Assembly: GCA_002256185.1 (NCBI GenBank)
Contig: NKIT01000008.1
Coordinates: 19,340 to 63,236, forward strand
DNA: 43,897 nucleotides
DNA from: Rhodobacteraceae bacterium PARR1
Lineage (GTDB): Bacteria > Pseudomonadota > Alphaproteobacteria > Rhodobacterales > Rhodobacteraceae
Reading direction: 5' to 3'
Part shown: one piece after another, positions 1 through 43,897 of the stretch
Position numbering within the stretch: the first letter of the stretch is position 1
Layout of the letters: the number at the start of each line of letters is the position of its first letter
Made by a program: the position numbers and the translations under genes
The notes under the pieces: generated by a model
Databases searched by the model: none
Told to the model about the DNA's origin: nothing
Seen by the model: only the letters and a program-made list of their open reading frames with translations

Positions 1-1
1 G

Positions 2-1168
2 GTTCTGCTGCAGGGCGCGGTGCTTGTGGGGCAGGCGGGGCCGATGAGCTGGCTGGCCAGTGTGCTGAACCGGCTGTTCCTTGCGGCATCGACCCATCTC
101 GACTCGGCTGAGGCGGCTCTGAAAAAGGCCGACGCCGCCCGCCAAGAGGCAGAGGCAACAGCCGCACAGCAATCGCAGGACCGGGCCGAGACCTTGGGTT
201 TTGTCACCGCATTGGGTGAGGCGTTTGGCTGTCTGGCCAATGGCAACCTGAACGCCTCGATCCGGGGGTGTGGCTCTGCCCGCTATGAGTTGGCGCATCA
301 GCAATTTGACGCGATGGCGAATGTGATCCGCGACATGGTCGAACAGTTGGAAACCAGCGCCGGAGGTTTGCGGGATTCCGCCGATGATCTTGCCCGAGTG
401 GCGGATCAGAATGCCGTCCATGCGACGGAACAGTCGGGAATCCTTGGGTCGGCTCTGGTCTTGCTGGACCAGATGACCGACAGCGCGGACGCCACGACCC
501 GTCATGCCATCGCCACCAGTGATCGCATGGTCCAAAGCCGCACCGCCGCCGAAGAGGGCGGACGTATCCTGGCCAGCGCCGTGCAGGCGATGCAGCGGAT
601 GGAGGCAAGCTCTGGCAAGATCGGAACCATCTCTGAGGTGATGGAGGCGATTGCTTTTCAGACCAACCTGCTGGCCTTGAATGCCGGGGTCGAGGCCGCG
701 AGGGCAGGCGACGCAGGGCGCGGTTTTGCTGTGGTCGCGACAGAGGTGCGGGCCTTGGCGCAACGTGCGGCGGATTCGGCCAAGGATATTCAAACCTTGG
801 TCACCACCAGCCGCCACAGCATGGCCGAAGGGTCACAGTTGGTGCAACAGACCAGCGAAGCCTTGGGCGTGTTGATCCGCCACACGGTGGACAACGCGGC
901 CTCGGTCGCCGAAATCGCGCAGCGCACGCGCGAACAATCCGGCGGTCTGGGCAATCTGGTCACCTGTCTGCGCACGTTGGAAGACGTCGTTCGCCGGGGG
1001 GCCATTCTGGCGGAACGGTCGCTGGCGATGAGCAATTCGTTAAAGCAGGACTCCCACAGGCTCAGCAGTTCCGCAGCAGCCTTCCGTCTGGGGGAGGGCG
1101 ACGCCAGCGAAGAGGACACGCCAGCGACCGTGGATCATCGGCCCGCCATGCGCTTGGTCACGGCTTAG
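2..1168 (+). CDS. Methyl-accepting chemotaxis protein, 5' truncated by the window edge
   Basis: This is the C-terminal part of a chemoreceptor that passes ligand or redox signals to the CheA/CheW kinase complex. The reading frame is open to the first bases of the window, so the true start lies upstream. The visible N-terminus is a coiled-coil linker (AALKKADAARQEAEATAAQQ) followed by a HAMP-like stretch. The signalling domain has the highly conserved hairpin tip, seen as FQTNLLALNAGVEAARAGDA and then GRGFAVVATEVRALAQRAAD. The tip normally reads NAAVEAARAGE, so NAGVEAARAGD carries small substitutions. No C-terminal CheR/CheB pentapeptide is evident. The gene converges on the flavoprotein pair with a gap of about 15 bp. 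The family call is secure; the ligand is unknown because the sensor part is outside the window. Confidence 0.93.
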   Translation, partial: VLLQGAVLVGQAGPMSWLASVLNRLFLAASTHLDSAEAALKKADAARQEAEATAAQQSQDRAETLGFVTALGEAFGCLANGNLNASIRGCGSARYELAHQQFDAMANVIRDMVEQLETSAGGLRDSADDLARVADQNAVHATEQSGILGSALVLLDQMTDSADATTRHAIATSDRMVQSRTAAEEGGRILASAVQAMQRMEASSGKIGTISEVMEAIAFQTNLLALNAGVEAARAGDAGRGFAVVATEVRALAQRAADSAKDIQTLVTTSRHSMAEGSQLVQQTSEALGVLIRHTVDNAASVAEIAQRTREQSGGLGNLVTCLRTLEDVVRRGAILAERSLAMSNSLKQDSHRLSSSAAAFRLGEGDASEEDTPATVDHRPAMRLVTA

Positions 1169-1183
1169 GTGGCATGGCCTGCG

Positions 1184-3166
1184 TCACGCGCCGATCCCAA
1201 TCGCCACCTTGCGGCCTTCGTGAAAGGCGTATGGTGCCTGACGCGGGGCGGTGCAATCGCCGATCCGATGCGTGGTCTTGCCGGGAAAGGTTTCGGGAAA
1301 GGGGTCAAAGGCGATGTTGGTGGTGGCCATCACCAGACCCGAGGCCGCGATGGTCTCTTCGGCCCCCGTCAACATGCTGCGGACCGTCGCGCCATTGCCG
1401 TGCCAGCGGGTAATCACATGTTCGGTCAGGAACTTTGCCCCGGCCCGTGCCAGACGCCCACGCGCCGGACCATCGGCAGAGGTGCGGGTGATTTCCTTGC
1501 CCACATAGGCATCAGGCGTCACGATCACCACCTGTTTGCCCTGTTCGGCCAGCGCCCAAGCCGTGCCGACGCCGCGCCAATTGCCGCCTTCGTCATAGAC
1601 GATCACGGTGTCGGACAGCTTCGCCTCGCGCCGCAACACATCTTCGGGCGACCAGACGCCGCCATTGTCCAAACCCGGCAGGGCCCCGGCAGCGGGCAGC
1701 CAACGCTGATGCGCCTCGGGGTCTGGCAGCGATCCGGTGGCGAGGATGACAACCTCTGCCGGATGGGCGGTGATGTCGTCCACGTCGAGAAAGCTGTTCA
1801 GCCGAAGCGTGACGCCAAGATTTACGAACTGCCGTTCGTACCAGTCCAGCAGATCAAGGATCTGCCCCCGGCGTGGCTGCATCCCGGCAAGGCGGAACTG
1901 CCCGCCGATCTGCGGCGCGGCCTCGACCAACTCCACCTTATGCCCACGTTCTGCGGCCACGCGCGCAGCCTCTAGTCCCGCCGGGCCAGCGCCCACGACC
2001 AGAACCGACGTTGGAGTTTCCGCCTTGGTAAACCGATCCCCGCCCCATTCCCATTCGCGGCCCACGCTCGGGTTAATCAGGCAGGAAATCCAGTAATCCC
2101 GCGACCGCCGCCCCCAACACATCTGATTGCAAGAGATACAGCCGCGCACATCGCCCGCGCGGCCCTCGGCGGTTTTGCGGGCCAGATGCGGGTCGGCGAT
2201 CTGGCCGCGCACGATGGAGACAAGGTCTGCTTGGCCAGAGGCGATCACGCTTTCGGCGTTTTCCGGGGTGCGCACATGCGCCTCTGACGTGACCTTGGCG
2301 TGTTTGACGACGGCCTTGATCTGTTCAGTCACCGGCGCGGTCAGCTTTTCACCGAACAGAAAGGTCGGCATCAGGCGCTCAAAATCGAGGTATCCGCCAT
2401 GCCCGCAGGTGATGTAATCGACATGACCGGTGGCATCATGCAAAGCGATGATTTCCAAAAGGGATTCCACCGACAAGGTCACATCCTGCGCGTCAGAGGT
2501 AGAGACCGCCAAACCGATGATGAACTCCTCGCCACATTCCCGCCGGATGCGTTCGATCACGGTGCGGGAAAACCGCGTGCGGTTCTCCAACGACCCGCCC
2601 CATTGATCGTCGCGCGTGTTGCTCCACGGCGTCCAGAACTGATCCAGCAGGGAATGATAGGCGGCCCAAACCTCCACCCCCTGAAAACCGGCGGCCTTGC
2701 AGCGGACAGCGGCGGCAGCATGGGCGTCGATCAACTCCCAAATCTCGGTTTCCGTCATGCGGTGCGACCCGTCGCTGTCGTGATAGCTGGAATGGCCTGA
2801 GGGCGACCAATGCGGCGCAAAGCTGAGGTCGGAATCCCCATGCGCGCCGATGTGGTAAAGCTGTTGCAGGATCACCGCGCCCGCCTCTTTCACCGGTTCG
2901 GTCACCTTGCGGAAATGCGGGATCACCTCATCGGTTGAGTGCAGGAAATTCCCGCGCGTCAGCACGCCTGTCCGATGCACCGGCACAGGTTCGGCCACGA
3001 TCATCGCCGCCCCGCCCAAGGCCCGCTCTAGCAGATACCCGGCGGTGCGTGGGCCGGGCAGACCCATGTCGGACATGTTGTTGGTATGCGCGCCAAAGAC
3101 GATGCGGTTGCGCAGGGTCTGGCCGCGCAGTTGCAGCGGGGCCATCAGGCGGGGGTGAGAGGTCAT
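1184..3166 (-). CDS. NADH:flavin oxidoreductase / trimethylamine-dehydrogenase-type Fe-S flavoprotein (paralogue 1)
   Basis: Predicted cytoplasmic amine or dienoyl-type oxidoreductase of about 660 aa, the usual size for the TMADH / 2,4-dienoyl-CoA reductase / N-methylproline demethylase family. An Old-Yellow-Enzyme FMN barrel fills roughly residues 1-335 (TLRNRIVFGAH near the N-terminus, GGSLENRTRFSR in the middle). A four-cysteine cluster motif follows (CISCNQMC, then a Cys 12 residues on), as expected for a 4Fe-4S centre. Next come a dinucleotide-binding motif (VVGAGPAGLEAARVAAERG) and a C-terminal FAD/NAD domain. The chosen ATG at 3166 has GGAAG eight bases upstream; the tracked start at 3175 is a GTG. 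It lies 15 bp downstream of its paralogue, so the two are probably co-transcribed. Substrate is not determined; secondary or tertiary amine demethylation is the favoured inference. Confidence 0.88.
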   Translation of the reverse strand: MTSHPRLMAPLQLRGQTLRNRIVFGAHTNNMSDMGLPGPRTAGYLLERALGGAAMIVAEPVPVHRTGVLTRGNFLHSTDEVIPHFRKVTEPVKEAGAVILQQLYHIGAHGDSDLSFAPHWSPSGHSSYHDSDGSHRMTETEIWELIDAHAAAAVRCKAAGFQGVEVWAAYHSLLDQFWTPWSNTRDDQWGGSLENRTRFSRTVIERIRRECGEEFIIGLAVSTSDAQDVTLSVESLLEIIALHDATGHVDYITCGHGGYLDFERLMPTFLFGEKLTAPVTEQIKAVVKHAKVTSEAHVRTPENAESVIASGQADLVSIVRGQIADPHLARKTAEGRAGDVRGCISCNQMCWGRRSRDYWISCLINPSVGREWEWGGDRFTKAETPTSVLVVGAGPAGLEAARVAAERGHKVELVEAAPQIGGQFRLAGMQPRRGQILDLLDWYERQFVNLGVTLRLNSFLDVDDITAHPAEVVILATGSLPDPEAHQRWLPAAGALPGLDNGGVWSPEDVLRREAKLSDTVIVYDEGGNWRGVGTAWALAEQGKQVVIVTPDAYVGKEITRTSADGPARGRLARAGAKFLTEHVITRWHGNGATVRSMLTGAEETIAASGLVMATTNIAFDPFPETFPGKTTHRIGDCTAPRQAPYAFHEGRKVAIGIGA

Positions 3167-3181
3167 GGTCACCACTTCCGA

Positions 3182-5218
3182 TCAAAGGTCTTTGACCAAC
3201 CGCAAAGCGTCAAAGATTGCGGCATGGGTGTTGCGGGCGGATACTGCATCCCCGATGCGGAAGACGCGGAAAGGGGCATCGGGGTTGCGGGTGATGGTCT
3301 GCAAGCCCCCGGTCGACAGGGCATCGTAATCCACCTCGCCACCATTCCGCGAGATCGGTTTCAACGCGAAATACAGGTCATCCAGCGGCAGGGTGCCGTG
3401 GTTGACGATCACCTGATCGACCAGCCGTTCCTTGCGATAGTCGCCGTAATCGCTGCCCAAGGTGGCGCGCAAATGGTTGCCGTCGCGCACCACGGACGTC
3501 AGCCGCCATGTCACGGTAAAGGTGGTGTTGCGGCCCTGAAGGTTCCGCATATAGGGCACAAGGTTCATCGCCATCACTTCGGGCGCAAAACTGCGGTCAG
3601 GGGTGACGATCTCCACCGCCGCGCCCGTGGCGCTGATGAGGTCGGCTGCCTGCAACGCGGCATGATCGCCTGCATCGTCAAAGATCATCACATTGGCACC
3701 GGGTTTCACATCGCCCGACAGAATATCCCACGCGGAATGCACCAGATCATTGCCCGCCGCCAGCACCGCCATGTGGGGCAGGCCGCCGGTGGCGATGATC
3801 ACCTCATCTGGGTTGGTGGCCAGCACGGCATCCACATCGGCATAGGTGTTGAAGTGGAAGGTGACGCCCTTCTTTTCCGCCTGCGCCATGCGCCAGCCGA
3901 TCACGGAAATCATCTCACGCCGACGCGGGTCTTGTGCCGTCAGGCGGATTTGGCCGCCGGGTTGATCGGCAGCCTCAAACACCGTCACCACATGGCCCCG
4001 CTCTGCCGCCACCCGTGCCGCCTCGACCCCCGCAGGGCCAGCACCGACGATGGTGATGCGCTTTTGCGTGAGGGAGGCCGGGATCAGATGCGGCATCGTC
4101 TCTTCGCGGCCTGTGGCGGGGTTGTGCAGGCAAAAGGCGTGGCCGCCCTGATAGATACGGTCAAGGCAGTAATTCGCGCCAACGCAGGGGCGGATGTCCT
4201 CTTCGCGCTTTTCAAGGATTTTGCGGACGATATGCGGATCGGCCATATGGGCGCGGGTCATGCCGACCATGTCGAGCTTGCCCGAGGCTATGGCATGGCG
4301 CGCGGTCGCCACATCGGGGATGCGCGCGGCGTGAAAGGTGGGGAAACCGGTTGCGGCACGAATCTCACCCGCGAAATCCAGATGCGGCGCGCTTTTCATG
4401 CCCTGGATCGGGATCAGGTCGGTCAGGGCGGGGTCGGTGTCGATCCGGCCCCGGACCACGTTCAGGAAATCCACAAGGCCGCTGTCGCGCAGCTTGCGGC
4501 TGATCTCCAGCCCCTCGTCCTTGGTGGTGCCGCCCGGTGTGGCTTCGTCGCCGGTGTACCGCAAGCCGACGATGAAATCCGTGCCGCAGCGGGCGCGGAT
4601 GGCGCGCAAGACGTCAAAGGTAAAGCGCAGTCGGTTGTCCAGACTGCCGCCGTAGGGATGGGGCAGGTCGTTGGTCAGGGGCGACCAGAACTGTTCCAGC
4701 AGATGACCATACGCCTCAAGCTCGATCCCATCGACGCCTGCGGCCTGCATCCGTTCGGCGGCATCGGCGAAATCCTCGATGATGCGGGTCATGTCCCAAT
4801 CTTCGATCCGCTTGGGAAAGGCGCGGTGGGCGGCTTCGCGTTCATGGCTGGGGGCGACGACCGGCAGCCAATCGCCCTTGTCCCAACGGGTGCGGCGGCC
4901 AAGGTGGGTCAGTTGGATCATCACCGCCGCGCCATGGTCGTGGCATTCGTCGACCATCTGGCGCATCCAGCCGACAACCTCATCCTTCCAGGCAAGGATG
5001 TTGTTGAACACCGGCGGGCTGTCCCGCGCGACCGAGGCTGACCCCGCCGTCATCGTCAGCGCAACGCCAGCCTTGGCCCGTTCCACATGATAGGCCCGAT
5101 AGCGCCCCTTCGGCATCCCATCCTCAGGATAGGCCGGTTCATGGCTGGTGATCATGATCCGGTTGCGCAGGGTCAGGTGCTTCAGCTTGTAGGGCTGCAA
5201 AAGCGGGTCGTTTGACAT
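3182..5218 (-). CDS. N-methylproline/dimethylglycine-demethylase-like flavoprotein (paralogue 2)
   Basis: A 678-aa protein with the same layout as its downstream neighbour: FMN barrel (HLTLRNRIMITSHEPAYPED), cluster region, then an FAD/NAD-binding half (IVGAGPAGVEAARVAAERGH). The overall sequence resembles alphaproteobacterial proteins annotated as N-methylproline demethylase (StcD) or DgcA-like, which remove methyl groups from betaine-derived amines. That assignment is from memory of the family, not a search. The cluster region reads CVGANYC, then a Cys 12 residues later. One cysteine of the usual CxxC..C pattern is therefore Ala, leaving three evident ligands. A good ribosome site (AGGAG, seven bases from the ATG) supports the start. 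It is the first gene of a two-gene operon. Its promoter must lie in the roughly 290-bp gap upstream, where no strong -35/-10 pair was found. Confidence 0.87.
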   Translation of the reverse strand: MSNDPLLQPYKLKHLTLRNRIMITSHEPAYPEDGMPKGRYRAYHVERAKAGVALTMTAGSASVARDSPPVFNNILAWKDEVVGWMRQMVDECHDHGAAVMIQLTHLGRRTRWDKGDWLPVVAPSHEREAAHRAFPKRIEDWDMTRIIEDFADAAERMQAAGVDGIELEAYGHLLEQFWSPLTNDLPHPYGGSLDNRLRFTFDVLRAIRARCGTDFIVGLRYTGDEATPGGTTKDEGLEISRKLRDSGLVDFLNVVRGRIDTDPALTDLIPIQGMKSAPHLDFAGEIRAATGFPTFHAARIPDVATARHAIASGKLDMVGMTRAHMADPHIVRKILEKREEDIRPCVGANYCLDRIYQGGHAFCLHNPATGREETMPHLIPASLTQKRITIVGAGPAGVEAARVAAERGHVVTVFEAADQPGGQIRLTAQDPRRREMISVIGWRMAQAEKKGVTFHFNTYADVDAVLATNPDEVIIATGGLPHMAVLAAGNDLVHSAWDILSGDVKPGANVMIFDDAGDHAALQAADLISATGAAVEIVTPDRSFAPEVMAMNLVPYMRNLQGRNTTFTVTWRLTSVVRDGNHLRATLGSDYGDYRKERLVDQVIVNHGTLPLDDLYFALKPISRNGGEVDYDALSTGGLQTITRNPDAPFRVFRIGDAVSARNTHAAIFDALRLVKDL

Positions 5219-5410
5219 CGGCGTCTCCTGTCTTTGGCCGAGTGTCGCGCAAAATGTTCAGATAAGTCAAGTTTGCCGACGGGGTCGATCATTTCTGTTG
5301 AGACGGCAAGGCAAAGGGGCCAAACCCAAGACCTGCCATGCGACGGATCAGGATATGCGGGACAGGATGAGGCGTGCCGCCGCTGGCTTGTGGACGGCGC
5401 CATGGTAACG

Positions 5411-5452
5411 CGACAGGATCAAGGCGACAGGATCAAGACGACAGGGTCAGGC
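5411..5452. repeat. Three tandem 14-bp imperfect repeats in an intergenic gap
   Basis: The unit CGACAGGATCAAGG is followed directly by CGACAGGATCAAGA and CGACAGGGTCAGGC, a three-copy tandem array with a strict 14-bp period. It sits in the 295-bp gap between the paralogue-2 start (5218) and the end of the small ORF at 5514. Nothing else convincing was seen in that gap. It may be a replication-slippage product or a direct-repeat binding site. A 14-bp period is not a whole number of helical turns, which weakens the regulatory reading. Confidence 0.7.
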
Positions 5453-5513
5453 ACATGCACGGCGGTGACCGCTCCGTTAGGCACCCCGGAGGGCCACCGC
5501 ACCAGCCCGCCGT

Positions 5514-5726
5514 TTACACGGCGCGGACCACTTCGGCGGTGACGGTCTGCGCCAAACTCAGCGCAGAGGCACCGGCATCTGTGTCTTTCAGGGTCACGCG
5601 CAGGGCATCGCACAACTGCGGCACAAGCGCGGCCAATCTCGCAAGGTCCAGTTCGTCTTCGACGATCCGCTGTTCGGCGATCTGCAGGTTCAGGAACTGA
5701 AAGAAGTCCATCTCTGTCGTGTCCAT
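5514..5726 (-). CDS. Small hypothetical protein, 70 aa
   Basis: Unrecognised small protein beginning MDTTEMDFFQFLNLQIAEQR, with a leucine/alanine-rich, probably helical body (LDLARLAALVPQLCDALRVT) and no signal peptide or membrane segment. Support for its being real is an AGG about nine bases upstream of the ATG and a plausible amphipathic composition. Antisense shadow ORFs here tend to be rich in Arg, His and Gln instead. It stands alone on the minus strand between the demethylase pair and the sensor kinase. Its function cannot be inferred. Confidence 0.5.
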   Translation of the reverse strand: MDTTEMDFFQFLNLQIAEQRIVEDELDLARLAALVPQLCDALRVTLKDTDAGASALSLAQTVTAEVVRAV

Positions 5727-6033
5727 CGTCCAGCACCTGATCGTCGACTCACTGATTCAAGCCGTCCTTGTTTATCAGCCAGTAGTGTTCTGTAGGAAAG
5801 CGTAGCATTCGTATAAGGCATGCGCCGCCATGCTGTGCAAACCCATCCATAGGGATGGATCAGGTCGGAATCGCCGCACGCCCATCCGAATGGCGAATAT
5901 GACTGATCCACAATTGCCGATAGCGATTCAAAGGACTGCTGCGGTTGAGGCGCTGAACCCCTTTGCCGCACCCTGGAACCTGTCGGCCAAGTCGTCTGGC
6001 CAAAGATGCTGACCAAGGCCACTGGATCGAACG
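5727..6033. other. Intergenic region between the small ORF and the sensor kinase
   Basis: About 307 bp without a convincing gene. It should hold the divergent promoters of the small minus-strand ORF and the sensor-kinase operon. The only clear structure is the inverted repeat ATCCAT-AGGG-ATGGAT at 5845-5860, which could be a regulator site or a small hairpin. The sequence is somewhat richer in A and T near 5770-5815 than the surrounding genes. No convincing -35/-10 pair was identified. Confidence 0.4.
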
Positions 6034-7929
6034 ATGAAGCGCCCTGTTCCGTCCCCGTCGCGGCAACTGGTCTTGAGCCTGTTGATTGCGTTTGCCCTCT
6101 GTATCGCCGGGGCGGTCGCATGGCCAGAGCGCGCCGTGGCGCAGACTGAAAAGACCGGCAGTGCCAGCCTGATCCGCGATGTCGGTCTGTTGCGTGATCC
6201 GACCGGGACCATGACTTTGGATGACGTGCTGGGTCATACCTTCAAGCCCAGCGGTCAATTGATCATCGCAGGCTATACCGGCGCTGCCTTCTGGGTGCGC
6301 CTGACGGTCCTTCCTGCCCCGGATGATGCAGGCACGGTGCTGATCCTCCGCCCGCCGACCTTTGACCACATGACGCTTTACGCCCCCGAGGCGGACAATT
6401 CCGGCACTTGGGCCACGCGCAACCTTGGGGGCGCGGTGCCTGTCGGTGCCGAAGACTGGGCGTCGTCGCTGCGGGGGTTCACGCTGGAACCCAAGGCCGA
6501 CGGCACGGTCTATTACCTGCGGCTAGAAACCACGGGGTCATTCACCGCCTATATCGAGGCGCTGCCAAAGTTCGCCGCGCATCGGCAGGGTCTGATGATC
6601 GACTTTGCCCAGATCACCTATATGTCACTGATGCTGGTGCTGATGCTCTGGTCGCTGCGGATGGCCGTGCTGACGCGCGAATCTCTGTTCTGGTGGTTCG
6701 CCGCCTTGCAGGCCGGCTGGCTGTTTCACAACACCTTCTACTTTGGCTACATCAGCCTTGCTGTGCCGAACCTGTCACAAGAGACGGTGTTCCTGACCTT
6801 TCGTTCCGCCGTCATTGGCGCATCGGCCCTGTCCATCGCCTTTCACCACACCCTGCTGCGCCGCTATGATCCGCATTGGGCCAGCCTGCGCCTGCTTGAG
6901 GCGATCATCCTGACCATGCTGGTTGCCTTTGTCATCTTCTGGCTGGGCGACCGCACCAGAGCCTTGCAGATCAATGCGGTTGGCATCGCCCTGTCCCCCA
7001 TCGCCTTTTTTGTCACCGCGTTCAGCACGCGCAAAAGTGCCTCGCCGGGATTGCGGACGATGCGGGTCATCTATGCGCTTCTGTCTGGGGCGTTGCTCTT
7101 GTGGGTGCTGACTCTGGTTGGCCTGTTCCAGATCGGGACATTCTCGCTCTATGGCACCATGATCCACGGCACGGCGACTGGTGTGCTGATGGCGGCCATC
7201 CTGCATCTGCACGCCAAGAACCTGCTGGCCGAGGCGCAGAATGCACAGACGGCGCTGGCCGCCTTGCAACAGCGCCGCGCCTATGAGGAAGAGCAGACCC
7301 TGACCCTGATGCGGTTCATCGACATGCTGACCCACGAGACCAAGAACGCAATGGCCGTCATCAACATGTCGGTGTCTGCCCCCAAGATCGGTGCCCGGCA
7401 GCGCGACCGTATTGCCGAGGCGATCCGCGATCTGACCACGGTGATCGACCGCTGCAACCAATCGGTGCAACTGGACAGCGTCGAACAGACCATCGCCCGA
7501 TCTACCTGCGATCCGGGCGTCATTCTGCGCGAGGCTTGCGCCGCCCATCCGGCGGCAGAGCGCACGGTGCTGACGCTGCCCGCGCCGGTGACCCTGCACA
7601 GTGACCCGGTGCTGCTGCGCGTGATCCTGAGCAACCTCATTGAAAACGCGCTGAAATATTCGCCCGCAGGGTCGCGCGTGGATGTCGCGCTGGCCAAGGT
7701 GCCCGAAGGGCGGGTGGAGATCACAGTCGAAAATGACGCGGGCCAAGCCGGAATGCCGGACCCGGCCCGTGTGTTTGAACGCTATTATCGCAGCCCGCGC
7801 GCCCTGTCGCAAATCGGCTCGGGGCTTGGGCTTTACCTTGTGCAAGGCTTGGTGCGGATCTTGGGCGGTGGCATCGCCTATGAGCCGGACGCAGGCCGCG
7901 TGCGCTTTCGCCTGTGGTTGCCATGCTGA
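6034..7929 (+). CDS. 7TM-DISM sensor histidine kinase
   Basis: Membrane sensor kinase of 631 aa. An N-terminal signal/anchor (LVLSLLIAFALCIAGAVAWP) is followed by an extracytoplasmic domain of about 160 residues of the 7TMR-DISMED2 type (SLIRDVGLLRDPTGTMTLDD). Seven closely spaced membrane segments then run from roughly residue 190 to 390. DISM extracellular domains are generally proposed to bind carbohydrates or other small ligands. The kinase has an H-box with His434 (MLTHETKNAMAVI), an N-box (LSNLIENALKYSP) and a G-box (GSGLGLYLVQGL), so it looks active. The stop overlaps the response-regulator start by a few bases, so they are a cognate pair. Ribosome binding is weak (GGA seven bases upstream). 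The ligand is unknown; the nearby sugar loci make a carbohydrate possible but unproven. Confidence 0.93.
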   Translation: MKRPVPSPSRQLVLSLLIAFALCIAGAVAWPERAVAQTEKTGSASLIRDVGLLRDPTGTMTLDDVLGHTFKPSGQLIIAGYTGAAFWVRLTVLPAPDDAGTVLILRPPTFDHMTLYAPEADNSGTWATRNLGGAVPVGAEDWASSLRGFTLEPKADGTVYYLRLETTGSFTAYIEALPKFAAHRQGLMIDFAQITYMSLMLVLMLWSLRMAVLTRESLFWWFAALQAGWLFHNTFYFGYISLAVPNLSQETVFLTFRSAVIGASALSIAFHHTLLRRYDPHWASLRLLEAIILTMLVAFVIFWLGDRTRALQINAVGIALSPIAFFVTAFSTRKSASPGLRTMRVIYALLSGALLLWVLTLVGLFQIGTFSLYGTMIHGTATGVLMAAILHLHAKNLLAEAQNAQTALAALQQRRAYEEEQTLTLMRFIDMLTHETKNAMAVINMSVSAPKIGARQRDRIAEAIRDLTTVIDRCNQSVQLDSVEQTIARSTCDPGVILREACAAHPAAERTVLTLPAPVTLHSDPVLLRVILSNLIENALKYSPAGSRVDVALAKVPEGRVEITVENDAGQAGMPDPARVFERYYRSPRALSQIGSGLGLYLVQGLVRILGGGIAYEPDAGRVRFRLWLPC

Positions 7930-8624
7930 AGATCGTGATCGTCGAAGACAACGCCGCCTTGCGTGAGTCGCTTGTGGATGTGCTGGCCGCCGAGGACCAC
8001 CACGTCGCCGCCTTTGAAAGCGCCGAGGGGTTCTTGGCCAATTGCAGCATCGCCTCGGTCGATATCCTGCTTTTGGACCTGAACCTGCCCGGCGAGGATG
8101 GCGTCTCGCTGGCGCGGCGGATGCGGGCGGATTGGCCCGATATTGGCATCATCATGCTGACCGCGCGGGGGGCACCGGCAGACCGCAGCGCCGGTTACGA
8201 AAGCGGAGCGGATATTTATTTGACCAAGCCCAGCTCTGCGCCGGAACTGACCGCTTCGATCCGCGCTTTGGCACGACGCTTGAACACAGACAGCCGTGTG
8301 CCCACGTCGCCGGCAGAGGTTTCAGAAGTGCCCTTGGTTTTGAATTGCAAGACGATGACCCTGACCGGGCGCGATGGCATGCAGGCGCTGACGGCAAGCG
8401 AAACGGATTTGCTGCAAGCCTTTGCCAAGGCCCCCGACAACCGGCTGGACGTGGAAAGCATCCTTGGCCTTGGACCGGCCAGCGCCCCGGCCAGCAAGGC
8501 CGCGCTGGGGGTCAAGATCGTCCGGCTGCGCAAAAAGCTGATCGCCGCCGGGGCAACCGGGCAGCCGCTCAACGTCATCAGGACATGGGGCTACCAGCTT
8601 TCGGTTCCACTCACATTGATATGA
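7923..8624 (+). CDS. Response regulator, receiver plus winged-helix output domain
   Basis: Partner of the upstream sensor kinase. The receiver domain has the acidic pair (VIVEDN), phospho-acceptor Asp52 (LLLDLNLPGEDG), the Thr switch (MLTARG) and the conserved Lys (YLTKPSS). The C-terminal half is an OmpR/PhoB-like winged helix ending in NVIRTWGYQLSV, a form of the usual IRTVRGVGY wing. The part before the recognition helix is short and divergent. The ATG at 7923 is preferred over the tracked 7914 start because it begins directly at MLKIVIVEDN and overlaps the kinase stop by seven bases, typical of translational coupling. Targets are unknown. No direct repeats marking its DNA site were recognised upstream of the operon. 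Confidence 0.92.
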   Translation: MLKIVIVEDNAALRESLVDVLAAEDHHVAAFESAEGFLANCSIASVDILLLDLNLPGEDGVSLARRMRADWPDIGIIMLTARGAPADRSAGYESGADIYLTKPSSAPELTASIRALARRLNTDSRVPTSPAEVSEVPLVLNCKTMTLTGRDGMQALTASETDLLQAFAKAPDNRLDVESILGLGPASAPASKAALGVKIVRLRKKLIAAGATGQPLNVIRTWGYQLSVPLTLI

Positions 8625-8654
8625 AATAACCAGATGACATCAAGGACCAAGACC

Positions 8655-8936
8655 ATGAAAGACTTCACCGCCAGAACTTTGACCGAAACCCAGCAGGGTG
8701 GTTTGGATGTCGTCCTGTTGGCACAAGCCATCGAATGCCTGTCGATGGTGGCCGGGGTGGAACAAACCGAAGCTGCAGCCACTTTTCTGCTGGTCTGCGA
8801 AGGGCACACAGCCGAACCCCATCGCCTTGCGCCTTTGCGTCAGGCGGGGTTGACCAGCGCAGCGGGTGCGCTGACCGCGCAGGGCATTGCAGTGCGCGCT
8901 TGGCTTGGGTTCCACCCGGCAGCGTTGGTCGGCTGA
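8655..8936 (+). CDS. Small hypothetical protein downstream of the two-component pair
   Basis: Unrecognised protein of about 93 aa starting MKDFTARTLTETQQGGLDVV. A ribosome site (AAGGA, eight bases before this ATG) favours it over the tracked start at 8634. It appears soluble and helical, with two Cys (AIECLSM and FLLVCEG). The gene begins 30 bp after the response regulator stop and is followed by a clear terminator, so it is probably the last gene of the kinase operon. A role with the two-component system is possible from position only. Confidence 0.6.
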   Translation: MKDFTARTLTETQQGGLDVVLLAQAIECLSMVAGVEQTEAAATFLLVCEGHTAEPHRLAPLRQAGLTSAAGALTAQGIAVRAWLGFHPAALVG

Positions 8937-8942
8937 AAGAAA

Positions 8943-8970
8943 AGCCCCCCGCCTGTCAGGGCGAGGGGCT
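8943..8970. terminator. Bidirectional intrinsic terminator between convergent operons
   Basis: AGCCCCCCGCCT pairs with GGGCGAGGGGCT across a GTCA loop, with one mismatch and a terminal wobble. T-rich sequence follows on the plus side (ATTTTCC) and A-rich sequence precedes it (GAAAGAAAAGCC), which gives a U-rich tail on the minus strand. It separates the plus-strand kinase operon from the end of thuB. Confidence 0.8.
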
Positions 8971-8991
8971 GATTTTCCACAGGGCTGGCGT

Positions 8992-10050
8992 TCAGACCGC
9001 CACGCTTAGCCCGCGCTGACCCGCTGATTGCTCGGCCCGGTCCAGCATCCTTTGCAACTCTGCCCCGCGCGCAAAGGTGGGTTCCGCAGCGCTTTCGCCC
9101 CGGATCGCCGCGATGAAGCGTTGATAGATCGTGGGAACGGCGGGGCAGTCCACCTCGTGCCATTCGGCGGTTTTCATGTCGGGTTCCAGACAGGCAAACA
9201 GGCGGCTGACGGCCTTTTCAAACTGCACCTCAAGCCCGCCCTTATCGCCGTAAAGCCGCAAGCGCAGGTCGTTCAGATGGCCCGTGGCAAAGCGGGTGGC
9301 CGCCACCGTGCCAAGCGCACCGTTGTTCAGCACCACCTGCATGGTGGCCGAGTCATTGGCGTCCAGCACATAGTCGCCGATCTTGCCGCCGGGGGCTTTG
9401 TCAAAGGTCGCCAGACGGCAGGAAATCTCACTGACCGATTGCCCGGCGATAAAGGTCGCAAAGTCGAGGATGTGAATCCCCACATCGCCCAAAACGCCCT
9501 TTGATCCATGCGCTGTGGACAGCCGCCACAGCCATTGGCTTTCCTTGTCCCAAGCGCCCCAGGCATCCTGCGTCAGCCAGCTTTGCAAGTAAGACGCCTC
9601 AAAATGCCGGATGGTGCCGATGGCCCCATCGCGCACCATCTGGGCGGCGTGCTGCAAGGCTGCGACGTTGCGGTAGGACAGGTTGACCATGTTCACCACG
9701 CCCGCCTTGTCCGCCGCTGCGGCCATCTCGGCCGCCGCCGCCTCATTGGTGGCGAGTGGTTTTTCGCACAGCACATGCTTGCCCGCCGCAAGGAAGGGCA
9801 GGGTGGTCGCATGATGCGCGGCGTCCGGGGTGACATTGGTCACCGCGTCAAATTCGCCCCAGCGCAGGGCGTCATCGATGCTGGCAAAGCCATGGGGGAT
9901 GCCATGCGCCTCTTGGAACGCGGCAAGCTGGGCGGGCCGCGTGTCAACGCCCCCCACCAACGTGACGCCGGGGATCGCGGCAAAGCCTTCGGCATGGTTC
10001 TTGGCCATGCCACCGGTGCCGACGATCAGCAGACGAACGGGGGCAGCCAT
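8992..10050 (-). CDS. thuB: ThuB: Gfo/Idh/MocA-family oxidoreductase for trehalose-type disaccharides
   Basis: NAD(P)-dependent sugar oxidoreductase of 352 aa and last gene of the thu operon. The N-terminal Rossmann motif is VGTGGMAKNHAEGF, the family signature is CEKPLATN, and the catalytic-region helix contains GDVGIHILDFATF, with the Gly-Asp-x-Gly-x-His pattern of Gfo/Idh/MocA enzymes. In Sinorhizobium meliloti, thuA and thuB are required for trehalose catabolism and for forming 3-keto derivatives of trehalose, maltitol and sucrose. By synteny the same role is inferred here. The start codon overlaps the thuA stop by one base, indicating translational coupling. A shared terminator lies just downstream. 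Confidence 0.9.
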   Translation of the reverse strand: MAAPVRLLIVGTGGMAKNHAEGFAAIPGVTLVGGVDTRPAQLAAFQEAHGIPHGFASIDDALRWGEFDAVTNVTPDAAHHATTLPFLAAGKHVLCEKPLATNEAAAAEMAAAADKAGVVNMVNLSYRNVAALQHAAQMVRDGAIGTIRHFEASYLQSWLTQDAWGAWDKESQWLWRLSTAHGSKGVLGDVGIHILDFATFIAGQSVSEISCRLATFDKAPGGKIGDYVLDANDSATMQVVLNNGALGTVAATRFATGHLNDLRLRLYGDKGGLEVQFEKAVSRLFACLEPDMKTAEWHEVDCPAVPTIYQRFIAAIRGESAAEPTFARGAELQRMLDRAEQSAGQRGLSVAV

Positions 10051-10835
10051 CAGCGATACCCCGCTTCGCCGTCTTGGTGCAGGCGCGGGCCGCGTTCGAC
10101 GATCGGCTCCAACGCCACCTCAACCGGCACATTCGGCGCGTCATTCGGGTTGGCGATGCGCGGCGCGGGGTTGTGTGCCCAGCGAACGGCATTGGCGATC
10201 ACGCGCTGGATATTGGCGTCGTGATAAGTCGGATAGGTTTCATGCCCCGGGCGGAAATAGAACACGCTGCCTGCGCCGCGCTTGTAGGTCAGGCCGGAAC
10301 GAAACACCTCGCCGCCCGCGAACCACGACACGAACACGGTTTCCATCGGGTCCGGCACGCCAAAGGGTTCGCCATACATCTCTTCGTGTTCCAACTCGAA
10401 ATGATCCGGCAGGCCCGCCGCGATGGGGTGGTTGCGCGACGTGACCCACAAACGCTCACGCTCTCCGGCTTCACGCCATGTCAGGTTGCAGGGCGCACCC
10501 ATCAGCCGCTTGCACGGCTTTGAGAAATGGGCCGAGAGCAGAAAGATGATCCCCATCCCGCCCCAGCCCGCGTTGCAGATGCGTTCGACGATCTCATCCT
10601 GCACCTCGCCATGCGCGGCGTGGCCCCACCAGATCAGCACATCGGTTGCCGCCAGCTTTTCCGCCGTCAGCCCGTGTTCCGGGTCTTGCAGCGTCACCGT
10701 GCTGGCGGTGATCCCGCCCGCCGTATTCAGCGCGGCGGCAATGGTGCCGTGCATGGTCTGCGGATAGACCTGCGCCACCACCTTGTTCTTGTGTTCATGG
10801 ACGTTCTCACCAAAGACGGTGACGCGGATGTTCAT
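10050..10835 (-). CDS. thuA: ThuA: trehalose utilisation protein
   Basis: A 261-aa ThuA-family protein with a glutamine-amidotransferase-like fold. Recognisable family features are the start MNIRVTVFGENVHEH, the segment DVLIWWGHAAHGEV, the central IIFLLSAHFSKPCKRLMG, and the C-terminal FYFRPGHETYPTYHD. ThuA acts with ThuB in the 3-keto-disaccharide route of trehalose breakdown in Sinorhizobium. Its exact chemical step is less clear than that of ThuB. It sits between thuK (44-bp gap) and thuB (one-base overlap). The length and the neighbouring complete thu set make the assignment strong. Confidence 0.93.
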   Translation of the reverse strand: MNIRVTVFGENVHEHKNKVVAQVYPQTMHGTIAAALNTAGGITASTVTLQDPEHGLTAEKLAATDVLIWWGHAAHGEVQDEIVERICNAGWGGMGIIFLLSAHFSKPCKRLMGAPCNLTWREAGERERLWVTSRNHPIAAGLPDHFELEHEEMYGEPFGVPDPMETVFVSWFAGGEVFRSGLTYKRGAGSVFYFRPGHETYPTYHDANIQRVIANAVRWAHNPAPRIANPNDAPNVPVEVALEPIVERGPRLHQDGEAGYR

Positions 10836-10879
10836 GGTTTTCTCCTTGTGCCCGGCGCAGGGCGCGGGTGTCGTGATGG

Positions 10880-11887
10880 TCAGCGGATTGGCCTGCCGTC
10901 CGCGTCAAAACGGTGAATATTTGCTGCCTGCGGGCGTAGCCCGATGCGCGTGCCCAAAGCAATGGAAAGCTTGCCGGGTTGGCGCACGATGACAGGTTCA
11001 TCGCTGCCGATCTCGACAAACAGGAAGTTGTCAGAGCCAAGGTCCTCGGCATGAACAACTTCACCCGTCCAATCACCCGCGCCATCGGGCAGAACGTCAA
11101 TATGTTCCGACCGGATGCCCAAGGTGGTGCAGTCATGCGCAGCTGCAAAGGCCCCGGTCAGGAAGTTCATTTTGGGGCTGCCGATAAAACCCGCCACGAA
11201 CAGCGAATTCGGGCGCTCATAAAGCTCTGCCGGGGTGCCTACCTGTTCCAGCCGCCCATCACGCAACACGGCGATGCGGTCGGCCAAAGTCATCGCCTCG
11301 ACCTGATCATGGGTGACGTAGATCATCGTCACATCGGTCATGGAATGATGCAACTTGGCGATTTCCAGACGGGTCTGCACCCGCAGGGCAGCATCAAGGT
11401 TCGACAGCGGTTCGTCGAACAGGAACACGCGCGGGTCGCGCACGATGGCGCGGCCAATAGCGACGCGCTGGCGCTGGCCGCCCGACAGTTGCTTGGGCAG
11501 GCGGTCCAGCAGGTGGTCGATCTGCAACAGCTTGGCCGCATCGCGCACGCGCTTGTCGGTGTCGGCCTTGCTGGCCTTGGCGAGTTCCATGCCGAAGGCC
11601 ATGTTATCATAGACCGTCATATGCGGATAAAGCGCGTAGCTTTGGAACACCATCGCGATCCCGCGCTTGGACGGGATCACGTCATTCACCCGTTCGCCGT
11701 CAAAAGCCATGTCGCCGGTGGTAATATCCTCCAGCCCCGAAATCAGGCGCAGCAGGGTGGATTTGCCACAGCCCGAAGGCCCGACAAACACCATGAATTC
11801 GCCTTTGTTGATCTCAAGGTCGATGCCCTTGATCACCTGCACGGCGCCGTAGGATTTGGTGACGTTCTTCAGTTCTATCTTGGCCAT
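10880..11887 (-). CDS. thuK: ThuK: ATPase of the trehalose/disaccharide ABC importer
   Basis: MalK/UgpC-type ATPase of 335 aa that energises the ThuFG permease on the cytoplasmic face. It has Walker A (GPSGCGKST), Q-loop ([19 protein letters not shown]), signature ([14 protein letters not shown]), Walker B ([13 protein letters not shown]) and H-loop ([19 protein letters not shown]). A C-terminal OB-like regulatory domain of about 100 residues contains GIRSEHIDV. It follows thuG by six bases and precedes thuA. Similar ATPases at 31856 and 35643 belong to the other two importers and could in principle be interchangeable, since this family is known for shared ATPases. Confidence 0.93.
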
Positions 11888-11893
11888 GGTGGA

Positions 11894-12727
11894 TCAGCCT
11901 TTCACGCCGCCGGCGGTCAGGCCCGCCACGATCTTGCGCTGGAAAATGAGGACGAGGATGACAAGCGGCACCGTCACGATCACCGAGGCGGCCATGATCG
12001 GCCCCCACGGAATTTCTTGCTGTGACGCGCCAGAGAGCAGCCCGATGGCAACCGGCACGGTGCGGGTCGTCTCGGAACTGGTGAAGGTCAGCGCGAAGAG
12101 GAATTCGTTCCACGCCCCGATAAAGGCGAGAAGCCCCGTCGTCACCAAGGCAGGCCACAAAAGCGGCAGGAACACGCGGGTGATGACGATCCAAGGGGTC
12201 GCGCCGTCAACGATGGCGGCTTCTTCGATTTCCACGGGCAGATCACGCATGAAGGTGGTCAGCACCCAGACGGTGAAGGGCAGGGTAAAGATCGTGTAGG
12301 ACAGGATCATCGCCCATGGTGTGTTGAAGATGCCGATGAAGCGGATCAATTCGAACAACCCGGCCAGTACGGCAATCTGCGGGAACATCGACACCGCAAG
12401 GATCGTCATCAAGAGCAGCCCCCGCCCCCGGAACCGCACCCGCGCCAAGGCGTAGGATGCCGTCACCGCAAGGAACAGGGCAAAGACGACGGTGGTGGTG
12501 GCGATGAAGACCGAATTCAGGATCGACCGGACGAAATTCCGTCCGCTCATGACCGCGACATAGTTGGACCAGTCAAACGAATGCGGCAGGTAGTTCACCT
12601 TGAACAGGTCCGTGCCCGTCGCAAAACTGGTCACGATGGCGTAATAGAACGGAAAGACCGAAAACAGCACGATCACCACGACCAGCGCATAGAACCCCGG
12701 CTGTTTCAGCAGCTTTTGCGTGGTCAC
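11894..12727 (-). CDS. thuG: ThuG: inner-membrane permease of the disaccharide ABC importer
   Basis: MalG-type permease of 277 aa with about six membrane segments, starting at FYALVVVIVLFSVFPFYYAI. The EAA loop that docks on the ATPase is present (EIEEAAIVDGATPWIVITRV). The start is a GTG that overlaps the stop of thuF (GTGA), with GGAGGG five bases upstream, so the two permeases are made in a coupled fashion. The protein ends in GLTAGGVKG, the conserved tail of MalG-type subunits. Confidence 0.92.
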   Translation of the reverse strand: MTTQKLLKQPGFYALVVVIVLFSVFPFYYAIVTSFATGTDLFKVNYLPHSFDWSNYVAVMSGRNFVRSILNSVFIATTTVVFALFLAVTASYALARVRFRGRGLLLMTILAVSMFPQIAVLAGLFELIRFIGIFNTPWAMILSYTIFTLPFTVWVLTTFMRDLPVEIEEAAIVDGATPWIVITRVFLPLLWPALVTTGLLAFIGAWNEFLFALTFTSSETTRTVPVAIGLLSGASQQEIPWGPIMAASVIVTVPLVILVLIFQRKIVAGLTAGGVKG

Positions 12728-13689
12728 CGGTTGCCCTCCCCCGACAGGTCCACCCGGCCCAGCCAGATGTAGACCGAGACGAAAATAGCGATGATCGCGA
12801 ACAGCAGCGTCGATTGCGCCGCGCCATAGGCAAACTTGTCAAAGTCGATCATGTTCTCGCGGCTGATCACGCTCATGGTCTTGGTCGCGGCAGAATTCGG
12901 CGTCAGCACATAGACCAGATCGAACACCCGCAGCGCATCCAGCATGCGGAAGATCACCGCCACCATCAGCGCAGGGCGGATCAAGGGCAGCGTGACCTTG
13001 AAGAACACCTTGAACGGGTTGATGCCATCCAGCTTTGCCGCCTCATAGATATCGCGCGGCACCATTTGCAGCCCGGCAAGGATCAGCAGCGCCATGAAGG
13101 GCGTGGTTTTCCACACATCCACCATCAGCACGGCATACATCGCCGTGTCGGTGCTGGCGGTCCATGCGATCTTTTGGTCGATCAGACCAAGGCGCAACAG
13201 CATGTCATTGATGATTCCGAACTGATCGTTCAGCATCCATGCCCACATCTTGGCCGATACGATGGTGGGGATGGCCCAGGGGATCAGGATCGCGGCGCGC
13301 ACCAGACCGCGCCCCTTGAATTCGGCATTCAGCACCAGCGCCACGATCAACCCGAGCACAGTTTCAATCAGGACCGAGGTGACGGCAAAGCGCACCGTGT
13401 TCCAGACGGCATTCCACCATGCCGGATCCACCAGCGTGCCGCGATAGATCACCTTGCCAGACGACAAGGTGCGCACCGACAGGTAGTTGTCCAATCCGAT
13501 CCACGTGCCGCCATACAGGTTCGACAGCGTGGTGTCGGTCAGGGAAAACCAGATCGTGCGCAGCAAAGGCCAAGCGGCGACACAGATCAGGGCCAAAAGC
13601 ATCGGGGCCAGAAACCAGAAGGCGGCGCGTTGGCGCTGCTGCTGAAGGCTAAGGCCCGCCTTGCGCGGGGCGATGGGCGCGGCTGTCAT
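12724..13689 (-). CDS. thuF: ThuF: inner-membrane permease of the disaccharide ABC importer
   Basis: MalF-type permease of about 321 aa. The first membrane segment (AFWFLAPMLLALICVAAWPL) follows a short cytoplasmic tail. The EAA loop reads DIYEAAKLDGINPFKVFFKV. The ATG at 13689 is chosen over the tracked 13734 start because GGGAGGG lies just upstream and the first 15 tracked residues would fall in untranslated leader. A GC-rich hairpin separates it from thuE. ThuF and ThuG together form the membrane channel through which disaccharide released by ThuE is moved. Confidence 0.9.
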   Translation of the reverse strand: MTAAPIAPRKAGLSLQQQRQRAAFWFLAPMLLALICVAAWPLLRTIWFSLTDTTLSNLYGGTWIGLDNYLSVRTLSSGKVIYRGTLVDPAWWNAVWNTVRFAVTSVLIETVLGLIVALVLNAEFKGRGLVRAAILIPWAIPTIVSAKMWAWMLNDQFGIINDMLLRLGLIDQKIAWTASTDTAMYAVLMVDVWKTTPFMALLILAGLQMVPRDIYEAAKLDGINPFKVFFKVTLPLIRPALMVAVIFRMLDALRVFDLVYVLTPNSAATKTMSVISRENMIDFDKFAYGAAQSTLLFAIIAIFVSVYIWLGRVDLSGEGNR

Positions 13690-13736
13690 CCGGGGTTCCC
13701 TCCCTTGAACCGTCAGAAAAGCGTGCAGAAACAAGC

Positions 13737-13763
13737 GGGCGGGCGGCGAAAGGCCGCCCGCCC
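13737..13763 (-). other. GC-rich hairpin in the thuE-thuF gap
   Basis: GGGCGGGCGGC pairs perfectly with GCCGCCCGCCC (11 bp) around a five-base GAAAG loop. There is no U-tract after it on the transcribed minus strand, so it is more likely an mRNA-stabilising or attenuating stem than a full terminator. Its place between the binding-protein and permease genes fits differential expression of thuE. Confidence 0.75.
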
Positions 13764-13786
13764 CAAGGGTCAGGCCAACCGGGAGG

Positions 13787-15070
13787 TTACCAGCCAGACC
13801 CCTTGATGTCGGTCAGTTCAACCTCAAGCAATTCAAGGTTTTCGGCGGCGGTGCCATTGCCCGACAGGGTGTTGTGCACAGCCGACCAGAACTTGGACGA
13901 CACTTCGTTATACTTGCCCTTGGTCGGGGCCGACGGGCGCGGCACGGCTTGCAGGAAAACGTCCTTCCAGCGCGGGATGATCGGCTGCGCGGCGGCGATG
14001 TCGGCATCATCATAAAGCGACACGATCGTGGGCAGGTTCGACTCATTGATCGCGCGTTGCTTTTGCGCCTCAGGGCCAGCCAGATACATGGCAAGGCTGA
14101 TCGCGGCCTCTTGCTTGGTCGAATACTTCGACACCGCGACGTTCCAGCCACCCAGCGTTGCCGCCGACGTCGGGTTGTCGCCGCCGGTCGGCAGCGGGGC
14201 GACGTCGAACAGACCCTTCACGGCGCTGTCGTCGCCATTGCCCAGACCGTAGGCATAGGGCCAGTTGCGCATGAACACGGCATTGCCGGTCTGCCAGACG
14301 CCACGGGCTTCTTCTTCCTGATAGGCCAGAACCCCATCCGGGGAAATCGTGCCGACCCAGCCCTTGACGGTGTCCAGCGCCTGCACGGCCTTTTCGTTGT
14401 TGATGCTGATCGTGCCGTCGGGTTCCACGATCTGGCCGCCGCCAAAGGACTTGACCCATTCCAGCGCGTTGCAGGTCAGGCCTTCATAGGCGTTGCCCTG
14501 CCAGACAAAACCCCAGAGGTCAGCCTTGCCTTCGGCGCGTTCGGCATCCTGGATCATCTGCGCGGTGGCGGTCAGCTCTTCCCAGGTCTTGGGAACCGCT
14601 GCGCCATGCTTTTCCAGCAGGTCTTTGCGATAATAAAGCGCGGGCGCGTCGGTAAAGATCGGCAGGGCGACCAGTTTGCCGTTCACGGTCTGCGATTCAA
14701 TGATCGACGGGAAATGCGTCGGGGCGAGGTCTTTGGCCACCTCGGTCAGGTCCACGAAGTGATCGGCCAGTTGCGGCGCCCAGATCACATCGGTCTGGAA
14801 CAGGTCGATGTCGGACGTGCCAGCGGCCAGCCAAAGGCGATACTGTGCGAACTGGTCGGTGGTCGATGCGGGCATCGGCACCATGGTCACGGTGTTGCCG
14901 GTCGCCTCTTCCCACGGCTTGACCAGTGCCTTGAAGTTTTCGACGGCGTTGCCGACGGCACCCGAGACGTAGAACAGTTCCTCGGCCGCGACCGGGGCCG
15001 CACCGAACGAGGCCAGCGCGAATGCCGCCACCGTTGACCGCAGGGCTGCGGCCTTCATCGAAAATTCCAT
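13787..15070 (-). CDS. thuE: ThuE: periplasmic trehalose/disaccharide-binding protein
   Basis: Family-1 extracellular solute-binding protein of 427 aa that delivers substrate to ThuFGK. A signal peptide is visible (LRSTVAAFALASFGAAPVAA, cleavage probably after PVAA). The mature start ELFYVSGAVGNAVENFKALV and the segment DLFQTDVIWAPQLADHF are typical of the ThuE/AglE group. The ATG at 15070 has a strong GGAGG six bases upstream. Position directly downstream of thuR and upstream of two permeases matches the S. meliloti thu order. Sugar specificity (trehalose, maltitol, sucrose, palatinose) is inferred from that synteny. Confidence 0.91.
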   Translation of the reverse strand: MEFSMKAAALRSTVAAFALASFGAAPVAAEELFYVSGAVGNAVENFKALVKPWEEATGNTVTMVPMPASTTDQFAQYRLWLAAGTSDIDLFQTDVIWAPQLADHFVDLTEVAKDLAPTHFPSIIESQTVNGKLVALPIFTDAPALYYRKDLLEKHGAAVPKTWEELTATAQMIQDAERAEGKADLWGFVWQGNAYEGLTCNALEWVKSFGGGQIVEPDGTISINNEKAVQALDTVKGWVGTISPDGVLAYQEEEARGVWQTGNAVFMRNWPYAYGLGNGDDSAVKGLFDVAPLPTGGDNPTSAATLGGWNVAVSKYSTKQEAAISLAMYLAGPEAQKQRAINESNLPTIVSLYDDADIAAAQPIIPRWKDVFLQAVPRPSAPTKGKYNEVSSKFWSAVHNTLSGNGTAAENLELLEVELTDIKGSGW

Positions 15071-15158
15071 GATTTCCTCCGGTTGAAGCGGGGTCGCTTC
15101 CTCTCGACCCCTGTCAGTCAGACGTTCCGAAACCCGCTGCTCTTGGTGGCACCGATTA

Positions 15159-15203
15159 TCCGAAGCGCTTCGGAAATGTGCTGCAGCATCACCATTCCGT
15201 CAA
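15159..15203 (-). promoter_or_regulatory. thuE promoter with a 16-bp palindromic LacI-family operator
   Basis: TCCGAAGCGCTTCGGA at 15159-15174 is a perfect 16-bp palindrome with the central CG typical of LacI/GalR operators. On the minus strand a -35 TTGACG (15198-15203) is followed after exactly 17 bp by a weak -10 CACATT (15175-15180). The palindrome lies immediately downstream of the -10, over the expected start of transcription. A repressor bound there would block thuEFGKAB. ThuR, encoded next door, is the obvious candidate. Confidence 0.8.
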
Positions 15204-15236
15204 CAGAAATTTTCAAAGGGCTTTGGAAAGCCTGTC

Positions 15237-16298
15237 TCAGCCCCTCGGCGCGGGCCCGACAGAGCGGCGTTCGACAAAGCGGATATCTCCGATTAGTTGA
15301 AGCGCTTCAAGCGGTTGCCCTTCCAATGCGCCAACCAAAAGCCGCGCCATCGGTTCCCAACTGTCTTGCAAGGCGGCTTCCGTCACCGTCAGCGGCGGGT
15401 GCATGGCGGCAGTTTCGGGCGCGGGCAGCAGATCGTCATGCGCCACCACCGAAACATCGCCGGGGATGGACAAAGACAGCGCCTCCAGTGCTTCATAAAT
15501 GCCTTTTGCCAGCAATGAGTTACCAGCGATGAAGGCTGTCGGACGGTTTGTCTGGTTTTCCATGAGGCGGATGGTTTCGACCAGCCCGACCGATTGCCGC
15601 ATCTCTCCGTTCCTGTGCAAGGCAGGATCGAATCGTTCTCCGACGGCGGCAAGCGCATCGGCATAGCCCCTCATCCGGGCCAAACTGTAGGATCGGCCGT
15701 CCATCCCGTTCAGAAACGCGATGCGACGATGGCCAAGCGCCGTCAGATGTTTCGTCAGGCGATGCCCCACGGCATAATTGTCGATGTCGAAATAGGGATA
15801 GTCCACCGCTTCGAGGGTTCGGCCATGCAGCACAAAGGGAACTTCTCGCCGTTGCAGGAAGTGGACCCTTGGATCATCAACGCGGGAATCTACGACAACA
15901 AAGCCATCCAGCGCTGCGCTATCCACCAGCTTGCGATGCACCGCCACCGGATCATCCCGCTCATCGGCGATGTGCAGCAAGAAGCGGACATCCAACTTAC
16001 TGAAATTGTGTGATAATCCACTGATCATCTGAACAAACAGCGCGTCATTCGCCGCATGGCTTGGGGCTGGCACCACCAGACCCACCGTCCCGCTGCGCCC
16101 CGTCGCCAGCTTGCGCGCCGACAGGTTGGGCTGGTAGCGCAACTGACGCGCGGCGGCCATGACCTTTTCGCGTGTGGCCTCATTCACATCGGAATGGCCG
16201 TTCAGCGCACGGCTGATCTGGGTGACGGACAATCCCAGATGGCGACTCAGGTCTTTCAGCGTGGCCAAACTCGCCCCCTTTTTGCCCGGTATGGACAT
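15237..16298 (-). CDS. thuR: ThuR: LacI-family repressor of the thu operon
   Basis: LacI/GalR regulator of about 353 aa. The N-terminal helix-turn-helix reads TLKDLSRHLGLSVTQISRAL with the hinge helix NLSARKLATGRSGTVGLVV. A periplasmic-binding-protein-like sugar domain follows (MDGRSYSLARMRGYADAL, FIAGNSLLAKGIYEAL). The chosen ATG at 16298 has AAGG eight bases upstream; the tracked start at 16304 is a TTG. It is the first gene of the thu cluster, and a LacI-type operator variant lies about 50 bp upstream. In Sinorhizobium, thuR negatively regulates thu and is induced by trehalose. The match here rests on synteny and operator placement. Confidence 0.88.
   Translation of the reverse strand: MSIPGKKGASLATLKDLSRHLGLSVTQISRALNGHSDVNEATREKVMAAARQLRYQPNLSARKLATGRSGTVGLVVPAPSHAANDALFVQMISGLSHNFSKLDVRFLLHIADERDDPVAVHRKLVDSAALDGFVVVDSRVDDPRVHFLQRREVPFVLHGRTLEAVDYPYFDIDNYAVGHRLTKHLTALGHRRIAFLNGMDGRSYSLARMRGYADALAAVGERFDPALHRNGEMRQSVGLVETIRLMENQTNRPTAFIAGNSLLAKGIYEALEALSLSIPGDVSVVAHDDLLPAPETAAMHPPLTVTEAALQDSWEPMARLLVGALEGQPLEALQLIGDIRFVERRSVGPAPRG
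15297..15310. promoter_or_regulatory. Second palindromic operator candidate inside the 3' end of thuR
   Basis: TTGAAGCGCTTCAA is a perfect 14-bp palindrome that shares the core GAAGCGCTTC with the thuE operator about 138 bp away. It lies within the thuR coding sequence. LacI-family repressors often use auxiliary operators at such distances to form DNA loops, so this may be a secondary site. It could also be a coding coincidence. Confidence 0.55.
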
Positions 16299-16348
16299 CG
16301 TCAACGCCTTTTGATGGCGGTGTTGGCGGCGAAGTCAAGCGGCTTGGA

Positions 16349-16362
16349 CCGAAGCGTTTCGG
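16349..16362. promoter_or_regulatory. Operator-like site between thuR and the divergent isomerase-like gene
   Basis: CCGAAGCGTTTCGG differs from the 14-bp core of the thuE operator (CCGAAGCGCTTCGG) at one base. It lies 50 bp upstream of thuR and 106 bp upstream of the divergent gene at 16468. It could mediate thuR autoregulation and also bring the divergent gene under ThuR control. Confidence 0.65.
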
Positions 16363-16467
16363 GGGCGGTTCCATAGCCCCATGGGCGCGTGCAGATTGCG
16401 TGTGCCGGTGCAATGCCCCTACAGTCGTCCCAAAGGACAAAAGCCCGATGGGCAAAGGGAGGGGACT

Positions 16468-17934
16468 ATGCCGTTGGTGATCCGTCGCAAGGTGACGTTG
16501 GGCGTGGTGATCGGGTCGCGCGCATTTTTCTCGCCCGCGCCCTGTGCAGACGCGCGGCGCGATGTGCTGGCGCAGTTGGAAAAGCTGGGCGTGGACGTCA
16601 TCACCCTGCCGTTTGAGGCGACGGCGAATGGCGCGGTGCAATCGGTGGCCGATGCCGACCTTTATGCTGCTCACTTCCGCGCCCATGCCGACAGGATCGA
16701 CGGCTTGGTGATCTGCCTGCCGAACTTTGGCGACGAGATCGCGATTGCAGAACTGGTCAACCGCGCCCGCCTGAACGTGCCGATCCTGCTGCAAGCCAGC
16801 AATGATGAGGTGACAAAAGTCTCGGTCAAGGAACGCCGTGATGCGTTCTGCGGCAAGATCAGCGTGACCAACAACTTCTGGCAATATGGCGTGCCCTTCA
16901 CCGAAACCACGCACCACACCAGCGACACATGGGGCGATGAATTCGCCGCCGACCTTGACCGTTTCGCCCGCACCTGCCGCACCGTGCGCGGCTTGCGCGG
17001 CGCACGTCTGGGGGCCATCGGCGCGCGCACCGGCGCATTCCAGACCATGCGCTATTCGGAAAAACTGCTACAGGCGGCGGGGATCACGGTTGTGACCGTT
17101 GACCTGTCCGAGATGATGGGGGCCGCCATCGCGATCCGTGACGATGACCCGGCTTTGCAGGCCACCTTGGCGCGGGTGCAGTCCTATGGCATCATCCCGG
17201 CGCACATCAAACCCGCCCAAATCGCCAAACAGGCGCGCTGGACCTTGGCCGTCAACCGCTGGATCGAAGACAACGGCTGCGATGCCAGCGCCATCCAGTG
17301 CTGGCGGTCTTTGCAGGACAACTTCGGCTGCGCCACTTGTCTGACCATGTCCATGATGGGCGAAGACCTGATGCCAAGCGCGTGCGAGGTCGACATCATG
17401 GGTGCCCTGTCGATGTATGCGCTGGCCTTGGCCTCGGGTGCGCCGCCAGCCATCCTCGATTGGAACAACAACTACGCCTATGAGGAAGACATCTGCGTCT
17501 GTACCCATTGTGGCAATTACCCGAAATCCTTCATCGGTGACACGCCAGAGGTGGGGGAGTTGGATGTCTTGGGTGAAACCATCGGGCGCGAGAAATGCTT
17601 TGGCGCGGTGAAGGGCAAGGTAAAGCCCGGCCCGATGACCTATTTCCGCCTGTCCACCGATGATCGGCGCGGCACGGTGAAGTGCTATCTGGGTGAGGGC
17701 GAATTTACCGAACATCCATTCGCCATGGATGGCGGCATCGCTGTCAGCCGCGTGCCGCAACTGCGCAAGTTGTTGCGCTTTGTCACGCAAAACGGCTTTG
17801 AACACCATGTCGCCATGGTGCGCGGCCATCACGCCGATGTGGTGAATGAGGCGGTGACGCGCTACCTCGGCTGGCCGATCTACCACCACGGCGCAGAACC
17901 AGAGCCGCAGCTTTACATGCCCAACCGTTTCTGA
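16468..17934 (+). CDS. L-fucose/L-arabinose isomerase-family protein
   Basis: A protein of about 488 aa resembling the FucI/AraA-like fold family, which interconverts aldoses and ketoses using a divalent metal. Recognisable features are VIGSRAFFSPAPCADARRDV at the start, the glycine-rich GLRGARLGAIGARTGAFQTM, and AIQCWRSLQDNFGCATCLTM. It also has SACEVDIMGALSMYAL, where Glu and Asp resemble the catalytic/metal acidic pair of the isomerases, and a Cys-rich CVCTHCGNYPKSF. The start at 16468 has GGGAGGGG six bases upstream; the tracked start at 16381 would fall in the regulatory region. It is divergent from thuR and shares an operator-like sequence with it. The Cys-rich stretch is unlike textbook FucI, so the substrate is open. 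Confidence 0.8.
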   Translation: MPLVIRRKVTLGVVIGSRAFFSPAPCADARRDVLAQLEKLGVDVITLPFEATANGAVQSVADADLYAAHFRAHADRIDGLVICLPNFGDEIAIAELVNRARLNVPILLQASNDEVTKVSVKERRDAFCGKISVTNNFWQYGVPFTETTHHTSDTWGDEFAADLDRFARTCRTVRGLRGARLGAIGARTGAFQTMRYSEKLLQAAGITVVTVDLSEMMGAAIAIRDDDPALQATLARVQSYGIIPAHIKPAQIAKQARWTLAVNRWIEDNGCDASAIQCWRSLQDNFGCATCLTMSMMGEDLMPSACEVDIMGALSMYALALASGAPPAILDWNNNYAYEEDICVCTHCGNYPKSFIGDTPEVGELDVLGETIGREKCFGAVKGKVKPGPMTYFRLSTDDRRGTVKCYLGEGEFTEHPFAMDGGIAVSRVPQLRKLLRFVTQNGFEHHVAMVRGHHADVVNEAVTRYLGWPIYHHGAEPEPQLYMPNRF

Positions 17935-17956
17935 ACGAAAGTTCGGTAATAAAGCA

Positions 17957-17989
17957 AAAAGCCGGGGATGCCCATCATCCCCGGCTTTT
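17957..17989. terminator. Bidirectional terminator between convergent genes
   Basis: AAAAGCCGGGGAT pairs perfectly with ATCCCCGGCTTTT (13 bp) around a short loop. The A and T runs at the two ends give a U-tail on both strands. It separates the isomerase-like gene from scoB. Confidence 0.9.
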
Positions 17990-18017
17990 CCATGCCCGAA
18001 CCAAGCCTGAACGCGGT

Positions 18018-18644
18018 TCAATTCACCAAGGTCGCCTCAGTCGCTGCGCGCAATTCCGCCTCGGTCACGCCATCGGCCAATTCGACGATCTTCAGCCCAC
18101 CCGGCACCACATCCAGCACGCCCATGTTGCTGATGATGCGGTTGACCACGCCTTGGCCGGTCAGCGGCAGGGTGCAGCGTTTCAGCACCTTGGACTCGCC
18201 GTGTTTGGACGTGTGGTCCATCACCACCACCACGCGGCCGACACCCGCCACAAGGTCCATCGCGCCGCCCATGCCCTTGACCAGCTTGCCGGGGATCATC
18301 CAGTTCGCCAGATCCCCATTCTCGGCCACCTCCATCGCGCCAAGGATGGCCATGGCGATCTTGCCGCCGCGGATCATCGCGAAAGACTGCGCCGAGTCAA
18401 AGAACGCCGTCTGCGGCAGTTCGGTGATGGTCTGCTTGCCCGCGTTGATCAGATCGGCATCCTCTTCGCCCTCAAACGGGAACGGACCCATGCCGAGCAT
18501 GCCGTTTTCCGATTGCAGCGTGACGTTGACGCCCGCCGGAATGTAATTCGCCACCAGCGTCGGAATGCCGATGCCAAGGTTCACATACCAGCCATCCTGC
18601 AATTCCTGCGCGGCGCGGGCGGCCATTTGGTTGCGGTCCCACAT
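18018..18644 (-). CDS. scoB: Succinyl-CoA:3-ketoacid CoA-transferase, subunit B
   Basis: Beta subunit, about 208 aa, of the class I CoA-transferase that activates acetoacetate with succinyl-CoA so it can enter central metabolism. The catalytic glutamate lies in LQSENGMLG near residue 46. Further signatures are [17 protein letters not shown] and [16 protein letters not shown]. The ATG at 18644 is used because GGAGG lies seven bases upstream; the tracked start is a GTG one codon earlier. The start overlaps the scoA stop (TGATG), so the two subunits are translated together. The gene ends about 30 bp before a strong terminator. Confidence 0.94.
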
Positions 18645-19348
18645 CACACAGCCTCCTTCTTGCGAACAGTGCGCTGTTCGATCCGTTTTTCGTGCTGACC
18701 TTGCACGATGCGGTGCACATAGATGCCGGGCAGGTGGATGGTGTCGGGGTCCAGCGATCCCAGCGGAACGATTTCCTCCACCTCAACCACGCAAATCTTG
18801 CCGCAGGTGGCGGCGGGCGGGTTGAAGTTGCGGGCGGTCTTGCGGAACACGAGGTTGCCTGACGGATCGGCCTTCCACGCCTTGACGATGGACAGATCGG
18901 CAATGACGGCGCGTTCAAGGATATAGGTCTTGCCGTCGAAATCCTTGTGTTCTTTGCCCTCGGCGATCACCGTGCCTACGCCGGTGCGGGTGTAGAAACC
19001 GGGGATGCCCGCGCCGCCCGCGCGCATGCGTTCGGCCAGGGTGCCTTGGGGGTTGAATTCCAACTCCAACTCACCGCTCAGATATTGGCGCATGAATTCG
19101 GCGTTTTCGCCCACATAGGACGAGATCATTTTCTTCACCTGACGGCTTTCCAGCAGCACGCCAAGGCCAAAGCCATCGACGCCCGCGTTGTTGGATGCCA
19201 CGGTCAAACCTTGCGTTCCGGCCTTGCGAATGGCGGCGATCAAAAGCTCAGGGATGCCGCACAGGCCAAAGCCCCCGCTGGCGATGGTCATGCCGTCAAA
19301 CAGCACGCCGTCCAATGCCGCATCGGCAGATTCGTAAACTTTCCGCAT
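18644..19348 (-). CDS. scoA: Succinyl-CoA:3-ketoacid CoA-transferase, subunit A
   Basis: Alpha subunit (234 aa) of the same CoA-transferase. The nucleotide/CoA-binding glycine motif is [14 protein letters not shown], and the family segments [18 protein letters not shown] and [17 protein letters not shown] are present. It is first in the two-gene operon. The upstream region is shared with a divergent PAS-LuxR-type regulator gene that appears broken. The pair functions in ketone-body use and possibly polyhydroxybutyrate turnover. Confidence 0.94.
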
Positions 19349-19425
19349 GTCCCCCGCCTGTCTGTCGGGGCCGGTTCAGCCCCTGTCGGGCATGACTTTC
19401 CCCCTTTGCGCGGCGCTGTGCTATC

Positions 19426-19449
19426 CGTAGGAATACGTATGACCCTACG
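19426..19449. promoter_or_regulatory. Inverted repeat in the scoA/PAS-LuxR divergent promoter
   Basis: CGTAGG and CCTACG flank a 12-bp spacer that itself contains the palindrome TACGTA; a second CTACGTAG partly overlaps the right arm. It sits in the roughly 110-bp gap between scoA and the divergent regulator remnant. It is the natural candidate for the binding site of that LuxR-type regulator or of a paralogue elsewhere. Confidence 0.6.
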
Positions 19450-19460
19450 TAGAGGATGCG

Positions 19461-19971
19461 ATGCGGCGACCCGATGATCTTGCCCAGACCGGCTTTGACC
19501 TTGCCCCCGATGCCACACTCGTGCTGGCTGCCCGCGTGATCCTAGGGCCAGTCGATCCGCATGCTTTATCCCGGTCAGACCGACTTCGCCCTGATCGGTG
19601 ACCGCGCGCGGCGGGCGATGCTGACGGACCCGGTCTATAGCGACGAACGCTTCATGCGGCGCAAGGAGGGCCAAGTGGTCTGGATGGAGGCGCATGGTCA
19701 AGCCCTCGACCCCTGCGATCCGCAAAAGCTGGCGGTGTGGTCCTACCGTCCGGCGCGGGTGGCGGCGGCAGGTCCGGCGGACAGCATGACAGCGGCGGAA
19801 CGGCGGATCGCGGGCTATCTGGTGAACGGCTTTACCAGCAAGGAAATCGCGCAATCGCTGGGCTGTTCGCCGCGCACGATCGAGGCGCACCGCGCCAACA
19901 TGATCCGCAAGATGGGGGTGCGGAACAGTTTTGACCTTGTCAGCCGCTTGCTGGCGGCCAGTGAAGGGTAA
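19461..19971 (+). pseudogene. PAS-LuxR transcriptional regulator, broken by internal deletion/frameshift
   Basis: The ATG at 19461, with AGAGGA just upstream, opens a frame reading MRRPDDLAQTGFDLAPDATL then VLAARVIL, which looks like the start of a PAS domain. That frame soon runs into a stop. PAS-like sequence resumes in another frame as GQSIRMLYPGQTDFALIGD and continues to a complete LuxR helix-turn-helix (MTAAERRIAGYLVNGFTSKE, then SPRTIEAHRANMIRKMGVRN). Only a few bases separate ARVI from GQSIR, where a PAS domain would normally have about 20 residues, so a deletion of roughly 55-60 bp that shifted the frame is inferred. The tracked ORF at 19561 is only the C-terminal part and has no ribosome site. 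It is divergent from scoAB. Confidence 0.72.
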
Positions 19972-20004
19972 GGGTGGATTTACGCCCCAGTGCTGTTAGC
20001 TTTC

Positions 20005-20025
20005 CCGATATGTATCAGATTCGGG
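20005..20025. promoter_or_regulatory. Candidate arabinose-regulon operator upstream of GH127
   Basis: CCGATATGTATCAGATTCGG contains the 10-mer GATATGTATC, which recurs exactly (opposite strand) upstream of the importer operon at 28520-28529. A close relative, GATATACATC, lies upstream of GH51. It is only a few bases ahead of the GH127 ribosome site, a position where a bound repressor would block transcription. Confidence 0.55.
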
Positions 20026-20033
20026 GGTATGAA

Positions 20034-21926
20034 ATGCGGCGCTATTCTTCGGTTCCGTTTTCGGATGTGGCGATCACCGGGGCCTTTTGGTCCGAACGGC
20101 TTGAGGTAGTGCTGACCCGCACCATCCCCAGCCAGCATAAGCAGTTGGAGAAATTCAACATGCTTCGGTCGTTGAAACTGCCCAAACCCGTGCCGCCGAC
20201 CACGATCCCACCGCAAGCCACTGGTTTCACGACGGAAATCTTCTGGGACAGCGATATCGGCAAATGGGTTGAGGCGGCGGCCTATGCCCTGTCGCACCGC
20301 CGCGATGCGGGGGTTGAGGGGCAGATTGAATCCATCGTTGATGACCTGGAAAAGGCCCAAGCGCCCGATGGATACCTGAACTGCTGGTATCTGGAGCGCG
20401 AGCCGGAAAACCGCTGGACCAATCTGCGCGACAACCACGAACTTTATAACGCTGGTCACCTGCTGGAAGGCGCGGTTGCCTATTTGCGCGCCACCGGGCG
20501 GGACCGGATGCTGCGGGTTATGGAACGCTACATCGACCACATTGCCACCGTTTTTGGCCGGGGTCCGGGGCAAAAGCGCGGCTATTGCGGGCATCAGGAA
20601 ATCGAACTGGCGCTGGTCAAGGCTTTCCATGCCACCGGGCAGCGCAAGTATCTGGACCTTGCCACCTATTTCATCGACGAACGCGGCGCGCAGCCGCATT
20701 ACTTTGACCTTGAGGCGCAGGCGAGGGGAGAGGCACCGGGCAAATTCCACCAAGGCACGCATGAATATTCCCAATCGCATCTGCCCGTGCGCCAGCAGAC
20801 CAAGGTGGTCGGCCATGCGGTGCGCGCGATGTACATGTATTCCGCCATGGCCGATCTGGCGGCAGAGCATGGCGACGACAGCCTGAAGCGGGCTTGCGAA
20901 GTGCTTTGGCAGGATGTCACCCGCACCCGGATGTATGTGACGGGTGGCTTTGGTCCATCGGCCCGCAACGAAGGCTTCACGCAGGATTATGACCTGCCCA
21001 ACGACACCGCCTATGCCGAAACCTGTGCCAGCGTGGCGATGGTGTTCTGGGCGGCGCGGATGCTGAACCTTGACCTCGATGGGCAGTATGCGGACCTGTT
21101 GGAACTGGCCTTGTATAACAACGCCTTGGCGGGGCTGTCCAAAGACGGCGAGACCTATTTCTACGACAACAAACTGGACAGCGACGGCAGCCATCGCCGC
21201 TGGGAATGGCACCCGTGCCCCTGCTGCACGATGAACGTGGCGCGGCTTGTCGCCTCGGTCGGGGGGTATGTCTTTGGGCTCGCCGGGGATGAGGTGGCGC
21301 TGCATCTTTACGGCGGGGCTTCCGCGCGGTTGGCGGTGGCGGGAACGGCCGTGCAGATCACCGAAACCTCGGCTTACCCGTGGGATGGCGCGATCCGGGT
21401 GACGGTTGATCCTGAAACGCCCGCCGAATTCACCCTGTCGCTGCGCATTCCCTCTTGGTGCCATGACGCCACGCTAGCGATCAACGGCACGCCGACGGCT
21501 GTGCAGACCGAACGCGGTTACGCCCGTTTGCGGCGGCAGTGGCAGGCTGGGGATGTGGTGACGCTGACCCTGCCGATGGCGGCGGAACGGCTTTACGCCC
21601 ACCCGGATGTGAAAGCCGATGTCGGGCGGGTGGCGCTGCGCCGGGGGCCGCTGGTCTATTGTCTGGAAGCGCTGGATCAACCCGCGCCGCTGCACCGAAT
21701 CCGCCTGCCGCGCGGGGCGGCGCTGACATCGCGTTTCCGGGCGGACTTGCTGGGCGGGGTGGCGGTGGTTGAAGGCGTGGGACGCGCGACCGCAGACCAA
21801 GGGTTCGCGGAAACCCTCTACCGCACCGAACCGCCGACAGAGTCAGATGCCCCCCTGACCGCAGTGCCCTATTACATCTGGTGCAATCGCGGGCCGAACC
21901 CGATGCAGGTCTGGCTGCGGGAATGA
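20034..21926 (+). CDS. GH127 beta-L-arabinofuranosidase
   Basis: Glycoside hydrolase of about 630 aa that removes terminal beta-L-arabinofuranose, as HypBA1 of Bifidobacterium does. The (alpha/alpha)-barrel shows TGFTTEIFWDSDIGKWVEAA and LKRACEVLWQDVTRTRMYVT. The zinc-thiolate active site is intact: Glu329 and Cys331 in YAETCAS, and Cys397 and Cys398 in HPCPCCTMN. By comparison with HypBA1, Cys397 would be the nucleophile. There is no signal peptide, so it acts in the cytoplasm on imported oligosaccharides. The ATG at 20034, preceded by GGGGG, is preferred to the tracked 19974 start, which nearly abuts the regulator remnant. It converges on GH51 with a strong terminator between them. Confidence 0.92.
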   Translation: MRRYSSVPFSDVAITGAFWSERLEVVLTRTIPSQHKQLEKFNMLRSLKLPKPVPPTTIPPQATGFTTEIFWDSDIGKWVEAAAYALSHRRDAGVEGQIESIVDDLEKAQAPDGYLNCWYLEREPENRWTNLRDNHELYNAGHLLEGAVAYLRATGRDRMLRVMERYIDHIATVFGRGPGQKRGYCGHQEIELALVKAFHATGQRKYLDLATYFIDERGAQPHYFDLEAQARGEAPGKFHQGTHEYSQSHLPVRQQTKVVGHAVRAMYMYSAMADLAAEHGDDSLKRACEVLWQDVTRTRMYVTGGFGPSARNEGFTQDYDLPNDTAYAETCASVAMVFWAARMLNLDLDGQYADLLELALYNNALAGLSKDGETYFYDNKLDSDGSHRRWEWHPCPCCTMNVARLVASVGGYVFGLAGDEVALHLYGGASARLAVAGTAVQITETSAYPWDGAIRVTVDPETPAEFTLSLRIPSWCHDATLAINGTPTAVQTERGYARLRRQWQAGDVVTLTLPMAAERLYAHPDVKADVGRVALRRGPLVYCLEALDQPAPLHRIRLPRGAALTSRFRADLLGGVAVVEGVGRATADQGFAETLYRTEPPTESDAPLTAVPYYIWCNRGPNPMQVWLRE

Positions 21927-21932
21927 CCGAAA

Positions 21933-21959
21933 TGGCGGGCGGTTCAACACCGCCCGCCA
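21933..21959. terminator. Hairpin terminator between convergent GH127 and GH51
   Basis: TGGCGGGCGGT pairs perfectly with ACCGCCCGCCA (11 bp) around the loop TCAAC. It is placed exactly between the two convergent stop codons. U-tracts are weak on both sides, so termination may depend on stem strength. Confidence 0.75.
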
Positions 21960-21969
21960 CCGGAAAGGA

Positions 21970-23487
21970 TCAGGTCAGCGCAACGCGGATGACCTGATAA
22001 GAAAACGGCGGCAAGCCCAGCTTAAGCGACCCATCTTCGACAATCGCGCCCGCGCCCTGCTTGGGGGCCACGTTCATCGGATTGACGGCGGTGTTCACGG
22101 CATAAAGGTCCGGATGGGTGATGACCTGATGGTCAATCACACGCCCCTGCGCGCCAAAGCCTTGCAGCGACAGCGAAAGATCCAACACCTCAGTCGGGTG
22201 GCGGTTGACGGCAAAGAAGCTGACCGTTCCGCCCGCTTCGTCATGCACACCCGAGATGTCCAGATACGGCACATTGTCGGCCACATCGGCATCATAGCCG
22301 GGGCAGACCACCGACAGGTTCAGCGCCGTGCCACGCCCGAAGATCGAGGCGAAGTAATAGGGGTAATAGATGGTCTGCCGCCAAGCCGCGCCCATCGGAT
22401 CGGTCATGATCGGCGCGATCACGTTCACCAACTGCGCGATACAGGCGATTTTGACGCTGTCAGAGCGGCGGATGAACGTGTTCAGGATACAGCCGACCTG
22501 CAACACATCCTCAAAGCAGTAGATATCTTCCAGCAGACGCGGCGCATGCGGCCAGCCCTCATTCCCGGCAAGGATAGCGCGGTCCTGTTCGTTCGAATGA
22601 TACCAGACATTCCATTCATCAAAGCTGATATAGACCTGATGCTTGGACCGCTTGTTCGCCTTGACCAGATTGATCGTCGACTGAACCGTTTCGATGTAGC
22701 GGTCCAGCTTGTGGTTCAGCGCCAGATAGTTGCCCGCGTGTTTCGTCCGGTTGGCGAAATACATGTGCAGGCTGATGTGATCGACCGACTCATAGGTGTG
22801 TTCCAGCACGATCCGTTCCCATTCGGGATAGGTTTTCATGTCGGAATTCGACGACCCGCAGACGATCAGTTCCAGCGATTTGTCAAAGGCGCGCAGGGCC
22901 TTGGCGGTTTCATTCGCGAGACGGCCGTATTCTTCGGCGGTCTTGTGGCCAACCTGCCACGGGCCGTCCATTTCGTTGCCCAGACACCACAGGCGGCAGT
23001 CAAAGGGTTCCGCGCGGCCGTTCTTCTTGCGCAGATCGCCCCAATAGCTGCCCGTCGGGCCGTTCACATATTCAACGAAATTCCGCGCCTCATCCAATCC
23101 CCGTGAGCCGAGGTTGATCGCCAGCATCATCTGCGTGCCAACCGTATCGCACCAGTCGGCGAATTCATGCACGCCCACTTGGTTCGACTCGGACGTATGC
23201 CACGCCAGATCCAGCCGCACCGGGCGCTGGTCGCGCGGGCCGACGCCGTCTTCCCAGTTGTAGGCCGACACGAAGTTGCCGCCCGGATAGCGCACATAAG
23301 GAATGTTCAGATCGCGCACCAACTGCGCCACATCGCTCCGCATGCCATTCTTGTCGGCGGTCGGGTGGTCGGGTTCGTAGATGCCGGTATAGATCGCCCG
23401 CCCGAGGTGTTCGAGGAACGCCGAATACACCCGGTCATCAATCCGGGCGATGGTATAGTCCTTGTGCGCAATGGCCGTCGCCTTCAT
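21970..23487 (-). CDS. abfA: GH51 alpha-L-arabinofuranosidase
   Basis: Exo-acting enzyme of about 505 aa that releases alpha-L-arabinofuranose from arabinan or arabinoxylan oligosaccharides. The acid/base is Glu172 (CLGNEMDGPW) and the nucleophile Glu291 (SFDEWNVWY). These positions and spacing are close to those of the characterised Geobacillus enzyme (175 and 294). Other signatures are GRAIYTGIYEPDHPTA and YVRYPGGNFVSAYNWEDGVG. There is no signal peptide. The ATG at 23487 has GGGAGGG nearby and begins MKATAIAHKDYTIARI; the tracked start adds 15 unsupported residues. It lies downstream of the ArsR-type regulator with a 139-bp gap that carries an inverted-repeat operator candidate. Confidence 0.94.
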   Translation of the reverse strand: MKATAIAHKDYTIARIDDRVYSAFLEHLGRAIYTGIYEPDHPTADKNGMRSDVAQLVRDLNIPYVRYPGGNFVSAYNWEDGVGPRDQRPVRLDLAWHTSESNQVGVHEFADWCDTVGTQMMLAINLGSRGLDEARNFVEYVNGPTGSYWGDLRKKNGRAEPFDCRLWCLGNEMDGPWQVGHKTAEEYGRLANETAKALRAFDKSLELIVCGSSNSDMKTYPEWERIVLEHTYESVDHISLHMYFANRTKHAGNYLALNHKLDRYIETVQSTINLVKANKRSKHQVYISFDEWNVWYHSNEQDRAILAGNEGWPHAPRLLEDIYCFEDVLQVGCILNTFIRRSDSVKIACIAQLVNVIAPIMTDPMGAAWRQTIYYPYYFASIFGRGTALNLSVVCPGYDADVADNVPYLDISGVHDEAGGTVSFFAVNRHPTEVLDLSLSLQGFGAQGRVIDHQVITHPDLYAVNTAVNPMNVAPKQGAGAIVEDGSLKLGLPPFSYQVIRVALT

Positions 23488-23534
23488 CTCGCGTCCCTCC
23501 CTGACGGTGCCGCCCGTTGTCTCAGGCGGCATGA

Positions 23535-23558
23535 GTATCTGGTTTACAGATATACATC
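23535..23558 (-). promoter_or_regulatory. Inverted-repeat operator candidate upstream of GH51
   Basis: TATCTG and CAGATA flank the spacer GTTTA (23536-23552), and the block continues into GATATACATC. This resembles the elements ahead of GH127 and the importer operon. It lies about 50 bp upstream of the GH51 start, where a repressor or activator would act. Confidence 0.55.
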
Positions 23559-23626
23559 AGGAAAATGGGAATTGCGTCAAGGCCAAACGCACGCAGCCCA
23601 TCACAGGGGTCGTCAGACGGGGGCCG

Positions 23627-24556
23627 TCACCGATCCGTGGTCAGCCGCATGATGATGTCTTGGTCATAGTTGCCGAACCCACGCCCGAAGATATTGATCC
23701 CCCCCGGATGGCGCGCGGAATCCTTGACCCCGATGCGAAAGCGGATCGACTTGTGCGCGCCAAGGTCCAGGTCTTTCAGCGACACGGGCGACATTTTCAG
23801 CCCGTCGACAAAGGTGCCCTCCTGCGTCACGCGCACCGATTTCAGCTTGCCATATTGGCTGCCCTTCAGCTTCCACCAATCGGGGGTATAGACTCCGCGC
23901 TGATCGCCAAAATCGCCCGGCGATGTCCATGTCCCGATGTCGATCTGGTTGATGGAAAAGGTGATGTCAGACGGCCAATCCGCCGCCGTGCCCGGCACTT
24001 CGGATGACAGTTCCATCGAAAACTCGACGGCATTCACCTGCGTATTCAGAAGCTTGGTGTTGTTGGGGAACTTGTATTCCACATAGCCGCGCGTGAACCA
24101 GATCAGCCCCGCCGTCATCCGCCCCGGATCAAGAAAGGTGTCCGGCACATCCAGAAGCCCGATGATCCCGGCGGTCGAACACAGACCGCAGGGCGCCGTC
24201 ACCTCGCAGCTTGTGTACAGGCCCAAGGGCATCGCCACCTCGATCACATTGTCCTTGGTGGCGGTGTTGTCCTTCTTGAACATCACCAACACCTCTTCGA
24301 ACAAGGGGTGGCAAATCTTCTGGTTGCCCTTCTTGGCACGCTGGGTCTCGGTGCGGATCAGGCCCGCATCCTCCAGCGATTGGACATTGGCGGAGATGCT
24401 GGACTGCGGCATCTCCATCGCCGCTGCCACGGCGTTGACGTTCATCGGCCCTTGTTGATGCAGTAATTTCAGAATGCCGATCCGCACCGGGGATGCCAAG
24501 GCTTTCAGGGTTTCAATCCCCTCTTCGGGATCGACGATCAGGAAGTTGCGGCTCAT
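23627..24556 (-). CDS. ArsR-type transcriptional regulator with a large C-terminal domain
   Basis: A 309-aa protein. Residues 1-80 form an ArsR-like winged helix (LKALASPVRIGILKLLHQQG, SISANVQSLEDAGLIRTETQ). The following 220 residues are not part of classical ArsR proteins, which are usually about 100 aa. This part contains a Cys pair (APCGLCST) and is rich in Trp, Gly and beta-type sequence (INQIDIGTWTSPGDFGD, GVYTPDWWKLKGSQYG), suggesting a jelly-roll or sugar-binding fold. Its position between LacI and GH51 in an arabinose locus makes it a candidate sugar-responsive regulator. The start has AAAGG seven bases upstream. The ligand and the fold are inference. Confidence 0.82.
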   Translation of the reverse strand: MSRNFLIVDPEEGIETLKALASPVRIGILKLLHQQGPMNVNAVAAAMEMPQSSISANVQSLEDAGLIRTETQRAKKGNQKICHPLFEEVLVMFKKDNTATKDNVIEVAMPLGLYTSCEVTAPCGLCSTAGIIGLLDVPDTFLDPGRMTAGLIWFTRGYVEYKFPNNTKLLNTQVNAVEFSMELSSEVPGTAADWPSDITFSINQIDIGTWTSPGDFGDQRGVYTPDWWKLKGSQYGKLKSVRVTQEGTFVDGLKMSPVSLKDLDLGAHKSIRFRIGVKDSARHPGGINIFGRGFGNYDQDIIMRLTTDR

Positions 24557-24580
24557 CCAGCGGCCTTTCGGTTCAATCCG

Positions 24581-24602
24581 CCCTCTGTATCAGCTTTTCG
24601 GG
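24581..24602 (-). promoter_or_regulatory. Weak regulon-like element upstream of the ArsR-type gene
   Basis: Read on the minus strand, CCCGAAAAGCTGATACAGAG shares CTGATACA and the preceding CCCGAA with the reverse of the GH127 element (CCCGAATCTGATACATATC). It lies about 25 bp ahead of the regulator start, as an autoregulatory site would. Confidence 0.4.
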
Positions 24603-24634
24603 TTTGGTCAAATCTGGCGTGCCACGGCGGACCT

Positions 24635-25636
24635 TCACCGCCTCGGCCCGGTGATCGAGGCGCGTTCCACCAACTCGCAATCCAGCTTCATCCGCAGCGG
24701 TGCTGTGGGGGCAGGGGACAACAACCGATCCACCGCCCAGCGGGCCATTTCATCATGCGGCAGGACCATCGTGGTCAGCGGTGGTTGCAGGGTGGCCGCG
24801 ATGTCGTCGTTGTCAAAGCCGATCACGGACAGATCGTCGGGCAGGCGCAACCCGCGCTCCGCCGCCGCTTCATAGACCCCCAGCGCGACGCGGTCGTTGA
24901 AGCAAAAGATTGCGGTCGGCGGGTTTGGTTGCGAAAGCAGCGCAAGGGCCGATGCCCGCCCCGATGCCGCTGTCCATGCCGGGGTCGCCAAAAGCGACGG
25001 ATCAAAGGGCACATCCGCACTCGCCAAGGCGCGGCGATAGCCCAAGGCGCGGTCGCGCGCGGCCTCTCCCCAATCCTCGCCGGGGATATGGGCGATGCGG
25101 CGATGGCCTGCGCGGATCAGCGCGGTCGTTGCGGCAAATCCCGCCAGCACATCCCCCGGTACAACAGATGCCAAAGGGCTGCGCGCGGCGTGGCAATTCA
25201 GCAGCACGGCGGGCAGACCGTCCAAGGCGGCAGGCGGCTGCACCGCCCGCGTCACAAGGCTGGCATAGATCACCCCCGCCAGCCGTGTGGCGCGCAGACT
25301 GGCCAGCGCCGCCGCCTCCACCATCGGATCGCCGCCGGTGCAGCAGACCAGCACCAGCGCCCCTTGGGTAGCGGCCTCAAGCCGGGCACCTTCGATGAAC
25401 GGGGGTGCAAAGGGGGTTGTCACCACCTCATCAATCAGCAGACCGATCACCGGCGCGCCGCCCTGTTGCACCGATGCCTTGCGGGTGTAGCCCAGTTCCG
25501 CCGCAACACCCTGCACCCGCTGCCGCGTGGCTTCGGCAATCCGCGCATTGGCGACACCGTTCAGGACCAGCGACACCGTCGCCTGCGACACCCCCGCCCG
25601 CTGGGCAATATCGGACAAGGTCGCGCGTTTGGTCAT
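24635..25636 (-). CDS. LacI-family regulator, divergent from the GH2 gene
   Basis: LacI/GalR regulator of 333 aa with helix-turn-helix TLSDIAQRAGVSQATVSLVL and a sugar-binding core (VIGLLIDEVVTTPFAPPFIE, HRRIAHIPGEDWGEAARDRA, FCFNDRVALGVYEAAAERGL, VIGFDNDDIAATLQPPLTTM). It is divergent from GH2 with a 111-bp gap and lies 78 bp upstream of the ArsR-type gene on the same strand. It probably controls GH2 and perhaps the ArsR-GH51 transcript. No clear palindromic CG-centred operator was found in the divergent gap, so the site could not be assigned. Confidence 0.9.
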   Translation of the reverse strand: MTKRATLSDIAQRAGVSQATVSLVLNGVANARIAEATRQRVQGVAAELGYTRKASVQQGGAPVIGLLIDEVVTTPFAPPFIEGARLEAATQGALVLVCCTGGDPMVEAAALASLRATRLAGVIYASLVTRAVQPPAALDGLPAVLLNCHAARSPLASVVPGDVLAGFAATTALIRAGHRRIAHIPGEDWGEAARDRALGYRRALASADVPFDPSLLATPAWTAASGRASALALLSQPNPPTAIFCFNDRVALGVYEAAAERGLRLPDDLSVIGFDNDDIAATLQPPLTTMVLPHDEMARWAVDRLLSPAPTAPLRMKLDCELVERASITGPRR

Positions 25637-25747
25637 CCGGTCCTGTCCCGTGCGACCCGCCCCTTGCGAATCATCTTACCGGATTAAACGGGATCGGCTA
25701 CTCCTGCCAATGATAAAACTTTAGCAAAACCTTCAGCAGGGACGATC

Positions 25748-28489
25748 ATGCAAGAGCAGACGGTGACGGGCGCGCGGCAAATGATGTCTTTGGATGGCGC
25801 ATGGGACTTCCGGCATCAGGATGGCCCGTGGCGGGTCGCCACCGTGCCGGGGCCGTGGCAGGCAGAGTTTGCGGACCTGCGCCACAGCTCTGGCCGCGCG
25901 GTCTATCGCCGCCGTTTTTCGGTGCCGGATCATGCGCCGGGCACCGAAATCGTGCTGCACTTCGGCGCGGTCTTTTACTTCGCCACCGTCCGTGTGAATG
26001 GCATCGAGGTCGGCAAAAACGACAACGGCTGGCTGCCCTTTGACTGCGTGATCCCCCCCGCCCTCCTGCGGTCGGAAAATGAGGTGACGGTGGATTGCCT
26101 TCTGCCCGATGGCGATCCGGCCACCAGTCCCGACGCGCCCTTTGCCGAAATCCCGCATGGCAAGCAAAGCTGGTATGGCCCGACCGGCGGCATCTGGCAA
26201 AGCGTGGCGCTTGAGTTGCGCCACCCCTGCCACCTGACCCATGCCGCCATCGCGGCTGATCCCTCGGGGCGCGTCGGCGTCACGCTGCACCTGTCGCAAC
26301 CTTCCGACATCCGCCTGACGGTGATTGACCCCACTGGCGCGCGCGTGCTGCACCACGACCTGACGGCATCCGACACCACCATCACGGCCACGCTGACCGT
26401 GGACACCCCGCGCCTTTGGGGGCCGGATCACCCTGACCTCTACCGCCTGCGGGTGGAAATCGTCCGTGGCGCCGTGCTGGACCGGACAGAGCACAGCTTT
26501 GGCTTCCGCCACTTTGAAGCCCGCGACGGCAAGTTCTTCCTGAACGGCGCACCGTTCTACATGCGGGCTGCGCTGGATCAGGATTACTACCCCGAAGGCA
26601 TCTGCACCCCGCCCTCGATGGCCTATATCGAAGACCAGTTCCGCAAGGCGCGCGAGTTGGGCCTGAACATGCTGCGGACCCATATAAAAATCCCCGACCC
26701 GCGTTATTACGACGCCGCAGACCGGATGGGCCTGCTGATCTGGACCGAAATCCCCAACGTCGCCACCTTCACCGATGCCTCGGCAAGCCGGATGAAAGCG
26801 ATGATGGAGGGGATCATCGCCCGCGACGGCAATCACCCCAGCATCGTGATCTGGACCCTGATCAACGAGGATTGGGGCACACGCCTGTGCGAAGACCCCG
26901 CGCATCGGGCGTGGCTGGCGGCAACCTATGACTGGCTGAAACAGCGCGATCCGGGGCGGCTGGTGGTGGACAACTCCCCCTGCCACGGCAACTTCCATGT
27001 GAAAACCGATATCGACGATTTCCACTATTACCGCTCCGTCCCCGAACGGCGGGCCGAATGGGATGCGCTGACGGCGGAATTCGCAGGCCGCGCGGATTGG
27101 ACATTCTCGCCCTTTGGCGACGGGCAAAGGCGCGGCGATGAGCCCTTGGTCGTGTCCGAATTCGGGGTCTGGGGTCTGCCCCACCCCGATCAGGTGCGGA
27201 TCAATGCGGCAGAGCCATGGTGGATGGAAACCGGCGGCGCATGGGGCGACGGCGCGGCCTATCCGCATGGTGTGCAGGACCGTTTCGCGCAGATGCGGCT
27301 GGAACGGGTGTTCGGCAGCTTTGACGGCTTTGTCGCCGCCGTGCAGGGCTACCAATTCGCCAACCTGAAATATGAGATCGAGTCGATGCGCTCTCACGCG
27401 CCGATTCAGGGCTATGTCATCACCGAGTTTACCGATGTTCATTGGGAGTCTAACGGACTTCTCGATATGAACCGCAATCCCCGGTCGTTCCATGACCAGT
27501 TCGGCACCATCAACGCCGATGTGGTCATCGTCCCGCAGATTGACAGCTATGCCGGTTGGGCCGGGGATGTGTTTGAAATCGGCCTGTCGGTGGCGACGGG
27601 GGGGCAGGCGCTGCCTGCCGCTGACCTGCATTGGACCTTTGCCGATGCCAGCGGGGTTTGCCCCGTTGCCGCGACGCCCGCGCTCGCCGTGGCCCGGACC
27701 GAAGGGATTCGCCTGCGCCTGCCGGACAATGGCGCGAACCGGATGCTGGTGCTGGACCTGTGCCTGATGGCGGGCGGTCAGGTGCTGGCAACCAACCGGG
27801 TTGAATTCGCGCTTTATCATCGCCCGTCTCTGGCCGGGATGCCGACAGTGGGCAGTGCCGATCCCGCGCTGGCCGCCGATCTGGCGGCGCTGGGTCTGAC
27901 GGTGCTGCCCCCGGAAAAGGCAGATGTCACCGTGGCCCATGCGCTGGACGGGCAAGACATCGCCCGGATGCAGGGCGGCGCGAAATACCTTTTGATTGCA
28001 GATGGTTCCGGCGGTCTGCGCCTGCGGACAGATATGCCGCCGCGCGACCAACCCTTTATCCCGATTGTCGATGACATCCCCGGCCTGCCCATCAGCCAAG
28101 AGGGGCAGGTGCCAAATATGGTATTGCACCCCCGCCAAGGCACGATCTGGCGCGGCGACTGGATTGCCGGGTTTTCGTGGATCAGGCGCGCGGGCGTGTT
28201 TGCCGACATTCCGGGCGGCCCCTTGGTCGACCTGTCCTTTGACCGGGTGATTCCCCACCATGTGCTGACCGGATTCCGCACATGGGAATATGGTGGGCCG
28301 GTGCATGCGGGGCTGGTGGTCGGCTGGTGCCAGAAACCTGCTGCGCTGATCGCCGAACGGGCCGTGGGGCGCGGCCATCTGGTCGCCACCACCTTCCGTC
28401 TGCGGGCGGATGCACCGGGCCTTGATCCTGTTGCCACGGCTTTGACCCATGCAATGCTGCGTCTGGCCGGAAATGGCGGAGGCGCATAG
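25748..28489 (+). CDS. GH2-family glycoside hydrolase
   Basis: A 913-aa retaining exo-glycosidase with the GH2 layout. The N-terminal sugar-binding jelly roll has SLDGAWDFRHQDGPWRVATV and SWYGPTGGIWQSVALELR. An immunoglobulin-like domain follows, then a TIM barrel from about residue 260. Acid/base Glu374 is in WTLINEDWG, and the likely nucleophile is Glu471 (VVSEFGVWG). A further conserved-looking Glu560 (VITEFTDVHW) comes later. About 300 C-terminal residues carry extra domains. GH2 covers beta-galactosidases, beta-glucuronidases, beta-mannosidases and some arabinosidases; the specificity cannot be read here. No signal peptide is present. AGGGA six bases upstream supports the start. It is divergent from LacI and followed by the arabinose importer. 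Confidence 0.9.
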   Translation: MQEQTVTGARQMMSLDGAWDFRHQDGPWRVATVPGPWQAEFADLRHSSGRAVYRRRFSVPDHAPGTEIVLHFGAVFYFATVRVNGIEVGKNDNGWLPFDCVIPPALLRSENEVTVDCLLPDGDPATSPDAPFAEIPHGKQSWYGPTGGIWQSVALELRHPCHLTHAAIAADPSGRVGVTLHLSQPSDIRLTVIDPTGARVLHHDLTASDTTITATLTVDTPRLWGPDHPDLYRLRVEIVRGAVLDRTEHSFGFRHFEARDGKFFLNGAPFYMRAALDQDYYPEGICTPPSMAYIEDQFRKARELGLNMLRTHIKIPDPRYYDAADRMGLLIWTEIPNVATFTDASASRMKAMMEGIIARDGNHPSIVIWTLINEDWGTRLCEDPAHRAWLAATYDWLKQRDPGRLVVDNSPCHGNFHVKTDIDDFHYYRSVPERRAEWDALTAEFAGRADWTFSPFGDGQRRGDEPLVVSEFGVWGLPHPDQVRINAAEPWWMETGGAWGDGAAYPHGVQDRFAQMRLERVFGSFDGFVAAVQGYQFANLKYEIESMRSHAPIQGYVITEFTDVHWESNGLLDMNRNPRSFHDQFGTINADVVIVPQIDSYAGWAGDVFEIGLSVATGGQALPAADLHWTFADASGVCPVAATPALAVARTEGIRLRLPDNGANRMLVLDLCLMAGGQVLATNRVEFALYHRPSLAGMPTVGSADPALAADLAALGLTVLPPEKADVTVAHALDGQDIARMQGGAKYLLIADGSGGLRLRTDMPPRDQPFIPIVDDIPGLPISQEGQVPNMVLHPRQGTIWRGDWIAGFSWIRRAGVFADIPGGPLVDLSFDRVIPHHVLTGFRTWEYGGPVHAGLVVGWCQKPAALIAERAVGRGHLVATTFRLRADAPGLDPVATALTHAMLRLAGNGGGA

Positions 28490-28505
28490 ACCCCGCGCAA
28501 TCATG

Positions 28506-28568
28506 GTATCGCACAAACCGATACATATCTGAAAATCGGTTGACACAAGGGCGGCTGGCTCATTAGCC
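28506..28568 (+). promoter_or_regulatory. Promoter of the arabinose importer with regulon elements
   Basis: GTATCG and CGATAC form an inverted repeat with a 7-bp spacer (28506-28524), directly overlapping GATACATATC at 28520-28529. A perfect -35 TTGACA lies at 28540-28545 and, after 17 bp, a weak -10 TTAGCC at 28563. The operator candidates sit just upstream of the -35, a position compatible with activation or with repression by overlap. Confidence 0.6.
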
Positions 28569-28649
28569 TTTGACCCAAGCGGACGGATTGCGATCAGCGG
28601 CAGGAGGAGGCTGCGGATCGCGCGAAAATCACCCGCCGACGAAGGACAG

Positions 28650-28710
28650 ACCCGGATGCGCCGCCGGGTCACCACCGACAAATGAGGGCGCAACTGGGCC
28701 GAAACGGCCC
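28650..28710 (+). other. Structured 5' leader of the importer operon
   Basis: Two stems are visible in the roughly 160-nt leader. ACCCGG pairs with CCGGGT (28650-28669, eight-base loop). GGGCCG-AAA-CGGCCC (28696-28710) sits a few bases ahead of the ribosome site of the binding-protein gene. They could protect the transcript or modulate translation. No known riboswitch class was recognised. Confidence 0.5.
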
Positions 28711-28730
28711 GCGACATGGGAGGTCTATGG

Positions 28731-29999
28731 ATGAAACGCCTGTTCAGTGCGGCCGTTCTGGCTGCTGTATTTGCTTCTCCGATGGCGATGGCCAAGGAGA
28801 CGGTTGTGTGGTGGGACTTCCTCGGCGGCGGTGACGGCGTCCGGATGAAGAAGCTCATCGAAGACTTCAACGCCGCGCATGCCGACACCATCGAAATTCA
28901 GGCGACGACGCTGGATTGGGGTGTGCCCTTTTACACCAAGGTGCAAACCTCTGCCGCCGTGGGCGAAGGCCCGGACGTGATGACCTATCACGCCTCGCGC
29001 ATTCCGCTGGCCGTCAGCCAAAGCACCCTGACCGAAATCACGCCTGACGACATGGCGGCGATGGGCCTCAGCGCCGACAGCTTTGCCAAGGAAACCTGGG
29101 ATGCGGTCAACGTCGATGGCAAGCAATATGCCGTGCCCTTCGATACGCACCCCATCGTGCTGTATTACAACAAGGACTTGCTGGAAAAGTCGGGTCTGAT
29201 CGGGGCTGATGGCCTGCCCGCTGGCTTGGACGGCAAGGACAACTTCACCGCCGCACTGCAAAAGCTGAAGGATGACGGCAACGAATGGTCCATCGTGCAG
29301 GTGACCGCTGACGGCGGCTTTGCCTTCCGCACGATCTATTCGCTGCTCTGCCAGCAGAACGGCAGCATCGGCGGCGATGGCGCGTGGTTCCCCGATGACA
29401 ACGCCGACAAACTGGCCAATGCCGTGCAGGTCATTTCGGATTGGGTCGGCGCGGGCTTCAACCCCAGCTACACCGACTATCCGTCGACCGTGGCGCTGTT
29501 CACCTCGGGCGCGTCGCCCTTCATGATCAACGGCGTGTGGGAAGTCCCGACCATGGTTGACCTGCAATCGCAGGGCAAACTGTTCAACTGGGGTGCCATC
29601 GAACTGCCGGTGCTGTTCGACAAGCCCTGCACCTATGCAGACAGCCACTCTTTCGCCATCCCGAACAACGCGGGCAAACCTGCGACCCCGGAAAAGCATG
29701 CGGCCGTGCTTGAGGTCATCAAGTATATGTCCGACAACTCGCTCTTCTGGGCGACGGCGGGTCACGTTCCGGCCAACGTGGCTGTGACCGAAACCGCCGA
29801 ATACAAGGCGATGCAGCCGCAGGCGACCTATGCCAAGCTGACCGCCAATCAGGTGTTCGACCCCAAGTCGGTGCATGCCGGTGTGGCCTCTGCCCTGTTT
29901 GACTCGGCAGGCAACGCCTTTACCGCAGCGATCAACGGCGAAACCGATCCCGCCACTGCCGTTGCGGAAATGAAAGCCACCATGGACGCGCTGCAATAA
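28731..29999 (+). CDS. Periplasmic sugar-binding protein of the arabinose-locus importer
   Basis: Family-1 solute-binding protein of about 422 aa with a signal peptide (LFSAAVLAAVFASPMAMA). The mature protein starts KETVVWWDFLGGGDGVRMKK; later segments include VGEGPDVMTYHASRIPLAV and YAVPFDTHPIVLYYNKDLLE. The ATG at 28731 is chosen because GGGAGG lies just ahead of it; the tracked ATG at 28716 would place the ribosome site inside the gene. Surrounding GH127, GH51 and GH2 genes suggest it binds arabinose-containing oligosaccharides. It is the first gene of an operon running to 34698. Confidence 0.92.
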   Translation: MKRLFSAAVLAAVFASPMAMAKETVVWWDFLGGGDGVRMKKLIEDFNAAHADTIEIQATTLDWGVPFYTKVQTSAAVGEGPDVMTYHASRIPLAVSQSTLTEITPDDMAAMGLSADSFAKETWDAVNVDGKQYAVPFDTHPIVLYYNKDLLEKSGLIGADGLPAGLDGKDNFTAALQKLKDDGNEWSIVQVTADGGFAFRTIYSLLCQQNGSIGGDGAWFPDDNADKLANAVQVISDWVGAGFNPSYTDYPSTVALFTSGASPFMINGVWEVPTMVDLQSQGKLFNWGAIELPVLFDKPCTYADSHSFAIPNNAGKPATPEKHAAVLEVIKYMSDNSLFWATAGHVPANVAVTETAEYKAMQPQATYAKLTANQVFDPKSVHAGVASALFDSAGNAFTAAINGETDPATAVAEMKATMDALQ

Positions 30000-30010
30000 C
30001 GCGCATCTTT

Positions 30011-30038
30011 TGGCGGGCCTTGACCCCAAGGCCCGCCA
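30011..30038 (+). other. GC-rich hairpin in the binding-protein/permease gap
   Basis: TGGCGGGCCTTG pairs perfectly with CAAGGCCCGCCA (12 bp) around an ACCC loop, 11 bases after the binding-protein stop. No U-tract follows. It is positioned to stabilise the upstream message or reduce read-through into the permeases. Confidence 0.75.
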
Positions 30039-30065
30039 ATCTGCGCCCGCCAATCTGCGCCCGCC
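30032..30065. repeat. 14-bp tandem duplication beside the hairpin
   Basis: CCCGCCAATCTGCG occurs twice in direct succession, followed by a partial third copy (CCCGCC). The first copy overlaps the right arm of the hairpin, so the duplication may have grown from the stem by slippage. Confidence 0.7.
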
Positions 30066-30102
30066 GAACCGCATCCGACAATTCGCACCGACCGGAGGCC
30101 AC

Positions 30103-30981
30103 ATGCTCAGGAACCGTCGCAGCGACCTTGTCGTCGCCTATCTGCTGACCGCCCCTTTCATCCTTGTCTACGCATGGCTGTTCGTCTGGCCGGTGGTGCA
30201 GATGGTGATGCTGACCTTTACCGACGCGCCACTGATCGGCGACGGCAAAGCGGTTGGTTTCGCCAATTACGAACGGATGTTCAAAGACCCGGTGTTCTTC
30301 AAGGCGATCTGGAACACCTCGTATTTCGTCCTCTTGACCGTGATCCCCGGCACCGCTGTCGCCCTTGGCATCGCGCTGATGGTGTCGCGTCTGGGGGGAT
30401 GGCTGCAAAGCGCGGTGCTGGCGGCGTTCTTCCTGCCCTATATCCTGCCGGTCACCGTGGTCTATGTGATCTGGGATTGGCTGACCAACGTGCAATTCGG
30501 GATGCTGCAAAGCGTGCTGGAATGGGTGACAGGCCGCCCCGTCAACCTGTGGCGCGCGATCCCGTGGTTCATGCCCAGCGTGGCGGTCATCACCATCTGG
30601 TGGACCAACGGCTTTTCGATCCTGCTGTTTCTGGCAGGCTTGCGGAACATCCCCAAAGACCTCTATGAGGCGGCGGCTTTGGACGGTGCCACCCGCTGGC
30701 AGATGTTCAGCCGCATCACCTGGCCCCTGATCTGGCCGATCACCGTGCTGTGCCTGACGATCCAACTGATCCTGCAACTGAAGATCTTCGATCAGGTCTA
30801 TCTCTTTGCAACCGGCGGGCGCACGCAGGCGACGATGGTGCTGGTCCAGTATATTTACGAACAGGCATTCCAAAAGAACGCCAGCGGCTATGCGGCAACG
30901 ATTGCGCTGGCCTTGTTCGTGATCGTCGTCGTGTTCTCTGTCCTGCAATTCCAACTTCTTCGCATCCGGGGGCAGAAATGA
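30103..30981 (+). CDS. ABC importer permease 1 (MalF type), arabinose locus
   Basis: Inner-membrane permease of about 292 aa. The first membrane segment is VVAYLLTAPFILVYAWLFVW, and the EAA loop reads DLYEAAALDGATRWQMFSRI. The ATG at 30103 is preceded by CCGGAGG, a strong ribosome site. The tracked start at 30010 would translate the intergenic hairpin and tandem repeat and is rejected. It overlaps permease 2 by four bases (ATGA). Confidence 0.92.
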   Translation: MLRNRRSDLVVAYLLTAPFILVYAWLFVWPVVQMVMLTFTDAPLIGDGKAVGFANYERMFKDPVFFKAIWNTSYFVLLTVIPGTAVALGIALMVSRLGGWLQSAVLAAFFLPYILPVTVVYVIWDWLTNVQFGMLQSVLEWVTGRPVNLWRAIPWFMPSVAVITIWWTNGFSILLFLAGLRNIPKDLYEAAALDGATRWQMFSRITWPLIWPITVLCLTIQLILQLKIFDQVYLFATGGRTQATMVLVQYIYEQAFQKNASGYAATIALALFVIVVVFSVLQFQLLRIRGQK

Positions 30982-31853
30982 GCGGCGATCCCACCACCCG
31001 CGACACCTCGCAATCCACGGCGCTGTCACATCTGACACGCTCTCCGGCGGGGATACTCCTGACCCTGCTGACGCTGATCTGCGCCGCGATCTGGTTCTTT
31101 CCGATCTACTGGGCCATCATCACCAGCCTGCGCAGCGATCAGGCCACGGTTCAGGAATTCGGGATGCTGCCGACCGAGCCGACGCTCAGCGGCTATATCT
31201 TCGCCATCGTCAATTCCGAACTGCCGATCTGGTATCTGAACTCCACCATCGTGTCGGTCAGCGTCACCGTTCTGGTGGTGTTCATGTCCGCCTGCACCGG
31301 CTTTGCCATCTCGCAACTCAGGTTTCCGGGGCGGATGGTGCTATGGTGGACGATCCTTACCAGCTTCATGGTGCCGATCACGGCGCTGATCGTGAACCAC
31401 TTCATCATCATCGCCGGGGTCAAACTGCTGAACACCCATATCGGGATGATCCTGCCGATGCTCCTTAGCCCCGTCACGGTCATCGTCTACAAGCAATTCT
31501 TCGACGGCCTGCCCAAGGAATTCCGCGAGGCGGCGGTGATGGACGGCGCAACCGAACTCCAAGTGTTCCTGCGGGTGTTCCTCCCGATGAACTGGGGGGT
31601 GACCACCGCGCTGGCCATCATCACCTTCATCGGCGCGTGGAACAGCTTCCTGTGGCCGTTCCTCGTGGCGCAGGATGAGAAGATGATGACCGTCACCGTC
31701 GGTGTCTCTGCGGTGCAGGATGCATACGGCGTGGCCTATGGCCGCGTGCTGGCCGGGGCGGTGCTGGCCTCCTTGCCGGTGGCGCTGGCCTATCTGTTCT
31801 TTCAACGCCGCGTCACGCAGGCAATCACTCTTTCTGCTGGGATCAAGGGATAG
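30978..31853 (+). CDS. ABC importer permease 2 (MalG type), arabinose locus
   Basis: Inner-membrane permease of about 291 aa beginning MSGDPTTRDTSQSTALSHLT, with first membrane segment ILLTLLTLICAAIWFFPIYW and EAA loop EFREAAVMDGATELQVFLRV. The C-terminus TLSAGIKG is the usual tail of this subunit. The start overlaps the permease 1 stop and the gene ends two bases before the ATPase start, so the three subunits are tightly coupled. The tracked ORF beginning at 30750 runs antisense-like through permease 1 in another frame and is too long. Confidence 0.92.
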   Translation: MSGDPTTRDTSQSTALSHLTRSPAGILLTLLTLICAAIWFFPIYWAIITSLRSDQATVQEFGMLPTEPTLSGYIFAIVNSELPIWYLNSTIVSVSVTVLVVFMSACTGFAISQLRFPGRMVLWWTILTSFMVPITALIVNHFIIIAGVKLLNTHIGMILPMLLSPVTVIVYKQFFDGLPKEFREAAVMDGATELQVFLRVFLPMNWGVTTALAIITFIGAWNSFLWPFLVAQDEKMMTVTVGVSAVQDAYGVAYGRVLAGAVLASLPVALAYLFFQRRVTQAITLSAGIKG

Positions 31854-31855
31854 TC

Positions 31856-32941
31856 ATGGCGTCTGTAGAGCTTTCTCAACTGACCAAGCGGTTCGGCGGG
31901 TTAGAGGTCATCAGCGGTCTGAACCTGTCGGTCGAGGACGGGTCGTTCTGCGCCCTTCTCGGCCCCTCAGGCTGCGGCAAATCCACGCTTTTGCGAATGG
32001 TGGCGGGGCTGGAAACGGTGACCAGCGGCACGGTGCGCATCGGCGACCGTGACGTGACCAGCACGGAACCCAAAAGCCGCGGCGTGGCGATGGTGTTCCA
32101 ATCCTACGCCCTTTATCCGCACCTGACGGTGGCCGAAAACATCGCCTTCAGCTTGTCTTTGGCCGGGGTGTCCAAGGCGAAGAAAACCGAACATGTCGCC
32201 CGCGTTGCCGCCATGCTGCGCCTTGAACCGCTGCTGGAACGCAAACCTGCCCAACTGTCCGGCGGTCAGCGCCAGCGTGTTGCCATCGGTCGCGCCTTGG
32301 TGCGCGATCCGTCGGTGTTCCTGTTCGATGAACCCTTGTCGAACCTTGACGCCCTTCTGCGCGTGCAGATGCGTCTGGAACTGGCCAAACTGCACAATGA
32401 CCTGAAAACCACGATGATCTACGTGACCCATGATCAGGTTGAGGCCATGACCTTGGCCGACAAGATCGTGGTCTTGGACAAGGGCGTGATCTCTCAGGCT
32501 GGGTCCCCGTGGGAGCTTTACAATCGCCCCGCCAACCGCTTTGTCGCGGGCTTCATCGGCTCGCCGGGGATGAATTTCCTGAAAGGGCAGGCGCGGCACA
32601 CGGGCGACGGTGTCAGCGTCACCTTGCAAGGCGGCATCACCCTGACCCTGCCGCCCCGCGCCGTTGCCGCTTTCACAGGCGAACGCAGTGTGGAAATCGG
32701 TATCCGCCCGGAACATGTGACGCTCGCCAGTGGTTCGGATGCACAGATCAGTGGCAAGGCATCAGTCGTGGAATATCTGGGCAACACATCCTTCGCCTAT
32801 GTCGACACAGCCCAAGGGTCCATCATCGTGCAGGCAGACGGCGCCACCCGGATCAATGCGGGCGATACGGTTGGACTGGCCCTGACCACGGCAGAGGCCC
32901 ATATCTTTGACGACACCGGCCAAGCCTGGCCGCATCTCTGA
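31856..32941 (+). CDS. ABC importer ATPase (MalK/UgpC type), arabinose locus
   Basis: ATPase of 361 aa that powers the arabinose-locus importer. Walker A is GPSGCGKST, signature [20 protein letters not shown], Walker [13 protein letters not shown], and H-loop [17 protein letters not shown]-terminal regulatory domain includes VEIGIRPEHVTLASG. It follows the second permease by two bases with AAGGGA as ribosome site. The aldo/keto reductase begins 15 bp downstream. Confidence 0.93.
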   Translation: MASVELSQLTKRFGGLEVISGLNLSVEDGSFCALLGPSGCGKSTLLRMVAGLETVTSGTVRIGDRDVTSTEPKSRGVAMVFQSYALYPHLTVAENIAFSLSLAGVSKAKKTEHVARVAAMLRLEPLLERKPAQLSGGQRQRVAIGRALVRDPSVFLFDEPLSNLDALLRVQMRLELAKLHNDLKTTMIYVTHDQVEAMTLADKIVVLDKGVISQAGSPWELYNRPANRFVAGFIGSPGMNFLKGQARHTGDGVSVTLQGGITLTLPPRAVAAFTGERSVEIGIRPEHVTLASGSDAQISGKASVVEYLGNTSFAYVDTAQGSIIVQADGATRINAGDTVGLALTTAEAHIFDDTGQAWPHL

Positions 32942-32956
32942 CATCAGGACAGTTTC

Positions 32957-33946
32957 ATGCAGTATCGTCGTCTCGGCAAATCCGGCCTTCAGGTCAGCGC
33001 CTTTTCCTTCGGGTCTTGGGTGACCTTCGCCAAGCAGGTCGACATTGCCCCCGCCAAGGAGATGATGCAGGCCGCCTATGACGCGGGCATCAATTTCTTT
33101 GACAACGCCGAAGGCTATGAACAGGGCCGCTCTGAACTGGTCATGGGCCAAGCGATTGATGAATTGGGCTGGGGCCGGGACAGCTATATCGTCTCGTCCA
33201 AGGTGTTCTGGGGTGGCACAAAACCCACCCAGCGCGGCCTGTCGGCCAAGCATGTCACCGACGCCTGCCATGCCGCGCTGAAACGGCTTCGGGTGGATTA
33301 TCTGGACCTCTACTTCTGCCATCGCCCCGATGTGGACACGCCCATCGAAGAAACCGTCCGCGCGATGCACAACCTGATCACTCAAGGCAAGGTGCTGTAC
33401 TGGGGCACTAGCGAATGGTCGGCGCAGCAGATCACCGAAGCCCACGCCATCGCCGCCCGCTGGGGCCTGACCCCGCCGACGATGGAGCAGCCGCAGTATA
33501 ACCTGTTCGAACGCCAAAAGGTCGAAGGCGACTACGCCCCGATCTATGACACCTTCGGTCTGGGCACCACGATCTGGTCGCCCCTCGCCTCGGGTCTGCT
33601 GACGGGCAAATACAACGACGGCATCCCGCAAGACGCCCGCGCGGCGCTGCCGGGATACGAATGGCTGCGCGACATTTTTACCGGCACCGAAGGACAGGCC
33701 CGCATCGCCAAGGTGCGCGACCTAGCCGCATTGGCCGGACGGATCGGCATGCCGCTGCATCACATGGCGCTGGCGTGGTGCCTGACCAATCCCCGCGTCT
33801 CCACCGTGATCCTTGGCGCATCCCGCCTGTCGCAACTGACGGACAACCTTGCCGCGCTGGACCGTGTCGCCGACCTGACCCCCGATGTGCTGGCCGAGGT
33901 TGAGGCGATCATGGCGAACAAACCCGCCGCCCCGCAACGGTTCTGA
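32957..33946 (+). CDS. Aldo/keto reductase (Kv-beta-like AKR family)
   Basis: NADPH-type reductase of 329 aa with the AKR barrel. The catalytic tetrad can be read as Asp in NFFDNAEGYEQG, the following Tyr, Lys in VSSKVFWGG and His in YFCHRPD. The cofactor segment near the C-terminus is STVILGASRLSQL. Sequence style matches the potassium-channel-beta-like group (AKR6), which includes bacterial sugar-aldehyde reductases. As part of the importer operon it probably acts on a released sugar such as L-arabinose or a derivative, but the substrate is inferred. AGGA lies upstream of the start. The stop overlaps the next gene by one base. Confidence 0.9.
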   Translation: MQYRRLGKSGLQVSAFSFGSWVTFAKQVDIAPAKEMMQAAYDAGINFFDNAEGYEQGRSELVMGQAIDELGWGRDSYIVSSKVFWGGTKPTQRGLSAKHVTDACHAALKRLRVDYLDLYFCHRPDVDTPIEETVRAMHNLITQGKVLYWGTSEWSAQQITEAHAIAARWGLTPPTMEQPQYNLFERQKVEGDYAPIYDTFGLGTTIWSPLASGLLTGKYNDGIPQDARAALPGYEWLRDIFTGTEGQARIAKVRDLAALAGRIGMPLHHMALAWCLTNPRVSTVILGASRLSQLTDNLAALDRVADLTPDVLAEVEAIMANKPAAPQRF

Positions 33947-34698
33947 TGTTTCTGTCGCGCCTCCTGCGCCCCGATGGCCGCCCGGCGATCATCCTGCGTC
34001 AGGGGCGCGAGGCTGCGATGCTGAAAGCCGCGCCGGATGATCCGATGCCCTTGACCGGCATCGGGGTCGGGCAGGGCTTGGCCGACATCATCCTGCGGCG
34101 CGGTCTGGGTGATCCGGTCGACGTCGAGGATTTGTCGGCCCAAGGTCGGCTCTTGCTGCCGGTCTGGGCCGCGCAGACCGTGCATCTGCCGCTGGGTGTC
34201 GCCGAAGCCCCCTTGCCTGTGGTGCACCTGCGCCCCGGTCAGCCCTTTCAGACTGCGCCGAGCTTTACGCTTGAAGGCGGGATTGCCGCACTGGTTGCGG
34301 CAGGTGGGGCAGGGGCCGTGCTGGGCTGGGTGCAATACCACCTTGTCACCTGCGCCGCGCTTGGGCAGCGGCAACTGTCCTTCGGGCCGGAACTGGTGGT
34401 CAGCGCTGACAGCCCCACGGGCGGCGGAACGGGTGGCTTGTTTGCCGCCGATGGCAGCCAGCGCAGCTTTCCCTTGCCGCAGGTCGGGCGGGGCGATGAT
34501 GGCGCGGTCGCCGACCTGCCCCCCGATACGCTGATGCTGCGCCGCCTGTCGCGCTGGTTGATCCGCCCGGCCTCTGCCCAAGGTCTTGTCGCGCTGGAAA
34601 GTCGCCATGTCGGCGCGGGATTGCCACTGCGCAATCCGCTACAGGCTGTCAATGGTCAGCACATCCAGCCCATGTCGGCCATCACGGGCCAGGTGTGA
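33946..34698 (+). CDS. Unrecognised 250-aa protein ending the arabinose operon
   Basis: The start overlaps the aldo/keto reductase stop (TGATG), so it is very probably co-translated. No family was recognised. The sequence begins MFLSRLLRPDGRPAIILRQG, contains a small-residue hydrophobic patch (GGIAALVAAGGAGAVLGWVQ) that is too glycine-rich for a confident membrane segment, and ends HVGAGLPLRNPLQAVNGQHI plus a short tail. No signal peptide is visible. Balanced composition contrasts with the Arg/Gln-rich antisense frame, which supports the plus-strand call. It converges on the membrane-protein gene with only two bases between stops. Confidence 0.7.
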   Translation: MFLSRLLRPDGRPAIILRQGREAAMLKAAPDDPMPLTGIGVGQGLADIILRRGLGDPVDVEDLSAQGRLLLPVWAAQTVHLPLGVAEAPLPVVHLRPGQPFQTAPSFTLEGGIAALVAAGGAGAVLGWVQYHLVTCAALGQRQLSFGPELVVSADSPTGGGTGGLFAADGSQRSFPLPQVGRGDDGAVADLPPDTLMLRRLSRWLIRPASAQGLVALESRHVGAGLPLRNPLQAVNGQHIQPMSAITGQV

Positions 34699-34700
34699 CC

Positions 34701-35276
34701 TCAGCGCCGGGCCAGCAGCTTCAGCCCCAGCCACAGGATCAGCAGCGCGGCGATCAGCCCCGTGGTATCGCCGATCAGGATCACAAGTCCTTCGGCCGGG
34801 CTCAGCCCGTATGCCAGTCGCAACGCAATCAGATTAAAGACCGAGGCCGCCACCCCCACCGCCATCAACAGCGGCACCCGCAGCATGCCCACCCTCAACT
34901 CCGCCGCGCCACCGATCCGCCGCCCGATGGCAAAGGCCAGCGGTGCCGCCACGAGGCTGGCCGCCGAGCCGAACAGAATGTCGGCATCAAAGGCCCGCGC
35001 CCCGGCGAAATGCAGATTGCACAGCAGCGCCCCCGGCAGCAGGAACAGCACCGACCGCCAGCCATAAAGCCAGGCCGTCAACACCCGCACCCCATGCGGC
35101 AGGAACAGAAAGCTCATGACCGTGGCAGGCAGCAGCGCCTGTTGCAGCGGCAAGACGACCGTCGCCATCAGGAAATAAGCCCAGACGTACAGCGCAGAAA
35201 TCGCAAGGCACAGACAAAGCTGCCGTGGCAGTCCGGGAAGCGGCGAACCCCTTTCGCCGTCACTGGGTCCGGTCAT
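34701..35276 (-). CDS. Small integral membrane protein, possibly MASE1-like
   Basis: About 191 aa with some five or six hydrophobic segments (LCLAISALYVWAYFLMATVV, SFLFLPHGVRVLTAWLYG, LLMAVGVAASVFNLIALRLA, LIGDTTGLIAALLILWLGLK). The motif FLPHGVRVL and overall pattern recall MASE1-type membrane sensor regions, but no signalling output domain is attached. The start is uncertain: the ATG at 35297 is too close to a GAAGG, and the one at 35276 lacks a clear ribosome site. The gene overlaps the small ORF upstream, suggesting coupling. Function unknown. Confidence 0.72.
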   Translation of the reverse strand: MTGPSDGERGSPLPGLPRQLCLCLAISALYVWAYFLMATVVLPLQQALLPATVMSFLFLPHGVRVLTAWLYGWRSVLFLLPGALLCNLHFAGARAFDADILFGSAASLVAAPLAFAIGRRIGGAAELRVGMLRVPLLMAVGVAASVFNLIALRLAYGLSPAEGLVILIGDTTGLIAALLILWLGLKLLARR

Positions 35277-35427
35277 GGGCACTTGTCTGCATGCCATGAC
35301 CTTCGCGTCGTTCCAGTTCGGATTGGAACAGGGATTTCAACGCGCGGATGGCCTGTGCCGCTTCGGCATAATCTTCATCCGCCGAGGTTTGCGTCGTGCC
35401 GGGGCGCGGGCCAAACCATTCAGTCAT
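35260..35427 (-). CDS. Small hypothetical protein upstream of the membrane-protein gene
   Basis: A 55-aa soluble, charged peptide beginning MTEWFGPRPGTTQTSADEDY and continuing AEAAQAIRALKSLFQSELER, probably helical. It overlaps the start of the membrane-protein gene by about 17 bases. The tracked ORF extends to 35613, but its first 60 residues (rich in Cys and unlike a coding start) are doubtful. An intermediate ATG at 35478 is also possible. No ribosome site clearly decides the start. Function unknown. Confidence 0.45.
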   Translation of the reverse strand: MTEWFGPRPGTTQTSADEDYAEAAQAIRALKSLFQSELERREGHGMQTSAHDRTQ

Positions 35428-35642
35428 GAGAATTCGGATTCTTGCGCTGTCCACGACAGATGCCCCATACCAAAGCATATGCAGATTAGTTGAGATGTCC
35501 CGGACGGAACAGACATATTTTCGGCAGGCGCAAAAAGACAAAAGTATCGGAATGACATTCCATCCGCACACGTCCCGCAGCAAGCCCGCCGCGTGGAGCG
35601 TGCCCGCCGCCACAGCCTGATGGCATGACGGCGGGTTTGGCC

Positions 35643-36710
<1,068 letters not shown>

Positions 36711-36713
36711 GAC

Positions 36714-37709
36714 CTACTCCGCCGCCTGTGCCAGTTGCTGCACCGTCAGCAGCCCGTCCGCGCCTACGATCACGGGTTCGGGGTTCATGACATAGCCGCC
36801 GAACACATCCTTGCCGCCATCGGCAAAGCCCATGATCACCAGCCCCTGCGGTCCATCGACAATCCGCGCAGCATAGCGGCGGCAGGGTTCGGCCCCATCA
36901 AGGAACGGCCCCGGCGCAATGCGCCACGGCCCGCGCGGATGATCGGCCATCAGGTAATGCGTGCCGGTCACCGGCATTTCCGGATTGTCACGGCGGTATT
37001 GGTCTGACCAATGCGTGCCCGAGGTGCAGAACAGGCAATACCAATGCTTGCCCACCTGAAACACCTGCGGCACCTCAAGCTGGCCAAAACCGCCATGGAA
37101 CACCGGGGGCTGCAATTCCCATGTCACCAGATCGGCCGATGTGGCAAAGCCGATGGCCCCACCCGCATTCGGTTCCGGCACACCCGGAACGCGGGCGGTG
37201 AAATACATCAGCCAGCCCTTGCCATCCGGGTCACGCATCACCCACGGGTCGCGCATGGCGCGGTCGTGCCAATGGCCGATGGCATGGTCTTTTTCATAGC
37301 AATCGGCATTCGGTCCGGTCAGGTCCAGCGCCAGCCCGTCGCCCACCCGTTCCCAATTGTGCAGGTCGGTCGATGTCGCATGCCCGACGCGCTGATACAT
37401 CGACGCCTCAGCCAAAGTGGTCCCGGTATAGAACAGATGCCACAGCCCGGTGTCATCCTGCACGACGGACCCCGTCCACGTGGTGCTGTCATCCCAAGCC
37501 GCGCCATTGCGCTGGGGTTCAAACGTGGTGCCAAGGTCGGTCCAGTTGACCAGATCCTTTGACGTGGCATGGCGCTGCGTGGCCTTCAGGTGCCGCGCGT
37601 CCGGATCGATCAGCGATTTCGGCGCTTGCAGGAAATAGCCGTGATAGGTGTCGCCATCCTTGGCGTACCAGCTATCCCAGAACCACAGGTCGGAATGTTT
37701 GAAGGACAT
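36714..37709 (-). CDS. Clan GH-J/GH43-like five-bladed propeller glycosidase (GH32-like)
   Basis: About 331 aa, cytoplasmic (no signal peptide), starting MSFKHSDLWFWDSWYAKDGD. The acidic triad of beta-propeller fructosidase-like enzymes can be placed at Asp12 (WFWDSW), Asp154 (MRDPWVMRD, the RDP motif) and Glu212 (LEVPQVF). Typical blade repeats are also visible (HATSKDLVNWTDLG, GHATSTDLHNWERVG, GFATSADLVTWELQ). GH32 enzymes normally have WMNDPNG and EC, so the motifs are divergent and GH43- or GH68-like alternatives remain. The C-terminal GH32 beta-sandwich is missing, consistent with the short length. It lies between a permease and the ATPase. The tracked start at 38174 belongs to the overlapping permease frame. 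Confidence 0.8.
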   Translation of the reverse strand: MSFKHSDLWFWDSWYAKDGDTYHGYFLQAPKSLIDPDARHLKATQRHATSKDLVNWTDLGTTFEPQRNGAAWDDSTTWTGSVVQDDTGLWHLFYTGTTLAEASMYQRVGHATSTDLHNWERVGDGLALDLTGPNADCYEKDHAIGHWHDRAMRDPWVMRDPDGKGWLMYFTARVPGVPEPNAGGAIGFATSADLVTWELQPPVFHGGFGQLEVPQVFQVGKHWYCLFCTSGTHWSDQYRRDNPEMPVTGTHYLMADHPRGPWRIAPGPFLDGAEPCRRYAARIVDGPQGLVIMGFADGGKDVFGGYVMNPEPVIVGADGLLTVQQLAQAAE

Positions 37710-37720
37710 GATGCGACTCC

Positions 37721-38599
37721 TCAGCCCTTCACGCCGGTCGAGGCTATCGACGCGATAAAGGCTTTTTGCAGGTAAAGATAAAAGGCAAGCACGGGGACGG
37801 TGATCATACTCAGGTAGGCCATGACCTCGCCCCATGCGACATTGAGTTGGAAGAAGTATTGCAGGCCGACCATGACCGGGCGGTAGCCTTCTTCCTGCGT
37901 GACCATCAGCGGCCAGAGGTATTGGTTGTACATGACCAGAAATTTCAGGATCGCCGCCGTGGCAAGGATCGGCCCCGACAGTGGCATCACGATCCGGCGG
38001 TAGATCTGGCCCCAGCTTGCGCCTTCGACCCGCGCCGCCTCGATCAACTCGCCGGGCAGGTCTTTGAAATACTGCACGAACAGGAACACCGTCAGCCCAT
38101 CCGCGACAAAGGGAATGATCTGGACGTGATAGCTGTTCAGCCAGCCCCACGTGATCCCCTCGGTCCCGATCCACGGCAGATGCGCCACCATCAAGAGCAT
38201 CGGAATGGCGATGGTTTCAAACGGCAGGATCAGCGTGGCCAGCAGGATCGACAGCAGAACGCCGCGCCCCTTCCAGTTCACAAAGACAAAGGCAAACCCG
38301 GCGGCAGAGCAGATCAGAAGCGACAAAAGCACCGTCACCCCGGTTACAAGCACCGAGTTGAACACAAAGGTCGCCACCGGCGCGCGTTGAAAAGCGGCGG
38401 TGTAGTTGTCCAGACTGATGTCGCCCACCGGCAGGAACGCCCGCAGATTGCCGGAATCCTGCAACAGTTGCTGATCGGGCTTCAGGCTGGACATCACCAT
38501 GAACACCAGCGGAAAGACAAAGATCACGGCGATCAGCCCCAGCACCGCATAGCGGGTGGCCAGACGCAGGCCGCGATTGTCGGCGGAAATCAGGGCCAT
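37721..38599 (-). CDS. ABC importer permease (MalG type), third sugar operon
   Basis: Inner-membrane permease of 292 aa with first membrane segment YAVLGLIAVIFVFPLVFMVM and EAA loop ELIEAARVEGASWGQIYRRI. It ends in ASIASTGVKG, the typical tail. The start overlaps the preceding permease stop by one base (TGATG). It is 11 bp upstream of the glycosidase. Confidence 0.92.
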   Translation of the reverse strand: MALISADNRGLRLATRYAVLGLIAVIFVFPLVFMVMSSLKPDQQLLQDSGNLRAFLPVGDISLDNYTAAFQRAPVATFVFNSVLVTGVTVLLSLLICSAAGFAFVFVNWKGRGVLLSILLATLILPFETIAIPMLLMVAHLPWIGTEGITWGWLNSYHVQIIPFVADGLTVFLFVQYFKDLPGELIEAARVEGASWGQIYRRIVMPLSGPILATAAILKFLVMYNQYLWPLMVTQEEGYRPVMVGLQYFFQLNVAWGEVMAYLSMITVPVLAFYLYLQKAFIASIASTGVKG

Positions 38600-39672
38600 C
38601 AGCTTTTCTCCCGTGTCAGCCAGCGTTGGATCAGCGAGATCGACAGCACGATCACGAACAGGATCACCGAAATCGCCGACCCGCCCGAGATGTCCTGCTT
38701 GCCATAGCCCCGCTCAATCGCCTGAAAGACGATGGTCTGCGTGCTGTCCAGCGGCCCGCCATTGGTCATCACGTCAATCTGCGCGAACAGGCCAAAGGCT
38801 TGCATTGTAATGACGATCAGGATCAGCACGGCGGTATTCCGCAGCCCCGGCCATGTGATATAGCGAAACACCTGCCATTTTGAGGCCCCCTCGATCGCCG
38901 CCGCTTCATAGAGCGTGGGGCTGATGGTTTGCAGACCAGACAGCCAGATCACCATGTGGAACCCCACCGCCTGCCAGATCGACATGGCGATGATCGATCC
39001 CAGCGCGGTGGACGGATTGCCCAGCCAATCGACCGGCGGGATCAGGCCAAAGGATATCGTGCCCAACAGGTTATTGAGCAACCCCGATTGCCCGTCATAG
39101 ATCAAGCGCCACAAAAGCGAGACGACGACAATCGACACCACGACCGGCATGAAATAAATCGCCCGGAACACGTTGATGCCGCGCAGGCGTTGGTTGATCA
39201 ACAGCGCCAACCCCAGCGCCAAGCCAGCCTGAACGGGGGCCACGACCAGCACAAAGATAAACGTGTTCACAATCGCCTTCATGAACACCACATCGCGCGC
39301 CAGCACATAGGTCCGGCTGTCCCCGCCCGTGGAAAAGCTGAACCACTCCCGCATCCCCGCCAGATCGGGGCGGTCGGGATTGTTGCGCGTCAGGCTGCGC
39401 AGCGACGGATATTCCGGTTCGCCATCCTTCATCACCACCGCGCCCGCCTCATCACGCACGGGGTCCAGCGTCAGGGTCGTCACACCCAGCAACTGGCGAT
39501 AATTGGCCAGCCCGGTGAATTCGGTCGGATTGGGCGACACCAGCCTTTGGTTGGTGAACGAAAACCCAATCGCCAGAAAGAACGGCAGGATCACGAACCC
39601 CGCGATCAGCAGAACTGCAGGCCCGGCCATAAGCCAGCCCGTCCGGTTGGATACGGTGAACTTGGACGCCAT
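38599..39672 (-). CDS. ABC importer permease (MalF type) with an enlarged periplasmic loop
   Basis: Inner-membrane permease of 357 aa. The first membrane segment (AGPAVLLIAGFVILPFFLAI) is followed by about 80 polar residues before the next one, including LTLDPVRDEAGAVVMKDGEP and GMREWFSFSTGGDSRTYVLA. Ordinary permeases of this class are about 290-310 aa, so this is a clear insertion. The EAA loop is present (TLYEAAAIEGASKWQVFRYI). A GAGG ribosome site lies upstream. Two hairpins separate it from the binding-protein gene. Confidence 0.92.
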   Translation of the reverse strand: MASKFTVSNRTGWLMAGPAVLLIAGFVILPFFLAIGFSFTNQRLVSPNPTEFTGLANYRQLLGVTTLTLDPVRDEAGAVVMKDGEPEYPSLRSLTRNNPDRPDLAGMREWFSFSTGGDSRTYVLARDVVFMKAIVNTFIFVLVVAPVQAGLALGLALLINQRLRGINVFRAIYFMPVVVSIVVVSLLWRLIYDGQSGLLNNLLGTISFGLIPPVDWLGNPSTALGSIIAMSIWQAVGFHMVIWLSGLQTISPTLYEAAAIEGASKWQVFRYITWPGLRNTAVLILIVITMQAFGLFAQIDVMTNGGPLDSTQTIVFQAIERGYGKQDISGGSAISVILFVIVLSISLIQRWLTREKS

Positions 39673-39728
39673 CGTCGCCTCGTTTCAAAGCCATGATAAG
39701 GGGCGGGCAGGGTCGCCCCCACCCGCAA

Positions 39729-39768
39729 GGTTCCGCAAGGAACCGACCCCGGCAGTCACCCGCCGGGG
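39729..39768 (-). other. Two tandem hairpins in the binding-protein/permease gap
   Basis: GGTTCC-GCAA-GGAACC (39729-39744) and CCCCGGC...GCCGGGG (39747-39768, eight-base loop) lie side by side in the 105-bp gap. On the transcribed minus strand the GC-rich stem comes first, nine bases after the binding-protein stop. Neither has a U-tract. The GCAA loop closed by C-G is a stable GNRA-type tetraloop. Confidence 0.7.
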
Positions 39769-39777
39769 CCAAAGCGA

Positions 39778-41040
39778 TCAGTGGCCGTAGCCGCCGTTCT
39801 TTTCGATGTCGGCGTTGATCTCATCCGCCGCCGCATCCAGCGTTGCTGCAACGTCAGCCCCATTGGCGATGTCGGCCAGCGCCTTTTCAAACACCTTGGC
39901 CTGCACGACGTAACCCGGGGTCACCGGACGCACCAGCGCCGTCTTGGCCGAGTATTCGACGAACACCGACAGCGGGCCACCGGCCTTGTAGTTGTCCACC
40001 ATTTCCGCCGCAGTGGGCGTCGCCGGGATCAGACCGATGCCGTTCGAGAAGGCGGCCAGATACTTGTCCTGCAACGCAAACTCGATGAACGCCGCAGCGC
40101 CCTGCGGGTTCTTCGACGTGGCCGACACACCAAACTGCCAGCTTGCCGCCCCGATCTTCGGACCAGCACCCAGATCAGGCGCGGGCAGGAACACGGTGTC
40201 CGGGAAGGCCGCCAGCGCGCCAAGGGCCGCCCAGTTGCCGTTCCACGAGAAGGCGTATTTGCCAGCCGCAAAGCCGCCGTCACGATCCGCCGGGTCTTGG
40301 GTCGCTTGGGCGTAGCCGTTCTTGAACAGACCCTGCCACCATTCGCCGAACGCCATCGCGGCATCACCGTTCAAAGCGCCTTCAGCGGTTTTATAGGTGG
40401 TGCGGTCCACGATGTCGCCACCGAAGGATTGCAGGAACGGCGAGAAGGCATAGGGATACCATTCACCGGTCCAGGCCATGCCCAGATCCAGCGGGAATTC
40501 CCACTTGCCCGCCGCCTTGGCTGCGTCCAGTGCGGCCATGAATTCGTCCTTGGTCCAGGGCGCGTCCACAGTCGGCTTGCGCAGGCCCAATTCGTCCAGC
40601 GTGGATTGACGGGTCACCAGCGCGACGGCGGCATCCCAAAGCCCGATGGAATACAGCTTGCCATCCCACACGCCCTTGGTGCCGGGCAGGAAGTTGGCAA
40701 TCTTCGTCTCGTCGATGACCAGCGGCTGCATGTAGCCAGCCCATGCCCAGTTCGGCATGTTCGGCCCGTCCACGTCGAGGATGTCAGGCAGGTTGCCAGC
40801 CAGCGCACCGGCCACGACCGAGTCATTATAGGCCGCTTGCGGGAAACTTTGCAGTTCGACCTTCCAGTCGGTCTGGCTGGCGTTGAAGTCGGTGATCAAC
40901 TCGTTGATCAGCTTCAGTTCGACCTCATTGCCCGCGCCGTGATACCACATCGACAGCGTGGTTTGCGCCAGTGCGGCCGAAGCCCCCGCCGCTGCCCATG
41001 CCATGATCGCAGCCGAGGCTGCGAATTTGAAAAGTTTCAT
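39778..41040 (-). CDS. Periplasmic sugar-binding protein, third sugar operon
   Basis: Family-1 solute-binding protein of 420 aa with signal peptide (FAASAAIMAWAAAGASAALA). The mature protein begins QTTLSMWYHGAGNEVELKLI, with later segments LPDILDVDGPNMPNWAWAGY and YAFSWNGNWAALGALAAFPD. A strong GGAGG precedes the ATG, which overlaps the LacI stop (ATGA), so the regulator and transporter share a transcript. The presence of a GH32/43-like enzyme in the same operon suggests a fructoside or arabinoside/xyloside substrate. Confidence 0.92.
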   Translation of the reverse strand: MKLFKFAASAAIMAWAAAGASAALAQTTLSMWYHGAGNEVELKLINELITDFNASQTDWKVELQSFPQAAYNDSVVAGALAGNLPDILDVDGPNMPNWAWAGYMQPLVIDETKIANFLPGTKGVWDGKLYSIGLWDAAVALVTRQSTLDELGLRKPTVDAPWTKDEFMAALDAAKAAGKWEFPLDLGMAWTGEWYPYAFSPFLQSFGGDIVDRTTYKTAEGALNGDAAMAFGEWWQGLFKNGYAQATQDPADRDGGFAAGKYAFSWNGNWAALGALAAFPDTVFLPAPDLGAGPKIGAASWQFGVSATSKNPQGAAAFIEFALQDKYLAAFSNGIGLIPATPTAAEMVDNYKAGGPLSVFVEYSAKTALVRPVTPGYVVQAKVFEKALADIANGADVAATLDAAADEINADIEKNGGYGH

Positions 41041-42125
41041 CCCTTTTCCTCCCTCAGGGTTTTGAACGTCACGAGATTTGGTTTGCGGACCTCTTGGATC
41101 GAGGCGCGCCAGTGGACCGGGCCAGCCACAAGGACCGGTGCGGTGTCATCCCGGCCTTCGCCGGAAATCAGGGCCAAAAGACGCTCGCCCGCGCGGGCGC
41201 CGATGGCATTATAGGGCAGGTCCACCGTGGTCAGCGGCGGATACAATGTTTCGGCAATGGCGCGGTAATTGTCGAAGCCCGCCACGCCCACCTCTTCGGG
41301 CATCTTGCGGCCCATCGACCGCAGGATGCCATAAACCATCATCGCCATCTGGTCGTTGCCGCAGCACAGCACCGTGGGCGGCATGTCCAGCCGCAGCATC
41401 CGGTCGATGCTGTCCCACAAGAGTTGCGGTCCGGCCTCGGCCTGATCGAAATCGACATGCGTCAAAAGCAGGGGGTCATAGGCAATCCCGGCCTCGGCCA
41501 GCGCATCGCGGTATCCCAGCGTGCGCAACCGCCCCGCCGCCATTTCCGGCCGCAGCGACAGATAGGCCACGCGCTTGTGCCCCGCCGCAAGAACGCGCCG
41601 CACCATATCCGCCTGCAACCGCCGGTCATCGGGCAGGACGGCGGGCGTGCCTGCCGCGTCATAGCAATTGGCCAGCACCAGCGGCGTATCTTCTGGCACC
41701 TTGGGCAGCTTCACCTCTTGGTGGTATTCGGCGACATAGATCAGCCCCTCCACCCGATGCGACAGGAAGGTGTCGATCAGATGCGGCACCCGGTCCTTGC
41801 GCCCTGCGGTGTCGGCGATCATCACCGTCATGCCCGACGATTCCAGCGCGCGCTGGATGCCCTGCACGATGTAAAGATCGGGCAAGCCTTGTTGCGTGCT
41901 GATCTGGTTCTTGGTCGAAATCGCCCCGGTGATCAGGCCCACGATGCCGGACTTCTGCGCCCGCATCATCCGCGCCGCATTGGACCGCACATAGCCAAGA
42001 TCGCGCATCGCGGCCTCAACCGTCTCACGCGTCTTGTCCCCCACAGGGCCGTCACCGTTCAGCACACGGCTGACCGTCTTGGGCGAAACGCCCGCAAGGC
42101 GCGCGACATCGTAGATCGTTGACAA
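41037..42125 (-). CDS. LacI-family regulator of the third sugar operon, proposed TTG start
   Basis: LacI/GalR regulator of about 362 aa with helix-turn-helix TIYDVARLAGVSPKTVSRVL, hinge NAARMMRAQKSGIVGLITGA and a sugar-binding core (VMIADTAGRKDRVPHLIDTF, VLCCGNDQMAMMVYGILRSM, VGVAGFDNYRAIAETLYPPL). The tracked ATG at 42182 and the ATG at 42173 lie inside a tandem operator and have no ribosome site. A TTG at 42125 has GGAGGGG six bases upstream and begins exactly at the conserved LSTIYDVARLAG, so it is preferred. The gene leads the operon, suggesting autoregulation of the whole unit. Confidence 0.9.
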   Translation of the reverse strand: MSTIYDVARLAGVSPKTVSRVLNGDGPVGDKTRETVEAAMRDLGYVRSNAARMMRAQKSGIVGLITGAISTKNQISTQQGLPDLYIVQGIQRALESSGMTVMIADTAGRKDRVPHLIDTFLSHRVEGLIYVAEYHQEVKLPKVPEDTPLVLANCYDAAGTPAVLPDDRRLQADMVRRVLAAGHKRVAYLSLRPEMAAGRLRTLGYRDALAEAGIAYDPLLLTHVDFDQAEAGPQLLWDSIDRMLRLDMPPTVLCCGNDQMAMMVYGILRSMGRKMPEEVGVAGFDNYRAIAETLYPPLTTVDLPYNAIGARAGERLLALISGEGRDDTAPVLVAGPVHWRASIQEVRKPNLVTFKTLREEKG

Positions 42126-42166
42126 CGTCCGCCCCTCCAAGCCCTCACCACGCCTTGTCGGGCGCA

Positions 42167-42216
42167 ATGACATCGGTGTCATGACATCGGTGTCATAAAT
42201 CGGTCGATTCTGTCAA
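42167..42216 (-). promoter_or_regulatory. Tandem LacI operators and -35 of the third sugar operon
   Basis: ATGACATCGGTGTCAT occurs twice, at 42167-42182 and 42181-42196, sharing two bases. Each copy is a near-perfect palindrome (six-base arms and a CG centre, one mismatched pair), the form expected of a LacI-family operator. On the minus strand a consensus -35 TTGACA lies at 42211-42216, 14 bp before the first operator, so the sites cover the -10 and transcription start. Confidence 0.8.
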
Positions 42217-42341
42217 GCCGCGATTGCGCCGGGAAAGTGACCCCTCCGAAAGCAGGGGGTGGCCATCTTTCGTCGCGTTGCATCCATCCGCCGCGCCACG
42301 CATGACAGGCGGCGTGATACAGCCTTGCCGGGAGTATGGGC

Positions 42342-43160
42342 ATGCCAAGCGATTTCCTGACGATGGAACGGCACGACGCTGATGATCCCTTGCCCGCCGA
42401 TGCCTTCGCACGGCTGCGCAGCGGGCAGTTGGATGTGTTGCGCGTCGATGGCGTCTTTGCCCCCGATCTTTGCGCCCGCATGGTCGCCGATCTGGAAACC
42501 AACGCGCCGGGGTTTGAGGTGACGGAATTTCCCGGCCCGTTCCGATCCTTCTTCTATGGTCGCAACCTGAACCTGAACGACCCCGATCTGGATGACTATT
42601 TTGCCGCCGCCGCCCGCTTTGACGGTGACCTTCATCGCTTTGGCGCGGGCTTGGGCGTCGATCCCGTGGCGCGGATAACGGGCGTGCTCTCTGGCTTGGA
42701 TGGCGGGCGGGCTGTCGCGCCAGCGCCGGGGCCGGATGGGGCCAACCATTTCTTCACCACCTTTCGCGGCCACCGCAACGGCGGCTACATCCCCCCGCAT
42801 TTCGACAACGAACAGGGCCTGCGCCCCAGCTACCGCCATGTGGCCGCAGTCACCTCGGGCGACATCCTGTCCTTCGTTGTGACCTTGGCTGCGGCAGAGG
42901 GCGGCGGCGTGCTGGAACTTTACGACCTGATCGCCGAACAGGGGCGGGGGATCGTCAACGACGACGGCCTGTCGCGCCGTCCTGACCTGTCCACCCTGCG
43001 GTCGCAGACCGTTCCCGTCCCTGCAGGGTCCATGCTGGTGGTGCAATCGGGGCGGCGCTTGCACCGCGTGCAGCCTGTGATCGGCGAGAAGATGCGCTGG
43101 ACGATGTGCAGTTTCATGGCCCTGTCGCGCGACGGCCAACGGACCTTTGCTTGGGGATGA
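42342..43160 (+). CDS. 2-oxoglutarate/Fe(II)-dependent oxygenase-like protein
   Basis: A soluble protein of 272 aa with the pattern of a cupin-type 2OG/Fe(II) dioxygenase. The proximal metal motif is His153-x-Asp155 (GGYIPPHFDNEQG), the distal His is His241 (SGRRLHRVQPVIG), and Arg252 (MRWTMCSF) is placed to bind 2-oxoglutarate. This family hydroxylates or otherwise oxidises small molecules or proteins; the substrate is not predictable. The ATG at 42342 has GGGAG seven bases upstream, better than the tracked 42336. It is divergent from the third sugar operon and its stop overlaps the methyltransferase start, so the two are coupled. Confidence 0.78.
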   Translation: MPSDFLTMERHDADDPLPADAFARLRSGQLDVLRVDGVFAPDLCARMVADLETNAPGFEVTEFPGPFRSFFYGRNLNLNDPDLDDYFAAAARFDGDLHRFGAGLGVDPVARITGVLSGLDGGRAVAPAPGPDGANHFFTTFRGHRNGGYIPPHFDNEQGLRPSYRHVAAVTSGDILSFVVTLAAAEGGGVLELYDLIAEQGRGIVNDDGLSRRPDLSTLRSQTVPVPAGSMLVVQSGRRLHRVQPVIGEKMRWTMCSFMALSRDGQRTFAWG

Positions 43161-43897
43161 TGGGCTATATCGACAGCCTTATTGACGCGCGGCGGGCGGG
43201 GCATGTGTCCGATCATATCCATCTGGGTTTGTTCATCGACCCCGAAATGACGCTGGATCAGGCCCAAGAGGCGATGGCCCGCCACCACCTATCGGCACTG
43301 GACCTGTGCGATGCACTGGATGTTGTGGATGTCGGCTGCGGCTTTGGCGGCACGCTGCGCAGGATTGATAAGGATTTCTTAGGTAAGTTGACAGCTGTCA
43401 ACATCGACCCCCGCCAGATCGCCCTTGCGCGTGAAGGAGCGTGGCGCAACCCCGTGGACTGGCTGACCTGCGACGCATCCGCCTTTTCCGAAGGGCGTAT
43501 GGCTTGGGCCGACCGTATCCTGTCGCTTGAGGCGATGTTTCATTTCCCCGACCCCAAGACGTTTTTCGCCACTTGTGCAAAGGCATTGCGACCGGGGGGA
43601 AAGCTGGTCGTCAGCACGATCCTGCTGGATCGCAGCCCCTCAGCCCATGCCGTGGCCCAAGGTTTCGCCCCTTGGCCGGTGCCAGAGATGAGCTTGGACG
43701 ATCTGACAGCGATGGCAATTGCCGAGGGCTTCAAGGTGCAAGACATCCAGAACCTCGCCCCGCTGACCCTGCCGGGGTTTGACTGGATGTGCCCACCCGC
43801 ACCACCCGAAATCACCGACCATCCGGTGATCGAACTGCGGCGCCTGTTTCAGACAGGTCAGGCCTCCTATCCGATGCTGGTGCTTCAGGCGGGCGGG
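43157..43897 (+). CDS. SAM-dependent methyltransferase, 3' truncated by the window edge
   Basis: This gene is missing from the ORF track because the frame has no stop before the window ends; 247 codons are visible. It starts MMGYIDSLIDARRAGHVSDH at an ATG overlapping the oxygenase stop (ATGA). Motif I of class I methyltransferases is clear (VVDVGCGFGGTL), followed by the SAM-ribose-binding acidic region (AVNIDPRQIALAREGA). Next come WLTCDASAFSE and a motif with LSLEAMFHFPDP, then KALRPGGKLVVSTILLD. This resembles small-molecule C-, N- or O-methyltransferases. Together with the oxygenase it suggests a tailoring step on a small metabolite. Confidence 0.88.
   Translation, partial: MMGYIDSLIDARRAGHVSDHIHLGLFIDPEMTLDQAQEAMARHHLSALDLCDALDVVDVGCGFGGTLRRIDKDFLGKLTAVNIDPRQIALAREGAWRNPVDWLTCDASAFSEGRMAWADRILSLEAMFHFPDPKTFFATCAKALRPGGKLVVSTILLDRSPSAHAVAQGFAPWPVPEMSLDDLTAMAIAEGFKVQDIQNLAPLTLPGFDWMCPPAPPEITDHPVIELRRLFQTGQASYPMLVLQAGG

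Follow-up and report, generated by a model that had tools for sequence, protein, structure and literature searches.

The window, that is, the whole stretch of 43,897 nucleotides analysed here from Rhodobacteraceae bacterium PARR1, contains on its minus strand an arbR-like regulator gene (23627-24556; an open reading frame of 309 aa with an ATG start), hereafter arbR. In tandem with it lies arfA (21970-23532, minus strand), a GH51 arabinofuranosidase gene whose product scores 859.6 bits against the NCBIfam equivalog for arabinosylfuranosidase ArfA (NF051901; cut-off 625); its start is likelier at 23487 (MKATAIAHK), and the NF051901 match begins at residue 16. A GH127 β-L-arabinofuranosidase-type gene lies beyond arfA on the plus strand (20034-21926; Pfam GH127, E 7e-105), for which we take the in-frame ATG at 20034, preceded by GGGGG, as the start instead of 19974. 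Upstream of arbR are a gene for a LacI-family regulator (24635-25636, minus strand), a GH2 glycosidase gene divergent from it (25748-28489, plus strand) and a CUT1 sugar ABC transporter made up of a binding protein, two permeases and an ATPase (28716-32941, plus strand). With GH127, GH51, LacI, GH2 and CUT1 genes around arbR, the original prediction of an L-arabinofuranoside locus was correct. The window proteins that were searched yielded no gene for L-arabinose catabolism. The locus has two more CUT1 ABC systems at its flanks (8992-16304 and 35643-42182), both with a LacI regulator of their own and one also with ThuA and GFO/IDH/MocA oxidoreductase genes. A protein with an L-fucose-isomerase C-terminal domain is encoded at 16381-17934; its nearest NCBIfam model, sulfoquinovose isomerase, is far under cut-off (87.7 of 700 bits).

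The arbR gene is single-copy in the source genome, and the conservation of its length and C-terminal part across hundreds of homologues shows that it is no chance open reading frame. Residues about 13-84 (24305-24520, minus strand) correspond to an ArsR-type winged helix-turn-helix, as had been proposed. They match Pfam HTH_20 (E 6.8e-11 at residues 20-69) and HTH_5/ArsR (E 3.3e-6), both above cut-off, and fall narrowly under the cut-off of NCBIfam HTH_metalloreg (NF033788; 53.3 bits against 55). The winged helix in the model comprises helices 14-20, 23-35, 40-46 and 51-63 plus a wing, and ArsR-family structures stand near the top of the Foldseek list for the whole-protein model. In sequence and model, ArbR has this winged helix in common with the ArsR/SmtB metalloregulators SmtB, CzrA, CadC and ArsR. 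Those, however, are proteins of about 100 aa with metal sites and without a large C-terminal domain, whereas ArbR is a two-domain protein of 309 aa and not a small single-domain metalloregulator; judged by its sequence features it is classed as bearing an ArsR-type helix-turn-helix, not as a metalloregulator. Its place among orthologous groups may be COG4189, which is nearly absent from the literature searched.

The rest of the protein is a C-terminal domain of about 205 residues (residues about 101-309; 23630-24256, minus strand), mostly β in the model. No Pfam or NCBIfam family matched residues 85-309, and among 14 diverse members the 25 most often matched Pfam families were all of helix-turn-helix type. 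One of the helix-turn-helix matches of ArbR, narrowly above cut-off, is to PF01978 (TrmB). The archaeal TrmB proteins are one-component regulators in which a winged helix is joined to a C-terminal sugar-sensing part, as proposed for ArbR. The TrmB sugar-binding domain, however, was found neither in the window protein nor among those 25 families, and the C-terminal model of ArbR is a β-sandwich. We modelled the C-terminal part separately, the whole-protein AlphaFold2 model (49 relatives; mean pLDDT 79.7, pTM 0.61) having given mixed alignments that span both domains; folded alone, it reached a mean pLDDT of 73 and a pTM of 0.76. Foldseek with this model returned mostly carbohydrate-binding β-sandwiches (CBM15, CBM35, CBM22, legume lectins) and PL7, alongside the non-sugar proteins BcsB, PorU and hinokiresinol synthase. 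All fold matches are below TM 0.6 and too weak for assignment, including those to CBM15 (0.43 by query, 0.56 by target) and CBM35 (0.37 and 0.53); with CBM15, CBM35 and legume lectins the model has the general two-sheet architecture in common, at about 10% identity, so membership of those families does not follow. Neither Pfam nor Foldseek assigned the domain, originally taken for a sugar sensor, to a known non-sugar domain, and the fold matches fit sugar binding by ArbR but do not prove it. Parts of the model fall below pLDDT 50, and two stretches of it are unsure, residues about 121-149 and 217-234; a good number of the best-conserved residues fall in these two stretches, which may make up a ligand or dimer site.

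Alignment of the 14 members revealed invariant residues that include G112, Y114, C123, G124, W153, F154, E160, Y161, S196-D197-I198, N203, D215, P225, G285-G286 and G291. The cysteine pair CGLC highlighted in the original prediction (residues 123-126; 24179-24190, minus strand) is present in the window protein but is not a family feature: C123 is invariant, whereas position 126 is Cys only among the closer members from alphaproteobacteria, with Ala or Leu taking its place in Enterococcus, Deinococcus and distant paralogues. This pattern of conservation led us to reject CGLC as a general switch for redox state or metal. That ArbR senses metal or redox state like the classical ArsR/SmtB proteins, through C123/C126 or C82, is suggested by its ArsR-type winged helix and the invariance of C123. 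We nevertheless regard this as highly improbable: the α3 position of the metal site (helix region 40-46) has no Cys or His, C82, like C126, is not conserved beyond the closer alphaproteobacteria, and no metal genes adjoin arbR homologues in the neighbourhoods surveyed.

The evidence on relatives comes from sequences of about a hundred genomes. A scan of GTDB contigs found 289 stretches encoding ArbR homologues, the best 80 of which are nearly all full-length and 68-99% identical. A tblastn search of plasmids gave 264 records, 259 of them covering at least 80% of the query, chiefly from Rhizobium and Sinorhizobium and also from Deinococcus (43%) and Enterococcus (38-41%). Under even sampling arbR is uncommon, occurring in 5 of 200 genomes sampled from the phylum and 7 of 385 from the class (counts that include the window genome); single-sequence and profile searches of viral contigs found no relatives.

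Linkage to sugar loci, the lack of which would speak against a carbohydrate role, proved overwhelming. We surveyed 84 alphaproteobacterial loci, three of which stop at a contig edge; GH51 directly adjoins arbR in 79 of the 81 informative ones, while the remainder of the locus varies, Rhodobacteraceae having a CUT1 transporter and GH2, and Devosia an SBP_bac_5-type (Opp/Dpp) transporter instead. In four more divergent alphaproteobacteria an SBP_bac_5 gene or its transporter comes after arbR, and in three of the four the contig also carries GH51. The homologue is divergent from GH51 on an E. faecalis plasmid, from a LacY-type permease and GH43 in E. raffinosus, and from GH2 and an ABC transporter in Deinococcus. 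On this E. faecalis plasmid (L087, NZ_CP092577) the GH51 gene at 8019-9785 is truncated by IS1216, and the plasmid bears vanA-cluster genes. The exceptions outside arabinofuranosidase loci are two loci without GH51 (L050 and L052) and one, next to glycosyltransferases, of three distant paralogues, 33-36% identical, in a 2.0-Mb genome of the same class (G295). These paralogues (L100, L101 and L102) adjoin GH43/sulfatase, glycosyltransferase and GH2 genes, and in that genome the family appears to have extended its range to other sugars. L052 has an operator-like site (21 bits; 8930-9050) just downstream of arbR with arfA absent, which would fit a deletion that removed arfA but left its promoter.

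Comparison of promoter regions pointed to a predicted operator with the core ATCAG-N5-CTGAT (extended form CTGAT-N4-ATCAG-N5-CNGAT), present at the arbR, arfA and transporter promoters. Upstream of arbR the core has on average 1.59 mismatches, against about 3.65 in shuffled sequence, and CTGAT-N4-ATCAG in the arbR-arfA gap has 1.57; such dyads stand out at particular spacings only, most other spacings being near background. The half-sites are 10 bp apart from centre to centre, that is, one helical turn, as with ArsR-family dimers. In the window the predicted operators lie at the promoters of arbR (24589-24603, minus strand; ACCCG-N5-CTGAT, by the consensus over 74 promoters), arfA (23537-23560, minus strand; CTGATGTATATCTGTAAACCAGAT) and the ABC transporter (28508-28541, plus strand; core CCGATACATATCTGAAAATCGGTT at 28518), and immediately before the GH127 gene (19995-20028; CTGATACATATCGGGAAAGC on the minus strand). 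A matrix built from 58 distinct gap sites, without the window and its nearest relatives, found its best window sites before the ABC transporter (top match, 28518-28541, 27.7 bits), arfA (23537-23570, 25.8 and 24.4 bits) and GH127 (21.5 bits, 0.03 expected), with 0 to 0.03 expected by chance. A looser core pattern lacking the A/T-rich middle had 169 genome matches and was replaced by a refined pattern; this matches four times across the 4.09-Mb genome and nowhere but at the promoters of arfA, the transporter and GH127, the absence elsewhere being the informative part, since the pattern was partly shaped on the window sites. Across 1.19 Mb of related loci, matches of at least 19 bits occur almost only before arfA (the training sites), before arbR and SBP/ABC genes (outside the training set), or some 1.7 kb beyond the arfA site; the single instance inspected there (L048) is an SBP_bac_5 gene. 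Transporter promoters of relatives, outside the training set, also bear the operator.

The operator also co-occurs with the regulator. Among Rhodobacteraceae and class samples, arfA genes with an adjacent arbR have a mean operator score of 17.4 (n=13), against 1.7 for those without (n=17; Mann-Whitney p = 4e-5), a comparison partly confounded by relatedness, since the groups also differ in GH51 identity. One locus without arbR (L104), however, has a 68% identical GH51 and an operator score of -0.7, so relatedness is unlikely to be the cause of the difference. Co-occurrence also bears on whether the operator belongs instead to the neighbouring LacI-family protein (24635-25636), with ArbR doing something else. 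LacI regulators are the usual sugar regulators, and this gene lies 78 bp from arbR on its upstream side and is transcribed away from GH2. Yet arbR lacks a neighbouring LacI ortholog at most loci that bear the operator (Devosia, Rhizobium, Pelagibacterium), the operator vanishes together with arbR, and the usual LacI palindrome has a central CG, unlike the ATCAG/CTGAT repeat with its 5-bp spacing; we think this attribution improbable. Upstream of arfA in the clade of L136, L138, L139 and L140, half-sites CCGGTnnnnACCGG appear instead of CNGATnnnnATCNG, and the operator may have shifted along with the regulator. In Enterococcus, TTAACA half-sites (TATTAACAAATATGTTAATA; L087:9860-9960 and L091:7880-7930) replace ATCAG/CTGAT, fitting the different recognition helix there.

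The position of the predicted operator differs among promoters. A σ70 scanner, which requires the final T of the -10 element, called no promoter in the region, and promoters were called instead from cross-species conservation. In the 74 arbR promoters the operator occupies the 16-bp spacer of TTGAnT...TAnAnA, in the window between TTGACC (24606-24611) and TACAGA (24584-24589). An operator filling this spacer would block RNA polymerase, which argues for autorepression, and arbR is probably autoregulated. At arfA the operator lies over or just after the -10 element. At the transporter promoter it is upstream-adjacent to a conserved TTGACA (28540-28545 in the window, which it abuts) followed by N18 or N16 to the -10 element, an arrangement conserved in 11 Rhodobacteraceae and also in Devosia and its relatives.

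We consider it likely that ArbR is a one-component L-arabinofuranoside regulator. The N-terminal winged helix, as a dimer, would bind the ATCAG-N5-CTGAT inverted repeat and a neighbouring half-site, and would govern arbR itself, arfA, the sugar ABC transporter and the GH127 gene. From the operator positions we infer that ArbR would repress arbR and arfA, and that binding of L-arabinose or an arabinofuranosyl oligosaccharide to the C-terminal domain would make it leave the DNA. The most likely effector is one of these two sugars, a choice favoured by a putative regulon of import and cleavage genes and the absence of an L-arabinose catabolic gene among the window proteins searched. Carbohydrate regulation, as originally suggested, draws good support from the predicted operators. 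At the transporter promoter, with the operator at the upstream edge of the -35 element, repression and activation would both be possible. ArbR might even be mainly an activator, or dual, repressing its own gene and activating the transporter with sugar needed for activation; a site directly upstream of a conserved TTGACA is typical of many activators. We find this unlikely, though less so than the attribution to LacI: at arbR the operator sits in the spacer between the -35 and -10 elements and at arfA on or past the -10 element, the transporter -35 is already perfect and should need little help, and ArsR-family proteins are mostly repressors. More tentatively than the general scheme of a repressor released by sugar, we suggest that the C-terminal domain could be a new family of CBM-like β-sandwich sensor, joined to an ArsR-type winged helix in Pseudomonadota, Bacillota and Deinococcota. 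It would read intracellular arabinofuranosyl oligosaccharides, and the regulator might repress its own gene and that of the enzyme but act in another way at the transporter promoter.

A regulator of this kind has been described from genomes in Caldicellulosiruptor bescii. ArbA (also printed ArbR) was introduced in 2021 as the first member of the ArsR family with a role in carbohydrate use; its gene and abfA diverge from an intergenic region that holds three predicted sites, and it was inferred from mapped start sites to be a repressor (PMC8579813), which also speaks against ArbR as an activator. ArbA is a probable relative: in both cases an ArsR-type protein is encoded beside an arabinofuranosidase gene, with predicted sites in the promoter region. 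ArbA is divergent from abfA, as the Enterococcus homologue is from GH51, whereas alphaproteobacterial arbR is in tandem with arfA and has the ATCAG/CTGAT operator; the available part of PMC8579813 does not describe a sensor domain. The arabinan cluster of Geobacillus 56T3 lists an ArsR regulator (1352; PMC4428132) beside a binding protein, two permeases, GH43 and GH2, a likeness by annotation alone. The class is therefore fairly called little-described, as the original prediction had it, but is not new. No description of the sensor domain or of the alphaproteobacterial regulon was found in our literature search, which did not extend to most subscription papers.

Judged from sequence, ArbR is a genuine and widespread sugar regulator that carries the wrong annotation; it is a variant of a kind of which there had been an earlier glimpse. 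Rhizobia and related plant-associated bacteria commonly have it, and its current annotation as 'metalloregulator', 'ArsR family' or 'helix-turn-helix protein' gives it a misleading name in many genomes; Pfam and NCBIfam have no entry for its sensor domain. Its predicted operator and small regulon are concrete and readily testable, and would add the sugars of the plant cell wall to the metals and redox cues that ArsR-type regulators respond to.
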